In this document: positions 1 through 39,981 of the stretch, piece by piece
Numbering within the stretch: the first letter of the stretch is position 1
How the letters are laid out: every line of letters begins with the position of its first letter
Source: Bacilli bacterium
Lineage (GTDB): Bacteria > Bacillota_I > Bacilli_A > RF39 > UBA660
NCBI GenBank assembly: GCA_022798795.1
Contig: JAAWNF010000006.1
Span: 1-39,981 of the forward strand
Length of the DNA: 39,981 nt
Direction: 5' to 3'
Translations under genes and position numbers: made by a program
The notes under the pieces: generated by a model
Told to the model about the DNA's origin: nothing
Database searches by the model: none
What the model saw: only the letters and a program-made list of their open reading frames with translations

Positions 1-207
1 CTAAGAGAAGAAGCAAAAAGAATAGGATTGAAAGAAGGTCGAGAAGAAGGAATACGAGAAGGAAGAAAAGAAGGAATAAGAGAAGGAATAAAAGAAGGAA
101 AATTAGAAGTTGCTAATCAATTATTTTCAATTGGAATACCATTAGAATTAATTATAAAAGCAACAGGATTAAGTGAGCAACAAATTAGTAACTTTAAGAA
201 AGATTAA
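1..207 (+). CDS. C-terminal end of an Rpn-type PD-(D/E)XK nuclease/transposase family protein (partial, 5' end outside window)
   Basis: Frame 1 is open from the first base to a TAA at 205-207 (68 codons). The visible part starts with a charged run of four-residue repeats of the KEG-I/REG-R type (about residues 10-37 of the fragment), then a short conserved-looking tail with LFSIGIPLELI and a final TGLSEQQI segment. This KEGxxEG coiled-coil repeat followed by a small helical end is typical of the C-terminus of Rpn/YhgA-like recombination-promoting nucleases and related putative transposases. The nuclease domain lies upstream of the window and cannot be checked, so the family call rests on the tail only. 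The gene is followed by a terminator and appears unrelated to the secretion locus. Confidence 0.6.
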   Translation, partial: LREEAKRIGLKEGREEGIREGRKEGIREGIKEGKLEVANQLFSIGIPLELIIKATGLSEQQISNFKKD

Positions 208-221
208 ATGGATAAAATCGT

Positions 222-249
222 AAAAAGAGTGTTAAATCTCTTTTTTTTT
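222..249 (+). terminator. Rho-independent terminator after the Rpn-like gene
   Basis: An AAAAAGAG / CTCTTTTT stem with an 8-base loop runs directly into a run of T, 15 bases after the stop codon. It separates the Rpn-like gene from the next transcript. Confidence 0.7.
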
Positions 250-263
250 GAGAAAATATAAGT

Positions 264-269
264 TATAAT
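264..269 (+). promoter_or_regulatory. Probable -10 box for the 536-aa membrane protein gene
   Basis: A perfect TATAAT lies 30 bases upstream of the GTG start and just after the preceding terminator. No good -35 is visible because the upstream bases are the T run of the terminator, so the call is moderate. Confidence 0.45.
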
Positions 270-298
270 GTATTTATAATAATAGGAGGGTGATAAGT

Positions 299-1909
299 GT
301 GATACTAAGGAAACCGTATGCATTTTTAGTAAAACATTTTAAGTTAATTCATGTATTATTGACTTTGGTTATTGCCTTTTTAGTATATAGAACAAATATT
401 ATTTTAAATTTTTTAAATCAGTATATAGCTTCTAATCAAACTTCTCCGATTGATAATCTAACAAATACAATGTTTAATATTTGGATGTTTATTTTTCCAT
501 TTTTTATTATTGTTTTATCTTTGATTATTATTAGTTTGATGTATGTTAAGAAAAAACCAATATTTCTTTATATCTTTAATATTGTTTTAGCAGTAGCAAT
601 TTTGGTATTTTACAATTTGGCTTATTCTATGTTTACAGAAATGGAAGCAATTTTGCTTGAGATTAGAAGTGTTCGATTATTTCGAGATTTTGTTATCATT
701 TTGGAGATATTTCAATGTGCTTCTTTGATTTTTGTTTTAGTAAGAGCAACAGGGTTTGATGTGAAAAAATTTCATTTTGGTGAAGATTTAGCAGAACTGG
801 AAATTGAAGAAACGGATAATGAAGAATTTGAAGTTAATCTTGAAGTGGAAACAAATGAAGTTCAAAGAAAAGTAAATCGATTTTGGAGATTTACGAAATA
901 TATTTATTATGAAAATAAATTTTTAATAGATATTGGAATATTAGTGGGAATTTCCGTTATTTGTTTTATGGTTTATATGAATATAGGAATTTATGATAGA
1001 GATGTGAATCAAAATACGATGTTTTCAACAACGAGCTTTAATTTAGGTATTACAAATAGTTATGTTACTGCACAAGATTATAAAGGGAATTCAGTTTTAA
1101 AAGATGAAGTATTAGTGGTATTAGAATTGACTATAAAAAGTAAAGGAAAGTCTAAAGCTTTAGAAATTGCTATGGTCAATTTAGAAGTTGGTGGTAAAAA
1201 GTTTTACCATATTATGAATTATAAAGATGATTTGATGGACCTTGGACATACTTATCAAAATACAAATATAGTATCAAATACATTTGAAAAACAATTATTG
1301 GTATTTAAAATTCCAAAAGCGTATCAAAATAAGGGGATGACATTTACTTATACAGACCATGTTGATTATATTAGTAATGGAATTAATTCGAAATATATTA
1401 GAGTGAAATTAAAACCATTTCGCTTGGATGAGAATAAATCAAATTATGAAAGTACTATGAAAGAAGATCTAAGCTTTAAAGGAAGCATTTTTAAAGAAAC
1501 AAAAATTCATTTATTTCAGACTGAAGTTAGTAAAGAGTTTAGAGAATCTTATGATTTTTGTATTACTAATAATGAATGTTATAAGTCAGCAGAATTTATT
1601 CATCCAAATTATAATAGCAATCATGAAAAAGCAATTTTAAAAGTAAGAGGTACTTTAGAAATTGATAATAATGTAGTATTGACTAGAATTTATAACCTTT
1701 ATAATTTTATTTATTATTTTGGAACTTTAAAGTATGAAAAAGAAGGACAAGTTAAGACGGAAACAATTACTTTAAGTAGAGTAAAACCTTCTAAGTTTGA
1801 ACCAGAAAATACTTATTATATAGAAGTTTCAGCAGACCTTATAGATGCGGCGAAAATATGGATAGATTTTCATGTGAGAAATAAAAACTATTTATATCAG
1901 ATAAAATAG
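299..1909 (+). CDS. Multi-pass membrane protein with a large C-terminal extracytoplasmic domain, function unknown
   Basis: I do not recognise this family. I chose GTG at 299 because AGGAGGG (284-290) sits 8 bases before it; an in-frame GTG at 290 would overlap that ribosome binding site. The protein has about 536 residues. Hydrophobic segments lie near residues 15-35, 58-83, 88-112 and 130-152, followed by an acidic cytoplasmic stretch (EEFEVNLEVE), a fifth TM near 212-232, and a C-terminal domain of about 300 residues rich in beta-type sequence. The layout (membrane anchor plus outside beta domain) resembles DUF4352/Telokin-like sensors or a secretion-system accessory protein, but nothing diagnostic is seen. 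It has its own promoter and lies just upstream of the Tad/T4SS locus on the same strand, so a link with that apparatus is possible but is inference. Confidence 0.75.
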   Translation: MILRKPYAFLVKHFKLIHVLLTLVIAFLVYRTNIILNFLNQYIASNQTSPIDNLTNTMFNIWMFIFPFFIIVLSLIIISLMYVKKKPIFLYIFNIVLAVAILVFYNLAYSMFTEMEAILLEIRSVRLFRDFVIILEIFQCASLIFVLVRATGFDVKKFHFGEDLAELEIEETDNEEFEVNLEVETNEVQRKVNRFWRFTKYIYYENKFLIDIGILVGISVICFMVYMNIGIYDRDVNQNTMFSTTSFNLGITNSYVTAQDYKGNSVLKDEVLVVLELTIKSKGKSKALEIAMVNLEVGGKKFYHIMNYKDDLMDLGHTYQNTNIVSNTFEKQLLVFKIPKAYQNKGMTFTYTDHVDYISNGINSKYIRVKLKPFRLDENKSNYESTMKEDLSFKGSIFKETKIHLFQTEVSKEFRESYDFCITNNECYKSAEFIHPNYNSNHEKAILKVRGTLEIDNNVVLTRIYNLYNFIYYFGTLKYEKEGQVKTETITLSRVKPSKFEPENTYYIEVSADLIDAAKIWIDFHVRNKNYLYQIK

Positions 1910-1937
1910 TGTAAATTATTGCAGAAATGCGCAATTA

Positions 1938-1970
1938 ATCCTAGTTTTAGGATAATCTCTATGTTATAAT
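1938..1970 (+). promoter_or_regulatory. Promoter with a perfect inverted repeat in the -35 region
   Basis: An extended -10, TGTTATAAT (1962-1970), precedes the first gene of the Tad-like operon. Just upstream is the perfect inverted repeat ATCCTA-GTTT-TAGGAT (1938-1953), which covers the place where a -35 should be; no consensus -35 is seen. The repeat is not followed by a T run, so it looks more like an operator than a terminator. The operator role is inference. Confidence 0.45.
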
Positions 1971-1994
1971 TAAGAATGGAGGTAGATGATAATT

Positions 1995-2636
1995 ATGAAA
2001 AAGTATTATCTTAGAATAGTATTTTTAATAGTATTATTTATAGCTCCAATAACAGTGAAAGCAGAATGCAATTATAAAGATAGAGTAAGACTTCAAAAGT
2101 TAGCAGGAAATGTTAATTTTGGATATCGATATCAAGAGACAAAATATAGTGTTACGTTTGAAATTATAGTATCAAATTTAACAAATGAAATTTATATGAT
2201 AGACCGTTCTACAGGAAAATATCATTATTCTAATAATGAAGATTTTACACTGACAAATTATCAGTCAGGAGACACAATACGTTTTGATTTTTACGCGAAA
2301 GATGCTAGTTGTACAGATGAAAAATTATTTACTAATTATGTAACTTTACCTACTTATAATCCTTATTATAGTAGTGATATTTGTAAGGGAATAGAGAATT
2401 TTGAATTGTGTCAAAAATGGTTAAAGCATAGTATGACCTATAAAGAATTTTATGATGGTGTTACAAAATATTTAAACAAACAAGAAATCATACCAGAGCC
2501 AGCAAAGCCAGAAGAAGAATTCAATTGGGACGCTATTATAGAATTTTGGGCAGATTATTATTTATATATATTGTTAACAATTATTATTGTTGGGGGAATC
2601 ATTTTATATTTCCATGATAAAAAATCAGACCTATAA
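1995..2636 (+). CDS. Secreted, C-terminally membrane-anchored surface protein of the Tad/T4SS locus
   Basis: Start ATG at 1995 is preferred: GGAGGT (1978-1983) is 11 bases upstream, whereas an in-frame ATG at 1986 is only 2 bases from it. The protein has about 213 residues. It begins with a signal peptide (MKKYYLRIVFLIVLF..., cleavage probably after VKA), has an ectodomain with five cysteines (for example CNYKD, SCTDE, ICKG, LCQKW), an acidic proline stretch (PEPAKPEEE), and ends with one TM (about 188-207) and a short KKSDL tail. This type I topology places the body outside the cell. It is the first gene of a run with short spacers leading into the large Cys-rich protein and the cpaB/tadA-like genes, so it is probably an accessory or anchoring subunit of the same apparatus. 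Function unknown. Confidence 0.75.
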   Translation: MKKYYLRIVFLIVLFIAPITVKAECNYKDRVRLQKLAGNVNFGYRYQETKYSVTFEIIVSNLTNEIYMIDRSTGKYHYSNNEDFTLTNYQSGDTIRFDFYAKDASCTDEKLFTNYVTLPTYNPYYSSDICKGIENFELCQKWLKHSMTYKEFYDGVTKYLNKQEIIPEPAKPEEEFNWDAIIEFWADYYLYILLTIIIVGGIILYFHDKKSDL

Positions 2637-2651
2637 TGTGAGGTGAAGTGA

Positions 2652-5600
2652 ATGAAGAAAATAGTAAAATATTTAACAATGCCATTTCTATTTGGAATTG
2701 GAATAATGTTTTGTTTGAATATGAATGTTAAAGCTTTAAATATCAATATTTATAATGGTGATTCGTCAACACCTCCAACAGGGCCTGGGGGAACTTGTGA
2801 TGAAACATTGAGTCAAGTTTATTTTTGCCGATTTAAGTTGATTAATTCTGCGCCAAGAGGAATTCGAGTTAGTTTTGTTTATTATGACGGTAGTTCTTAT
2901 ACTCAGATGGGTTCTCATTTGGATATATGGGCGGTAGACCCTTATAAAACACAAAATTTAAAACATACAAGTCGTTCTAGTGGAATTAAAACGACAGGAG
3001 GCACATTAACGACAGGTGCTTTTTCGGCTGGCTATCAGTATACAGTAATGTCAGGATTACAATTAAGCTCTAGTTATTTGGAAAAGGAATTTTTGCAACA
3101 GGAAGTAATGGACGCCTATGCAAGAGAATTGGTTGGCTGTGGTATTTCTGATAAGAACGCTGCTTGCTATAATGAAACTTGGGGAAAAGAAAATCAAAAA
3201 GCGGATAAGTCTGGAGCAAATCCAGCTCAAAAAGGATATCGTTTTTTGATAGAACCAATTCGAGGATATGCAACTTCTAGTGATGGCTTTTATGTTATGA
3301 CTTTGACTGAATATGCTAGAATAAAAGAATCTGGCACTCGAAAAATGTGGACACATTTTTCAGATGAAGATTTATTATGGACGACTTTTGAAGACATTGG
3401 AATTCAGCCAGTTACTAGTTGTCGTTCTGTAAAATGTACTGCAGCTGACGTTGCCAATCCAAGAAAAGGACATGCTTTACAAATTATTGATTTTTATGAT
3501 TTTTTAAGTCCAAAATGTGATTATGAAACTGGTGAAGGATTTCCAAAGGACAAAAAAAGAGGAGATAAATTAACGGAGCAAGAAGCAGATTGCTGTGAAG
3601 AAAAACTGAAAGAAATTGAAGAAAAATATAAAGGAATGGGTCAAACTCCAGAACAGTGTATGTTAGTATCAGATTCTGTACCTTCTTTTATCAATTGTAT
3701 GGCTGTATATTTTAGAGGAAATGCAGAGCAAGAACAATTATGGGAACAGAAAAAACAAGAATTATTGGAATTTGATGAAAAATATCCAGCATGTAGTGAA
3801 GTTGGATGTGAGTTTCAACCATTGATTCAAATAGAAGAAACATATATTTCTTGTGTCCAAAGCATGGATACTATTACTTGGATGAATAGTATCATTCAAT
3901 GTAAAGATACCACTTGTGAAATTAATTATAAGTCTGAACTTTGGACCTATAAAGAAAATCACTTAAGATGTAAATTAGATGAATGGGAAAAAAGAATTCC
4001 TACTCATGATTGTACTATCAGTCCAATCTGTGATGAAGATAATCCAAATCATTTTCCAAAGCCAGGAGATGAAAATCCTGATATGACTTGTTGTATATAT
4101 TTTGAAAATCAGATGAAACTTGAATATGCTCAACAAGGTTTAAGTGAGTCAGAAATATCTAAAAAAATAAATGAGTGGTTTAATGAGCCTGGAAAAGAAT
4201 TCCGATTAAATTGCTTACAGACAAAGTGTAGTCTTGATGACCCTGCTCCTTTTACAGAAAAATGTTGTAAAGAATTAATGGAAGCTTATCCAGAAAAACC
4301 AAAAGAATTTTGGATTGAAAAAGGCTGTGATACTTCAGAAGAAGATGAATGTAGATGGCATGATTATGCAGATGATTTAATAGAAGATTTAAAGCAAATG
4401 ATTGGTGCAAATTGTGCAGGTAGTACAAGTGTAGAAGCAAAAGATACAGAAAAGTGGGTATGTATTTATAAAAGTGGAGATATTGCTCCAGGAACCAAAG
4501 AGGAAGTATTTATTGATTACTATGTAAAATATAGCAACCCATATTGTGCTGTTTACTGTCGGGAAGATGTGAAATATGATTTTCCAGATGGAAGTATGAT
4601 AGTGAAAGCTGGAAATCATTTTACTGTAGGTGATACAGGACATGCTCCAGAATGGAAAAGTGTACAATTTTCAAGTACAAGAGAATGCCAAACTCATGGT
4701 TCTACAAGAGAAAGCGATAGAGAAGAAATTAATACAGAACAGTTTGAAGAAGATTGGGAAAAGGCAAACGACAAAGTTATTTCTACTTGGGATACTTGGA
4801 AAATAGCGCAACAAAAAGATTGGTCATATGCACATTCTAAACAAAGCCCTGAAAAAAATTGTGATTATCGTTGTGTAAGATGGGGAACTTGTGGAAATAA
4901 AGAATCGGGATATTATAGATGCTGTAAGGAAAAAAAGCCGTTTGGATATACAATGTATCCAGCAACAGTATACTATGCTCCGTTTGACTCAGGCAATCAA
5001 AATGTAACACCAGGAACTTGGTGTAGTACTTTGGGACATCCAGACCCAGGAAGTGCAGCAAAAGCAAAAATTCATCAAAAAGCAAAAGAAGATATGGAAA
5101 CGATTGAGACAGATATTCATGCTTGTACATCATGGAATGAATTTGATAGTTATAGATATGCTAGTTTCAGCCATACAAATGTAAAAGCTGAGAGATATTC
5201 TAAATATCAAACGTATAAAGATTTTGTAGATTATAAAGAATTTAATCCGGACCTTACAATTAATTATGACGAATTTACGCATGACGAATATGATTATAAT
5301 GATTTATTAAAGAAAGATGAATTACCAACTACTAGTGATAATAATTTTTCAACAACTGGAAAAAGGTTTACAATCAAGTATAAGTGTCCACCTACAGTGG
5401 CACCAGGACATTTGACTTGTCAAAAAGTAGTTGTATTTGATTATTCACCGCAAAAAAAAGCAAATTCTACTTATTTCAAAGAAATAAAGTATACATTACA
5501 AGATGGTGTATTTAGTACAATTTTGAAACCACAGGGAATTGCAGTAAATGGTAGTGAATCGGGTAGCAGTTCTAGTCAAATATATATCGATTTGGGATAT

Positions 5601-6287
5601 AGTGCATTGCATGTTCATTTTATGACCCCATCTGGTAAATATGATATTGGACTTACTTATCCAGGATTTACTCCAGGTGGAAATGTTGAAGGTGGTTTTG
5701 AACATAATTTTGATAAATTAGTAGATGATGATTATAAATATGACTGTACTTATATTGTGCATAATGAAATCATTGAGAATGATGACCCAAATTGTGAAGG
5801 AGATAATTGTTTTCCGTGTAAAACGGACAATTGCGACCCAGCAGGATTAAAAGGACTAAATCTTATTTATCGACCAATTTCCTTAGGAGAACCATTCCCA
5901 GGATTGAATGGAGAAGGAAGAAGCCCAGGAAGCAACTGGAGTGATACAGGTTTAGTAGAAAACTTTATTACGAATAATCGTGGAGTCAATGGTAGTGCGA
6001 TTTATCAAAAAGCTCCAATGTATCAAATTACACTTACACCAGCAGTAATTCAACAAATAAGAAAATATAATGAATCAACAACTTATAACGATTTTAATAT
6101 GGATTGTACATCAGAGGGAAAAGAATGTAAGAGTTACTTTATTAGAGGTAATGTAGAAGATAGTTCTTATAATTTTTCAAATTATTTCCAAAGCTGTAGT
6201 ATTTCAGGAAATAGGGGTAGTACTACTTGTTGTGGTGTTGGAAATTGGAATGATTGTGATGAGAAAGATGGAATAACAAGGAGGTAG
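2652..6287 (+). CDS. Large cysteine-rich secreted protein, candidate pilus-associated adhesin or tip protein
   Basis: A 1211-residue protein with a signal peptide (TM-like residues 9-27, likely cut after VKA) and no LPxTG motif or C-terminal TM. Cysteines are very frequent for a Firmicute protein. Several occur as adjacent pairs, near residues 314-315, 480-481, 538-539, 757-758 and close to the C-terminus. The first three pairs each open a helical, acidic segment (CCEEKLKEI, CCIYFENQM, CCKELMEAY), suggesting a repeated module. The start is supported by GAGGTGAAGTG just upstream. It ends 5 bases before the first TadE-like gene and lies upstream of cpaB/tadA-like genes, so it is probably exported and displayed by this machine. 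By analogy with large adhesins in other pilus loci I infer a surface-exposed binding role; no known domain is recognised. Confidence 0.8.
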   Translation: MKKIVKYLTMPFLFGIGIMFCLNMNVKALNINIYNGDSSTPPTGPGGTCDETLSQVYFCRFKLINSAPRGIRVSFVYYDGSSYTQMGSHLDIWAVDPYKTQNLKHTSRSSGIKTTGGTLTTGAFSAGYQYTVMSGLQLSSSYLEKEFLQQEVMDAYARELVGCGISDKNAACYNETWGKENQKADKSGANPAQKGYRFLIEPIRGYATSSDGFYVMTLTEYARIKESGTRKMWTHFSDEDLLWTTFEDIGIQPVTSCRSVKCTAADVANPRKGHALQIIDFYDFLSPKCDYETGEGFPKDKKRGDKLTEQEADCCEEKLKEIEEKYKGMGQTPEQCMLVSDSVPSFINCMAVYFRGNAEQEQLWEQKKQELLEFDEKYPACSEVGCEFQPLIQIEETYISCVQSMDTITWMNSIIQCKDTTCEINYKSELWTYKENHLRCKLDEWEKRIPTHDCTISPICDEDNPNHFPKPGDENPDMTCCIYFENQMKLEYAQQGLSESEISKKINEWFNEPGKEFRLNCLQTKCSLDDPAPFTEKCCKELMEAYPEKPKEFWIEKGCDTSEEDECRWHDYADDLIEDLKQMIGANCAGSTSVEAKDTEKWVCIYKSGDIAPGTKEEVFIDYYVKYSNPYCAVYCREDVKYDFPDGSMIVKAGNHFTVGDTGHAPEWKSVQFSSTRECQTHGSTRESDREEINTEQFEEDWEKANDKVISTWDTWKIAQQKDWSYAHSKQSPEKNCDYRCVRWGTCGNKESGYYRCCKEKKPFGYTMYPATVYYAPFDSGNQNVTPGTWCSTLGHPDPGSAAKAKIHQKAKEDMETIETDIHACTSWNEFDSYRYASFSHTNVKAERYSKYQTYKDFVDYKEFNPDLTINYDEFTHDEYDYNDLLKKDELPTTSDNNFSTTGKRFTIKYKCPPTVAPGHLTCQKVVVFDYSPQKKANSTYFKEIKYTLQDGVFSTILKPQGIAVNGSESGSSSSQIYIDLGYSALHVHFMTPSGKYDIGLTYPGFTPGGNVEGGFEHNFDKLVDDDYKYDCTYIVHNEIIENDDPNCEGDNCFPCKTDNCDPAGLKGLNLIYRPISLGEPFPGLNGEGRSPGSNWSDTGLVENFITNNRGVNGSAIYQKAPMYQITLTPAVIQQIRKYNESTTYNDFNMDCTSEGKECKSYFIRGNVEDSSYNFSNYFQSCSISGNRGSTTCCGVGNWNDCDEKDGITRR

Positions 6288-6292
6288 AGTAA

Positions 6293-6691
6293 ATGAGAGA
6301 ATCAGTATGGGCAGTATTTATCATTGGTATTGGATTAGTATCGATTGCTTTCGTTTACTTTTTCCAAGCTATGACCAATACAGATGAACATAATTATCAT
6401 TTATTGAAAGAAACAACAGAGGCGGCAATGTATGATGCTTTTGATTTAGCGATGTATAGAAAAGACCGTAGTATAAGAATTGATAGAGAAAAATTTGTAG
6501 AAAACTTTGTTAGAAGATTTGCAGAAAATGCTTCATTAGCGCGTACTTATGAAATTAAAATTTATGATGTGAATGAAGAGCCACCAAAAGTTAGTTTGCA
6601 AGTATCGAGCTTAGAGGCAGCTAGTGTAACAGATGTAATGAGCTTTGATATTGTAAATAGAATAGACGCTATATTGGAAACACCATATTAA
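6293..6691 (+). CDS. TadE-like small single-pass protein (first of three MRE/D-start paralogues)
   Basis: The protein has 132 residues. A short N-terminal stretch MRESVW leads straight into a TM (about 5-27, AVFIIGIGLVSIAFVYFF), followed by a soluble domain ending IVNRIDAILETPY. The first ten residues match the pattern of the proteins at 10785 and 11252 (MRESIG, MRDAIG), suggesting one family of minor pseudopilin or TadE/TadF-like subunits. GGAGG (about 6280-6284) supports the start. It lies between the Cys-rich surface protein and the CpaB-like gene. TadE-like is inference from size, topology and context; sequence similarity to classical TadE is weak by eye. Confidence 0.7.
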   Translation: MRESVWAVFIIGIGLVSIAFVYFFQAMTNTDEHNYHLLKETTEAAMYDAFDLAMYRKDRSIRIDREKFVENFVRRFAENASLARTYEIKIYDVNEEPPKVSLQVSSLEAASVTDVMSFDIVNRIDAILETPY

Positions 6692-6710
6692 AAGAAAAGG
6701 AGAGGGAAAG

Positions 6711-7529
6711 ATGAATAATATTATTATTTCTGTAAAACGTTTTTTAAAAAACAAAAATACAGTAACAATTCTTGGTGTAGTACTCATTATAGGAATACTA
6801 TATTGGGGATATACCAGACAAATTAGGGAAGCAACAAAAGAAATTTCTATTCCAATTGCAAAAAGAACAATTCAACCAAGAGATTTAATTACAAAGGATG
6901 ATATTGAAACAATTAAAATACCATCTATTGCAGTTAAGAAAAATGTAATTAGAAGTACAGGTTTAATTATTGGAAAATATGCTGCTATAAATACAGTAAT
7001 ACCTGAAGGTAGTATGTTTTATCAAAATGTATTAATGACTAAGGAACAATTACCTGATTCTGCATTTGTAGAAATAAAAAAAGGTGAGGTTGTTTATAAC
7101 TTCCCTGTAAACATGGAAACAACTTATGGAAATTCAATGATGCCAAATACTAAAATCGACATTTATATGAAGGCAACTGATGATGATAAAAAAATTATGG
7201 TTGGTAAATTGTTAGAAAATGTAGAAATTTTAGCTGTAAAAGATAATCAAGGACGAAATGTATTTGAAAATACTGCTGAAACAAGAACACCAGCATACTT
7301 GATATTTGGAGTCAAAGAAGAAATTCATATTTTGCTTAGAAAAGCAAGTTATATGTCAAATTATGGAGTTGTTTTATTTCCGGTACCACATGGAGCAACC
7401 ATTGAAAATAATGGAGAAACTCAAGTTAGTACACAATATTTAAAAGATTTTATTAATTCACATACTGTTGTTATTGATGAACCTGATACTGGAACAGGTG
7501 AAGATGAAAATAATACAGAGGATGAATAA
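6711..7529 (+). CDS. cpaB: CpaB/RcpC-like SAF-domain protein
   Basis: The protein has 272 residues. An N-terminal TM (about 18-33, TVTILGVVLIIGILYWG) is followed by a SAF domain: PIAKRTIQPRDLITKDDI, then an IGKYAAINTVIPEGSMF segment, which is the usual SAF pattern of CpaB/RcpC and FlgA. A second conserved block (MMPNTKIDIYMKA...KLLENVEILAVKD) matches the RcpC/CpaB beta domain. The tail is acidic (GTGEDENNTEDE). CpaB in Tad systems is a periplasmic or wall-side assembly factor linked to the secretion channel. In a Firmicute with no outer membrane its place is probably the outside face of the membrane. It ends 2 bases before the TadA-like ATPase, so the two are co-translated in one operon. Confidence 0.82.
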   Translation: MNNIIISVKRFLKNKNTVTILGVVLIIGILYWGYTRQIREATKEISIPIAKRTIQPRDLITKDDIETIKIPSIAVKKNVIRSTGLIIGKYAAINTVIPEGSMFYQNVLMTKEQLPDSAFVEIKKGEVVYNFPVNMETTYGNSMMPNTKIDIYMKATDDDKKIMVGKLLENVEILAVKDNQGRNVFENTAETRTPAYLIFGVKEEIHILLRKASYMSNYGVVLFPVPHGATIENNGETQVSTQYLKDFINSHTVVIDEPDTGTGEDENNTEDE

Positions 7530-7531
7530 AT

Positions 7532-8752
7532 ATGAATGATAATATTTTTGAGCAAATAGATTTTGGACCTTTGAAACCTTATTTAGAGCGAGATGATATT
7601 ACCGATATTTCTTATAGTAATGGTGGGCAAATTTGGATTAAGACTTTGTCAAAAGGGATTTATAGAGAAGAAAATCCAGCAATTAATAATGCTTTTATGG
7701 AAAAGCTTGCATTTCAATGTTCCAATACTATGGGAAAAACCTTTAATATGGCTCATCCGTTTCTAGATGCAGAAAGTGCTGAATTACGTCTTAACTTTGT
7801 GCATGATTCAATTGCTAGAAATGGAATTGCAGTCGTTATTCGTAAAACTCCAGCTAAGATTCGATTAGAAAAAGAAAAGATTTTAGCTGAAAACTATATT
7901 ACTTTAGATATTCATGATTTTTTGGAACGATGTGTAATGGGTCATTGTAATATTATTGTTTGTGGAGAGACTGGTTCAGGAAAGACAGAATTTGTTAAAT
8001 ATTTAGCTTCTAAAACGATTGAAAATGAGAAATTGATTACTATAGAAGATACTTTGGAGCTTCATTTAGATAGGATATTTCCACATCGAGATATTGTTGC
8101 TATGAAAACGAATAATATAGCTTCTTATTCAGATGTACTTGTTACTTGTATGAGACAGAACCCAAAATGGATTTTGTTATCGGAGGTTCGTAGCGCAGAA
8201 GCTGTTTTGGCGGTACGTAACTCTATTTCATCAGGTCACTATATTTTATCAACTATTCACGCTGATAAAGCTGCGTCTATTCCAAATCGTATGTATAGTT
8301 TGTTGGAAACAAATCAAGATATTGACCAATTTTTAAAATCTATTTACAGATATATTCAATTAGGTGTTTATATTAGGGGATATCAAGATAAAGCAACAAA
8401 ACGGTTTGTGCGTGAAATTGGAGAAGTAACGGAATTTTATGTAGATAAAGATAATAATGCAATTTATAATACGATTTATAGAAAAACAACAACAGGAAAA
8501 GTATATAGAAATCAGCCTAGTGATTATTTAATTGATTATTTAGATGCTCAAGGAGTAACTTTACCAAAAGATATTATTAAAGTCGAAGAGAATGATAGGG
8601 AGCAAAATCTAACCAATCCAATAAAGCAACAGGTACCAACAATACCAGTAACTCCTGTTGTTACACCAGTAAAAATACCTACTCCAAATGTTGGAAATAA
8701 TGTAGGGGTGACATCAGTAACACCTACACAAGCTGAAATTTTATTTGAATAG
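7532..8752 (+). CDS. tadA: TadA/CpaF-type secretion ATPase
   Basis: This is a 406-residue member of the type II/IV secretion E family, CpaF/TadA branch. The Walker A is CGETGSGKTE with Lys at residue 151. A Walker B-like WILLSEVRSAEA follows at about 210-222, and a His box SGHYILSTIHADKA at about 232-245 has the expected spacing. The N-terminal part (LERDDITDISYSNGGQIWI) is the usual CpaF N-domain. The C-terminus is a low-complexity Pro/Thr/Val tail (about 365-406, VPTIPVTPVVTPVKIPTP), which is unusual for the family. It powers pilus polymerisation at the cytoplasmic face, working with the TadB/TadC-like proteins encoded next. The gene lies 2 bases after cpaB. Confidence 0.92.
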   Translation: MNDNIFEQIDFGPLKPYLERDDITDISYSNGGQIWIKTLSKGIYREENPAINNAFMEKLAFQCSNTMGKTFNMAHPFLDAESAELRLNFVHDSIARNGIAVVIRKTPAKIRLEKEKILAENYITLDIHDFLERCVMGHCNIIVCGETGSGKTEFVKYLASKTIENEKLITIEDTLELHLDRIFPHRDIVAMKTNNIASYSDVLVTCMRQNPKWILLSEVRSAEAVLAVRNSISSGHYILSTIHADKAASIPNRMYSLLETNQDIDQFLKSIYRYIQLGVYIRGYQDKATKRFVREIGEVTEFYVDKDNNAIYNTIYRKTTTGKVYRNQPSDYLIDYLDAQGVTLPKDIIKVEENDREQNLTNPIKQQVPTIPVTPVVTPVKIPTPNVGNNVGVTSVTPTQAEILFE

Positions 8753-8766
8753 AAGGAGGAATGAAT

Positions 8767-9669
8767 ATGACATTTATGATTTTTGTTGCAATAACACTCA
8801 TTCTTGTATTTGTTATGGTTTATCGTAAAAATACAGGAGATAGTGTTTATAAATATATTATAAAAAATGCAACAAATTTATATGATCAATATGCTCCTTT
8901 TTCCTTTAAAGTAGTAAGGGATAAAGTAAAAGATTTGGGACAAGAATATACACCAAGGCAATATGCTTTACAAATTGCACTTTTTGCAGTAGGAGCATCA
9001 GTCATTTCTTATCTTTATTTTTACAATTTAGTGATTTCAATCTTTTATGCAGTATGTGCTGTTATGATTATTCCTTATTTAACTTATTTAAGATGCAAAA
9101 GGTTGTATAGTGAGTTTATTTTTGAGCAAATTCAAGTATATACAACAAATACGATTATGGAATTTGCTACAACGCAATCTTTTGTAAAAGCTCTTGAAGG
9201 AGTCTATGAATCAGGGGTATTAGAAGAACCTGTTTTGAGTGATGTAAAAATGATGATTGATTTAGCGTACGCAAATGGTACTATCAATCAGTCATTAGAA
9301 TATATGAATAGTAAATATGATTTTTACATTGTTAAAAATATGCATCAATTGTTTTTACAAATTACAAACGAGGGTTCTAAAGATGCGGGCGCTTCTCTAG
9401 AAAATATGTCGCTTGATATTGACATGCTTGTTGAAAACGTATATCGTGACCGCATTGACCGCGCGACATTCCATAAAAAATTCTTACAATTTGGTATCAT
9501 TTTATACTTGATGGTTATGTTAATTCAGGTATTACTTGGAATAGAAACTTATGTGGCAATGTTAGATACTTGGTGGGTAGTATTATTATTACATGGAATT
9601 ATTTTATTGAATACTTACTTCCTACTTAGTGGTGAAAAATATTATAATGAAGATGTAGGTGCTGAGTAA
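8767..9669 (+). CDS. tadB: TadB-like inner-membrane platform protein
   Basis: About 300 residues. I chose ATG 8767 because AAGGAGGA (8753-8760) touches an in-frame ATG at 8761 but has normal spacing to 8767. The sequence has an N-terminal TM, a TM pair near 65-105 (LQIALFAVGASVISYLYFYNLVISIFYAVC), a cytoplasmic helical core (YTTNTIMEFATTQSFVKALEGVYESGV, typical of T2SSF-domain proteins), and two TMs near the C-terminus (about 240-290). This is the GspF/TadB layout. It follows the ATPase and precedes a second protein of the same class, as tadA-tadB-tadC do in Tad loci. Confidence 0.8.
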   Translation: MTFMIFVAITLILVFVMVYRKNTGDSVYKYIIKNATNLYDQYAPFSFKVVRDKVKDLGQEYTPRQYALQIALFAVGASVISYLYFYNLVISIFYAVCAVMIIPYLTYLRCKRLYSEFIFEQIQVYTTNTIMEFATTQSFVKALEGVYESGVLEEPVLSDVKMMIDLAYANGTINQSLEYMNSKYDFYIVKNMHQLFLQITNEGSKDAGASLENMSLDIDMLVENVYRDRIDRATFHKKFLQFGIILYLMVMLIQVLLGIETYVAMLDTWWVVLLLHGIILLNTYFLLSGEKYYNEDVGAE

Positions 9670-9670
9670 T

Positions 9671-10453
9671 ATGATGTTTATAATAATTGCCTTAATATTT
9701 TTTGTAATATTCCAAGTAAATCAAAAATTAGATACCAAAAAGTTTATTGAAGATACCGAACCATATTTAAGATTCTTAATGGAAGATGATTATAAGTTTT
9801 TATTAAGTATTAAATATGGAGATAATTATGATTTAGAAAAATGTTTTACAGCGCGTGTAAGAGATGGAATTTTGATGATAGCTGTTTTATTCTTCTTCTT
9901 TCTATCTGATATGGATTTTGTGAAAATATTGATTTGTTTTATTGGTGGATTTTTAGCTTTTAAGATGCCTTATAATCAGTTAAAGTCATATTATAAAGCA
10001 AATTTGCACAAAATAAATTTAATGTTACCATATTATTTAAAAAGTTTAGAAATTTTGATTCAACATTATACAGTTCCAGTAGCACTAGCTAGGTCTATTG
10101 AAACTGCACCAGAGATTTTCCGTCCAGGTTTAAGAAAGATGGTAGCAAAAATTGAAGCTGGAGATATGACTGTAGATCCATATATGGATTTCGCAAAAGA
10201 GTATCCAGTTAGAGATTCTATGCGTATGATGCGTTTATTATATCGTTTGGGTTTAGGTTCTCAAGAAAATAAGCAAGAACAGCTTATGATGTTTTCAAGA
10301 ACGGTTTCGTCACTTCAAAATAAATCGAGAGAGCAGAAATATAAAGAACGTCTAGAAAAAATGGAAAATAAAACTATGGTTATGTTGTTCTGTACAGGTG
10401 GTGGAATTTTATTCTTATTACTTGCTTCATTAATGATGATGATGAGCATATAA
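9671..10453 (+). CDS. tadC: TadC-like inner-membrane platform protein
   Basis: About 260 residues. ATG 9671 fits AGGTG (9657-9661) better than an in-frame GTG at 9659, which would overlap the tadB-like gene by 11 bases. TMs lie near 1-15, 63-80 and 83-98, followed by a core with LPYYLKSLEILIQHYTVPVALARSIETAPEIF, typical of the T2SSF/TadC helical bundle. A C-terminal TM (MVMLFCTGGGILFLLLASLMMM) closes the protein. It forms with TadB the platform on which the TadA ATPase acts. It is the last gene before a strong internal promoter that drives the pilin. Confidence 0.8.
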   Translation: MMFIIIALIFFVIFQVNQKLDTKKFIEDTEPYLRFLMEDDYKFLLSIKYGDNYDLEKCFTARVRDGILMIAVLFFFFLSDMDFVKILICFIGGFLAFKMPYNQLKSYYKANLHKINLMLPYYLKSLEILIQHYTVPVALARSIETAPEIFRPGLRKMVAKIEAGDMTVDPYMDFAKEYPVRDSMRMMRLLYRLGLGSQENKQEQLMMFSRTVSSLQNKSREQKYKERLEKMENKTMVMLFCTGGGILFLLLASLMMMMSI

Positions 10454-10457
10454 CTAC

Positions 10458-10487
10458 TTGATTACAAAAGAAAAAATGTGATATAAT
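10458..10487 (+). promoter_or_regulatory. Strong internal promoter for the Flp-like pilin gene
   Basis: TTGATT (10458-10463), an 18-base spacer and an extended -10 TGATATAAT with TATAAT at 10482-10487. It begins 4 bases after the tadC-like stop and sits 33 bases before the pilin ATG. An own promoter fits a major structural subunit needed in excess. Confidence 0.8.
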
Positions 10488-10519
10488 AAGAATGAGATGG
10501 TAAAGGTGGTGATGTTTGT

Positions 10520-10759
10520 ATGAAGGAAGCAGCAGGTGAAGCAAACTTAACAGTAATTGCTATTGTGCTTATTGCCATAGTAGCAGCAGTAGCAACTCCA
10601 CTTATTAGTAACATGATGAAAGGTACTGCCGATAAGTCATGTTGTCAACAATATGGTGGTCAGTGGAAAAGCGGTGGATGTCAAGATCCAGGTGTAGTAG
10701 GAAATGAATTTGACTCTGCAGGATATGAAGAATGTAGAAAAGCAGGAAAAGGCGAATAA
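10520..10759 (+). CDS. Flp-like small pilin candidate of the Tad-like system
   Basis: The protein has 79 residues. A very short polar leader (MKEAAGEANLT) precedes one long hydrophobic helix (about 12-34, VIAIVLIAIVAAVATPLI), followed by a small soluble tail with CCQQYGGQWKSGGC and another Cys near the C-terminus. The G-E-A-N-L-T junction before the helix resembles the class of short Flp/type IV prepilin leaders cut after Gly by a TadV/CpaA/PilD-type peptidase, although the classic Flp E-Y pair is absent. AAGGTGGTGA lies 7 bases before the ATG. The own promoter, the size and the position between tadC- and TadE-like genes support the pilin call. Four cysteines allow disulfide stabilisation outside the cell. 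Confidence 0.7.
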   Translation: MKEAAGEANLTVIAIVLIAIVAAVATPLISNMMKGTADKSCCQQYGGQWKSGGCQDPGVVGNEFDSAGYEECRKAGKGE

Positions 10760-10784
10760 TAAATCAAAGGAAGTGAAATAGCTC

Positions 10785-11240
10785 ATGAGAGAAAGTATTG
10801 GTTCATCATTCATGTATGGTATTATTGCAATTTTTATTGTGATGGTGTTTGCAATACTTGCTGGTACCATGAGCTATTTTAAGGCTTTTAAAGTAAATAG
10901 TCAGATTGTAGGAATTTTAGAAAAGTATGAAGGGTATAATGATTTGTCATTGACTGAAATTAGAAGAACCTTATCAACGTTAGGATATAATAGAATAGAT
11001 GGATTGAAGTGCAAAATAAAAGATGAAGCATTAATGTATCCTCAAGACCCATCATTTCCTTATTGTGTATATGTCTATTGTGATAGTCAAGACCCTTATA
11101 AATATTATTTGGGAGTAACTACATACATTCAAATAGATTTTCCTATTATTAGTACTTTTGTAAAACTTCCTGTTTATTCTGAAACTCATAGTATTCATAT
11201 TATGGGTGGGGAGACTTGTTCGTTTGACTTGTTTGGATAG
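10785..11240 (+). CDS. TadE-like small single-pass protein (second paralogue)
   Basis: The protein has 151 residues and starts MRESIG, with a TM at about 9-30 (FMYGIIAIFIVMVFAILAG). An outside domain follows that ends with a beta-like block FPIISTFVKLPVYSETHSIHIMG. Four cysteines occur in the soluble part, including CVYVYC. It is clearly a paralogue of the next gene: same N-terminus, SYFKAFK against SYSKAFK after the TM, the shared SxPYCVYxY region, and a similar final FPV/LPV block. It probably acts as a minor pseudopilin of the pilus (TadE/TadF role); this is inferred from context. GGAAGTGAAATAG precedes the ATG. Confidence 0.75.
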   Translation: MRESIGSSFMYGIIAIFIVMVFAILAGTMSYFKAFKVNSQIVGILEKYEGYNDLSLTEIRRTLSTLGYNRIDGLKCKIKDEALMYPQDPSFPYCVYVYCDSQDPYKYYLGVTTYIQIDFPIISTFVKLPVYSETHSIHIMGGETCSFDLFG

Positions 11241-11251
11241 GAGTTGATAAC

Positions 11252-11689
11252 ATGAGAGATGCAATAGGACATACATTTTTATATAATATTGTCATTGTAT
11301 TTGTATTTATTATTGCTTTTGTGTTGGTTGGCTCTTTAAGTTATTCAAAAGCGTTTAAAGCAAAAAATGAGATTATTTCTATTATAGAAAAGCATAGGGA
11401 ATATGATGCTGAGACAATTGCTGAAATAGATGCGACTTTAAAAGATAGTGGCTATCGTTCGAGGGTTGTATTTAGGCATAATACTTGTCCTGCTCCAAAA
11501 GAGGGAAGCTCAAAAGTATTGTTAGAAGAAAGTGTTAGCTATCCTTATTGTGTTTATGAAAATGTAACAGAGCGTGGTGTTTATTATTCTGTCATTATTT
11601 ATATGCGTTTTGAAGTTCCTCTTTTAAGTGGATTATTAGAATTTCCTGTTAAAGGAGATACTAGAACAATATATGATTTAGATGTATAA
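11252..11689 (+). CDS. TadE-like small single-pass protein (third paralogue)
   Basis: The protein has 145 residues. MRDAIGHTFLYN leads into a TM (about 10-31), then SYSKAFKAKNEIISIIEKH, which aligns with SYFKAFKVNSQIVGILEKY of the preceding gene. The block SVSYPYCVYENV aligns with DPSFPYCVYVYC, and PLLSGLLEFPVKGDTRTI aligns with PIISTFVKLPVYSETHSI. The two genes therefore arose by tandem duplication. GATAGGAGTTGATAAC gives a reasonable ribosome binding site, and the gene lies 11 bases after its paralogue. A pseudopilin/TadE-like role is inferred. The Cys content is lower than in the sister protein. Confidence 0.75.
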   Translation: MRDAIGHTFLYNIVIVFVFIIAFVLVGSLSYSKAFKAKNEIISIIEKHREYDAETIAEIDATLKDSGYRSRVVFRHNTCPAPKEGSSKVLLEESVSYPYCVYENVTERGVYYSVIIYMRFEVPLLSGLLEFPVKGDTRTIYDLDV

Positions 11690-11703
11690 AGAAAGGTGAT
11701 ATT

Positions 11704-12699
11704 ATGAATGTAATTGTAGCAAATAAATATGAAACAATGCTTCAAGATTTAAATATAGATGTAATTAAAAGACTTAATGGAGAATTTGAAGTTGATGATT
11801 TAATTGCACAATTTGAAAATTTCTTTTTTCAGAGAATGATTCTTGATATAACTGCTATCAAAGATTATAAAGATATAAAAAACTTACAAAAATTATCGAT
11901 TTCTTTAGACATGGATAAAGTAATATTGTTATTAGATGATTCTCCAGAAGGAACATCTTCTGAATATTTATCAAAATTAATTTCAATGGGAATTTATAAT
12001 TTTACAAGAAACGTGGAAGGAATTATGTATTTGTATGAGCATCCAAATAATTATCGTGATGTTGCTCATATTCATCAATTGGATACAAATACAGGACCAA
12101 ACATTTTAGAACGTTATGTTCCAACTCAAGGTGTGCGAATTATTGGTGTTAAAAATGTCACTAAACAGTCAGGAGCAACCACTTTAATTTATATGATGAA
12201 GAAACAATTAGAAAAAAATTATGATGTAAAAGCAATAGAAGTAGATAAAAGAGATTTTATGTATTTTAGAGATAAAGATTTAATTAGTTCAAGTAGTAAT
12301 GAAGTAGGGGGACTACTTGCAAAATATAGTAGCTCTGATATTATTCTTGTTGATGTTAATGAAAGTGCTGTTGCTGAGTCTTTAGTACATACAGTAATTT
12401 ATTTGATTGAACCTTCTATTATCAAATTAAATCGTATGATGATGTTAGGACCAAAAGTATTAAAAAATTTAGAAGGAAAAAAAGTAATATTGAATCAAAG
12501 CTTACTTAGTTCAAAAGATGTACTTGATTTTGAGTATGAATCAAGATTAAAAATTTTCTATAATATGCCACCATTAGATGAAAGAGAAAAAGAAATTATG
12601 GCATTGAATCGTTTTTTAGTTCGATTAGGTTTTGATAGACAGCAAATTGGAGAAGAAGAAGAAAAGAAACGTAGTATTTTAGGACTATTTAACCTGTAA
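11704..12699 (+). CDS. tadZ: TadZ/CpaE-like protein with degenerate ParA-type P-loop
   Basis: The protein has 331 residues. The N-terminal 130 or so look like an atypical receiver domain (VILLLDDSPEG...LISMGIYNFTRNVEGIMYLY), as in CpaE/TadZ. The C-terminal part is a MinD/ParA-fold ATPase domain with GVKNVTKQSGATTLIYMM at about 148-165, then DIILVDVNESA near 215. The deviant Walker A normally reads KGGxGKTT. Here K154 is kept, but the catalytic P-loop Lys is replaced by A158 (SGATT). TadZ localises the pilus machine in the cell and several members are weak ATPases. The C-terminus (KKRSILGLFNL) is a basic, possibly amphipathic end. It is the last gene before a consensus promoter. Confidence 0.75.
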   Translation: MNVIVANKYETMLQDLNIDVIKRLNGEFEVDDLIAQFENFFFQRMILDITAIKDYKDIKNLQKLSISLDMDKVILLLDDSPEGTSSEYLSKLISMGIYNFTRNVEGIMYLYEHPNNYRDVAHIHQLDTNTGPNILERYVPTQGVRIIGVKNVTKQSGATTLIYMMKKQLEKNYDVKAIEVDKRDFMYFRDKDLISSSSNEVGGLLAKYSSSDIILVDVNESAVAESLVHTVIYLIEPSIIKLNRMMMLGPKVLKNLEGKKVILNQSLLSSKDVLDFEYESRLKIFYNMPPLDEREKEIMALNRFLVRLGFDRQQIGEEEEKKRSILGLFNL

Positions 12700-12702
12700 T
12701 TC

Positions 12703-12731
12703 TTGACAAATATTACAGTTTAAAGTATAGT
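12703..12731 (+). promoter_or_regulatory. Near-consensus sigma-A promoter of the VirB2-like gene
   Basis: Consensus TTGACA (12703-12708), an exact 17-base spacer and TATAGT (12726-12731). It is the best promoter seen in the window and lies in the 58-base gap between the tadZ-like gene and the small two-TM gene. Confidence 0.88.
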
Positions 12732-12757
12732 AAAGATATATACAAGGAGGTATAAGT

Positions 12758-13108
12758 ATGAATTTTATGAATTTAGTGAATGTATTAGATGAAGGATATG
12801 TATGTGATACTGTATTCCAACCAGGAATTCCAACACAACTTGCTCATATTATCGGTTTAGCAGTAACAATAATTCAAATTGTTGTACCAATTTTATTGAT
12901 TATTTGGGGTATGTTGGATTTAGGAAAAGCTGTTATGGCTCAAAAAGAAGATGAAATTAAAAAGGGACAACAAACATTTATTAAACGTATTGTTGCAGCA
13001 GCTATTGTATTCTTTGTCGTTGTCATTGTAAAATTAGTTATCGGTTTAGTTGCAGGGGATGAAGGAACAGGCATTGCAGGATGTATTGATGCTATTTTAG
13101 CTAGTTAG
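12758..13108 (+). CDS. VirB2/TrbC-like two-TM pilin-like subunit
   Basis: The protein has 116 residues. A short N-terminal region with one Cys (GYVCDTVFQPG) is followed by two TMs, about 30-53 (IIGLAVTIIQIVVPILLIIWGMLDLG) and about 75-97 (RIVAAAIVFFVVVIVKLVIGLV). They are joined by a charged cytoplasmic loop (AQKEDEIKKGQQTFIKR), and a short tail contains a second Cys. This is the VirB2/TrbC hairpin seen in Gram-positive T4SS. AAGGAGGT lies 6 bases before the ATG. The gene is transcribed alone, between a consensus promoter and a terminator, as expected for an abundant structural subunit. It shares the layout of its second half with the C-terminus of the 407-aa protein next door. Confidence 0.75.
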   Translation: MNFMNLVNVLDEGYVCDTVFQPGIPTQLAHIIGLAVTIIQIVVPILLIIWGMLDLGKAVMAQKEDEIKKGQQTFIKRIVAAAIVFFVVVIVKLVIGLVAGDEGTGIAGCIDAILAS

Positions 13109-13110
13109 AA

Positions 13111-13139
13111 AAGACTGAATTTTACTTTCAGTTTTTTTA
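13111..13139 (+). terminator. Rho-independent terminator after the VirB2-like gene
   Basis: Stem ACTGAA / TTCAGT (13114-13119 with 13127-13132), extended by a G-T pair, followed by seven T. It directly follows the stop codon and makes the VirB2-like gene monocistronic. Confidence 0.8.
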
Positions 13140-13228
13140 TTTATTTAAAATATTGTATTTATAATTTATTACAATTGAATATATTTTCTTTTTGATATTT
13201 TTTATGTTATACTTATGTTGGTGGGAAT

Positions 13229-14452
13229 ATGAAAAAATTTAAATTTTTTACAATAATATATGTATCATTTGTTTGTTTTTTGCTCTTTCCGTTAAAAGGA
13301 AAAGCAGACCCTATAAAAAGTGGAATGGATAAATGTGTAAATAATAATACTTGTTTGCAAGTTTGCGAATGGAATAATGAAGGTTATCATGCTTATGCAT
13401 ATTATTTTTTAGAAGATAAGAGTTGGAAATATGTTTGGTATTATCAATACAGTCCATTTAAAGCAGAAAGAAGTTCAGACACATTGCCAACGAAGAATAT
13501 TTTTTATGAAAGTAGTGATTTAAAAAAGTCGTTTCAGACAACTGGTACTTGTCCAGCGAGTGCTTATGTTGACCAAAGTGGTATGAGTTGGGCTACAGAG
13601 CTATGTTTTGATAGTGGAAAAATAATAGATGATAAAAAGAAGAAAACTTATTGCAATAAAGCTTCTAATGCTGGAACTGATTTTAAAGGACGTTCTAGTC
13701 TTATTTACAGTATACATGAACAAATTGATATTTATTTTGATAAAACAGCAATTCCAGAATTATCTAATATAACATGTGCTAGTTTGGCTGATTCGACTGG
13801 CTATGCAGTAGACGATAGTAAAATACAACCAATTTTAGACAAAGTCGCAGTGGATTTTAGTCATAACTTTCTTTATGACAAAGAACTTCCAGCTTGGATG
13901 AAAGTAGGAAGCTATGATTCAAATATGGAAATTTATAAAAATAAAGTGAATTTGAAGGTAAAAGCATGTAATATTTCATTGAGAGAAAAAGCTGAAGAAG
14001 ATTTAAATTCTGGAAATATTAATCAAGAACAGTATGATCAAGTTGTAGAAAATGGTTCTAATGCTGAACAAAATGTACAAGATAGATTAGATAATTTAGA
14101 TCAGGATATTAATACAGGAAATAATCCTTCAAGTCCAACTTATACACCATCACAACCAGAACAAGATGTGACAGAAGCAAATTGCAATAGCTTACTAGGT
14201 CAAAAAACTTTGAATTATTTGAAAACAGGTCTTACTATTTTGCAAATAGCAGGGGTTGTATTAGCTATTATTTTAGGTATGGGAGATTTTATTGGCGCTT
14301 TATTATCTGGGGAAGCCGATGCCAATAAAAAAGCATTTAAAAAATTTATAATTAGAATTGCTATGGCGGCAGCTTTATTTATTATTCCAGAAGTTATAAA
14401 GTTTGTGGTTAGTACATTTGGTGTATCACAAGATGGAATGTGTTTCTTATAA
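13229..14452 (+). CDS. Secreted ectodomain fused to a VirB2-like two-TM hairpin
   Basis: The protein has 407 residues. A signal peptide (about 1-26, ending GKADP) leads to a Cys-containing ectodomain of about 290 residues. A polar linker rich in Asn, Gln and Pro follows (about 275-315, ending NPSSPTYTPSQPEQ), then ANCNSLLGQKT and two TMs: about 338-362 (ILQIAGVVLAIILGMGDFIGALL) and about 375-400 (FIIRIAMAAALFIIPEVIKFVV). The loop between them (EADANKKAFKKF) corresponds to the charged loop of the 116-aa VirB2-like protein, so the C-terminus looks like a tethered copy of that subunit. An extended -10 TGTTATACT (13206-13213) lies upstream, but the ribosome binding site (GGTGGG) is weak. It may be a capping or anchor version of the pilin; inferred. 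Confidence 0.72.
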   Translation: MKKFKFFTIIYVSFVCFLLFPLKGKADPIKSGMDKCVNNNTCLQVCEWNNEGYHAYAYYFLEDKSWKYVWYYQYSPFKAERSSDTLPTKNIFYESSDLKKSFQTTGTCPASAYVDQSGMSWATELCFDSGKIIDDKKKKTYCNKASNAGTDFKGRSSLIYSIHEQIDIYFDKTAIPELSNITCASLADSTGYAVDDSKIQPILDKVAVDFSHNFLYDKELPAWMKVGSYDSNMEIYKNKVNLKVKACNISLREKAEEDLNSGNINQEQYDQVVENGSNAEQNVQDRLDNLDQDINTGNNPSSPTYTPSQPEQDVTEANCNSLLGQKTLNYLKTGLTILQIAGVVLAIILGMGDFIGALLSGEADANKKAFKKFIIRIAMAAALFIIPEVIKFVVSTFGVSQDGMCFL

Positions 14453-14464
14453 TAAATATTTATT

Positions 14465-14503
14465 AAAAAGGTACAATATTGAGTTCCATTATTGTATCTT
14501 TTT
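14465..14503 (+). terminator. Strong hairpin terminator between the 407-aa gene and the virB6-like operon
   Basis: A 14-bp stem (AAAAAGGTACAATA with TATTGTATCTTTTT, one G-T pair) with an 11-base loop. The right arm ends in a T run. The long A/T arms could also terminate on the other strand. Confidence 0.75.
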
Positions 14504-14505
14504 AT

Positions 14506-14513
14506 GTTATAAT
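14506..14513 (+). promoter_or_regulatory. Probable -10 box of the T4SS operon
   Basis: TGTTATAAT, with TATAAT at 14508-14513, lies right after the terminator and 71 bases before the virB6-like ATG. No convincing -35 is visible. Confidence 0.45.
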
Positions 14514-14584
14514 AGTATAAGTATAAATGCGTAAAAATGTAATTATTTTAGAATAGATATAAGAATAATTTAGAGGTGAAACAA

Positions 14585-16666
14585 ATGGAGATACTTAGAA
14601 GACTTTTAGTTGGTTTGTTAGGAATGATAGATGAAGTAGTTTATTATTTGATTGAAGTTATTTATGGTCTATTAATGGATATTGCTCGAGCAACTCCATT
14701 TAATAATGAAATTTTTTCAGATTTTGCAAACCGGATATATGTTTTGCTTGGTTTATTTATGGTATTTAAAGTAGCATTTTCTTTAATAAAGTATATTGTA
14801 AATCCTGATGAATTTAATGATAAAGTCAAAGGTGGAAAAAAGTTAGTTATAAATATTTTAGTTGTTTTGGTATTAATTGTAGTAACACCTATGGCTTTTG
14901 ATATATTGCGAGATGTTCAAGAAACTTTATTAGAAGAACGTGTGATGGAAAAGATAATTTTGGGGACTGGGGTAAATGGACAACCAGTCGACCAAAATAA
15001 AATAGGAGCCCAAGTAAAAGTAGCAGTCTTTAGTTCTTTTTATCGCCCTGATGATGCTGTATGTGGAGCATCAGACCCAGCTAATACTACACAATTTGTA
15101 GCAGATTGTAGTTCTTTTATGAACGCTAATGCTGCTCAAGTTTATTCTGAAGCGTATATTGCTGGAAGTGTAAATGATATGATTCATAAGGAAGTAAATG
15201 GGGAACCTATTTTCATGCAAAAAAGAACTACTGGTGATGGATATGCGATTCATTATATGTTTATTGTTTCAACAGTTGCTGGAATATTTACTGCATGGAT
15301 ATTTTTAACATTCTGTATTGATATAGCAATTAGGACGGTTAAGCTAGGATTCTTGCAATTAATATCTCCTGTTCCAATTATTTCATATATAGACCCTTCT
15401 TCTTCTAAAAGTGGAATGTTTAATAAATGGATAAAAGAAGTTGGAAAAACATATGCGGATTTGTTTATTCGACTTGGAGCAGTATATTTTGCAATTACTT
15501 TAATTGCTGCTTTAATGCAAAATGGAGATTTAGGAACGACTAATTTTTTTGCAAGAGTATTTATTATTTTAGGTATTTTGATATTTGCAAATCAAATTCC
15601 AAAGTTATTGGGAGATTTACTTGGAATTAAGATTGATGGAAACTTTAGTTTAAATCCAATGAGAAAAATCAATTCATCTCCAATAGCAGCAGCTGCGGTA
15701 GGCGGAGCAACAGGACTTGTCGGTGGGATGCTTGCTAATACAGCTTCGCTTCCAGGAAGGTTGAAAGATTTTAAAAAAGCGATGGATAAAGAAGATGAAG
15801 ACGGAAATAAAGCAGGCTTCATGGGTGCATTGACAGACGGGAATAAATTTAGAAAAGTAAATGAAGATGGTTCTACTTCCTTTGATTTTCAAGGAAGCAG
15901 AAGAGCAATTGGAAGTATGTTAAGACATGCTGGAAGTCCTTTTACTGGAGCAGCAGGAGGAGCAAGTGCAATGTTAAGAGGAATGGTAAATGGCTCTAGT
16001 GGAAAAGGTTCCGCTTTTGGAGCAGGTTTTAAAGGAGTAGAAGCTGCGAGTAGAGCAAGAAATGCACGTGGAGGTGGATACACTTCTTATGATAAAGTAA
16101 AAGATAAGTTTACAGACATGGCGGGTCTTAGAAGCAAAACTGGAACTACAAGTGATATTGGAGATAGAATAAAAGCGAACCAACAACAAATTGCCAATTA
16201 TAAAAGAGATGAGCAATCATATAGTCAACAACTTGCTGACCTTGCACGTTTTGACCCAAGTGCATATGGACAGGCGTTTGCTGAAACAACCAAAATGGAT
16301 GCTAATGGCGACGTTGTACGTGATAAGGATGGAAAGATTGTAACAGAGCGTTCTTATGAAGACTATCGTTCTTATTTTGCTAGCTTAGCTCCAGATGTAG
16401 ATGATACTGCGGTAGAAACAAGAGCAAGCTATATTATGCAGGAAAGAGGATATAGTTCAGATGCTGCAGGAGAAGCAAGAGCTATGCGTGAAGCGATGGA
16501 AGAAATTGCTCATGAACGTGGACTTATTACTGAAAAACAATTTAATGATTATGCTTCTGTTCTTAAGGCTCGTGATGATGCGGATGAGGCAGCTCGTAAG
16601 TTAGAAAAACGTAATAAAGAATTACAAGGATATTTGGATGCAAAAAGTGGGAAGCCAAAGCAATAA
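14585..16666 (+). CDS. VirB6/TrbL-like polytopic channel protein
   Basis: About 693 residues from ATG 14585. AGAGGTGA at 14572-14579 is well placed for it; the GTG at 14576 falls inside that site and is rejected. The N-terminal half has several TMs (about 8-32, 50-72, 90-110, 220-250, 265-280 and 295-350). The last third is soluble and rich in Gly, Ala and Ser (SPIAAAAVGGATGLVGGMLA, GAAGGASAMLRGM, ARNARGGGY), ending in a charged coiled coil (about 590-693). Multi-TM body plus Gly/Ala-rich cytoplasmic tail is the usual form of TrbL/VirB6-like proteins in Gram-positive T4SS. It is the first gene of the run leading to PrgI, VirB4 and VirD4 homologues, and probably forms the membrane channel. Confidence 0.82.
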   Translation: MEILRRLLVGLLGMIDEVVYYLIEVIYGLLMDIARATPFNNEIFSDFANRIYVLLGLFMVFKVAFSLIKYIVNPDEFNDKVKGGKKLVINILVVLVLIVVTPMAFDILRDVQETLLEERVMEKIILGTGVNGQPVDQNKIGAQVKVAVFSSFYRPDDAVCGASDPANTTQFVADCSSFMNANAAQVYSEAYIAGSVNDMIHKEVNGEPIFMQKRTTGDGYAIHYMFIVSTVAGIFTAWIFLTFCIDIAIRTVKLGFLQLISPVPIISYIDPSSSKSGMFNKWIKEVGKTYADLFIRLGAVYFAITLIAALMQNGDLGTTNFFARVFIILGILIFANQIPKLLGDLLGIKIDGNFSLNPMRKINSSPIAAAAVGGATGLVGGMLANTASLPGRLKDFKKAMDKEDEDGNKAGFMGALTDGNKFRKVNEDGSTSFDFQGSRRAIGSMLRHAGSPFTGAAGGASAMLRGMVNGSSGKGSAFGAGFKGVEAASRARNARGGGYTSYDKVKDKFTDMAGLRSKTGTTSDIGDRIKANQQQIANYKRDEQSYSQQLADLARFDPSAYGQAFAETTKMDANGDVVRDKDGKIVTERSYEDYRSYFASLAPDVDDTAVETRASYIMQERGYSSDAAGEARAMREAMEEIAHERGLITEKQFNDYASVLKARDDADEAARKLEKRNKELQGYLDAKSGKPKQ

Positions 16667-16689
16667 AAGAAAGGGATGTGTGATACGAA

Positions 16690-17007
16690 ATGAATGGATA
16701 TTTAATACCAGCCAACTCAAAAAAGTCTACTCTTATATTTAACTTATTTACCCCATTTGACCTTACTATGTTTGCGATAGGTTTAGGAACAACATTATTG
16801 ATGTTGGTAATATTCGATTTAGATAATATTTGGATAACAGCAATGGTTTTAGCGCCAGCTTGTGTTACTGGCTTTCTAGTAATGCCAGTACCTAATTATC
16901 ATAATATATTTACTGTTATACAAAATGCATGGATATTTTTTACAAACAATCAACGTTATAAATGGAAAGGATGGTGCTTTGTAGATGGCAAAGAAAAACA
17001 AGAGTAG
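16690..17007 (+). CDS. PrgI/VirB3-like protein
   Basis: The protein has 105 residues with two TMs (about 25-42 and 48-66), a preceding amphipathic start (YLIPANSKKSTLIFNLFTPFD), and the C-terminal signature NNQRYKWKGWCF. The YKWKG motif and the two-TM layout are typical of the PrgI family, the Gram-positive VirB3 equivalent that pairs with VirB4. The gene overlaps the next one (VirB4 N-terminal part) by 23 bases, which suggests coupled translation. It lies exactly where VirB3 lies relative to VirB4 in T4SS operons. Confidence 0.82.
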   Translation: MNGYLIPANSKKSTLIFNLFTPFDLTMFAIGLGTTLLMLVIFDLDNIWITAMVLAPACVTGFLVMPVPNYHNIFTVIQNAWIFFTNNQRYKWKGWCFVDGKEKQE

Positions 17008-17533
17008 ATTTACAAATGATAATTTTGTACCAATTAAAAGCATTACGAATGGTATGATTATTTTAGAGAACAATGAGAAAGTAACTGGTATAAAGATTAT
17101 GCCAAGAAATATTTTCATTATGGATTATAGTTCTCAGAATGCTGTGATTACCAATTTGAGAACTGTTTATAATACAATTGATTATGAATTTTGGATTATA
17201 TGTGCTGATAGACCAGTAGATATTAATGTATATTTGTCACAGCTTCAATTGTTATATAATTCTGTAAATAGTCCTATTATTAGAAAATTAATTAATGAAG
17301 ATATTAGTAAAGCAAATATGTTTATGAATAATAACATTGTTGATACAGAGTATTATCTATTATTTAAGAGTAAAGATGAAGAATTAATTCAAAAAAGAAT
17401 TCGTAACTTGGTAACAAATTTCGCGAATGCTGGACTTTCTTCTAGACAAACAACGAATGATGATTTAAGAATTATTTTGGATAATTTCTTAAATGGTGGA
17501 CAAACTACGACATTTGGGACGGTGATTGGATAA
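16985..17533 (+). CDS. VirB4 N-terminal domain encoded as a separate gene
   Basis: The protein has 182 residues. It starts MAKKNKSRFTNDNFVPIKSITNGMIILENNEKVTGIKIMPRN, which is the beginning of a TraE/VirB4-type protein (CagE_TrbE_VirB N-terminal region), and stops after TTTFGTVIG without any ATPase motif. The stop TAA shares its last base with the ATG of the next gene (TAATG), so the two are translated in tandem. Together the two products make about 776 residues, the usual length of one-chain Gram-positive VirB4. The split is probably natural, since both ends are clean and coupled, but a single-base sequence error cannot be excluded by reading alone. Confidence 0.75.
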   Translation: MAKKNKSRFTNDNFVPIKSITNGMIILENNEKVTGIKIMPRNIFIMDYSSQNAVITNLRTVYNTIDYEFWIICADRPVDINVYLSQLQLLYNSVNSPIIRKLINEDISKANMFMNNNIVDTEYYLLFKSKDEELIQKRIRNLVTNFANAGLSSRQTTNDDLRIILDNFLNGGQTTTFGTVIG

Positions 17534-19317
17534 TGGATATTAAGAGTCAAATTGCTCCAAAAGGTTTGGAGTTTAAGCCATCAGAGTTTATTATTAGTGA
17601 TAAATATGCTACCATATTAACTGTAATTTCTTATCCGAAGTATATTCAGCCTGGATATTTATCTAGTTTAACAAGTATGTCTGGAATTAAAGTTGTTATC
17701 AAACATATTCCACTTCCTTTTAGTGTAATTACCAAAATGTTAAATAAAGAAATTGCAGACTTAAAAATGCGTTATCAAGAGGAGCATGATAGAACAATTC
17801 AAGAAAGAATTCGTCAGGATTATGAATCTCTTGAACAGTTTATTTCGCAATTGGCAGCTTCACAAGCTAAAATTTATGATTTTCAAATGCATATTATGAT
17901 TACGGCGGATTCAGAAGACCAATTAGTGATGAAGAAGTTACAGGTGAAAAATTACTTAGAGGCAATGGAATTAAGAGCGATTCCTTTAAGATTTGAACAG
18001 GAAAAAGTATTGAAATCTATTTTACCAATTTTTCCTAAACAGAATATTGAAGACAGAATTGGTACTCCAATACCAGCGCCAACAATTGCTGCTATGTATC
18101 CATTTATTTTTGATAGTATTAAAGACCCAGGATTGTCTACTTTGCTTGGGGTAGATTTTTCTGGTGGAGTAATTCTATTTAATCAATTTTTATATCAAAT
18201 TAAAAAAGAGCATAATAGAAATAACGCAAACTTAATTATTTTAGGTACATCAGGAAGTGGAAAGTCGACTGCAGCCAAATTAATGCTTAGAACACATATT
18301 CGAAACAATCATAAAATAGTTGTTATTGACCCTGAAGGAGAACTTGAGGGGATGACAAAACTATATCAAGGAGATTTTATTGACCTTGGTAAGGGTGGAG
18401 AATTTGGGATGATTAACCCTCTAGAAGTGGTGTTAGATGCAGATGAAGATGAAATGAAAAATGGTTTAGGGTATACAGTATTAACTAGAACTTTACAGAC
18501 TCTAAAAGCGTTTATCAAATATTATGACCCAAATATAAAAGAAGATGTTTTAACACTTTATAGTGAGGTAATTCAAGAAACATATCGTCGTTTTGGGATT
18601 GATTTTAATACAGATTTTACAAAATTCACATCTAGGGATTATCCAACCTTTAAAGATGTTTATGCAACTATCCGTGGTAGAATTAATGCAATGCCAGAAA
18701 AAACGCATGAACGAGATATTATGGAAGAATTGGAACTTAAAATTAGGCCAATTGTAAAAGAGTTAAAATATTACTTTGATGGACATACAACAATTACTCC
18801 ACAAAGTAACTTTATTGTATTTAATATTAAAGAATTAATGAATGCTGATACAAATATAAAAAATGCTCTTTTCTTTAATATTTTGAAGTATGCTTGGGGA
18901 TTAACTTTAGACACGAGTGTGAATACCATTTTAATGGTAGATGAGGCACATGTATTGCTAAGTGGAAATAATACTTTAGGAGCAGATTTCTTAGCGCAAG
19001 TTCAAAGACGTGCTAGAAAATATAATACTGGAACAATTATTATTACACAGCAACCTACAGACTTTTGTGACCCAAGTGTTATTGTTCAAGGAAAAGCAAT
19101 TTTTGATAATGCAGCTTATTATTTGGTAATGGGACTTAAGAAACAAGCTGTAGAGGATTTGTCACTCCTAGTTGACTTAAATGATAATGAGAAAGAAAGT
19201 ATCAAACGTTATAATCAAGGGGAAGCTTTATTTATATGTGGTAGTCGTAGAATGAGAATTAATGTAATTGCTACAGAACAAGAATTAGATTCATTCGGTA
19301 ATGGAGGCGGCCTATAA
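17533..19317 (+). CDS. virB4: VirB4-type T4SS ATPase, catalytic part
   Basis: The protein has 594 residues. The first 190 or so continue the VirB4 N-domain (SEFIISDKYATILTVISYPKYIQPGYLS). The ATPase domain has Walker A GTSGSGKST (Lys 244) and Walker B ILMVDEAHVLL (Asp 470, Glu 471), followed by the QRRARKYNTGTIIITQQPTDF segment typical of VirB4/TraC/HerA-like ATPases and ending FICGSRRMRINVIA. VirB4 drives pilus or channel assembly at the cytoplasmic face of the membrane together with VirB3 and VirB6. The gene follows the 182-aa gene in a TAATG overlap. Confidence 0.92.
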   Translation: MDIKSQIAPKGLEFKPSEFIISDKYATILTVISYPKYIQPGYLSSLTSMSGIKVVIKHIPLPFSVITKMLNKEIADLKMRYQEEHDRTIQERIRQDYESLEQFISQLAASQAKIYDFQMHIMITADSEDQLVMKKLQVKNYLEAMELRAIPLRFEQEKVLKSILPIFPKQNIEDRIGTPIPAPTIAAMYPFIFDSIKDPGLSTLLGVDFSGGVILFNQFLYQIKKEHNRNNANLIILGTSGSGKSTAAKLMLRTHIRNNHKIVVIDPEGELEGMTKLYQGDFIDLGKGGEFGMINPLEVVLDADEDEMKNGLGYTVLTRTLQTLKAFIKYYDPNIKEDVLTLYSEVIQETYRRFGIDFNTDFTKFTSRDYPTFKDVYATIRGRINAMPEKTHERDIMEELELKIRPIVKELKYYFDGHTTITPQSNFIVFNIKELMNADTNIKNALFFNILKYAWGLTLDTSVNTILMVDEAHVLLSGNNTLGADFLAQVQRRARKYNTGTIIITQQPTDFCDPSVIVQGKAIFDNAAYYLVMGLKKQAVEDLSLLVDLNDNEKESIKRYNQGEALFICGSRRMRINVIATEQELDSFGNGGGL

Positions 19318-19340
19318 TAAGTAGTTAAGGTGGTGAGGTT

Positions 19341-22151
19341 ATGCAGGAAAATAGAAATCCGTTAAAAGAAGCTATTGGTAAGAGTATTAAAAAGAAAATT
19401 TTTATGTTTATCGCACCTGCATTACCTGGCATCTTTTTATTTTTCTTGGTTGCAGCAGTAGCAGCTATTATATTATATCCAATTTTAAAAGGTGGACAAT
19501 TAGTTGCTGGAGTAGCTGGATTTTGGGACCGATTGACCAATACAATAACTTTAAAGTGTTTGTTTTGCTCAGATGAAGATTTGGCAGTGAAAAAAGAAGA
19601 AAAATTTTATAAAAAAGTTGATAAAATCAATGAGACTTATTTGAGTGGTAAAAATATGGAAGGGACATCAATTCAATTAGATATTCCTCTATTACTATCA
19701 ACTGTTTTCTATACAGAAGATATTGAAGATACGATTTTTAGTGATGCTGATACAACAGATTCCTCTGAAGAAGGAGAGAATATGGATGATGTTTCTTCTG
19801 GGGACTTATTAGGAGATTTATCTTGGTATTATGACCAGAGTGACCAAAAATCAATTGATTGGTTTTTAGGGGAAACAGAAGAAGAAGGTTGTTATATTAA
19901 GGGATATTATTATTATGACCATGAGCAATTTACGCTTGGTAAAAAAAGTAAGCTTCGTAAAATAGCAAAACACATGGTAAAAAGGAAGATGGAAGGCGTA
20001 TGTTGGGCGGTTTATGATGAAGAAACAGGAGAATTTCTTTATCATGACAAAAATGATTGGGCAGTTTATGTTTTGGATATCAGTAGAGATGATAGTTTAT
20101 ATACAATGGAATTTGACCAACAGCCTTATAAAACATACCGAACAGCTAGTGAGGTAGCAAATCTTCCACCAGCATTTATTACTTATTTGATTTCTACTTA
20201 TTTACCAGAACAGTTTAATAAAGTTTTACCAAAGGCCGTAAAAGATTTAAGTGAAGACCATAAGTTATATTTAGAAAAACGAAAAGTTATGAAAAATGTT
20301 ATTTATTCTTATAAATCAGGATATGAATATTTAATTGGAAATCGTTATGATTATGGTGCAATTTGTGGAGAAATAAATGGAAATTGCAGTTATACAGTAA
20401 AGTCAATTGATAATAAAACTGTGAATGTTAGTAATTTGAAAGTTCGCTTGTTACAATGTGGTGATGGAAATAGGGGAGAACCAATTCCTGGAGAAGAACT
20501 TATTGATTTTGAAAAATATATTACAGGAGTAACTTATGCTGAAAATGGAGGAGCTCCAATGGAAGCTATGAAAGCAGAGGCAATAGCAGCTAGAAGTTAT
20601 TCTTTAATGCGTGGTCAAACCATGGGAACCAGTTATTTAAAAATCTATAAGGAAAATGGGCAGTGGATTTTGCCAATTCGTAATTGTACAGAGGACCAAG
20701 TTTATTGTGACCCAGATAAGGGATGTACAATGTATGGAGAAGGAAAAACAGTTCGTTCTGGACAACATAGTGGAGGAACATATAAACCTGCTTTGTCTGC
20801 GGATTCTAATGTTCGAAAGGCAGTAGCAGAAACTACTGGAAAAGTATTATCTGATGCATCTGGAAATATTATTTCTACTCCTTATACCAGTACTACGCAT
20901 AAGCAATGGAATGAAGCGGCTAAGAATGGTAGTGATGCTTATCAAATTCTTGCAGAGACTTATGGAACAAACAATGTAATAAAAGCTTCCTGTTCTGGTG
21001 CGGTTGGAACAACAACCAATTCTGGAAGTGGAAAATATTATAATCAAGGTGATTATGCTCATGTTCCTTATTGTAGTGGAGGTTCTACCGTTTCGTCAGC
21101 CGGATGTTTGCCAACTGCATATGCTATGGTAGTAGAAAATTTGACAGGAAAAGTAACAACGCCTCAAGCAATAGCAGAATATATTTGTAATGATGTCAAT
21201 GGTTCTAGAAAATACCGTGATGATGGAGGAACTTCCAGTCGATTTGTGATAGACCAGGCAACACAATCTCATTTTATGGTTTCAGCACGAGATATACCAG
21301 TTAACGAGCGAAATATAGATAATATTATTAAAATTTTACAAAGTGGAAAAATGATTATGGCTTCTGTTAAGGGAACTGGAACTTTTGCAACAGAAAATGG
21401 TCATTATATTATATTATCTTCTGTAACTCCAGATGGAAAAATTAAGGTATTGGACCCAGGTCATCGTTCAGCAACGAAAGACCACAGTACTTCTGTTATC
21501 CAAACTGAGGTTCTTAATAAGCTGAATTATACAATGATTGAATTCACAGGTTCAAGAAATGGTGGTTCTACTTCTGATGGATGTTATACGGGAGCAACGG
21601 GAGATTATGTGGCTTGGAGACAAGGTGATAAGACTTGGAAAGATGTAGTAATATTACCAGGAGGTTGTAAAAATAATTTAGGTCAAACTGTAGATTGTAC
21701 AATTGGTAGAATTGGATGTTTGGCAACATCAGTGGCAAAACTGATAGCTATGTCTGGTACACAAGTTACAATTAGTAGTTTTAATCCAGGAACAATGGTA
21801 AAATATTTACTTACACGTGGAGGTTTTTCAGGAGCAAATTGGGTATGGAATGGTCCTCAAACATCAGGCTTAACCCCAAATTTTGTTCACGGGGGCTCAG
21901 TTAGTTTAAGAGGAAAAACAGAAAGAGAAAAAATAACGACTGTGAAAAATTATTTAGACCAAGGATATTATTTAGTGCTTCAGGTAAAATGCGAGGGAAC
22001 AGAGGAACCTGGGCAACACTGGGTGGCAGTATTAGGTGTTACTGATACTGATATTGTAATGTCAGACCCAGCAAGCAGTAAGACAACTGTATGGAGTGAA
22101 TATAAATCTGGGGGAACAGTACAATTTCATTATTATAAAAAGACAGATTAG
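19341..22151 (+). CDS. Membrane-anchored wall-remodelling protein: SpoIID domain plus two C39-like peptidase domains
   Basis: The protein has 936 residues. A TM near 23-52 (FIAPALPGIFLFFLVAAVAAIILYPI) anchors it. An acidic linker domain follows (about 100-350). The SpoIID/LytB-type domain spans about 365-545, with the signature YITGVTYAENGG...MKAEAIAARSYSL; the Glu of YAENGG (about 400) matches the catalytic Glu of SpoIID lytic transglycosylases. Two C39-like Cys-His peptidase domains follow. Domain 1 has Cys 589 (GCLPTAYA), His 688 (NGHYIIL) and a later LDPG. Domain 2 has Cys 793 (GCLATSVA), His 893 (GQHWVAV) and SDPAS. In T4SS operons this position is held by a VirB1-like wall hydrolase, so it probably opens peptidoglycan for the machine. 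AAGGTGGTGA precedes the ATG. Confidence 0.85.
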   Translation: MQENRNPLKEAIGKSIKKKIFMFIAPALPGIFLFFLVAAVAAIILYPILKGGQLVAGVAGFWDRLTNTITLKCLFCSDEDLAVKKEEKFYKKVDKINETYLSGKNMEGTSIQLDIPLLLSTVFYTEDIEDTIFSDADTTDSSEEGENMDDVSSGDLLGDLSWYYDQSDQKSIDWFLGETEEEGCYIKGYYYYDHEQFTLGKKSKLRKIAKHMVKRKMEGVCWAVYDEETGEFLYHDKNDWAVYVLDISRDDSLYTMEFDQQPYKTYRTASEVANLPPAFITYLISTYLPEQFNKVLPKAVKDLSEDHKLYLEKRKVMKNVIYSYKSGYEYLIGNRYDYGAICGEINGNCSYTVKSIDNKTVNVSNLKVRLLQCGDGNRGEPIPGEELIDFEKYITGVTYAENGGAPMEAMKAEAIAARSYSLMRGQTMGTSYLKIYKENGQWILPIRNCTEDQVYCDPDKGCTMYGEGKTVRSGQHSGGTYKPALSADSNVRKAVAETTGKVLSDASGNIISTPYTSTTHKQWNEAAKNGSDAYQILAETYGTNNVIKASCSGAVGTTTNSGSGKYYNQGDYAHVPYCSGGSTVSSAGCLPTAYAMVVENLTGKVTTPQAIAEYICNDVNGSRKYRDDGGTSSRFVIDQATQSHFMVSARDIPVNERNIDNIIKILQSGKMIMASVKGTGTFATENGHYIILSSVTPDGKIKVLDPGHRSATKDHSTSVIQTEVLNKLNYTMIEFTGSRNGGSTSDGCYTGATGDYVAWRQGDKTWKDVVILPGGCKNNLGQTVDCTIGRIGCLATSVAKLIAMSGTQVTISSFNPGTMVKYLLTRGGFSGANWVWNGPQTSGLTPNFVHGGSVSLRGKTEREKITTVKNYLDQGYYLVLQVKCEGTEEPGQHWVAVLGVTDTDIVMSDPASSKTTVWSEYKSGGTVQFHYYKKTD

Positions 22152-22160
22152 AGGGATAAG

Positions 22161-22967
22161 ATGGAAAATAAAAAGAAAATAGTAATAGTAATATCAATAC
22201 TTCTAATTTATTTTGTAATTATGATGATATTCTTTGGATTTGATAGTTTAAAAAAGAAAGTAAATCATCTTGAAATATTAATATCTCCAACTACTTACTT
22301 GAAATATGAAAAGGGAATTTGGGAAAAAGCAGATGAAGATGCAACGGAATTATTGGGAAAAACATATCAAATATATGGAAATCATCAATATTTATATGAT
22401 GCAATTCTTCAATATACAGAAGATAAATGGTATGCCTTTGATAAAAATAATAAACCATTATTGTCTTTTCCAAAAAACTTTTTTGCTTATCGTGGAAATA
22501 TGAAAGTTGATGTTGTAAATTACCACTCTGTAGAGATGTCAGAGGTGGAAATAAAAGAAGCTACTAATATTTTAAAAAAATATAATATTACATTTCAACC
22601 TTCATTTACAAAAACAATGAAGTTAGAATTTGATTTTAATAATGATGGAGTAGAAGAAAATCTTTATATTATTTCAAATGCGTTAGGAATGGAAGAACAA
22701 AGTATTTATTTTTCTATTGCATATATTGAAAATAGTGGTAATATAGAGATATTGATAGAAAAAATTTCAGATAGTATGTATCAGATTCCAACACTTAATC
22801 TAAGAGAGCTTATTGATATTAATCAAGATAAGAAATATGAATTTGTTTTTGAATATAGCTATTTTGACCAATTGGGAACAAGTCATGAAATTTTTGAATA
22901 TGAAAATGGTATTTATAAGGCAATAAAAATTTATGGAATAAATGATAGAGGAGATGAAGATAAATGA
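22161..22967 (+). CDS. Single-pass membrane protein with extracytoplasmic domain, function unknown
   Basis: The protein has 268 residues. An N-terminal TM (about 6-27, IVIVISILLIYFVIMMIFFGF) is followed by an outside domain of about 240 residues. It contains DFNNDGVEENLYII (about 154-167) and DINQDKKYEFVF (about 217-228), two DxNxDG/DxNxDxxxE motifs like the calcium-binding loops of FG-GAP/VCBS or EF-hand-like surface proteins. It is not recognisable as VirB8, although it stands where a single-pass bitopic T4SS component could be expected. It starts 9 bases after the wall-remodelling gene, and its TGA stop overlaps the ATG of the coupling protein gene (ATGA), so it belongs to the operon. Confidence 0.72.
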   Translation: MENKKKIVIVISILLIYFVIMMIFFGFDSLKKKVNHLEILISPTTYLKYEKGIWEKADEDATELLGKTYQIYGNHQYLYDAILQYTEDKWYAFDKNNKPLLSFPKNFFAYRGNMKVDVVNYHSVEMSEVEIKEATNILKKYNITFQPSFTKTMKLEFDFNNDGVEENLYIISNALGMEEQSIYFSIAYIENSGNIEILIEKISDSMYQIPTLNLRELIDINQDKKYEFVFEYSYFDQLGTSHEIFEYENGIYKAIKIYGINDRGDEDK

Positions 22968-25435
22968 AATTAAAATTTAGAGCGGAGCCAAAAGATATAT
23001 TAATATTTGTAATATTTTGTATTGTATTATTATATTTTGTTTCAATTGCAGTCTTAAACATCTCTTCTTTTGCAAATACAGGTTTGTTGCATGGTTTAAA
23101 CCCTTTTCCTGCTTTTGAGTCTGAATATATTGGAGCAACTTTATTATTCTTTGTTGGAGCATTAGTAGCGATATTTACGAGTGTATCTTCTTACTTTTTT
23201 GATAGAGAAAAAGGTTTGGGAATAAAAGCAGAAGCAAAAAAAGAAAAGGGCTATTCAAGATGGGCAACTGAAAAAGAAATGAAGAAAGAACTAAAAGTTG
23301 TAGAACCTTCTTCCAAGACTGCATCAGCAGCAGGACTTCCGATTATTATGAGTCCAAAAGGTGTGTGGGTAGATGATAGTGAATATCACAATTTGATTAT
23401 TGGTTCAACAGGAGCAGGTAAAACTCAAACTACTGTACTTCCTATGGTTCATTTACTCTCTAAAAAAGGGGAATCTATGATTGTAACAGACCCAAAAGGT
23501 GAAATTTACGAAGAAACAGCTGAAATGTTAAGAGCGAAAGGATATAATATTGTTCTTTTGAACTTTCGAGACCCTCAGCAAGGAAATGCATGGAATCCAC
23601 TTTCTTTACCATATAGTTTATATCAAAATGGAAATTCAGATAAAGCAACAGAATTACTTGAAGACTTAGCACTTAATATTTTGTATGATGAAAATTCTAA
23701 ATCACAAGACCCTTTCTGGGAGAAAACTTCTGCAGATTATTTTTCTGGATTAGCGTTAGCTTTGTTTGATGATGCAACTGAAGACCAAATCAATCTAAAT
23801 AGTATTAATTTAATGACTACTTTAGGAGAGGAAAAATTTGGAGCAACTACATATGTAAAAGAATATTTTAGTTATAAAGACCCAGCAGGAGCAGCTTATA
23901 TTAATGCTTCTAGTACTTTAATGGCTCCAAATGAAACTAAGGGAAGTATTTTAGCAGTATTTAAACAAAAAATTAAATTATTTTCTTCTAGGGAAAATTT
24001 ATCTGAGATGCTTTCTCATAGCGATTTTGATATGAGGGAAATAGGAAAAAATAAGACGGCAGTGTTTATTGTTATCCAAGATGAAAAGAAGACATATCAT
24101 TCGCTTGTTACGATTTTCTTAAAACAGTGTTATGAAACTCTTATTTCTGTAGCACAGGAATGTGGAGGAAAATTGCCATATAGAACCAATTTTATATTGG
24201 ATGAGTTTGCGAATATGCCACCGCTTAAGGATGTTACAACAATGGTAACAGCGGCACGAAGTAGAAATATGAGATTTAATTTTATTATTCAGAACTTTGC
24301 CCAGTTATATGAAGTATATGGGAAAGAAAATGGAGAAACAATTAAAGGTAACTGTGGTAATATTATTTATTTGATAAGTACTGAGTTGAGCGCTTTGGAA
24401 GAAATCAGTAAGATGTGTGGGGAAGTAAAATCGAAAGAAAAAGAAAAAACAAGTTCTACTCCACTTGTTACAGTTAGTGACTTACAACGTTTAAAAAAAT
24501 GGGAAACAATCGTTCTTAGAATTCGTATGATGCCTTTTAAAACAAGATTAACACCAAACTTTCAAATGGATTGGGGAGACCATTATCCAAAAGCATCATA
24601 TCCTAGAAGAGAAAAAATTCCTGTAAAGGTATTTGATATAAAAGGGTATGTTGAAAAGAAAAAAGAGGAAAAAATAAATCAAATGCTAGGAGGAATACCA
24701 TCCAAACCAGCTGCAAATCCTTTTGGTGTTCCCCCAACAACACCTTCAGCCTTTCCAGGTATGATGCCACCAACTGGAATGAATGGAACGGCTCCTGCTA
24801 AAGGAGGACTAGATGTAGACGATTTGGTAAAACGTATTGATGCGAAAATAGCAGAACTAGAAGAAGAAGAACGTCGTGAAAAAGAAGCACAAGCGAAAAA
24901 AGCAGCTGGAGAGACACCTTCTGTAAAGCCTACTATTCCAGAAGTTCCATTGGATTTGAAAATGCCAATTCCAGCAAATATAAATTCAGTAGAAAACAAA
25001 AAAGAAGAACCAGTAGTACCAAATATTCCACAAGAGATAAAACAACCAGAAGTATCAGAATCACCAATTCCTGTGGAAAACAAAAAAGAGGAATTAGTAG
25101 TACCAAATATTCCACAAGAGATAAAACAACCAGAAGTATCAGAATCACCAATTCCTGTGGAAAACAAAAAAGAAGAACCAGTAGTACCAAATATTCCACA
25201 AGAGATAAAACAACCAGAAGTATCAGAACCACCAATTTCTGTGGAAAACAAAAAAGAGGAATCAGTAGTACCAAATATTCCACAGGAGATAAAACAGCCA
25301 GAAGTATCAGAGCCAGTAATTCCTGTGGAAGTGGAAAAAGATAAAGAAAATAGTAGTGATAGTATGAAAGTCCCTATTGGATTTATTACTGATGACCAAT
25401 TCTTTGATGATTTTTTCAGTGATGAAGATGATTAA
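22964..25435 (+). CDS. virD4: VirD4/TraG-type T4SS coupling ATPase with repeat-rich tail
   Basis: The protein has 823 residues. Two N-terminal TMs (about 8-29 and 50-75) are followed by a nucleotide-binding domain with Walker A IIGSTGAGKTQT (Lys 153), the conserved MIVTDPKGEIYEETAE block, and Walker B FILDEFANMPP (Asp 413, Glu 414), then QNFAQLYEVYG. These are hallmark VirD4/TraG coupling protein motifs. After about residue 560 the protein turns into a Pro/Gly-rich linker, a short coiled coil, four 28-residue repeats (VENKKEEPVVPNIPQE type) and a very acidic end (DDQFFDDFFSDEDD). Coupling proteins select and deliver substrates to the channel. No relaxase is encoded in the visible region, so the substrate may be protein. 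Last gene of the operon. Confidence 0.92.
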   Translation: MKLKFRAEPKDILIFVIFCIVLLYFVSIAVLNISSFANTGLLHGLNPFPAFESEYIGATLLFFVGALVAIFTSVSSYFFDREKGLGIKAEAKKEKGYSRWATEKEMKKELKVVEPSSKTASAAGLPIIMSPKGVWVDDSEYHNLIIGSTGAGKTQTTVLPMVHLLSKKGESMIVTDPKGEIYEETAEMLRAKGYNIVLLNFRDPQQGNAWNPLSLPYSLYQNGNSDKATELLEDLALNILYDENSKSQDPFWEKTSADYFSGLALALFDDATEDQINLNSINLMTTLGEEKFGATTYVKEYFSYKDPAGAAYINASSTLMAPNETKGSILAVFKQKIKLFSSRENLSEMLSHSDFDMREIGKNKTAVFIVIQDEKKTYHSLVTIFLKQCYETLISVAQECGGKLPYRTNFILDEFANMPPLKDVTTMVTAARSRNMRFNFIIQNFAQLYEVYGKENGETIKGNCGNIIYLISTELSALEEISKMCGEVKSKEKEKTSSTPLVTVSDLQRLKKWETIVLRIRMMPFKTRLTPNFQMDWGDHYPKASYPRREKIPVKVFDIKGYVEKKKEEKINQMLGGIPSKPAANPFGVPPTTPSAFPGMMPPTGMNGTAPAKGGLDVDDLVKRIDAKIAELEEEERREKEAQAKKAAGETPSVKPTIPEVPLDLKMPIPANINSVENKKEEPVVPNIPQEIKQPEVSESPIPVENKKEELVVPNIPQEIKQPEVSESPIPVENKKEEPVVPNIPQEIKQPEVSEPPISVENKKEESVVPNIPQEIKQPEVSEPVIPVEVEKDKENSSDSMKVPIGFITDDQFFDDFFSDEDD
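24989..25324 (+). repeat. Four tandem 84-bp repeats in the coupling protein tail
   Basis: Four in-frame copies of an 84-base unit (28 codons) begin at 24989, 25073, 25157 and 25241. Each contains GTACCAAATATTCCACA near its middle. The copies differ by only a few bases, so the array probably expands and contracts by slippage or recombination. The encoded unit is Pro/Glu/Lys/Val-rich and disordered. Confidence 0.93.
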
Positions 25436-25457
25436 GAAAGAGCAATCTTTCTTTTTT
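25434..25457 (+). terminator. Rho-independent terminator at the end of the T4SS operon
   Basis: Stem AAGAAAGA-GCAA-TCTTTCTT followed by TTTT; its left arm overlaps the stop codon of the coupling protein gene. It marks the end of the secretion locus. Confidence 0.85.
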
Positions 25458-25515
25458 AGTCTTTTATCATATGCATATTTTGCTTATTTTCATAAATTAT
25501 ATTAGGTGAAGAAAA

Positions 25516-25803
25516 ATGATTCCAAATATATCTGTTGTTGATTTTATAAAATTACAAAATCCAAATGTAATAGATTTGCGTTCTGTTCAAAATTATAATA
25601 ATCATCATATACCAAATGCAAAAAATATTCCATTTGAAAAATTAATTAGTCGACCAAGTGATTATTTGAAAAAAGAAGAGACATATTATATATATTGTGG
25701 GTATGGAAAGAAGAGTATATCTGTTTGTAAAATACTGAATAATTTAGGCTATCATGTAATTAACATTAATGGTGGATATGAAAGTTGGATATTAGAACAA
25801 TAA
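25516..25803 (+). CDS. Rhodanese-domain protein (single domain)
   Basis: A 95-residue protein made of one rhodanese homology domain. NVIDLRSVQNYNNHHIPNAKNIPF is the CH2A-type start, and YYIYCGYGKKSISVCKILNNLGY carries the active-site Cys (about 60) in a CGYGKKS loop. The end NGGYESWI is the common rhodanese terminus. Such small proteins carry sulfane sulfur as a persulfide on the loop Cys. The gene stands alone between two terminators and is cytoplasmic. The substrate cannot be told from the sequence. AGGTGA is well placed before the ATG. Confidence 0.85.
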   Translation: MIPNISVVDFIKLQNPNVIDLRSVQNYNNHHIPNAKNIPFEKLISRPSDYLKKEETYYIYCGYGKKSISVCKILNNLGYHVININGGYESWILEQ

Positions 25804-25827
25804 ATGTAGAATTTTCTACATTTTTTT
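25802..25827 (+). terminator. Rho-independent terminator after the rhodanese gene
   Basis: Stem AAATGTAG / CTACATTT with an AATTTT loop and a following T run; it overlaps the TAA stop codon. Confidence 0.82.
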
Positions 25828-25845
25828 CTTAAAATAAATGCTATA

Positions 25846-25874
25846 TTGAGAAAATAATAAAAAAAGGGTATAAT
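25846..25874 (+). promoter_or_regulatory. Sigma-A promoter for the flippase-like gene
   Basis: TTGAGA (25846-25851), a 17-base spacer and TATAAT (25869-25874). The expected transcription start is near 25881, only a few bases before the first possible ATG at 25886. Confidence 0.82.
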
Positions 25875-25897
25875 AAGAAAGTAGAATGGAAGATACT

Positions 25898-27547
25898 ATG
25901 AAAAAAGAAACATTTTTAAAAGGTGCATTAATAGCAACTATATGTATTGTTTTAAGTAAAATATTAGGTGTTTTATATGTCATTCCTTTTCATGCAATTA
26001 TAGGAGAACGTGGAGGAGCCTTATATGGATATGCTTATAGTTTATATACGCTTTTTTTAACATTATCCACAGTTGGAATTCCACTTGCTATTGCTAAGTT
26101 GGTTAGTGAATATGATACGTTAGGCTATCATCATGTTAAAGAAAAAGCTTATAAAATTGCCTATAGAATCGTTTTTATTATGTCTATTATATCTTTTTTA
26201 ACATTGTTTATTTTCGCACCATTTTTATCTCATTTAATAATTGGAGATATATCAGGTGGGCATACTTGGGAAGAAATAACATATGTTGTTCGTATTTCTT
26301 CCACTGCAATCCTTTTTGTAACAATGCTTAGTGTTATGCGTGGATATTTACAAGGCCATAGATATATTGCTCCCTCTTCTATTAGTGAAGTAATAGAACA
26401 AGTAGTTCGAATCTTGGTAATTTTGGTAGGAAGTTATATTTCTATTTATATATTACATCAGTCTATCAAAGAAGCAGTTGGCATTGCTGTATTTGGAGCA
26501 ACAGTTGGAGCTATGATAACCTTAGTGTATTTACATATAAAGATGAAAAAATCAGGAATTAGAACTAAGAAAGTGTATGAAGAAACGGAAGCAGAAAAAA
26601 GCATTACAAGCTGGGAAATTGTAAAAAAATTAGTTACATATACTTTGCCTTTTATTTTGATGAGTGTAGTTGGCTCTTCATATGGCTTAGTCGATATGTT
26701 TACTGTAGTAAAAACGCTTGTAAATGAAGTAGGAATGGATGTAACCACAGCCGAAGTGGTTATGAGTGTTCTTACAACTTGGGGTTCTAAGTTGAATACC
26801 ATTGTAATATCAATTGCAAATGGAATTGTTGTTAGTTTGCTTCCAAATATGACACGTGATTATGTATCTAAAAATTTTGAAGGTGTACGCAAGAAAATAA
26901 ATAAAACATTACAGATTATTTTTTATTGCACGATACCAATGGCCACAGGACTTAGTTTGTTATCTGTTCCTGTTTGGAATATTTTCTATGGTGCTAGTGA
27001 TATTGGACCAAAAGTATTTTCCTATAGTGTCTTTGTAACAATATTTGCTAGTTTATTTTTAAATTTTAATGTGGCGATGCAATCATTAGGCCGACTTAAA
27101 AAAGTTTATGTAAGTTTGATTTTGGGACTTTTATTTAATGCATTTATGAATATTCCATTTATGTTATTATTTGATTATGTTGGCATTCCTGCATATTATG
27201 GAGCCATTACTTCTACAATCATTGGATATATGATTACAATTACGATGAATTTATATACATTAAAAAAAGACTTTCAAGTTAATTATCGTACTACTATTAG
27301 ACATTTTGGATATTGTATGATTGCCAATATTGCTATGACATTTGTGCTTTTATTATTAGAACAGTGGATTCCAATTTCTGGTGGTAGTAAATTATATTCT
27401 GTTTTGGTAATATGTTTTTATGGAATAGTTGGTAGTATTATATATTTTTTAATTACATGGAAAACTGGAACAATAAAAACGGTATTTGGAAAGCAAATTT
27501 TCAAAAAAATTCCAATTGTTCGAAATTTCTTAAAAAAGGAGGTATAG
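25898..27547 (+). CDS. MurJ/SpoVB-type polysaccharide or lipid II flippase (MOP superfamily)
   Basis: About 549 residues with 12-14 TMs. It starts KKETFLKGALIATICIVLSKILGVLYVIPFHAIIGERGGALYGYAYSLY in pieces, the classic N-terminus of the SpoVB/YtgP/MurJ branch of the MOP superfamily, and carries STVGIPLAIAKLVSEY. I prefer ATG 25898 (GGAAG 5 bases upstream). An in-frame ATG at 25886 has no ribosome binding site and would lie almost at the predicted transcription start, but cannot be excluded. These proteins move lipid-linked wall precursors across the membrane. The next gene, 1 base downstream, is a FemAB-type wall peptide transferase, which fits a wall-building pair. MurJ, the YtgP group and SpoVB cannot be separated by eye. 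Confidence 0.85.
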   Translation: MKKETFLKGALIATICIVLSKILGVLYVIPFHAIIGERGGALYGYAYSLYTLFLTLSTVGIPLAIAKLVSEYDTLGYHHVKEKAYKIAYRIVFIMSIISFLTLFIFAPFLSHLIIGDISGGHTWEEITYVVRISSTAILFVTMLSVMRGYLQGHRYIAPSSISEVIEQVVRILVILVGSYISIYILHQSIKEAVGIAVFGATVGAMITLVYLHIKMKKSGIRTKKVYEETEAEKSITSWEIVKKLVTYTLPFILMSVVGSSYGLVDMFTVVKTLVNEVGMDVTTAEVVMSVLTTWGSKLNTIVISIANGIVVSLLPNMTRDYVSKNFEGVRKKINKTLQIIFYCTIPMATGLSLLSVPVWNIFYGASDIGPKVFSYSVFVTIFASLFLNFNVAMQSLGRLKKVYVSLILGLLFNAFMNIPFMLLFDYVGIPAYYGAITSTIIGYMITITMNLYTLKKDFQVNYRTTIRHFGYCMIANIAMTFVLLLLEQWIPISGGSKLYSVLVICFYGIVGSIIYFLITWKTGTIKTVFGKQIFKKIPIVRNFLKKEV

Positions 27548-27548
27548 A

Positions 27549-28730
27549 ATGGAATTTGTAGAATTAACAGAAGATGAATTTCGCACATATTCTTTGACAT
27601 CTCCTTTCAAAACATTTATTCAAACTCCAGAAATGGCGAAGATAAGAGAAAAAAATGGTTACCATTCCTATTATGTAGGAATAAAAAAAGAAGGAAGAAT
27701 TTTAGCGGCTACTATGATAGGGGCGAAAAAGGGACATTTTGGATATTATGAATTTTATGCACCTAGGGGATTACTTGTAGACTATGAGAATTATGAACTT
27801 TTATCTTTTTTTTCAAAGCAATTAAAATATTTTATTAGGAAAAGAAAAGGATACGTTTTACGAATAGACCCATACTATATTACAGAACAAAAAGATATTG
27901 ATGGAAATACAGTAGAGGGTGGAATTACACATAAAAAAGGAATAGAAAATTTAAAAAAAGTTGGTTTTATTCATTCAAATGAAGTGTATCAACAATTTAC
28001 CTATATGTTTTCTCTTTCATTAAATAGCACTTTGGAAGAAATTTTTAAGAAGTTTCATACTTTACCAAAAAGAATGATAAAAAAAGCAGAAAAAAATGGA
28101 GTAATCATTCGAGAAGCTAGTTTTGAAGAATTAAAAGTAGTAGAGTCTCTGATTCAAGAAACAAGTAAAAGGGAAGGCTTTGTGGCTAGAAATTTATCTT
28201 ATTATGAACAGTTATATGAACATTTCTATTCTAGAAATGAAGTTAAGTTTATGCTTGGTGAAATCATTTTATCTGAATATAAAGCTAAGATAGAATTGCG
28301 TATTCAAGAGTTAAAGAAGAAGTCAGAAGACCAAGAGGCTAAGAGACAATTAGCAAAAGAACTAGCTTTATTAGAAGAAGCGGAGCATATGATACCAGAT
28401 TCTAATGGAAAAGTTATTATTTCGGCAGGTGTTTTCCTTTTATATGGAAATGAATTAATTTATTTGTTTGGTGGAAATAAAAAAGAATATTTGCATTTAG
28501 GTTCTTCTTATTTGATGCAATGGACAATGATTCAATATGGAGTGCAAGAACATTTTGAAAAATATAATTTTTATGGAATTATGGGAAAGCCTAGTAAAGA
28601 GGATGGTGTTTATCAATTTAAGCGAGGATTTGGAGGTTATGTAGAGGAACTGATTGGCGATTACGAGCTTCCAGTTCATTGGTATTTTTATGTCCAAAAA
28701 TTACTTCATTCTCTTATGCATCATTCATAA
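27549..28730 (+). CDS. FemAB/FemX-family peptidoglycan bridge aminoacyltransferase
   Basis: The protein has 393 residues. Two GNAT-like halves are visible: FIQTPEMAKIREKNGYHSYYVGIKKEGRILAAT pieces near the N-terminus, and the second half with KRMIKKAEKNGVIIREA (about 176-192) and GSSYLMQWTMIQYG...YNFYGIMGKPSKEDGVYQFKRGFGG (about 318-372), the conserved FemAB end. A helical coiled-coil insertion (about 240-285, KAKIELRIQELKKKSEDQ) is the tRNA-synthetase-like arm of FemA-type proteins. The family adds amino acids from aminoacyl-tRNA to the lipid II stem peptide. AAGGAGGT precedes the ATG. Confidence 0.9.
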   Translation: MEFVELTEDEFRTYSLTSPFKTFIQTPEMAKIREKNGYHSYYVGIKKEGRILAATMIGAKKGHFGYYEFYAPRGLLVDYENYELLSFFSKQLKYFIRKRKGYVLRIDPYYITEQKDIDGNTVEGGITHKKGIENLKKVGFIHSNEVYQQFTYMFSLSLNSTLEEIFKKFHTLPKRMIKKAEKNGVIIREASFEELKVVESLIQETSKREGFVARNLSYYEQLYEHFYSRNEVKFMLGEIILSEYKAKIELRIQELKKKSEDQEAKRQLAKELALLEEAEHMIPDSNGKVIISAGVFLLYGNELIYLFGGNKKEYLHLGSSYLMQWTMIQYGVQEHFEKYNFYGIMGKPSKEDGVYQFKRGFGGYVEELIGDYELPVHWYFYVQKLLHSLMHHS

Positions 28731-28769
28731 TGATACATAAGAAGAATATATTGATGTAGGAGGCATTCT

Positions 28770-29300
28770 ATGTCAATATGGGTTATTTTTATTATAGGAG
28801 TTAGTCTTAGTATGGATGCCTTTTCTTTGTCACTTGCATATGGAACTTTAGATTTGAAAGAAAAGGATATGGACATGTTATCTATAATTGTTGGAATTTA
28901 TCATTTTTTAATGCCTTTATTTGGAGTTTTTATTGGTGCAATTGTTTTAAAATGGTTTCCCATTCATCCTGATGTGATTGTTTTTGTTGTACTTTCTTTT
29001 ATTGGTGTACAAATGGTTATAGAAAGTAGAAAAGAGCAGGATTGTTTAAAAAAATTAACAAAAATAGAAATGCTTTGTTTTGGTTTCGCTGTCAGTATTG
29101 ATAGCTTTTCTGTAGGCATTGGTTTAAAGATGTTAACTTCTTATTATTTTCTATGTGCATTTTTATTTGCATTTACGAGTTTTTTATTTACCTTTTTAGG
29201 ACTCCACTTAGGAAAAAAAGTACATCAAAGATTGGGGAAAATATCGACTGTAATAGGAGGAGTTATACTTATTACCTTAGGATTTATTTATCTTTTTTAA
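28770..29300 (+). CDS. mntP: MntP/YtaF-type manganese efflux family protein
   Basis: The protein has 176 residues with about six TMs in two DUF204 repeats. Repeat one carries SLSMDAFSLSLAYG (about 13-26), and repeat two carries AVSIDSFSVGIGL (about 108-120). The paired Asp residues in these motifs are the functional ones in MntP (Mn2+ export). YtaF of sporulating Firmicutes is a close relative, so the exact substrate is not certain. GTAGGAGG lies before the ATG. The gene lies 39 bases after the FemAB-like gene and is probably read with it; a weak terminator follows. Confidence 0.82.
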   Translation: MSIWVIFIIGVSLSMDAFSLSLAYGTLDLKEKDMDMLSIIVGIYHFLMPLFGVFIGAIVLKWFPIHPDVIVFVVLSFIGVQMVIESRKEQDCLKKLTKIEMLCFGFAVSIDSFSVGIGLKMLTSYYFLCAFLFAFTSFLFTFLGLHLGKKVHQRLGKISTVIGGVILITLGFIYLF

Positions 29301-29321
29301 GGAAGCTAAAAACTTCTTTTT
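29300..29321 (+). terminator. Weak terminator after the mntP-like gene
   Basis: GGAAG-CTAAAAA-CTTCT with a following TTTTT. The stem is only 5 bp with one G-T pair, so this is a weak call. Confidence 0.45.
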
Positions 29322-29323
29322 AT

Positions 29324-29352
29324 TTGCCTTTTTAGGAAAATCATACTATAAT
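29324..29352 (+). promoter_or_regulatory. Promoter for the class II aldolase gene
   Basis: TTGCCT (29324-29329), a 17-base spacer and TATAAT (29347-29352). The leader before the ATG at 29368 would be under 15 bases. Confidence 0.7.
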
Positions 29353-29367
29353 GGGTATGGTGATAAT

Positions 29368-30216
29368 ATGTTAGTTAATATGAAAAAAATGTTAGAAGAT
29401 GCAAAAGATAGAAATTATGCAGTAGCACATTTTAATATTAATAATTTGGAATGGACAAGATTTATTTTAGAAACTTGTGAAGAAAATGAAAGCCCAGTTA
29501 TTTTAGGTGTTAGTGAAGGGGCTATAAAATATATGGGTGGTTATTCTGTAGTATCCTCTCTTGTATATGGACTTGTAAAAGAATTAAATATTAAAATTCC
29601 AGTTGCGTTGCATTTAGACCATGGTAGCTCAGTGGAATCTTGTAAGAAAGCAATAGATGCAGGTTTTACTTCTGTTATGATAGATGGTTCTAAATATTCA
29701 TTGGAGGAAAATATAGCAATGACAAAAGAGGTACTTGCTTATGCGCATCCGAAAAATGTAACCGTAGAAGCAGAAATAGGTGCGATAGGAGGGGAAGAAG
29801 ATGGTGTTGCAAACGAAGTATTATATGCTACGGTAGAAGACGCTATTCTTTTGTCAGAAACTGGAATCGACTTTTTGGCTCCTGCATTAGGAAGTGTTCA
29901 TGGGTTATATAAAGGGGAACCTCATTTAAATTTTGATAGAATGAAACAAATTAGTGAAGTTACGAATTTACCACTTGTTCTTCATGGTGGAACAGGAATT
30001 CCAGATGAACAAATTAGGAAAGCAATAGATTGTGGAATTTGTAAGTTGAATATTAATACAGAATTACAACTAGCATGGGCGAATGCTGTAAGAGAATTTT
30101 TAAATTCAGATTTGAAAACATATGACCCAAGAAAAGTAATAAAATCTGGAGAAAAAGCAATGAAAGATGCAATCAAGAAAAAATTAGAATTACTAGGAAG
30201 TATTAGAAAAGCATAA
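29368..30216 (+). CDS. fba: Class II fructose-bisphosphate aldolase family enzyme
   Basis: The protein has 282 residues. The metal-dependent class II motifs appear in order: HLDHGSS (His 82, Asp 84 catalytic, His 85 zinc), FTSVMIDGSKYSLEENI, TVEAEIGAIGGEED, SVHGLYKGEPHLNF (zinc His) and LHGGTGIPDEQI (zinc His and phosphate loop), ending LNINTELQLAW. The enzyme cleaves fructose 1,6-bisphosphate to DHAP and glyceraldehyde 3-phosphate in glycolysis. GatY/KbaY-type tagatose-bisphosphate aldolases share these motifs, so substrate is not absolutely sure, but a lone gene beside murA is common for Fba in low-GC Firmicutes. The N-terminus MLVNMKKML matches the family start. Confidence 0.9.
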   Translation: MLVNMKKMLEDAKDRNYAVAHFNINNLEWTRFILETCEENESPVILGVSEGAIKYMGGYSVVSSLVYGLVKELNIKIPVALHLDHGSSVESCKKAIDAGFTSVMIDGSKYSLEENIAMTKEVLAYAHPKNVTVEAEIGAIGGEEDGVANEVLYATVEDAILLSETGIDFLAPALGSVHGLYKGEPHLNFDRMKQISEVTNLPLVLHGGTGIPDEQIRKAIDCGICKLNINTELQLAWANAVREFLNSDLKTYDPRKVIKSGEKAMKDAIKKKLELLGSIRKA

Positions 30217-30265
30217 CAAAATATAGAAAAATACATATAAATATAATGATTAGTGGAGGTTTTAT

Positions 30266-31522
30266 ATGAAAAGAATAAGAGTACTTGGAGAACAAAAATT
30301 ATCAGGCACAATTACGATTAGTGGTTCTAAAAATAGTGCAGTTGCCCTTGTTCCAGCCTCTTTGCTTTCAGAAGAAATTGTAGAAATTGATAATGTTCCA
30401 AACATTTCAGATATTGATGCTTTAAGTGAAATATTAGAATATTTAGGGGCAAAAGTAGAACGTAATGGAACAAATATGAAGATAGATTCAACAAGTGTAA
30501 AAAATAAAGAAATACCAGAAGAAATATCAAAAAAATTAAGAGCGTCTTATTATTTTATGGGAGCTTTACTTGGAAAATATAAAAAGGTTGAAATGTATTT
30601 TCCTGGAGGATGTTCTATAGGAGAGCGACCAATTAATTTACATTTAAAAGGCTTTGAGGCTTTAGGAGCTACAGTAAAAGAAGAGGGAAATAAATATATT
30701 GTAGAAGCAGAGGAATTAAAAGGTGCGAATATTTATTTAGATATTGCATCAGTGGGTGCAACAATCAATTTAATGTTGGCTTCTGTTCTTGCAACTGGAA
30801 CAACTGTTATTAGGAATGCTGCAAAAGAACCCCATATTGTTAATGTTGCTACATTTTTAAATCAAATGGGAGCATCTATTACTGGTGCTGGAACAAGTGA
30901 AATTAGAATAAGAGGAGTAGAAAAATTATCAGGTTGTTTTCATGAAGTTGTACCAGATTATATAGAAACAGGAACTTACATTATAGCTGGAGCTTTGTGT
31001 GGGGAGAATTTGAAAATTGCAAATGCGATTCCAGACCATTTAGAAGCTTTACTTTCCAAATTGAGAGAAATTGGTGTCCCTCTAGAGGTTGGAAAAGATT
31101 TTATTATTCTTAGCAAAGGTAATAATTATAAAGCGACATCTATTAAAACTGCTGTTTATCCAGGATTTCCAACAGATTTGCAACAACCTTTTATGACATT
31201 ATTAACACAGTGTGAAGGAACATCAAAAGTAGAAGAAAATATTTTTGAAAATCGTTTTATGCATGTTCCTTATTTGAATGAGATGGGAGCATCCATTACC
31301 ACTTCTGGTAAAACTGCTTTTGTTAATGGAAAGACCAAATTATTCGGTCGTAGAGTGGAAGCCACGGATTTGAGAGCGGGAGCAGCTTTAATTCTGGCAG
31401 CATTATGCGCAAATGGAGAAACAACAATTACAAAAATTGAACATGTTTTAAGGGGTTATGAAGGAATTATAGAAAAATTACAAAATGTAGGTGCTAAAAT
31501 AGAACTTGAAGAAATAGAATGA
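30266..31522 (+). CDS. murA: UDP-N-acetylglucosamine 1-carboxyvinyltransferase (MurA)
   Basis: The protein has 418 residues, the normal MurA length. The substrate Lys-Asn motif SGSKNSA is at about 20-26. The catalytic loop PGGCSIGERP carries Cys 116, the fosfomycin target, and DYIETGTY, FPTDLQQPFMTLLTQ and ATDLRAGAALILAALCA follow in order. It performs the first committed step of peptidoglycan synthesis, adding enolpyruvate to UDP-GlcNAc in the cytoplasm. Retention of the Cys predicts fosfomycin sensitivity of the enzyme itself. GTGGAGG precedes the ATG. It is read together with the upstream aldolase, as fba-murA pairs are in other Firmicutes (often the MurA2/MurZ paralogue). Its stop codon is TGA, inside a terminator hairpin. 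Confidence 0.93.
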   Translation: MKRIRVLGEQKLSGTITISGSKNSAVALVPASLLSEEIVEIDNVPNISDIDALSEILEYLGAKVERNGTNMKIDSTSVKNKEIPEEISKKLRASYYFMGALLGKYKKVEMYFPGGCSIGERPINLHLKGFEALGATVKEEGNKYIVEAEELKGANIYLDIASVGATINLMLASVLATGTTVIRNAAKEPHIVNVATFLNQMGASITGAGTSEIRIRGVEKLSGCFHEVVPDYIETGTYIIAGALCGENLKIANAIPDHLEALLSKLREIGVPLEVGKDFIILSKGNNYKATSIKTAVYPGFPTDLQQPFMTLLTQCEGTSKVEENIFENRFMHVPYLNEMGASITTSGKTAFVNGKTKLFGRRVEATDLRAGAALILAALCANGETTITKIEHVLRGYEGIIEKLQNVGAKIELEEIE

Positions 31523-31544
31523 AAGTAGAGAAATCTACTTTTTC
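31522..31544 (+). terminator. Terminator hairpin at the murA stop codon
   Basis: AAAGTAGA-GAAA-TCTACTTT followed by TTC. The stem is good but the T tail is short, so it may be an attenuating hairpin. Confidence 0.65.
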
Positions 31545-31560
31545 TTTGGAGGAATATTTT

Positions 31561-32229
31561 ATGAAATTAAAAAAAATATTTGTAATTGCAATTTTATTGT
31601 TAGCTATTTTTCTTATTTATTTGACGACTATGGATAAAAAAGTTTATTATTTAGCGCTTGGTGATTCCTTTTCTTTGGATTTTCCAAAGCAAATAGCAGA
31701 TTATTTAGAGGATAAAAAATTATTAGAACAATATCGTTATGAATTTGTGCAAGATGATATACGTATTACTGATTTAATTCATGATATTGAGGATAATAAG
31801 AAAGTTAATATAAATAAGAAAGAACAAACAATAAAAAATTCTCTAATTAAAGCAGATTTAGTTACACTTTCTATTGGAAATGAAGAACTTTTTTATAAAA
31901 TTAGTACAGAAAAGCAAGATAATCTTTTTGATTATATAGATGATATGATGAAAGACATGGAAAATTTATTTGTAGTTTTAAAAGAATATTGTAAAGAAGA
32001 TATATTTATTTTAGGTTATGTCAATCCTTTTTCTAATACTATGGATAGTTATGTTGAATATGCCAACCAGAAATTAGAAGTGTTAGCAAAAAAGTATGAT
32101 ATCTCTTATATTTCATTAAAGGAGTTAGAAAGAGAAGATTTTGATGGTCAAGATATTTTAGCATCAGGAAATAAAAAAATAGTAGAACAATTAAAACCAC
32201 GTATTAGCAAACAGGTGCTAGAAGATTAA
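31561..32229 (+). CDS. Membrane-anchored SGNH-hydrolase-like protein
   Basis: About 222 residues from ATG 31561, with GGAGGA 10 bases upstream. Longer in-frame starts (from 31519) run through the murA terminator and are rejected. An N-terminal TM or signal anchor (about 5-23, IFVIAILLLAIFLIYLTTM) is followed by YLALGDSFSLDF, block I of SGNH/GDSL esterases with the nucleophile Ser. LVTLSIGNEELF is close to block III (GxND-like, here GNE), and a late ILASGNKKIVEQL takes the place where block V (DxxH) is expected. The lack of a clear catalytic Asp-His pair makes activity doubtful. It probably acts on an envelope ester if active. Confidence 0.72.
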   Translation: MKLKKIFVIAILLLAIFLIYLTTMDKKVYYLALGDSFSLDFPKQIADYLEDKKLLEQYRYEFVQDDIRITDLIHDIEDNKKVNINKKEQTIKNSLIKADLVTLSIGNEELFYKISTEKQDNLFDYIDDMMKDMENLFVVLKEYCKEDIFILGYVNPFSNTMDSYVEYANQKLEVLAKKYDISYISLKELEREDFDGQDILASGNKKIVEQLKPRISKQVLED

Positions 32230-32230
32230 T

Positions 32231-32258
32231 TTGTAAAAAATTTGAAAAGTGATATAAT
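32231..32258 (+). promoter_or_regulatory. Promoter for the BI-1 family gene
   Basis: TTGTAA (32231-32236), a 16-base spacer and an extended -10 TGATATAAT (TATAAT at 32253-32258). Confidence 0.72.
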
Positions 32259-32276
32259 AAATTTAGAGGTGATAAA

Positions 32277-32924
32277 ATGGAAGGAAATAAAATATTTCCA
32301 AAAGTATTTATGTGGATGTTTATCGGTTTATTGATTACATTTGGTGTAGGTGCCTTTGTAATGTCTAATGAGAACATGCTATATAATATTTTTGAAACAA
32401 ATTTATATTGGTTAATTTTTGTGATTCAAATTGGAGTTGTTATTTGGCTTAGTGCAAGAATTAATAAAATGAAAGAAGGTACTGCCACAGTTTTATTTTT
32501 GCTTTATTCAGGGCTTACAGGACTTACATTTTCATCAATTTTTGTCGTATTTGAATTGGATTCTATTATGATGGTATTTGCCATTACAGCTCTTTTATTT
32601 GCTATATTTGCGTGCATTGGGTATTTTACAAAAATAGATTTGACAAAATTTGGTACTTATCTATTAATGGCTTTGCTTGGAATTATTATTGTGTCACTTG
32701 TTAATATTTTTATAGGAAATGATACATTAGATTTGGTATTATGCTGTATTGGTGTTTTGGTTTTCGTAGGATATACAGCTTATGATATGCAAAAGATAAA
32801 AATGTTAGCAATTAATATGGAAAGTGAACATAAGGTAGCTATCATAGGAGCATTAGAATTATATTTAGACTTTATTAACTTATTTTTACGTTTACTTCAA
32901 TTATTTGGTAATAGTCGAGATTAA
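32277..32924 (+). CDS. Bax inhibitor-1/YccA family membrane protein
   Basis: The protein has 215 residues with seven TMs. It carries the family features LLYSGLTGLTFSSIF in the middle, FVGYTAYDMQKIKML (about 160-174), and the C-terminal GALELYLDFINLFLRLLQLFG with the LYLDFINLF signature of bacterial BI-1 (YetJ/YccA) proteins. B. subtilis YetJ is a pH-gated calcium leak channel; the function of this one is assumed by family only. AGAGGTGAT precedes the ATG and the gene has its own extended -10 promoter. Confidence 0.9.
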   Translation: MEGNKIFPKVFMWMFIGLLITFGVGAFVMSNENMLYNIFETNLYWLIFVIQIGVVIWLSARINKMKEGTATVLFLLYSGLTGLTFSSIFVVFELDSIMMVFAITALLFAIFACIGYFTKIDLTKFGTYLLMALLGIIIVSLVNIFIGNDTLDLVLCCIGVLVFVGYTAYDMQKIKMLAINMESEHKVAIIGALELYLDFINLFLRLLQLFGNSRD

Positions 32925-32928
32925 TCTA

Positions 32929-32957
32929 TTGATTTTTCTTTTAAATATTGTTATACT
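32929..32957 (+). promoter_or_regulatory. Promoter for rpmE
   Basis: TTGATT (32929-32934), a 17-base spacer and an extended -10 TGTTATACT (TATACT at 32952-32957). It begins right after the BI-1 gene stop. Confidence 0.8.
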
Positions 32958-33010
32958 ATATCAGTAATATTTCTATGACATGGATTTGTCATGGCGGAAG
33001 GAGCGAAAAC

Positions 33011-33223
33011 ATGAAAAAAGGAATTCATCCAGAATATATGGATACAAAAGTAACATGTGCTTGTGGAAACGCATTTACTGTAAGGTCAAATAGAGAAGAA
33101 TTACATTTAGAAGTATGTGATAAATGTCATCCATTCTTTACAGGAAAACAAGGTCAAACAGCAAAAACAGGACGTGTTGAAAAATTTAACCGCAAATATG
33201 GTTTTGATGGAAAAGCAGCTTAA
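33011..33223 (+). CDS. rpmE: Ribosomal protein bL31, zinc-binding (C+) form
   Basis: The true start is ATG 33011 with AAGGAG 7-8 bases upstream, giving 70 residues. A longer open frame from 32948 runs through the promoter and is not real. MKKGIHPEY is the family start. The two zinc pairs are C16-x-C18 (TCACGN) and CDKCHPFF, so this is the C+ paralogue that needs zinc. The end [12 protein letters not shown] is conserved. It is a 50S subunit protein bridging to the 30S head. Confidence 0.96.
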
Positions 33224-33234
33224 GCTGTTTTTTT
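33211..33234 (+). terminator. Terminator after rpmE
   Basis: AAAAG-CAGC-TTAA-GCTG-TTTTTTT. The palindrome CAGCTTAAGCTG covers the stop codon and is followed by a run of T. Confidence 0.85.
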
Positions 33235-33289
33235 CTTTACATTTTGTCAAATAAACAGAGTCGAATATTAGGAATTCCGTTGTTTTGTA

Positions 33290-33298
33290 TGATATAAT
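33290..33298 (+). promoter_or_regulatory. Extended -10 for the rmuC operon
   Basis: TGATATAAT (TATAAT at 33293-33298) lies 20 bases before the rmuC-like ATG. There is no clear -35, as is allowed with an extended -10. Confidence 0.55.
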
Positions 33299-33317
33299 AT
33301 AAATAGTAGGTGAGAAT

Positions 33318-34412
33318 ATGGAATATGTTATCATTGGCTTATTAATTGTAATTTTGATTGTGACAATTATATCTCTAACAAAAAACATTAATGAATCGAA
33401 TATTACAGAAAGACTAGGAAAAATGGAAACTACAGTTGTGAAAGAGCTTAGTGATTTTAATACTAACTTAACACAGAATTTAAATAAGGATTTTAATGAA
33501 TTGAATGGGCAACTAGAAAAAAGACTCTATTTGATTAATGAAAAAGTAAATGAACGTTTGGATGAGAATTTTGAAAAGACAAATAAGACTTTTGTTAATG
33601 TATTAGAACGTCTTTCTAAAATAGATGAAGCACAAAAAAAGATAGATTTATTATCTAGTGATATTGTATCTTTACAAAGTGTTTTAACAGATAAAAAAAC
33701 AAGGGGAATATTTGGAGAAGTTAATTTAAAACATATTTTGGTGAGTGTGTTTGGAGAAAACAATAAAAAAGTTTATGAATTGCAACATAAGTTAGAGAAT
33801 GGTACTATTGTAGATTGTATGTTATTTGCTCCAGAACCATTGGGAAATATTGCGATAGATTCTAAATTTCCGTTAGAAAATTATCAAGCAATGGTAAATA
33901 AAAATAATAGTGAAATGGTAAGGAGTAATGCCGAAAAATTATTTAGGGCAGATATGAAAAAGCATATTGATGCAATAGCAGATAAATATATTATTCCAGG
34001 GATTACTTCAAATCAGGCAATATTGTTTTTGCCAGCAGAAGCAATATTTGCAGAAATTAATGCCTATCATCAAGAAATTATAGATTATGCATATCAAAGA
34101 AAAGTATGGATTACTTCTCCTACTACTTTGATTAGCACATTTACAACGATAGAAATTATTATGAAAGATATAGATAGAGATAAATATGCTAGAGAAATTC
34201 AGAAAGAATTACAAATTTTAGGAGTTGAATTTAGGCGATATAAAGAACGTTGGGATAAATTATCTAGAAGTATAGAAAGTGTGAGTCGAGATGTAAAAGA
34301 TATTCACACAACTACAAATAAGATTACAACAAAGTTTGATATAATTAGCAAAGCAGAAATGGAGAAAATCGAATATGATGAAAATGAGGAAATGGAACCA
34401 GTTGGTTATTAG
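33318..34412 (+). CDS. rmuC: RmuC family DNA recombination protein
   Basis: The protein has 364 residues. An N-terminal TM (about 2-20) is followed by a coiled coil (about 25-115) and the RmuC nuclease-like core: KTRGIFGEVNLKHIL, LENGTIVDCMLFAPEP, IAIDSKFPLENYQAMV, then ILFLPAEAIFAEI and WITSPTTLISTFTTI. These blocks are diagnostic of RmuC, a PD-(D/E)XK-like protein that limits recombination at inverted repeats. It is shorter at the C-terminus than the E. coli protein (about 475). The gene overlaps the next one by 38 bases. Confidence 0.92.
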   Translation: MEYVIIGLLIVILIVTIISLTKNINESNITERLGKMETTVVKELSDFNTNLTQNLNKDFNELNGQLEKRLYLINEKVNERLDENFEKTNKTFVNVLERLSKIDEAQKKIDLLSSDIVSLQSVLTDKKTRGIFGEVNLKHILVSVFGENNKKVYELQHKLENGTIVDCMLFAPEPLGNIAIDSKFPLENYQAMVNKNNSEMVRSNAEKLFRADMKKHIDAIADKYIIPGITSNQAILFLPAEAIFAEINAYHQEIIDYAYQRKVWITSPTTLISTFTTIEIIMKDIDRDKYAREIQKELQILGVEFRRYKERWDKLSRSIESVSRDVKDIHTTTNKITTKFDIISKAEMEKIEYDENEEMEPVGY

Positions 34413-34995
34413 TTTGATATTTTTACTGAATTCAGGATTTCTATTACAAATGATATTGTCAGGGCATCATGGAAGAATTCTTGTAACATTGTCACTTTAT
34501 TTAACGGTTTGGGTGCCTGCTGTAGTAAGGGCAATTTTAAAAGTAAAAATTCCAGAACGAATGGAATTCGTGTATCTTATTTTTCTATTTTTCGCACAAT
34601 TTTTAGGGAGTATTGTGAATTTATATGCAAGTGTTTATTGGTTTGATTCTTTTGCTCATTTTGTTTCAGGGATTTTAAGTGCAATATTTGCAGTAGCTGT
34701 TCTATTTTGGTTTCAAAAATATGACCATAAATCAATAGCATTTAATATCTTTTTTATGATAGCATTTGCACTGATGGTAGCTTCTTTTTGGGAATTTTTT
34801 GAGTTTACTATGGATAGAATATCTGGTGGTGATACACAGAAAGTATTGGAAACTGGAGTGGTAGATACTATGAAAGATATGATTGTTGCTTGTTTAGGCG
34901 CAATTCTAGTTTCTGCATATTATGGATATGAAAAGTGCACAGGAAAGAAATTATTTTTTTACCATTATGAGAAAGAATTTGGTGGGAATTTATGA
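34375..34995 (+). CDS. DUF2238/YjdF-like integral membrane protein
   Basis: About 206 residues with six or so TMs. Conserved polar motifs stand inside TMs: YWFDSFAHFVSGILSA (about 90-105), SFWEFFEFTMDRISGGD (about 137-153) and VVDTMKDMIVACLGAIL (about 163-179). The D-H / E-E / D-D arrangement is what I know from DUF2238 (YjdF) membrane proteins; function unknown. The start could also be ATG 34378 or 34384. It overlaps rmuC and shares ATGA with the next gene, so the three are co-translated. Confidence 0.75.
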   Translation: MMKMRKWNQLVISLIFLLNSGFLLQMILSGHHGRILVTLSLYLTVWVPAVVRAILKVKIPERMEFVYLIFLFFAQFLGSIVNLYASVYWFDSFAHFVSGILSAIFAVAVLFWFQKYDHKSIAFNIFFMIAFALMVASFWEFFEFTMDRISGGDTQKVLETGVVDTMKDMIVACLGAILVSAYYGYEKCTGKKLFFYHYEKEFGGNL

Positions 34996-35270
34996 ATGAT
35001 ACAAAAAGAAGAGAAGCTTGGCTTAGAGAATTAAAAGAGTTAAGAAAGCAATTATTGTCAAAAAATGAAGTAGTTTCTAATGACAATGTTCCAACTTCTT
35101 ATTCTAATTCTCCAAAAACATTTCAAAAGTCGGTTCCTGGAATGGCTTCTAAGATGTATGAAAGTGATAGAAAAAATGCAGCTAAAATACAAGTATTAAT
35201 GCTCGCTTTTTTAACATTTATATTTGAAATTTTATTTTTTATTGGCAGTTATTTTTTATTTAAAAAGTAG
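34992..35270 (+). CDS. Small protein with C-terminal TM anchor, function unknown
   Basis: The protein has 92 residues. A charged N-terminal helix (KRREAWLRELKELRKQLL) is followed by a Ser/Asn/Pro-rich linker and a C-terminal TM (about 70-90, MLAFLTFIFEILFFIGSYFLF). The ATG lies in the TGA stop of the previous gene (ATGA). Tail-anchored topology with the helical part in the cytoplasm is likely. I do not recognise it. Confidence 0.65.
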   Translation: MNDTKRREAWLRELKELRKQLLSKNEVVSNDNVPTSYSNSPKTFQKSVPGMASKMYESDRKNAAKIQVLMLAFLTFIFEILFFIGSYFLFKK

Positions 35271-35314
35271 CAGTCAATCAAGTGACAATTTATATAAGAG
35301 AATTGATTCATTTG

Positions 35315-35344
35315 TTGAATTCTGATAATACTTTTCTTTATAAT
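35315..35344 (+). promoter_or_regulatory. Promoter for rnr
   Basis: TTGAAT (35315-35320), an 18-base spacer and TATAAT (35339-35344), 21 bases before the start codon. Confidence 0.72.
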
Positions 35345-35365
35345 AGAACTATGAGGTGAAATAGG

Positions 35366-37486
35366 ATGGAAGAACAAATCTTAGATATTTTAAAACAAGA
35401 TAATAGAGCTTTTACAGTATATGAATTAAATGATGCATTGGGATTAAAAACAGTTGACGAATTAAAAGAACTATTAAAGTCTTTAAATAGATTAGAAGAT
35501 AATTTAAAAATTTATCGTACAAAAAAAGATAGTTATTTATTATTCAACAATAGTCATCTAAAATTGGGAACATTACTTGCTAATAAAAAGGGATTTGGAT
35601 TTGTTGACATTGAAGGCAATGAGGATGTTTTTATCGCACCAACAAATATGAATAATGCGATTCATGGAGATAAAGTGGTTGTAGAAATTACAAGTAAAAA
35701 AGGAATGGACTTAGAGGGGCGTATTGTTCGTATTGTAAATCGCGAAATCAAAGAATTGGTAGGAGAATATTATATCAAGGATGGAATTGGTCATATTGAT
35801 TTAGATGATGAAAAAGTAAAATTAGATATTGAAATTGATAAAGATAAATCGATGAGTGCAATGCCTGGTCATAAGGTTTTAGTAAAGGTTCTTGGAAAAT
35901 TAAAAGACAATCACTATAAGGGAGAAGTTATTAAGATTTTAGGACATAAAAATGACCCTGGGGTAGATATATTATCTATTGTGGCAAAGCTTGGTATTCA
36001 TGATACGTTTCCTGAAGAAGTAATGGAAGAAGTAGATGCATTGCCAGATGAAGTGAAAGAAGAAGAACTTATTGGTAGAAAAGATTTAAGAGAAGAGATA
36101 ATTTTTACTATTGATGGAGATGATACCAAAGATATAGATGATGCGATTTCAATTAAAAAATTAGAAAATGGAAATTATGAGTTGGGAGTTCATATTGCAG
36201 ATGTTAGTTACTATGTAAAGGCAGGAACTTCTTTGGATGAAGAAGCATATGAACGAGGAACTAGTGTGTATTTGGCAGACCGTGTAATCCCTATGCTCCC
36301 TCATAAGCTATCAAATGGCATTTGTTCTTTAAATCCAAATGTAGATAGGTTAAGTATGTCATGTGTGATGGAAATTGATGATAAAGGAAAAGTTTTAGAT
36401 TATGAAATTTTTGAAAGTGTGATATGTTCTAAAAAGCAAATGACTTATAAGTGTGTAAATAAAATTTTAGAAGAAAACGAAGTACCAGAAGGTTATGAAA
36501 CTTTTGTAGAAAAATTAAAATTGATGGAAGAACTTGCAAATATTTTAAGAAAAGAAAAAGAATCAAGAGGATACATTGATTTTGAAATTGATGAGTCTAA
36601 GATTATTGTGGATGAAAGTGGAAAAGCTATTGATGTAGTTCTTCGTAATCGAGGAGTAGGAGAAAAACTTATTGAAGATTTTATGATAGCAGCGAATGAG
36701 ACTGTTGCAACACATATTTATTTTATGGAGCTTCCATTTTTATATCGTATACATGGGGAACCAAGCGAAGAGAAAATAACAAAGTTTTTAGATTTTATAG
36801 GCATTTTAGGATATTCTATTCATGGAAAAGTAAAAGATATTCATCCAAAGACTATGCAAAATATTTTGGAACAATTGAAAGAAAAAAAAGAATTTCATAT
36901 TTTATCTTCTATGTTACTTAGAAGTATGCAAAAAGCGATATATGATAAAAATAATATTGGCCACTTTGGACTTGCTAGTAAATACTATACACATTTCACT
37001 TCTCCTATTAGGCGTTATCCAGATACAACAGTACATAGGCTATTGAGACTTTATTTATTTCAAAATAAAATGGATAGAGACACAATTAATTATTGGGATA
37101 ATAAATTGACATTTATTGGAGAACATACTTCAGAAGCAGAACGAACAGCAATTGAGTGTGAACGTGAAGTGGATGATATGAAGAAAGCAGAATATATGAT
37201 GGACCATTTAGGAGAACAATATACAGGAATTGTGAGTAGTGTTATGAGTTTTGGTATGTTTATAGAACTTCCGAATTTGGTAGAAGGATTGGTTCGAGTA
37301 GATAGTATTAAAGGAGACCATTATTTCTTTGATGAAGCAACTTTCTCTATTCATGGAGAAAAAGATAAACGCGGATATCGCTTAGGGGATATCGTAAATG
37401 TGACTGTTTTGGCCGCTAATAAAGAAGCTAAAACTGTAGATTTTATTATTACAGAGGAGGAAGACAATGGAAAGGACAGCATATGA
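35366..37486 (+). CDS. rnr: Ribonuclease R (RNB family 3'-5' exoribonuclease)
   Basis: The protein has 706 residues, the usual Firmicute RNase R size. An N-terminal winged-helix segment (about 1-65) is followed by cold-shock domains starting GTLLANKKGFGFVDIEGNEDVFIAP (in part about 68-92). The RNB catalytic domain has DGDDTKDIDDAISI (about 251-264, metal-binding Asp cluster) and HFTSPIRRYPDT near 548. A C-terminal S1 domain starts YTGIVSSVMSFGMFIELPN near 620. It degrades structured RNA and, with SmpB-tmRNA, faulty mRNA. smpB and ssrA lie a little downstream in this window. GAGGTGA precedes the ATG; the end overlaps the J-protein gene by 20 bases. Confidence 0.95.
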   Translation: MEEQILDILKQDNRAFTVYELNDALGLKTVDELKELLKSLNRLEDNLKIYRTKKDSYLLFNNSHLKLGTLLANKKGFGFVDIEGNEDVFIAPTNMNNAIHGDKVVVEITSKKGMDLEGRIVRIVNREIKELVGEYYIKDGIGHIDLDDEKVKLDIEIDKDKSMSAMPGHKVLVKVLGKLKDNHYKGEVIKILGHKNDPGVDILSIVAKLGIHDTFPEEVMEEVDALPDEVKEEELIGRKDLREEIIFTIDGDDTKDIDDAISIKKLENGNYELGVHIADVSYYVKAGTSLDEEAYERGTSVYLADRVIPMLPHKLSNGICSLNPNVDRLSMSCVMEIDDKGKVLDYEIFESVICSKKQMTYKCVNKILEENEVPEGYETFVEKLKLMEELANILRKEKESRGYIDFEIDESKIIVDESGKAIDVVLRNRGVGEKLIEDFMIAANETVATHIYFMELPFLYRIHGEPSEEKITKFLDFIGILGYSIHGKVKDIHPKTMQNILEQLKEKKEFHILSSMLLRSMQKAIYDKNNIGHFGLASKYYTHFTSPIRRYPDTTVHRLLRLYLFQNKMDRDTINYWDNKLTFIGEHTSEAERTAIECEREVDDMKKAEYMMDHLGEQYTGIVSSVMSFGMFIELPNLVEGLVRVDSIKGDHYFFDEATFSIHGEKDKRGYRLGDIVNVTVLAANKEAKTVDFIITEEEDNGKDSI

Positions 37487-38474
37487 AATATTAGGAGTGA
37501 GTCCAACTGCAACAGATGAAGAGATAAAAAAACAATATCATACTTTAATGAGAAATCTTCATCCAGATGCAACAATAAAAGAAAATCTTTCTCCAGAACA
37601 AAAAGAGGAAAATTTGAAACGAGTAAAGGAGTATAATGAGGCTTTTGATAGTCTTTCTAGAGGAAGAAGGGCTGATTATGACAAAAAATTAGCACAAGAA
37701 AGAGGAAGCAAAATAGAAACTTCTGATGTTGTTCGTAGTGCATCTTCATATGAGAATACTCAATACACTTCTAGCGAGCATCAAACTTATTATCAGCCTC
37801 AAGAAGAAGTAAAATCTGATGCTAGAACAAATATTGAAAAAATTGTTTTAGACCAGTTTGATGAATTATTTCAAAATATATTAAATAAAGGTTTTACCTT
37901 TTCGGGAAGTATTACAAATAACTCAAATCAAAAATTGAAACAAGAATATTGGAAGCTCAAGCAAGAAAAAGAAAATTTAGAAAAGCAGTTGAAAGAAGCA
38001 GAACAGGAAGCCAAAATAGAATTTATGAAAAAAAGTTCAACCAATGATATTCAATTAAATATAGAATTTGGAAATTTATCATCTCGTATTGCTTCCTTTG
38101 AATGTGATAGAAATGGTGAGCTGAGTGGTGCACAACAGAATTATTTTTTTCGTGCGAGTAGACGATTTGTTACACAAAAAAAGTGTGAAAGATTGAGACA
38201 GCAATTGGTGGAAGAAGAAAATCAAATTAATACAAAATATAATGCTATAATAGAAGTATATAGGCGAAAACAAGATGAGAATAGAAAAGCGGTAGCAAAG
38301 TATCAAAAAGAACTGAAACAGGCAATCGAAAGTGATTCTAAAGTATTGTCAGTAAAGCGAAGACTATCACAACTTCAGTCAAGGATTGATTTATTAGAAG
38401 AAAAATTAGGTTATAAAACGCAGTCTTCTGGTTATGCTAGCGAATATGGAGAAAAAAGTAGAGTATCAGTTTGA
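37467..38474 (+). CDS. J-domain (DnaJ-like) protein with long coiled coil
   Basis: The protein has 335 residues. The N-terminal J-domain (about 3-75) starts TAYEILGVSPTATDEEIKKQY and contains the HPD motif at 32-34, needed to stimulate a DnaK-type ATPase. There are no Gly/Phe or zinc-finger regions, so this is a class C J protein, not DnaJ itself. Residues 155-320 are charged coiled coil. The client or tethering role is unknown. It is encoded inside the tail of rnr, with GAGGAGG just before its ATG, so its expression is coupled to rnr. Its TGA stop supports code 11. Confidence 0.87.
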   Translation: MERTAYEILGVSPTATDEEIKKQYHTLMRNLHPDATIKENLSPEQKEENLKRVKEYNEAFDSLSRGRRADYDKKLAQERGSKIETSDVVRSASSYENTQYTSSEHQTYYQPQEEVKSDARTNIEKIVLDQFDELFQNILNKGFTFSGSITNNSNQKLKQEYWKLKQEKENLEKQLKEAEQEAKIEFMKKSSTNDIQLNIEFGNLSSRIASFECDRNGELSGAQQNYFFRASRRFVTQKKCERLRQQLVEEENQINTKYNAIIEVYRRKQDENRKAVAKYQKELKQAIESDSKVLSVKRRLSQLQSRIDLLEEKLGYKTQSSGYASEYGEKSRVSV

Positions 38475-38541
38475 TATTCTTTTTCATAGACAAAATAGTA
38501 AGAACATGATATGATTATAACGAATTAGAGGTGATATTGTT

Positions 38542-38979
38542 GTGGAAATTCAAAATAGAAAAGCAAAATTTGATTATGAAATTGTGGAAACTATAGAGGC
38601 AGGAATTGTACTCACTGGGACTGAAATTAAGTCTTTAAGAGTTGGAAAAGCAAATTTGAAAGATAGTTATGCAATTGTTCGAAATGGTGAAATTTTCTTA
38701 CTTAATATGCATATTAGTGAATATGAACATGGTAATATTTTTAACCATACAGAAACTAGGTCTAGAAAATTGTTACTTCATAAAAGAGAAATTTTAAAAT
38801 TAAATGATAAAGTTCGTTTAGATGGATTTACATTAGTCCCATTAAAAGTGTATATAAAAGGAAATTATGCAAAAGTTTTATTGGGGATTGGCAAAGGAAA
38901 AAAATTATATGATAAAAGAGAAACAATGAAAGAACGTGATATGAAAAGAGAGATGCATAAAGCAATGAAATATAAGTAG
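38542..38979 (+). CDS. smpB: SsrA-binding protein SmpB
   Basis: The protein has 145 residues. [28 protein letters not shown] (in part about 5-32) is the classic SmpB start, followed by [24 protein letters not shown] and a C-terminal [19 protein letters not shown] tail, which forms the helix that enters the mRNA channel. The start is GTG 38542 with AGAGGTGAT 6 bases upstream; an adjacent TTG (38539) is less likely. SmpB carries tmRNA to stalled ribosomes. ssrA follows 38 bases later, the common pairing. Confidence 0.96.
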
Positions 38980-39008
38980 TTGTAGATTCTGTTTTATTAT
39001 GTTATAAT
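38980..39008 (+). promoter_or_regulatory. Promoter for ssrA
   Basis: TTGTAG (38980-38985), a 17-base spacer and an extended -10 TGTTATAAT (TATAAT at 39003-39008), 9 bases before the tmRNA 5' end. Confidence 0.72.
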
Positions 39009-39017
39009 TTACTACAT

Positions 39018-39389
39018 GGGGATGTCTAGGTTTCGACAGGATATTTAGGCTTTAAAGGGCAAGTCGGAGGTACACGTTACGTACAAATACAAATTAAACG
39101 GAAAAAAATCAAATAATGTATTTAGTGGGGCTTTCGCTCCAACTTTCGCTTAATAGGATTTAAGCAAATACAGCTCTTTTTTATTCTTTTCCCACGAGAA
39201 TTTAAAAGGGCTCGAATGAGTGGGATATATTTTAGTTTTTCCTAAAGACTAGAATGAATTTATTAGGATTACTAGTATTAGAGTTGTTAATTCCTAACTA
39301 ATATTAGGACATTTTTGAATTAACTAAACTTGTAGAACTTTCTTGTGAGAATATTTTGGACAGGAGTTCGATTCTCCTCATCTCCACCA
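39018..39389 (+). ncRNA. ssrA: tmRNA (ssrA)
   Basis: A one-piece tmRNA of about 372 bases. The 5' GGGGATG pairs with CATCTCC at the 3' end (7 bp with one G-T). AGGTTTCGACAGG is the conserved 5' segment, and GGAGTTCGATTCTCC forms the T arm. The discriminator A is followed by an encoded CCA (39387-39389). The resume codon is most likely GGA at 39100. The open frame then reads GKKSNNVFSGAFAPTFA and ends TAA (39151-39153) followed by TAG, as is usual for tmRNA. tmRNA with SmpB frees stalled ribosomes and tags their product for proteolysis. The tag ends PTFA rather than LAA. Confidence 0.95.
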
Positions 39390-39399
39390 TAGGGAAATT

Positions 39400-39417
39400 A
39401 GTCGAACTAATTCGACT
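39400..39417 (+). repeat. Perfect inverted repeat just after ssrA
   Basis: AGTCGAA-CTAA-TTCGACT lies 10 bases after the tmRNA CCA end. It is followed by TTC and A-rich sequence, not a T run, so it is a poor terminator on its own. It could be a processing signal or part of a recombination site for the nearby serine recombinase (inference). Confidence 0.6.
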
Positions 39418-39428
39418 TTCAAATAAAC

Positions 39429-39460
39429 AAAGGTTAATTTCGGTTAATCTTTTTTGTTTT
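39429..39460 (+). terminator. Terminator of ssrA
   Basis: Stem AAAGGTTAA / TTAATCTTT (one G-T pair, 6-base loop) followed by TTTGTTTTTTT. It also lies directly before the ribosome binding site of the 90-aa gene. Confidence 0.72.
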
Positions 39461-39482
39461 TTTGAAAGGAGTTTGATTAATT

Positions 39483-39755
39483 ATGCAAATAGTAAAAGAA
39501 AAATTGGAAATTGATGAGGTATTAGGAAAGAAAATCAATAACCTACTTAAGTTTAATAATATTAAAGCACAGTTAAAGACTGGCAGTATTATTAGTTTAA
39601 CAAATACCAATATTGCTTATATAGAGCCTCATAGTCTTAAAATAAAGGAAACTACCTACCTTTTCTTTAATAAGTGTGAAAATGTTTATATTAGTAATTT
39701 AAACAGGTCTATTCCTTTGAAAGAATTAGAACATTTTATCAAGTGTACTTTTTAA
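39483..39755 (+). CDS. Small unknown protein between ssrA and a serine recombinase
   Basis: The protein has 90 residues. No TM, no signal peptide and no family that I recognise. The sequence alternates helical (LEIDEVLGKKINNLLKF) and beta-like (IAYIEPHSLKIKETTYLFF) segments. GAAAGGAG lies 11 bases before the ATG. The position between tmRNA and a recombinase start suggests it belongs to the integrated element, possibly as a small regulator. This is context only. Confidence 0.55.
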   Translation: MQIVKEKLEIDEVLGKKINNLLKFNNIKAQLKTGSIISLTNTNIAYIEPHSLKIKETTYLFFNKCENVYISNLNRSIPLKELEHFIKCTF

Positions 39756-39867
39756 ATACAAATCGAATACGAAAAAAAGCGAAATTCAACCGTATAAGTT
39801 TATTGTAATTTAAAATGTAGGTAGTAAAATATGATAAAATGCTTAAATTCTTAAAAAGGAGGAATAA

Positions 39868-39981
<114 letters not shown>

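What the first reader, a model, noticed from the sequence alone, without database searches (positions are those of the whole stretch)
12703..25435. T4SS core with coupling ATPase but no relaxase or transfer genes in sight
Seen: VirB2-, VirB6-, VirB3-, VirB4- and VirD4-like proteins are present. The flanks are housekeeping genes on the right and an unrelated nuclease-family gene on the left. No relaxase, primase, replication or integrase gene lies within the locus. Known: conjugative elements need a relaxase and usually keep it near VirD4. Inference: the machine exports protein or is used for adhesion or DNA uptake and is a resident chromosomal system.
Basis: partly seen in the sequence, partly recalled or inferred. 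Interest (0 to 1): 0.7.

Follow-up and report, generated by a model that had tools for sequence, protein, structure and literature searches.

The report
Resident relaxase-less secretion machine beside pilus
A whole order of small-genome gut bacteria carries, as an inherited part of its chromosome, a DNA-transfer-type secretion machine that has no DNA-nicking enzyme of its own and usually sits next to a Tad pilus, which suggests that a former conjugation apparatus was turned into a standing contact or export device.

Summary
The type IV secretion (T4SS) genes are real at the given coordinates: VirB2-like x2, VirB6, VirB3, VirB4 split into two ORFs, a wall hydrolase in the VirB1 position, and VirD4. 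There is no relaxase, integrase or flanking repeat. "Resident chromosomal" is strongly supported: one split-VirB4 ortholog occurs in 126 of 146 genomes of the order, and its tree matches RpoB (Mantel r 0.86, no strong conflicts). At least 11 genomes keep the system with none of four relaxase families detected, while true mobile T4SSs in the same order carry a relaxase between VirB4 and VirD4 (7/7). The own genome has two unlinked MOBV relaxases, so use in trans is not excluded. A Bacillota plasmid (pEYLC1.2) carries the same T4SS + Tad module plus a MobP3 relaxase. I read the locus as a domesticated, relaxase-less conjugation module, kept under strong selection on its motors, with fast-changing surface parts. 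Protein export or contact with neighbouring cells is the likeliest use, but is inferred. Nearest functional parallel: the relaxase-less T4SS of Patescibacteria. New variant of a known kind.

The parts
290..6287 (+). three large surface/secreted proteins at the head of the Tad half (539 aa multi-TM; 216 aa; 1211 aa Cys-rich), no family match
   Evidence: ORFs; no Pfam match; same position in most genera examined, weakly conserved
6293..6691 (+). DUF5411 protein of the Tad half
   Evidence: PF17424 172 bits; also next to CpaB on plasmid pEYLC1.2 (1.2e-6)
6711..7529 (+). CpaB/RcpC-like (SAF domain)
   Evidence: TIGR03177 1.4e-8 below cut-off; PF16976 1.7e-4
7532..8752 (+). CpaF/TadA-type ATPase (about equally close to VirB11)
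   Evidence: PF00437 5.5e-26; VirB11 115 bits and TadA 99.5 bits, both below cut-off; PDB FlaI/VirB11/CpaF
8761..10453 (+). TadB-like and TadC-like membrane proteins
   Evidence: position and sequence; orthologs; weak profile match to plasmid TadB/TadC; no Pfam match
10520..11689 (+). Flp-like pilin (10520-10759) and two TadE-like pseudopilins (10785-11240, 11252-11689)
   Evidence: size, N-terminal hydrophobic segment, position; orthologs; no family match
11704..12699 (+). TadZ/CpaE-like protein with degenerate Walker A
   Evidence: position and motif only; no Pfam or PDB match; present in 51/52 loci upstream of the T4SS
12703..12731 (+). promoter-like site TTGACA-17-TATAGT in the gap before the T4SS half
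   Evidence: 11 of 12 consensus positions; total number of sites in the scan is no more than chance
12758..13108 (+). VirB2-like pilin
   Evidence: PF18895 sub-threshold alone, 14/36 orthologs match
13229..14452 (+). second VirB2-like protein with an N-terminal ectodomain
   Evidence: same BLAST cluster as VirB2-like proteins; dN/dS ~0.29
14576..16666 (+). VirB6-like polytopic protein
   Evidence: sub-cut-off NCBIfam mycoplasma ICE membrane families; present in 73/73 loci
16690..17007 (+). VirB3-like
   Evidence: aligns to positions 2-96 of mycoplasma ICE VirB3-VirB4 model (E 0.029); 77/77 loci
16985..17533 (+). VirB4 N-terminal half
   Evidence: aligns 96-276 of the same model, 3.8e-14; 79/79 loci; dN/dS 0.01-0.02
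17533..19317 (+). VirB4 C-terminal ATPase half, Walker A GTSGSGKST
   Evidence: 349.5 bits NF045975 (below its full-length cut-off 590); PDB 4ag5 1.8e-61; one ortholog in 126/146 genomes
19341..22151 (+). membrane-anchored wall hydrolase in the VirB1 slot: SpoIID domain plus C39-like peptidase domain(s)
   Evidence: PF08486 1.7e-9, PF13529 9.5e-11; catalytic domains differ between genera
22161..22967 (+). one-TM protein with beta-rich ectodomain and DxDxDG motifs; not VirB8-like
   Evidence: alignment; AF2 pLDDT 88.7; no PDB fold match
22964..25435 (+). VirD4 coupling ATPase with repetitive Pro/Glu-rich tail
   Evidence: 189 bits PF02534; NF045973 303.7 bits over cut-off; repeats
25516..25803 (+). 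rhodanese-like protein, frequent right neighbour (not part of the machine)
   Evidence: present in 45/56 loci

Best explanation
The locus is a domesticated conjugation-type machine. An ancestor of this order of gut Bacilli carried a T4SS module of the kind still found, with a relaxase, on Bacillota plasmids such as pEYLC1.2, often joined to a Tad pilus. The relaxase was lost or never retained, and the machine became a vertically inherited chromosomal system. SHOWN: composition, absence of a relaxase in the locus, order-wide single-copy conservation, congruence with RpoB, strong selection on the ATPases, and joint T4SS + Tad modules on plasmids. INFERRED: VirD4 now recruits protein substrates (or relaxase-like substrates of other elements) to a VirB3/B4/B6 channel; the locus hydrolase opens the wall; VirB2-like subunits with variable ectodomains form a surface fibre or tip that meets neighbouring cells; and the Tad pilus, where adjacent, provides attachment. 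Most likely output: contact-dependent export of proteins to, or attachment on, other gut microbes. Confidence is ~0.9 for 'resident and without a dedicated relaxase' and ~0.45 for 'protein export/contact with other cells' as the main function.
For: One split-VirB4 ortholog in 126/146 genomes and 112 of these also with CpaF. VirB4 vs RpoB over 26 genomes: Mantel r 0.86, 15/23 shared splits against 0.27 by shuffling, no conflict among well-supported splits, mean divergence 0.244 vs 0.240. VirD4 present in 56/56, VirB6 73/73, VirB3 77/77, VirB4N 79/79 loci with room for them; rmuC downstream in 45/53. No PF03432, PF03389 or PF02486 relaxase in the own genome. 16 of 37 family genomes lack all of PF03432/PF01076/PF03389/PF02486 above threshold, and at least 11 of those hold the T4SS. 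Mobile T4SSs of the same order carry a relaxase-like ORF between VirB4 and VirD4 in 7/7, and its HMM finds nothing in resident loci. dN/dS 0.01-0.02 for VirB4, 0.07-0.09 for VirD4, 0.23-0.31 for VirB6, the second VirB2-like protein and the 22161 protein. VirB4 tree: resident clade monophyletic, grouped at 100/100 with pEYLC1.2, the zrk4 plasmid and the order's own ICEs. pEYLC1.2 has MobP3-VirD4-pilin-TrbL-VirB3-VirB4N-VirB4C plus DUF5411-CpaB-AAA-CpaF-TadB-TadC.
Against: No substrate or effector was identified. Two MOBV relaxases exist elsewhere in the own genome. Not every relaxase family was searched genome-wide (MobL PF18555 and MOBF/H/B/C/M not; PF13814 gave no control signal), and oriT was not searched. 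Genomes are MAGs with gaps. The two halves are separable: 14 genomes have the T4SS half without CpaF, and in 7 genomes both lie on one contig but 18-624 kb apart. VirB8 was not found. Mycoplasma ICEs transfer although no recognised relaxase family is named for them.
Confidence: 0.6

Rival explanations
1. Standing mating channel: the resident T4SS mainly serves to transfer mobilisable elements (MOBV plasmids/IMEs) or chromosomal DNA in trans; the relaxase is supplied by the passengers.
For: Own genome has two MOBV relaxases on small contigs, one next to what looks like a large serine recombinase end. MOBV proteins occur in 18 of 60 genomes searched, all in this family. VirD4 belongs to the CD1115 conjugal family, and the nearest relatives of the machine are conjugative.
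Against: Relaxases are patchy while the T4SS is near-universal; at least 11 genomes with the T4SS show none of four families. A service for parasites does not explain dN/dS near 0.01 and core-gene inheritance, unless transfer itself benefits the host.
Confidence: 0.2
2. Adhesion or pilus machine only: VirB2-like fibres and Tad pili attach the cell to host surface or partners; VirD4 is needed for assembly or regulation, not for substrate export.
For: 1-6 VirB2-like ORFs per complete locus, in 37 of 55 with long ectodomain forms; fast-evolving surface parts; Tad neighbours.
Against: A coupling protein conserved in 56/56 loci with motor-level selection is not needed for pilus assembly in most known T4SSs (own knowledge).
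Confidence: 0.2
3. The region is a conjugative element that has recently lost its relaxase (decaying ICE).
For: Related modules on plasmids have a relaxase.
Against: Order-wide presence, RpoB-congruent tree, all ORFs intact, purifying selection, no repeats or integrase, uniform base composition.
Confidence: 0.03
4. Conjugative system with an unrecognised relaxase (encoded in or outside the locus).
For: VirB4 is related to mycoplasma ICE VirB4, whose element transfers without a well-named relaxase (PMC6030558); several locus proteins have no family.
Against: No ORF in the T4SS half is left over in the position that holds the relaxase in mobile relatives: it is occupied by the hydrolase and a one-TM ectodomain protein. 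Vertical inheritance and stable neighbours do not look like a mobile element.
Confidence: 0.1

Closest known systems
T4SS + Tad module on Bacillota plasmids, e.g. Exiguobacterium pEYLC1.2 (NZ_CP082335.1); partial on Mycoplasmatota zrk4 plasmid (CP074574.1) and P. larvae plasmid (NZ_CP019656.1)
   Same: pEYLC1.2: VirD4 of the CD1115 family, VirB2-type pilin, TrbL/VirB6, VirB3, VirB4 split into N and C ORFs, wall-binding SH3 protein, DUF5411, CpaB, CpaF, TadB/TadC; VirB4 in one supported clade
   Different: pEYLC1.2 and the P. larvae plasmid carry a relaxase (MobP3/MobL; MobP2). Sequence identity is only ~27-30% in VirB4. Order of halves reversed in pEYLC1.2. Resident locus is chromosomal, single copy and vertically inherited
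Patescibacteria/Saccharibacteria T4SS (PMC12102498; PMC12857230 section 22)
   Same: Resident chromosomal, monoderm, VirB3/B4/B6/VirD4, mostly no relaxase, arrays of divergent VirB2-like pilins, VirB8 mostly not found, type IV pili in the same reduced genomes
   Different: Different phylum. Tad rather than the T4P reported there. Wall hydrolase consistently present here (VirB1 is mostly absent where VirB2 is present in Patescibacteria). VirB4 phylogenetic relation to the patescibacterial clade not tested. No evidence of epibiotic growth here
MOBless T4SS (Guglielmini et al. 2011, PMC3158045)
   Same: T4SS with VirB4 and coupling protein and no relaxase at the locus, chromosomal
   Different: That category was argued mostly from Proteobacteria; here an order-wide core system in Bacilli
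Mycoplasma ICE (MICE/ICEA; Mbov_0396/0397 families)
   Same: VirB4 and VirB6 best curated-family relatives
   Different: VirB3-VirB4 fused there, three ORFs here; no VirB1-type hydrolase there; mobile with DDE transposase there
DUF5411-CpaF-PilC 'secretion-related' operon of Roseburia/Ruminococcus/Eubacterium (PMC9523054)
   Same: DUF5411 next to CpaF and TadB/C-type proteins
   Different: No T4SS described next to it there
pLS20-type conjugative plasmids of Bacillus
   Same: nearest plasmid matches to the locus CpaF include Bacillus plasmids carrying CpaF/VirB11 (31-33%)
   Different: conjugative, with own relaxase (own knowledge)

Membership tests
T4SS (VirB/VirD4 superfamily) | VirB4 ATPase | tested here: met
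   split in two ORFs in all loci
T4SS (VirB/VirD4 superfamily) | VirD4 coupling protein | tested here: met
   PF02534 189 bits; NF045973 over cut-off
T4SS, monoderm core set | VirB1, VirB3, VirB6 equivalents | tested here: inconclusive
   hydrolase present; VirB3/VirB6 by weak profile hits, size, topology and position
T4SS, monoderm core set | VirB8 (NTF2-like) | tested here: inconclusive
   22161-22967 modelled well and is not NTF2-like by fold search; hydrolase N-terminus model too poor (pLDDT 41.6); other ORFs not modelled
Conjugative element (ICE/plasmid) | relaxase at the locus | tested here: not met
Conjugative element (ICE/plasmid) | integrase/transposase or flanking direct repeats | tested here: not met
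   none found; no flanking repeats; ssrA 3' end not duplicated in the window; left end is the contig edge
Conjugative element (ICE/plasmid) | patchy, horizontally moving distribution | tested here: not met
   126/146 genomes, RpoB-congruent
Conjugative element (ICE/plasmid) | oriT | not tested
   no oriT search was made
MOBless T4SS | VirB4 + T4CP without relaxase at the locus, on a chromosome | tested here: met
   chromosomal location inferred from housekeeping neighbours
Protein-exporting T4SS | identified VirD4-dependent protein substrate | not testable with these tools
   needs secretome comparison
Tad pilus locus | CpaF ATPase with TadB, TadC, Flp pilin and prepilin peptidase | tested here: inconclusive
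   CpaF clear but equally near VirB11; TadB/C, Flp, TadE by position and weak profiles; Peptidase_A24 present at G000:C58
Patescibacterial T4SS clade | VirB4 inside the Patescibacteria VirB4 clade | not tested
   no patescibacterial sequences could be fetched

The most novel reading that the evidence does not exclude
A dedicated, non-conjugative T4SS that works together with a Tad pilus as one contact machine, delivering proteins to (or drawing on) neighbouring cells, is a core organelle of an entire order of reduced-genome gut Bacilli and arose in parallel to the T4SS of epibiotic Patescibacteria.
Probability: 0.3. Interest if true: 0.85.

Novelty: new variant of a known kind. Interest (0 to 1): 0.62.

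Why it matters
A 2025 review calls it a long-standing open question whether Gram-positive bacteria have T4SSs dedicated to something other than DNA transfer (PMC12857230). Here such a candidate is not an oddity of one strain but an inherited feature of an order found in gut metagenomes, with a clear mobile relative that still has a relaxase. That gives a before/after pair for studying domestication, and predicts that reduced-genome gut Bacilli interact physically with other cells, as Saccharibacteria do. No description of this system was found in the literature held here.

Tried and rejected
Decaying ICE: rejected by distribution, tree congruence and selection. Integration at ssrA: the tmRNA 3' end is not duplicated in the window (an earlier pattern was wrong and is void). 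The gene at 22161 as VirB8: model is TM + beta domains with no PDB match. Hydrolase N-terminus as VirB8 or lysozyme domain: model unusable (pLDDT 41.6). PF13814 relaxase search: no signal in controls, so uninformative. TadZ assignment by PDB profile: no hit. CpaF counts are limited by the 10-kb flank and were not used as absence. An effector hunt by recurrent accessory genes gave two surface families (229-aa lipoprotein, 371-aa TM protein) but no recognisable toxin.
Full report
WHAT IS THERE. The window is a complete 39,981-bp contig (C22) of a 1.36-Mb, 91-contig genome. Relatives found by name are uncultured 'Tenericutes', 'Bacilli', 'Bacillales' and 'Erysipelotrichaceae' metagenome genomes and Candidatus Coprosoma. 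From my own knowledge this is probably order RF39, but no tool confirmed it. From 290 to 25435 all principal genes point the same way. The mycoplasma ICE VirB4 model, itself a VirB3-VirB4 fusion, is tiled by three consecutive ORFs (2-96, 96-276, 295-891). The split is present in all loci examined and both halves evolve at dN/dS about 0.01, so it is not an assembly error.

THE LEFT FLANK. Instead, 290-12699 is a Tad-type pilus cluster: DUF5411, CpaB, CpaF, TadB, TadC, Flp, two TadE-like proteins and a TadZ-like protein. The CpaF-type ATPase is about as near to VirB11 as to CpaF, so its name rests on its neighbours. The TadZ-like name rests on position and a degenerate Walker A only.

RESIDENCE. 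Over 146 genomes of the order (76 genera), 126 have one ortholog of the short VirB4 half and 121 a strong CpaF ortholog; 112 have both, 11 neither, 9 CpaF only, 14 VirB4 only (Fisher p 2.7e-5, not corrected for relatedness). Of the 56 genomes with both on one contig, 49 have them within 16 kb and 7 have them 18-624 kb apart; in 56 others they lie on different contigs, which cannot be interpreted. So the halves are usually neighbours but separable, and several genera keep the T4SS alone. Comparing VirB4 with RpoB over 26 genomes gives Mantel r 0.86, 15 of 23 shared splits (0.27 expected), no conflict among well-supported splits, and equal mean divergence: the gene is inherited like a core gene. 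Right-hand neighbours are stable (rmuC in 45/53, rhodanese in 45/56 loci), while left-hand neighbours vary. Base composition shows no break, no repeats flank the region, and the ssrA 3' end is not duplicated in the window.

RELAXASES. The own genome has no PF03432, PF03389 or PF02486 match. It has two MOBV relaxases on other small contigs, one beside what looks like a serine recombinase end. In relatives MOBP and MOBV are patchy. Of 37 family genomes, 16 have none of the four families and at least 11 of these hold the T4SS. As a contrast, six relatives carry ICE-like T4SSs with a full-length VirB4 (mostly 774-786 aa, one 714 aa) about 32% identical to the resident one. All seven such loci have a 475-483-aa ORF between VirB4 and VirD4 (HxxxxNPHLHINF motif read in one of them), matching PF03432 weakly in four and a MobL relaxase in all seven. 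An HMM of that protein finds nothing significant in the window or the resident loci, where the slot holds the hydrolase and the ectodomain protein. MobL and several other classes were not searched genome-wide, and oriT was not sought.

ORIGIN. The best plasmid matches of VirB4 led to plasmids with the same combination. Exiguobacterium pEYLC1.2 carries MobP3 relaxase, VirD4 (CD1115 family), a T4SS pilin (PF18895), TrbL, VirB3, VirB4N, VirB4C, an SH3 wall-binding protein, then DUF5411, CpaB, AAA, CpaF, TadB, TadC. The cold-seep Mycoplasmatota zrk4 plasmid has VirB4 followed by SAF, AAA, CpaF and TadC-type genes. In a VirB4 tree the resident sequences are one clade, grouped at 100/100 with pEYLC1.2, zrk4 and the order's own ICEs. 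The simplest reading is descent from a conjugation module that often included a Tad pilus, with the relaxase missing in the resident line. The branch order inside the group is only moderately supported (93/83), so the direction (loss in the resident line versus gain in the mobile ones) is inferred.

WORKINGS. Selection falls steeply from inside to outside: VirB4 0.01-0.02, VirB3 0.04, VirD4 0.07-0.09, hydrolase 0.11-0.18, surface parts 0.23-0.31 (two congeners, NG86, dS near 1, so approximate). Complete loci hold 1-6 VirB2-like ORFs, 37 of 55 with a long ectodomain form. The hydrolase keeps its position but swaps catalytic domains between genera (SpoIID, M23, CHAP, C39, NlpC/P60, lysozyme, glucosaminidase), as expected if wall chemistry differs. 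This is the pattern of a conserved motor with an outward face that meets changing partners. Protein export or cell contact is the likeliest job; no substrate was found, so this step is inference.

WHAT IS KNOWN. Relaxase-less ('MOBless') T4SSs are an established category (PMC3158045). The closest functional parallel is the T4SS of Patescibacteria: resident, mostly relaxase-less, with VirB2 arrays and type IV pili, and essential for epibiotic growth in Southlakia (PMC12102498; PMC12857230). That paper states that Gram-positive T4SS classes lack VirB2 pilins; the present loci and pEYLC1.2 have proteins matching the T4SS pilin family. A DUF5411-CpaF operon was predicted to be secretion-related in gut Clostridia (PMC9523054). 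I found no paper in the held library describing this order's system.

VERDICT. Observation partly confirmed, interpretation partly supported, new variant of a known kind.

Noticed in passing
window 24898-25401: The VirD4 tail consists of five 84-nt (28-aa) Pro/Glu-rich tandem repeats.
   Followed up: no
window 39018-39389: tmRNA with an unusually long predicted tag (VTYKYKLNGKKSNNVFSGAFAPTFA).
   Followed up: no
L129 and L130 (G000 contigs C23, C32): Two MOBV relaxase genes on small contigs; L130 begins with what looks like a large serine recombinase C-terminus, L129 carries an SDR and a PepC-like gene: probable mobilisable elements.
   Followed up: partly
L186-L192 (relatives G135, G129, G066, G114, G069, G141): ICE-like T4SSs of this order with full-length VirB4 and a divergent HUH relaxase that Pfam PF03432 detects only weakly.
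   Followed up: partly
L203 (NZ_CP082335.1) and L195/L201 (CP074574.1): Bacillota and Mycoplasmatota plasmids with T4SS and Tad genes together: a joint conjugation module that deserves its own survey.
   Followed up: partly
window 25886-33223: A block of housekeeping genes (flippase to L31) lies between the rhodanese gene and rmuC in this genus, while other genera have them adjacent.
   Followed up: no
window 2652-6287: 1211-aa secreted, cysteine-rich protein with no family match at the head of the Tad half; rapidly diverging in relatives.
   Followed up: no
25 of 80 loci, e.g. L094:4161-5315: A 371-aa one-TM ectodomain family found either inside the VirB2 array or downstream of VirD4.
   Followed up: no
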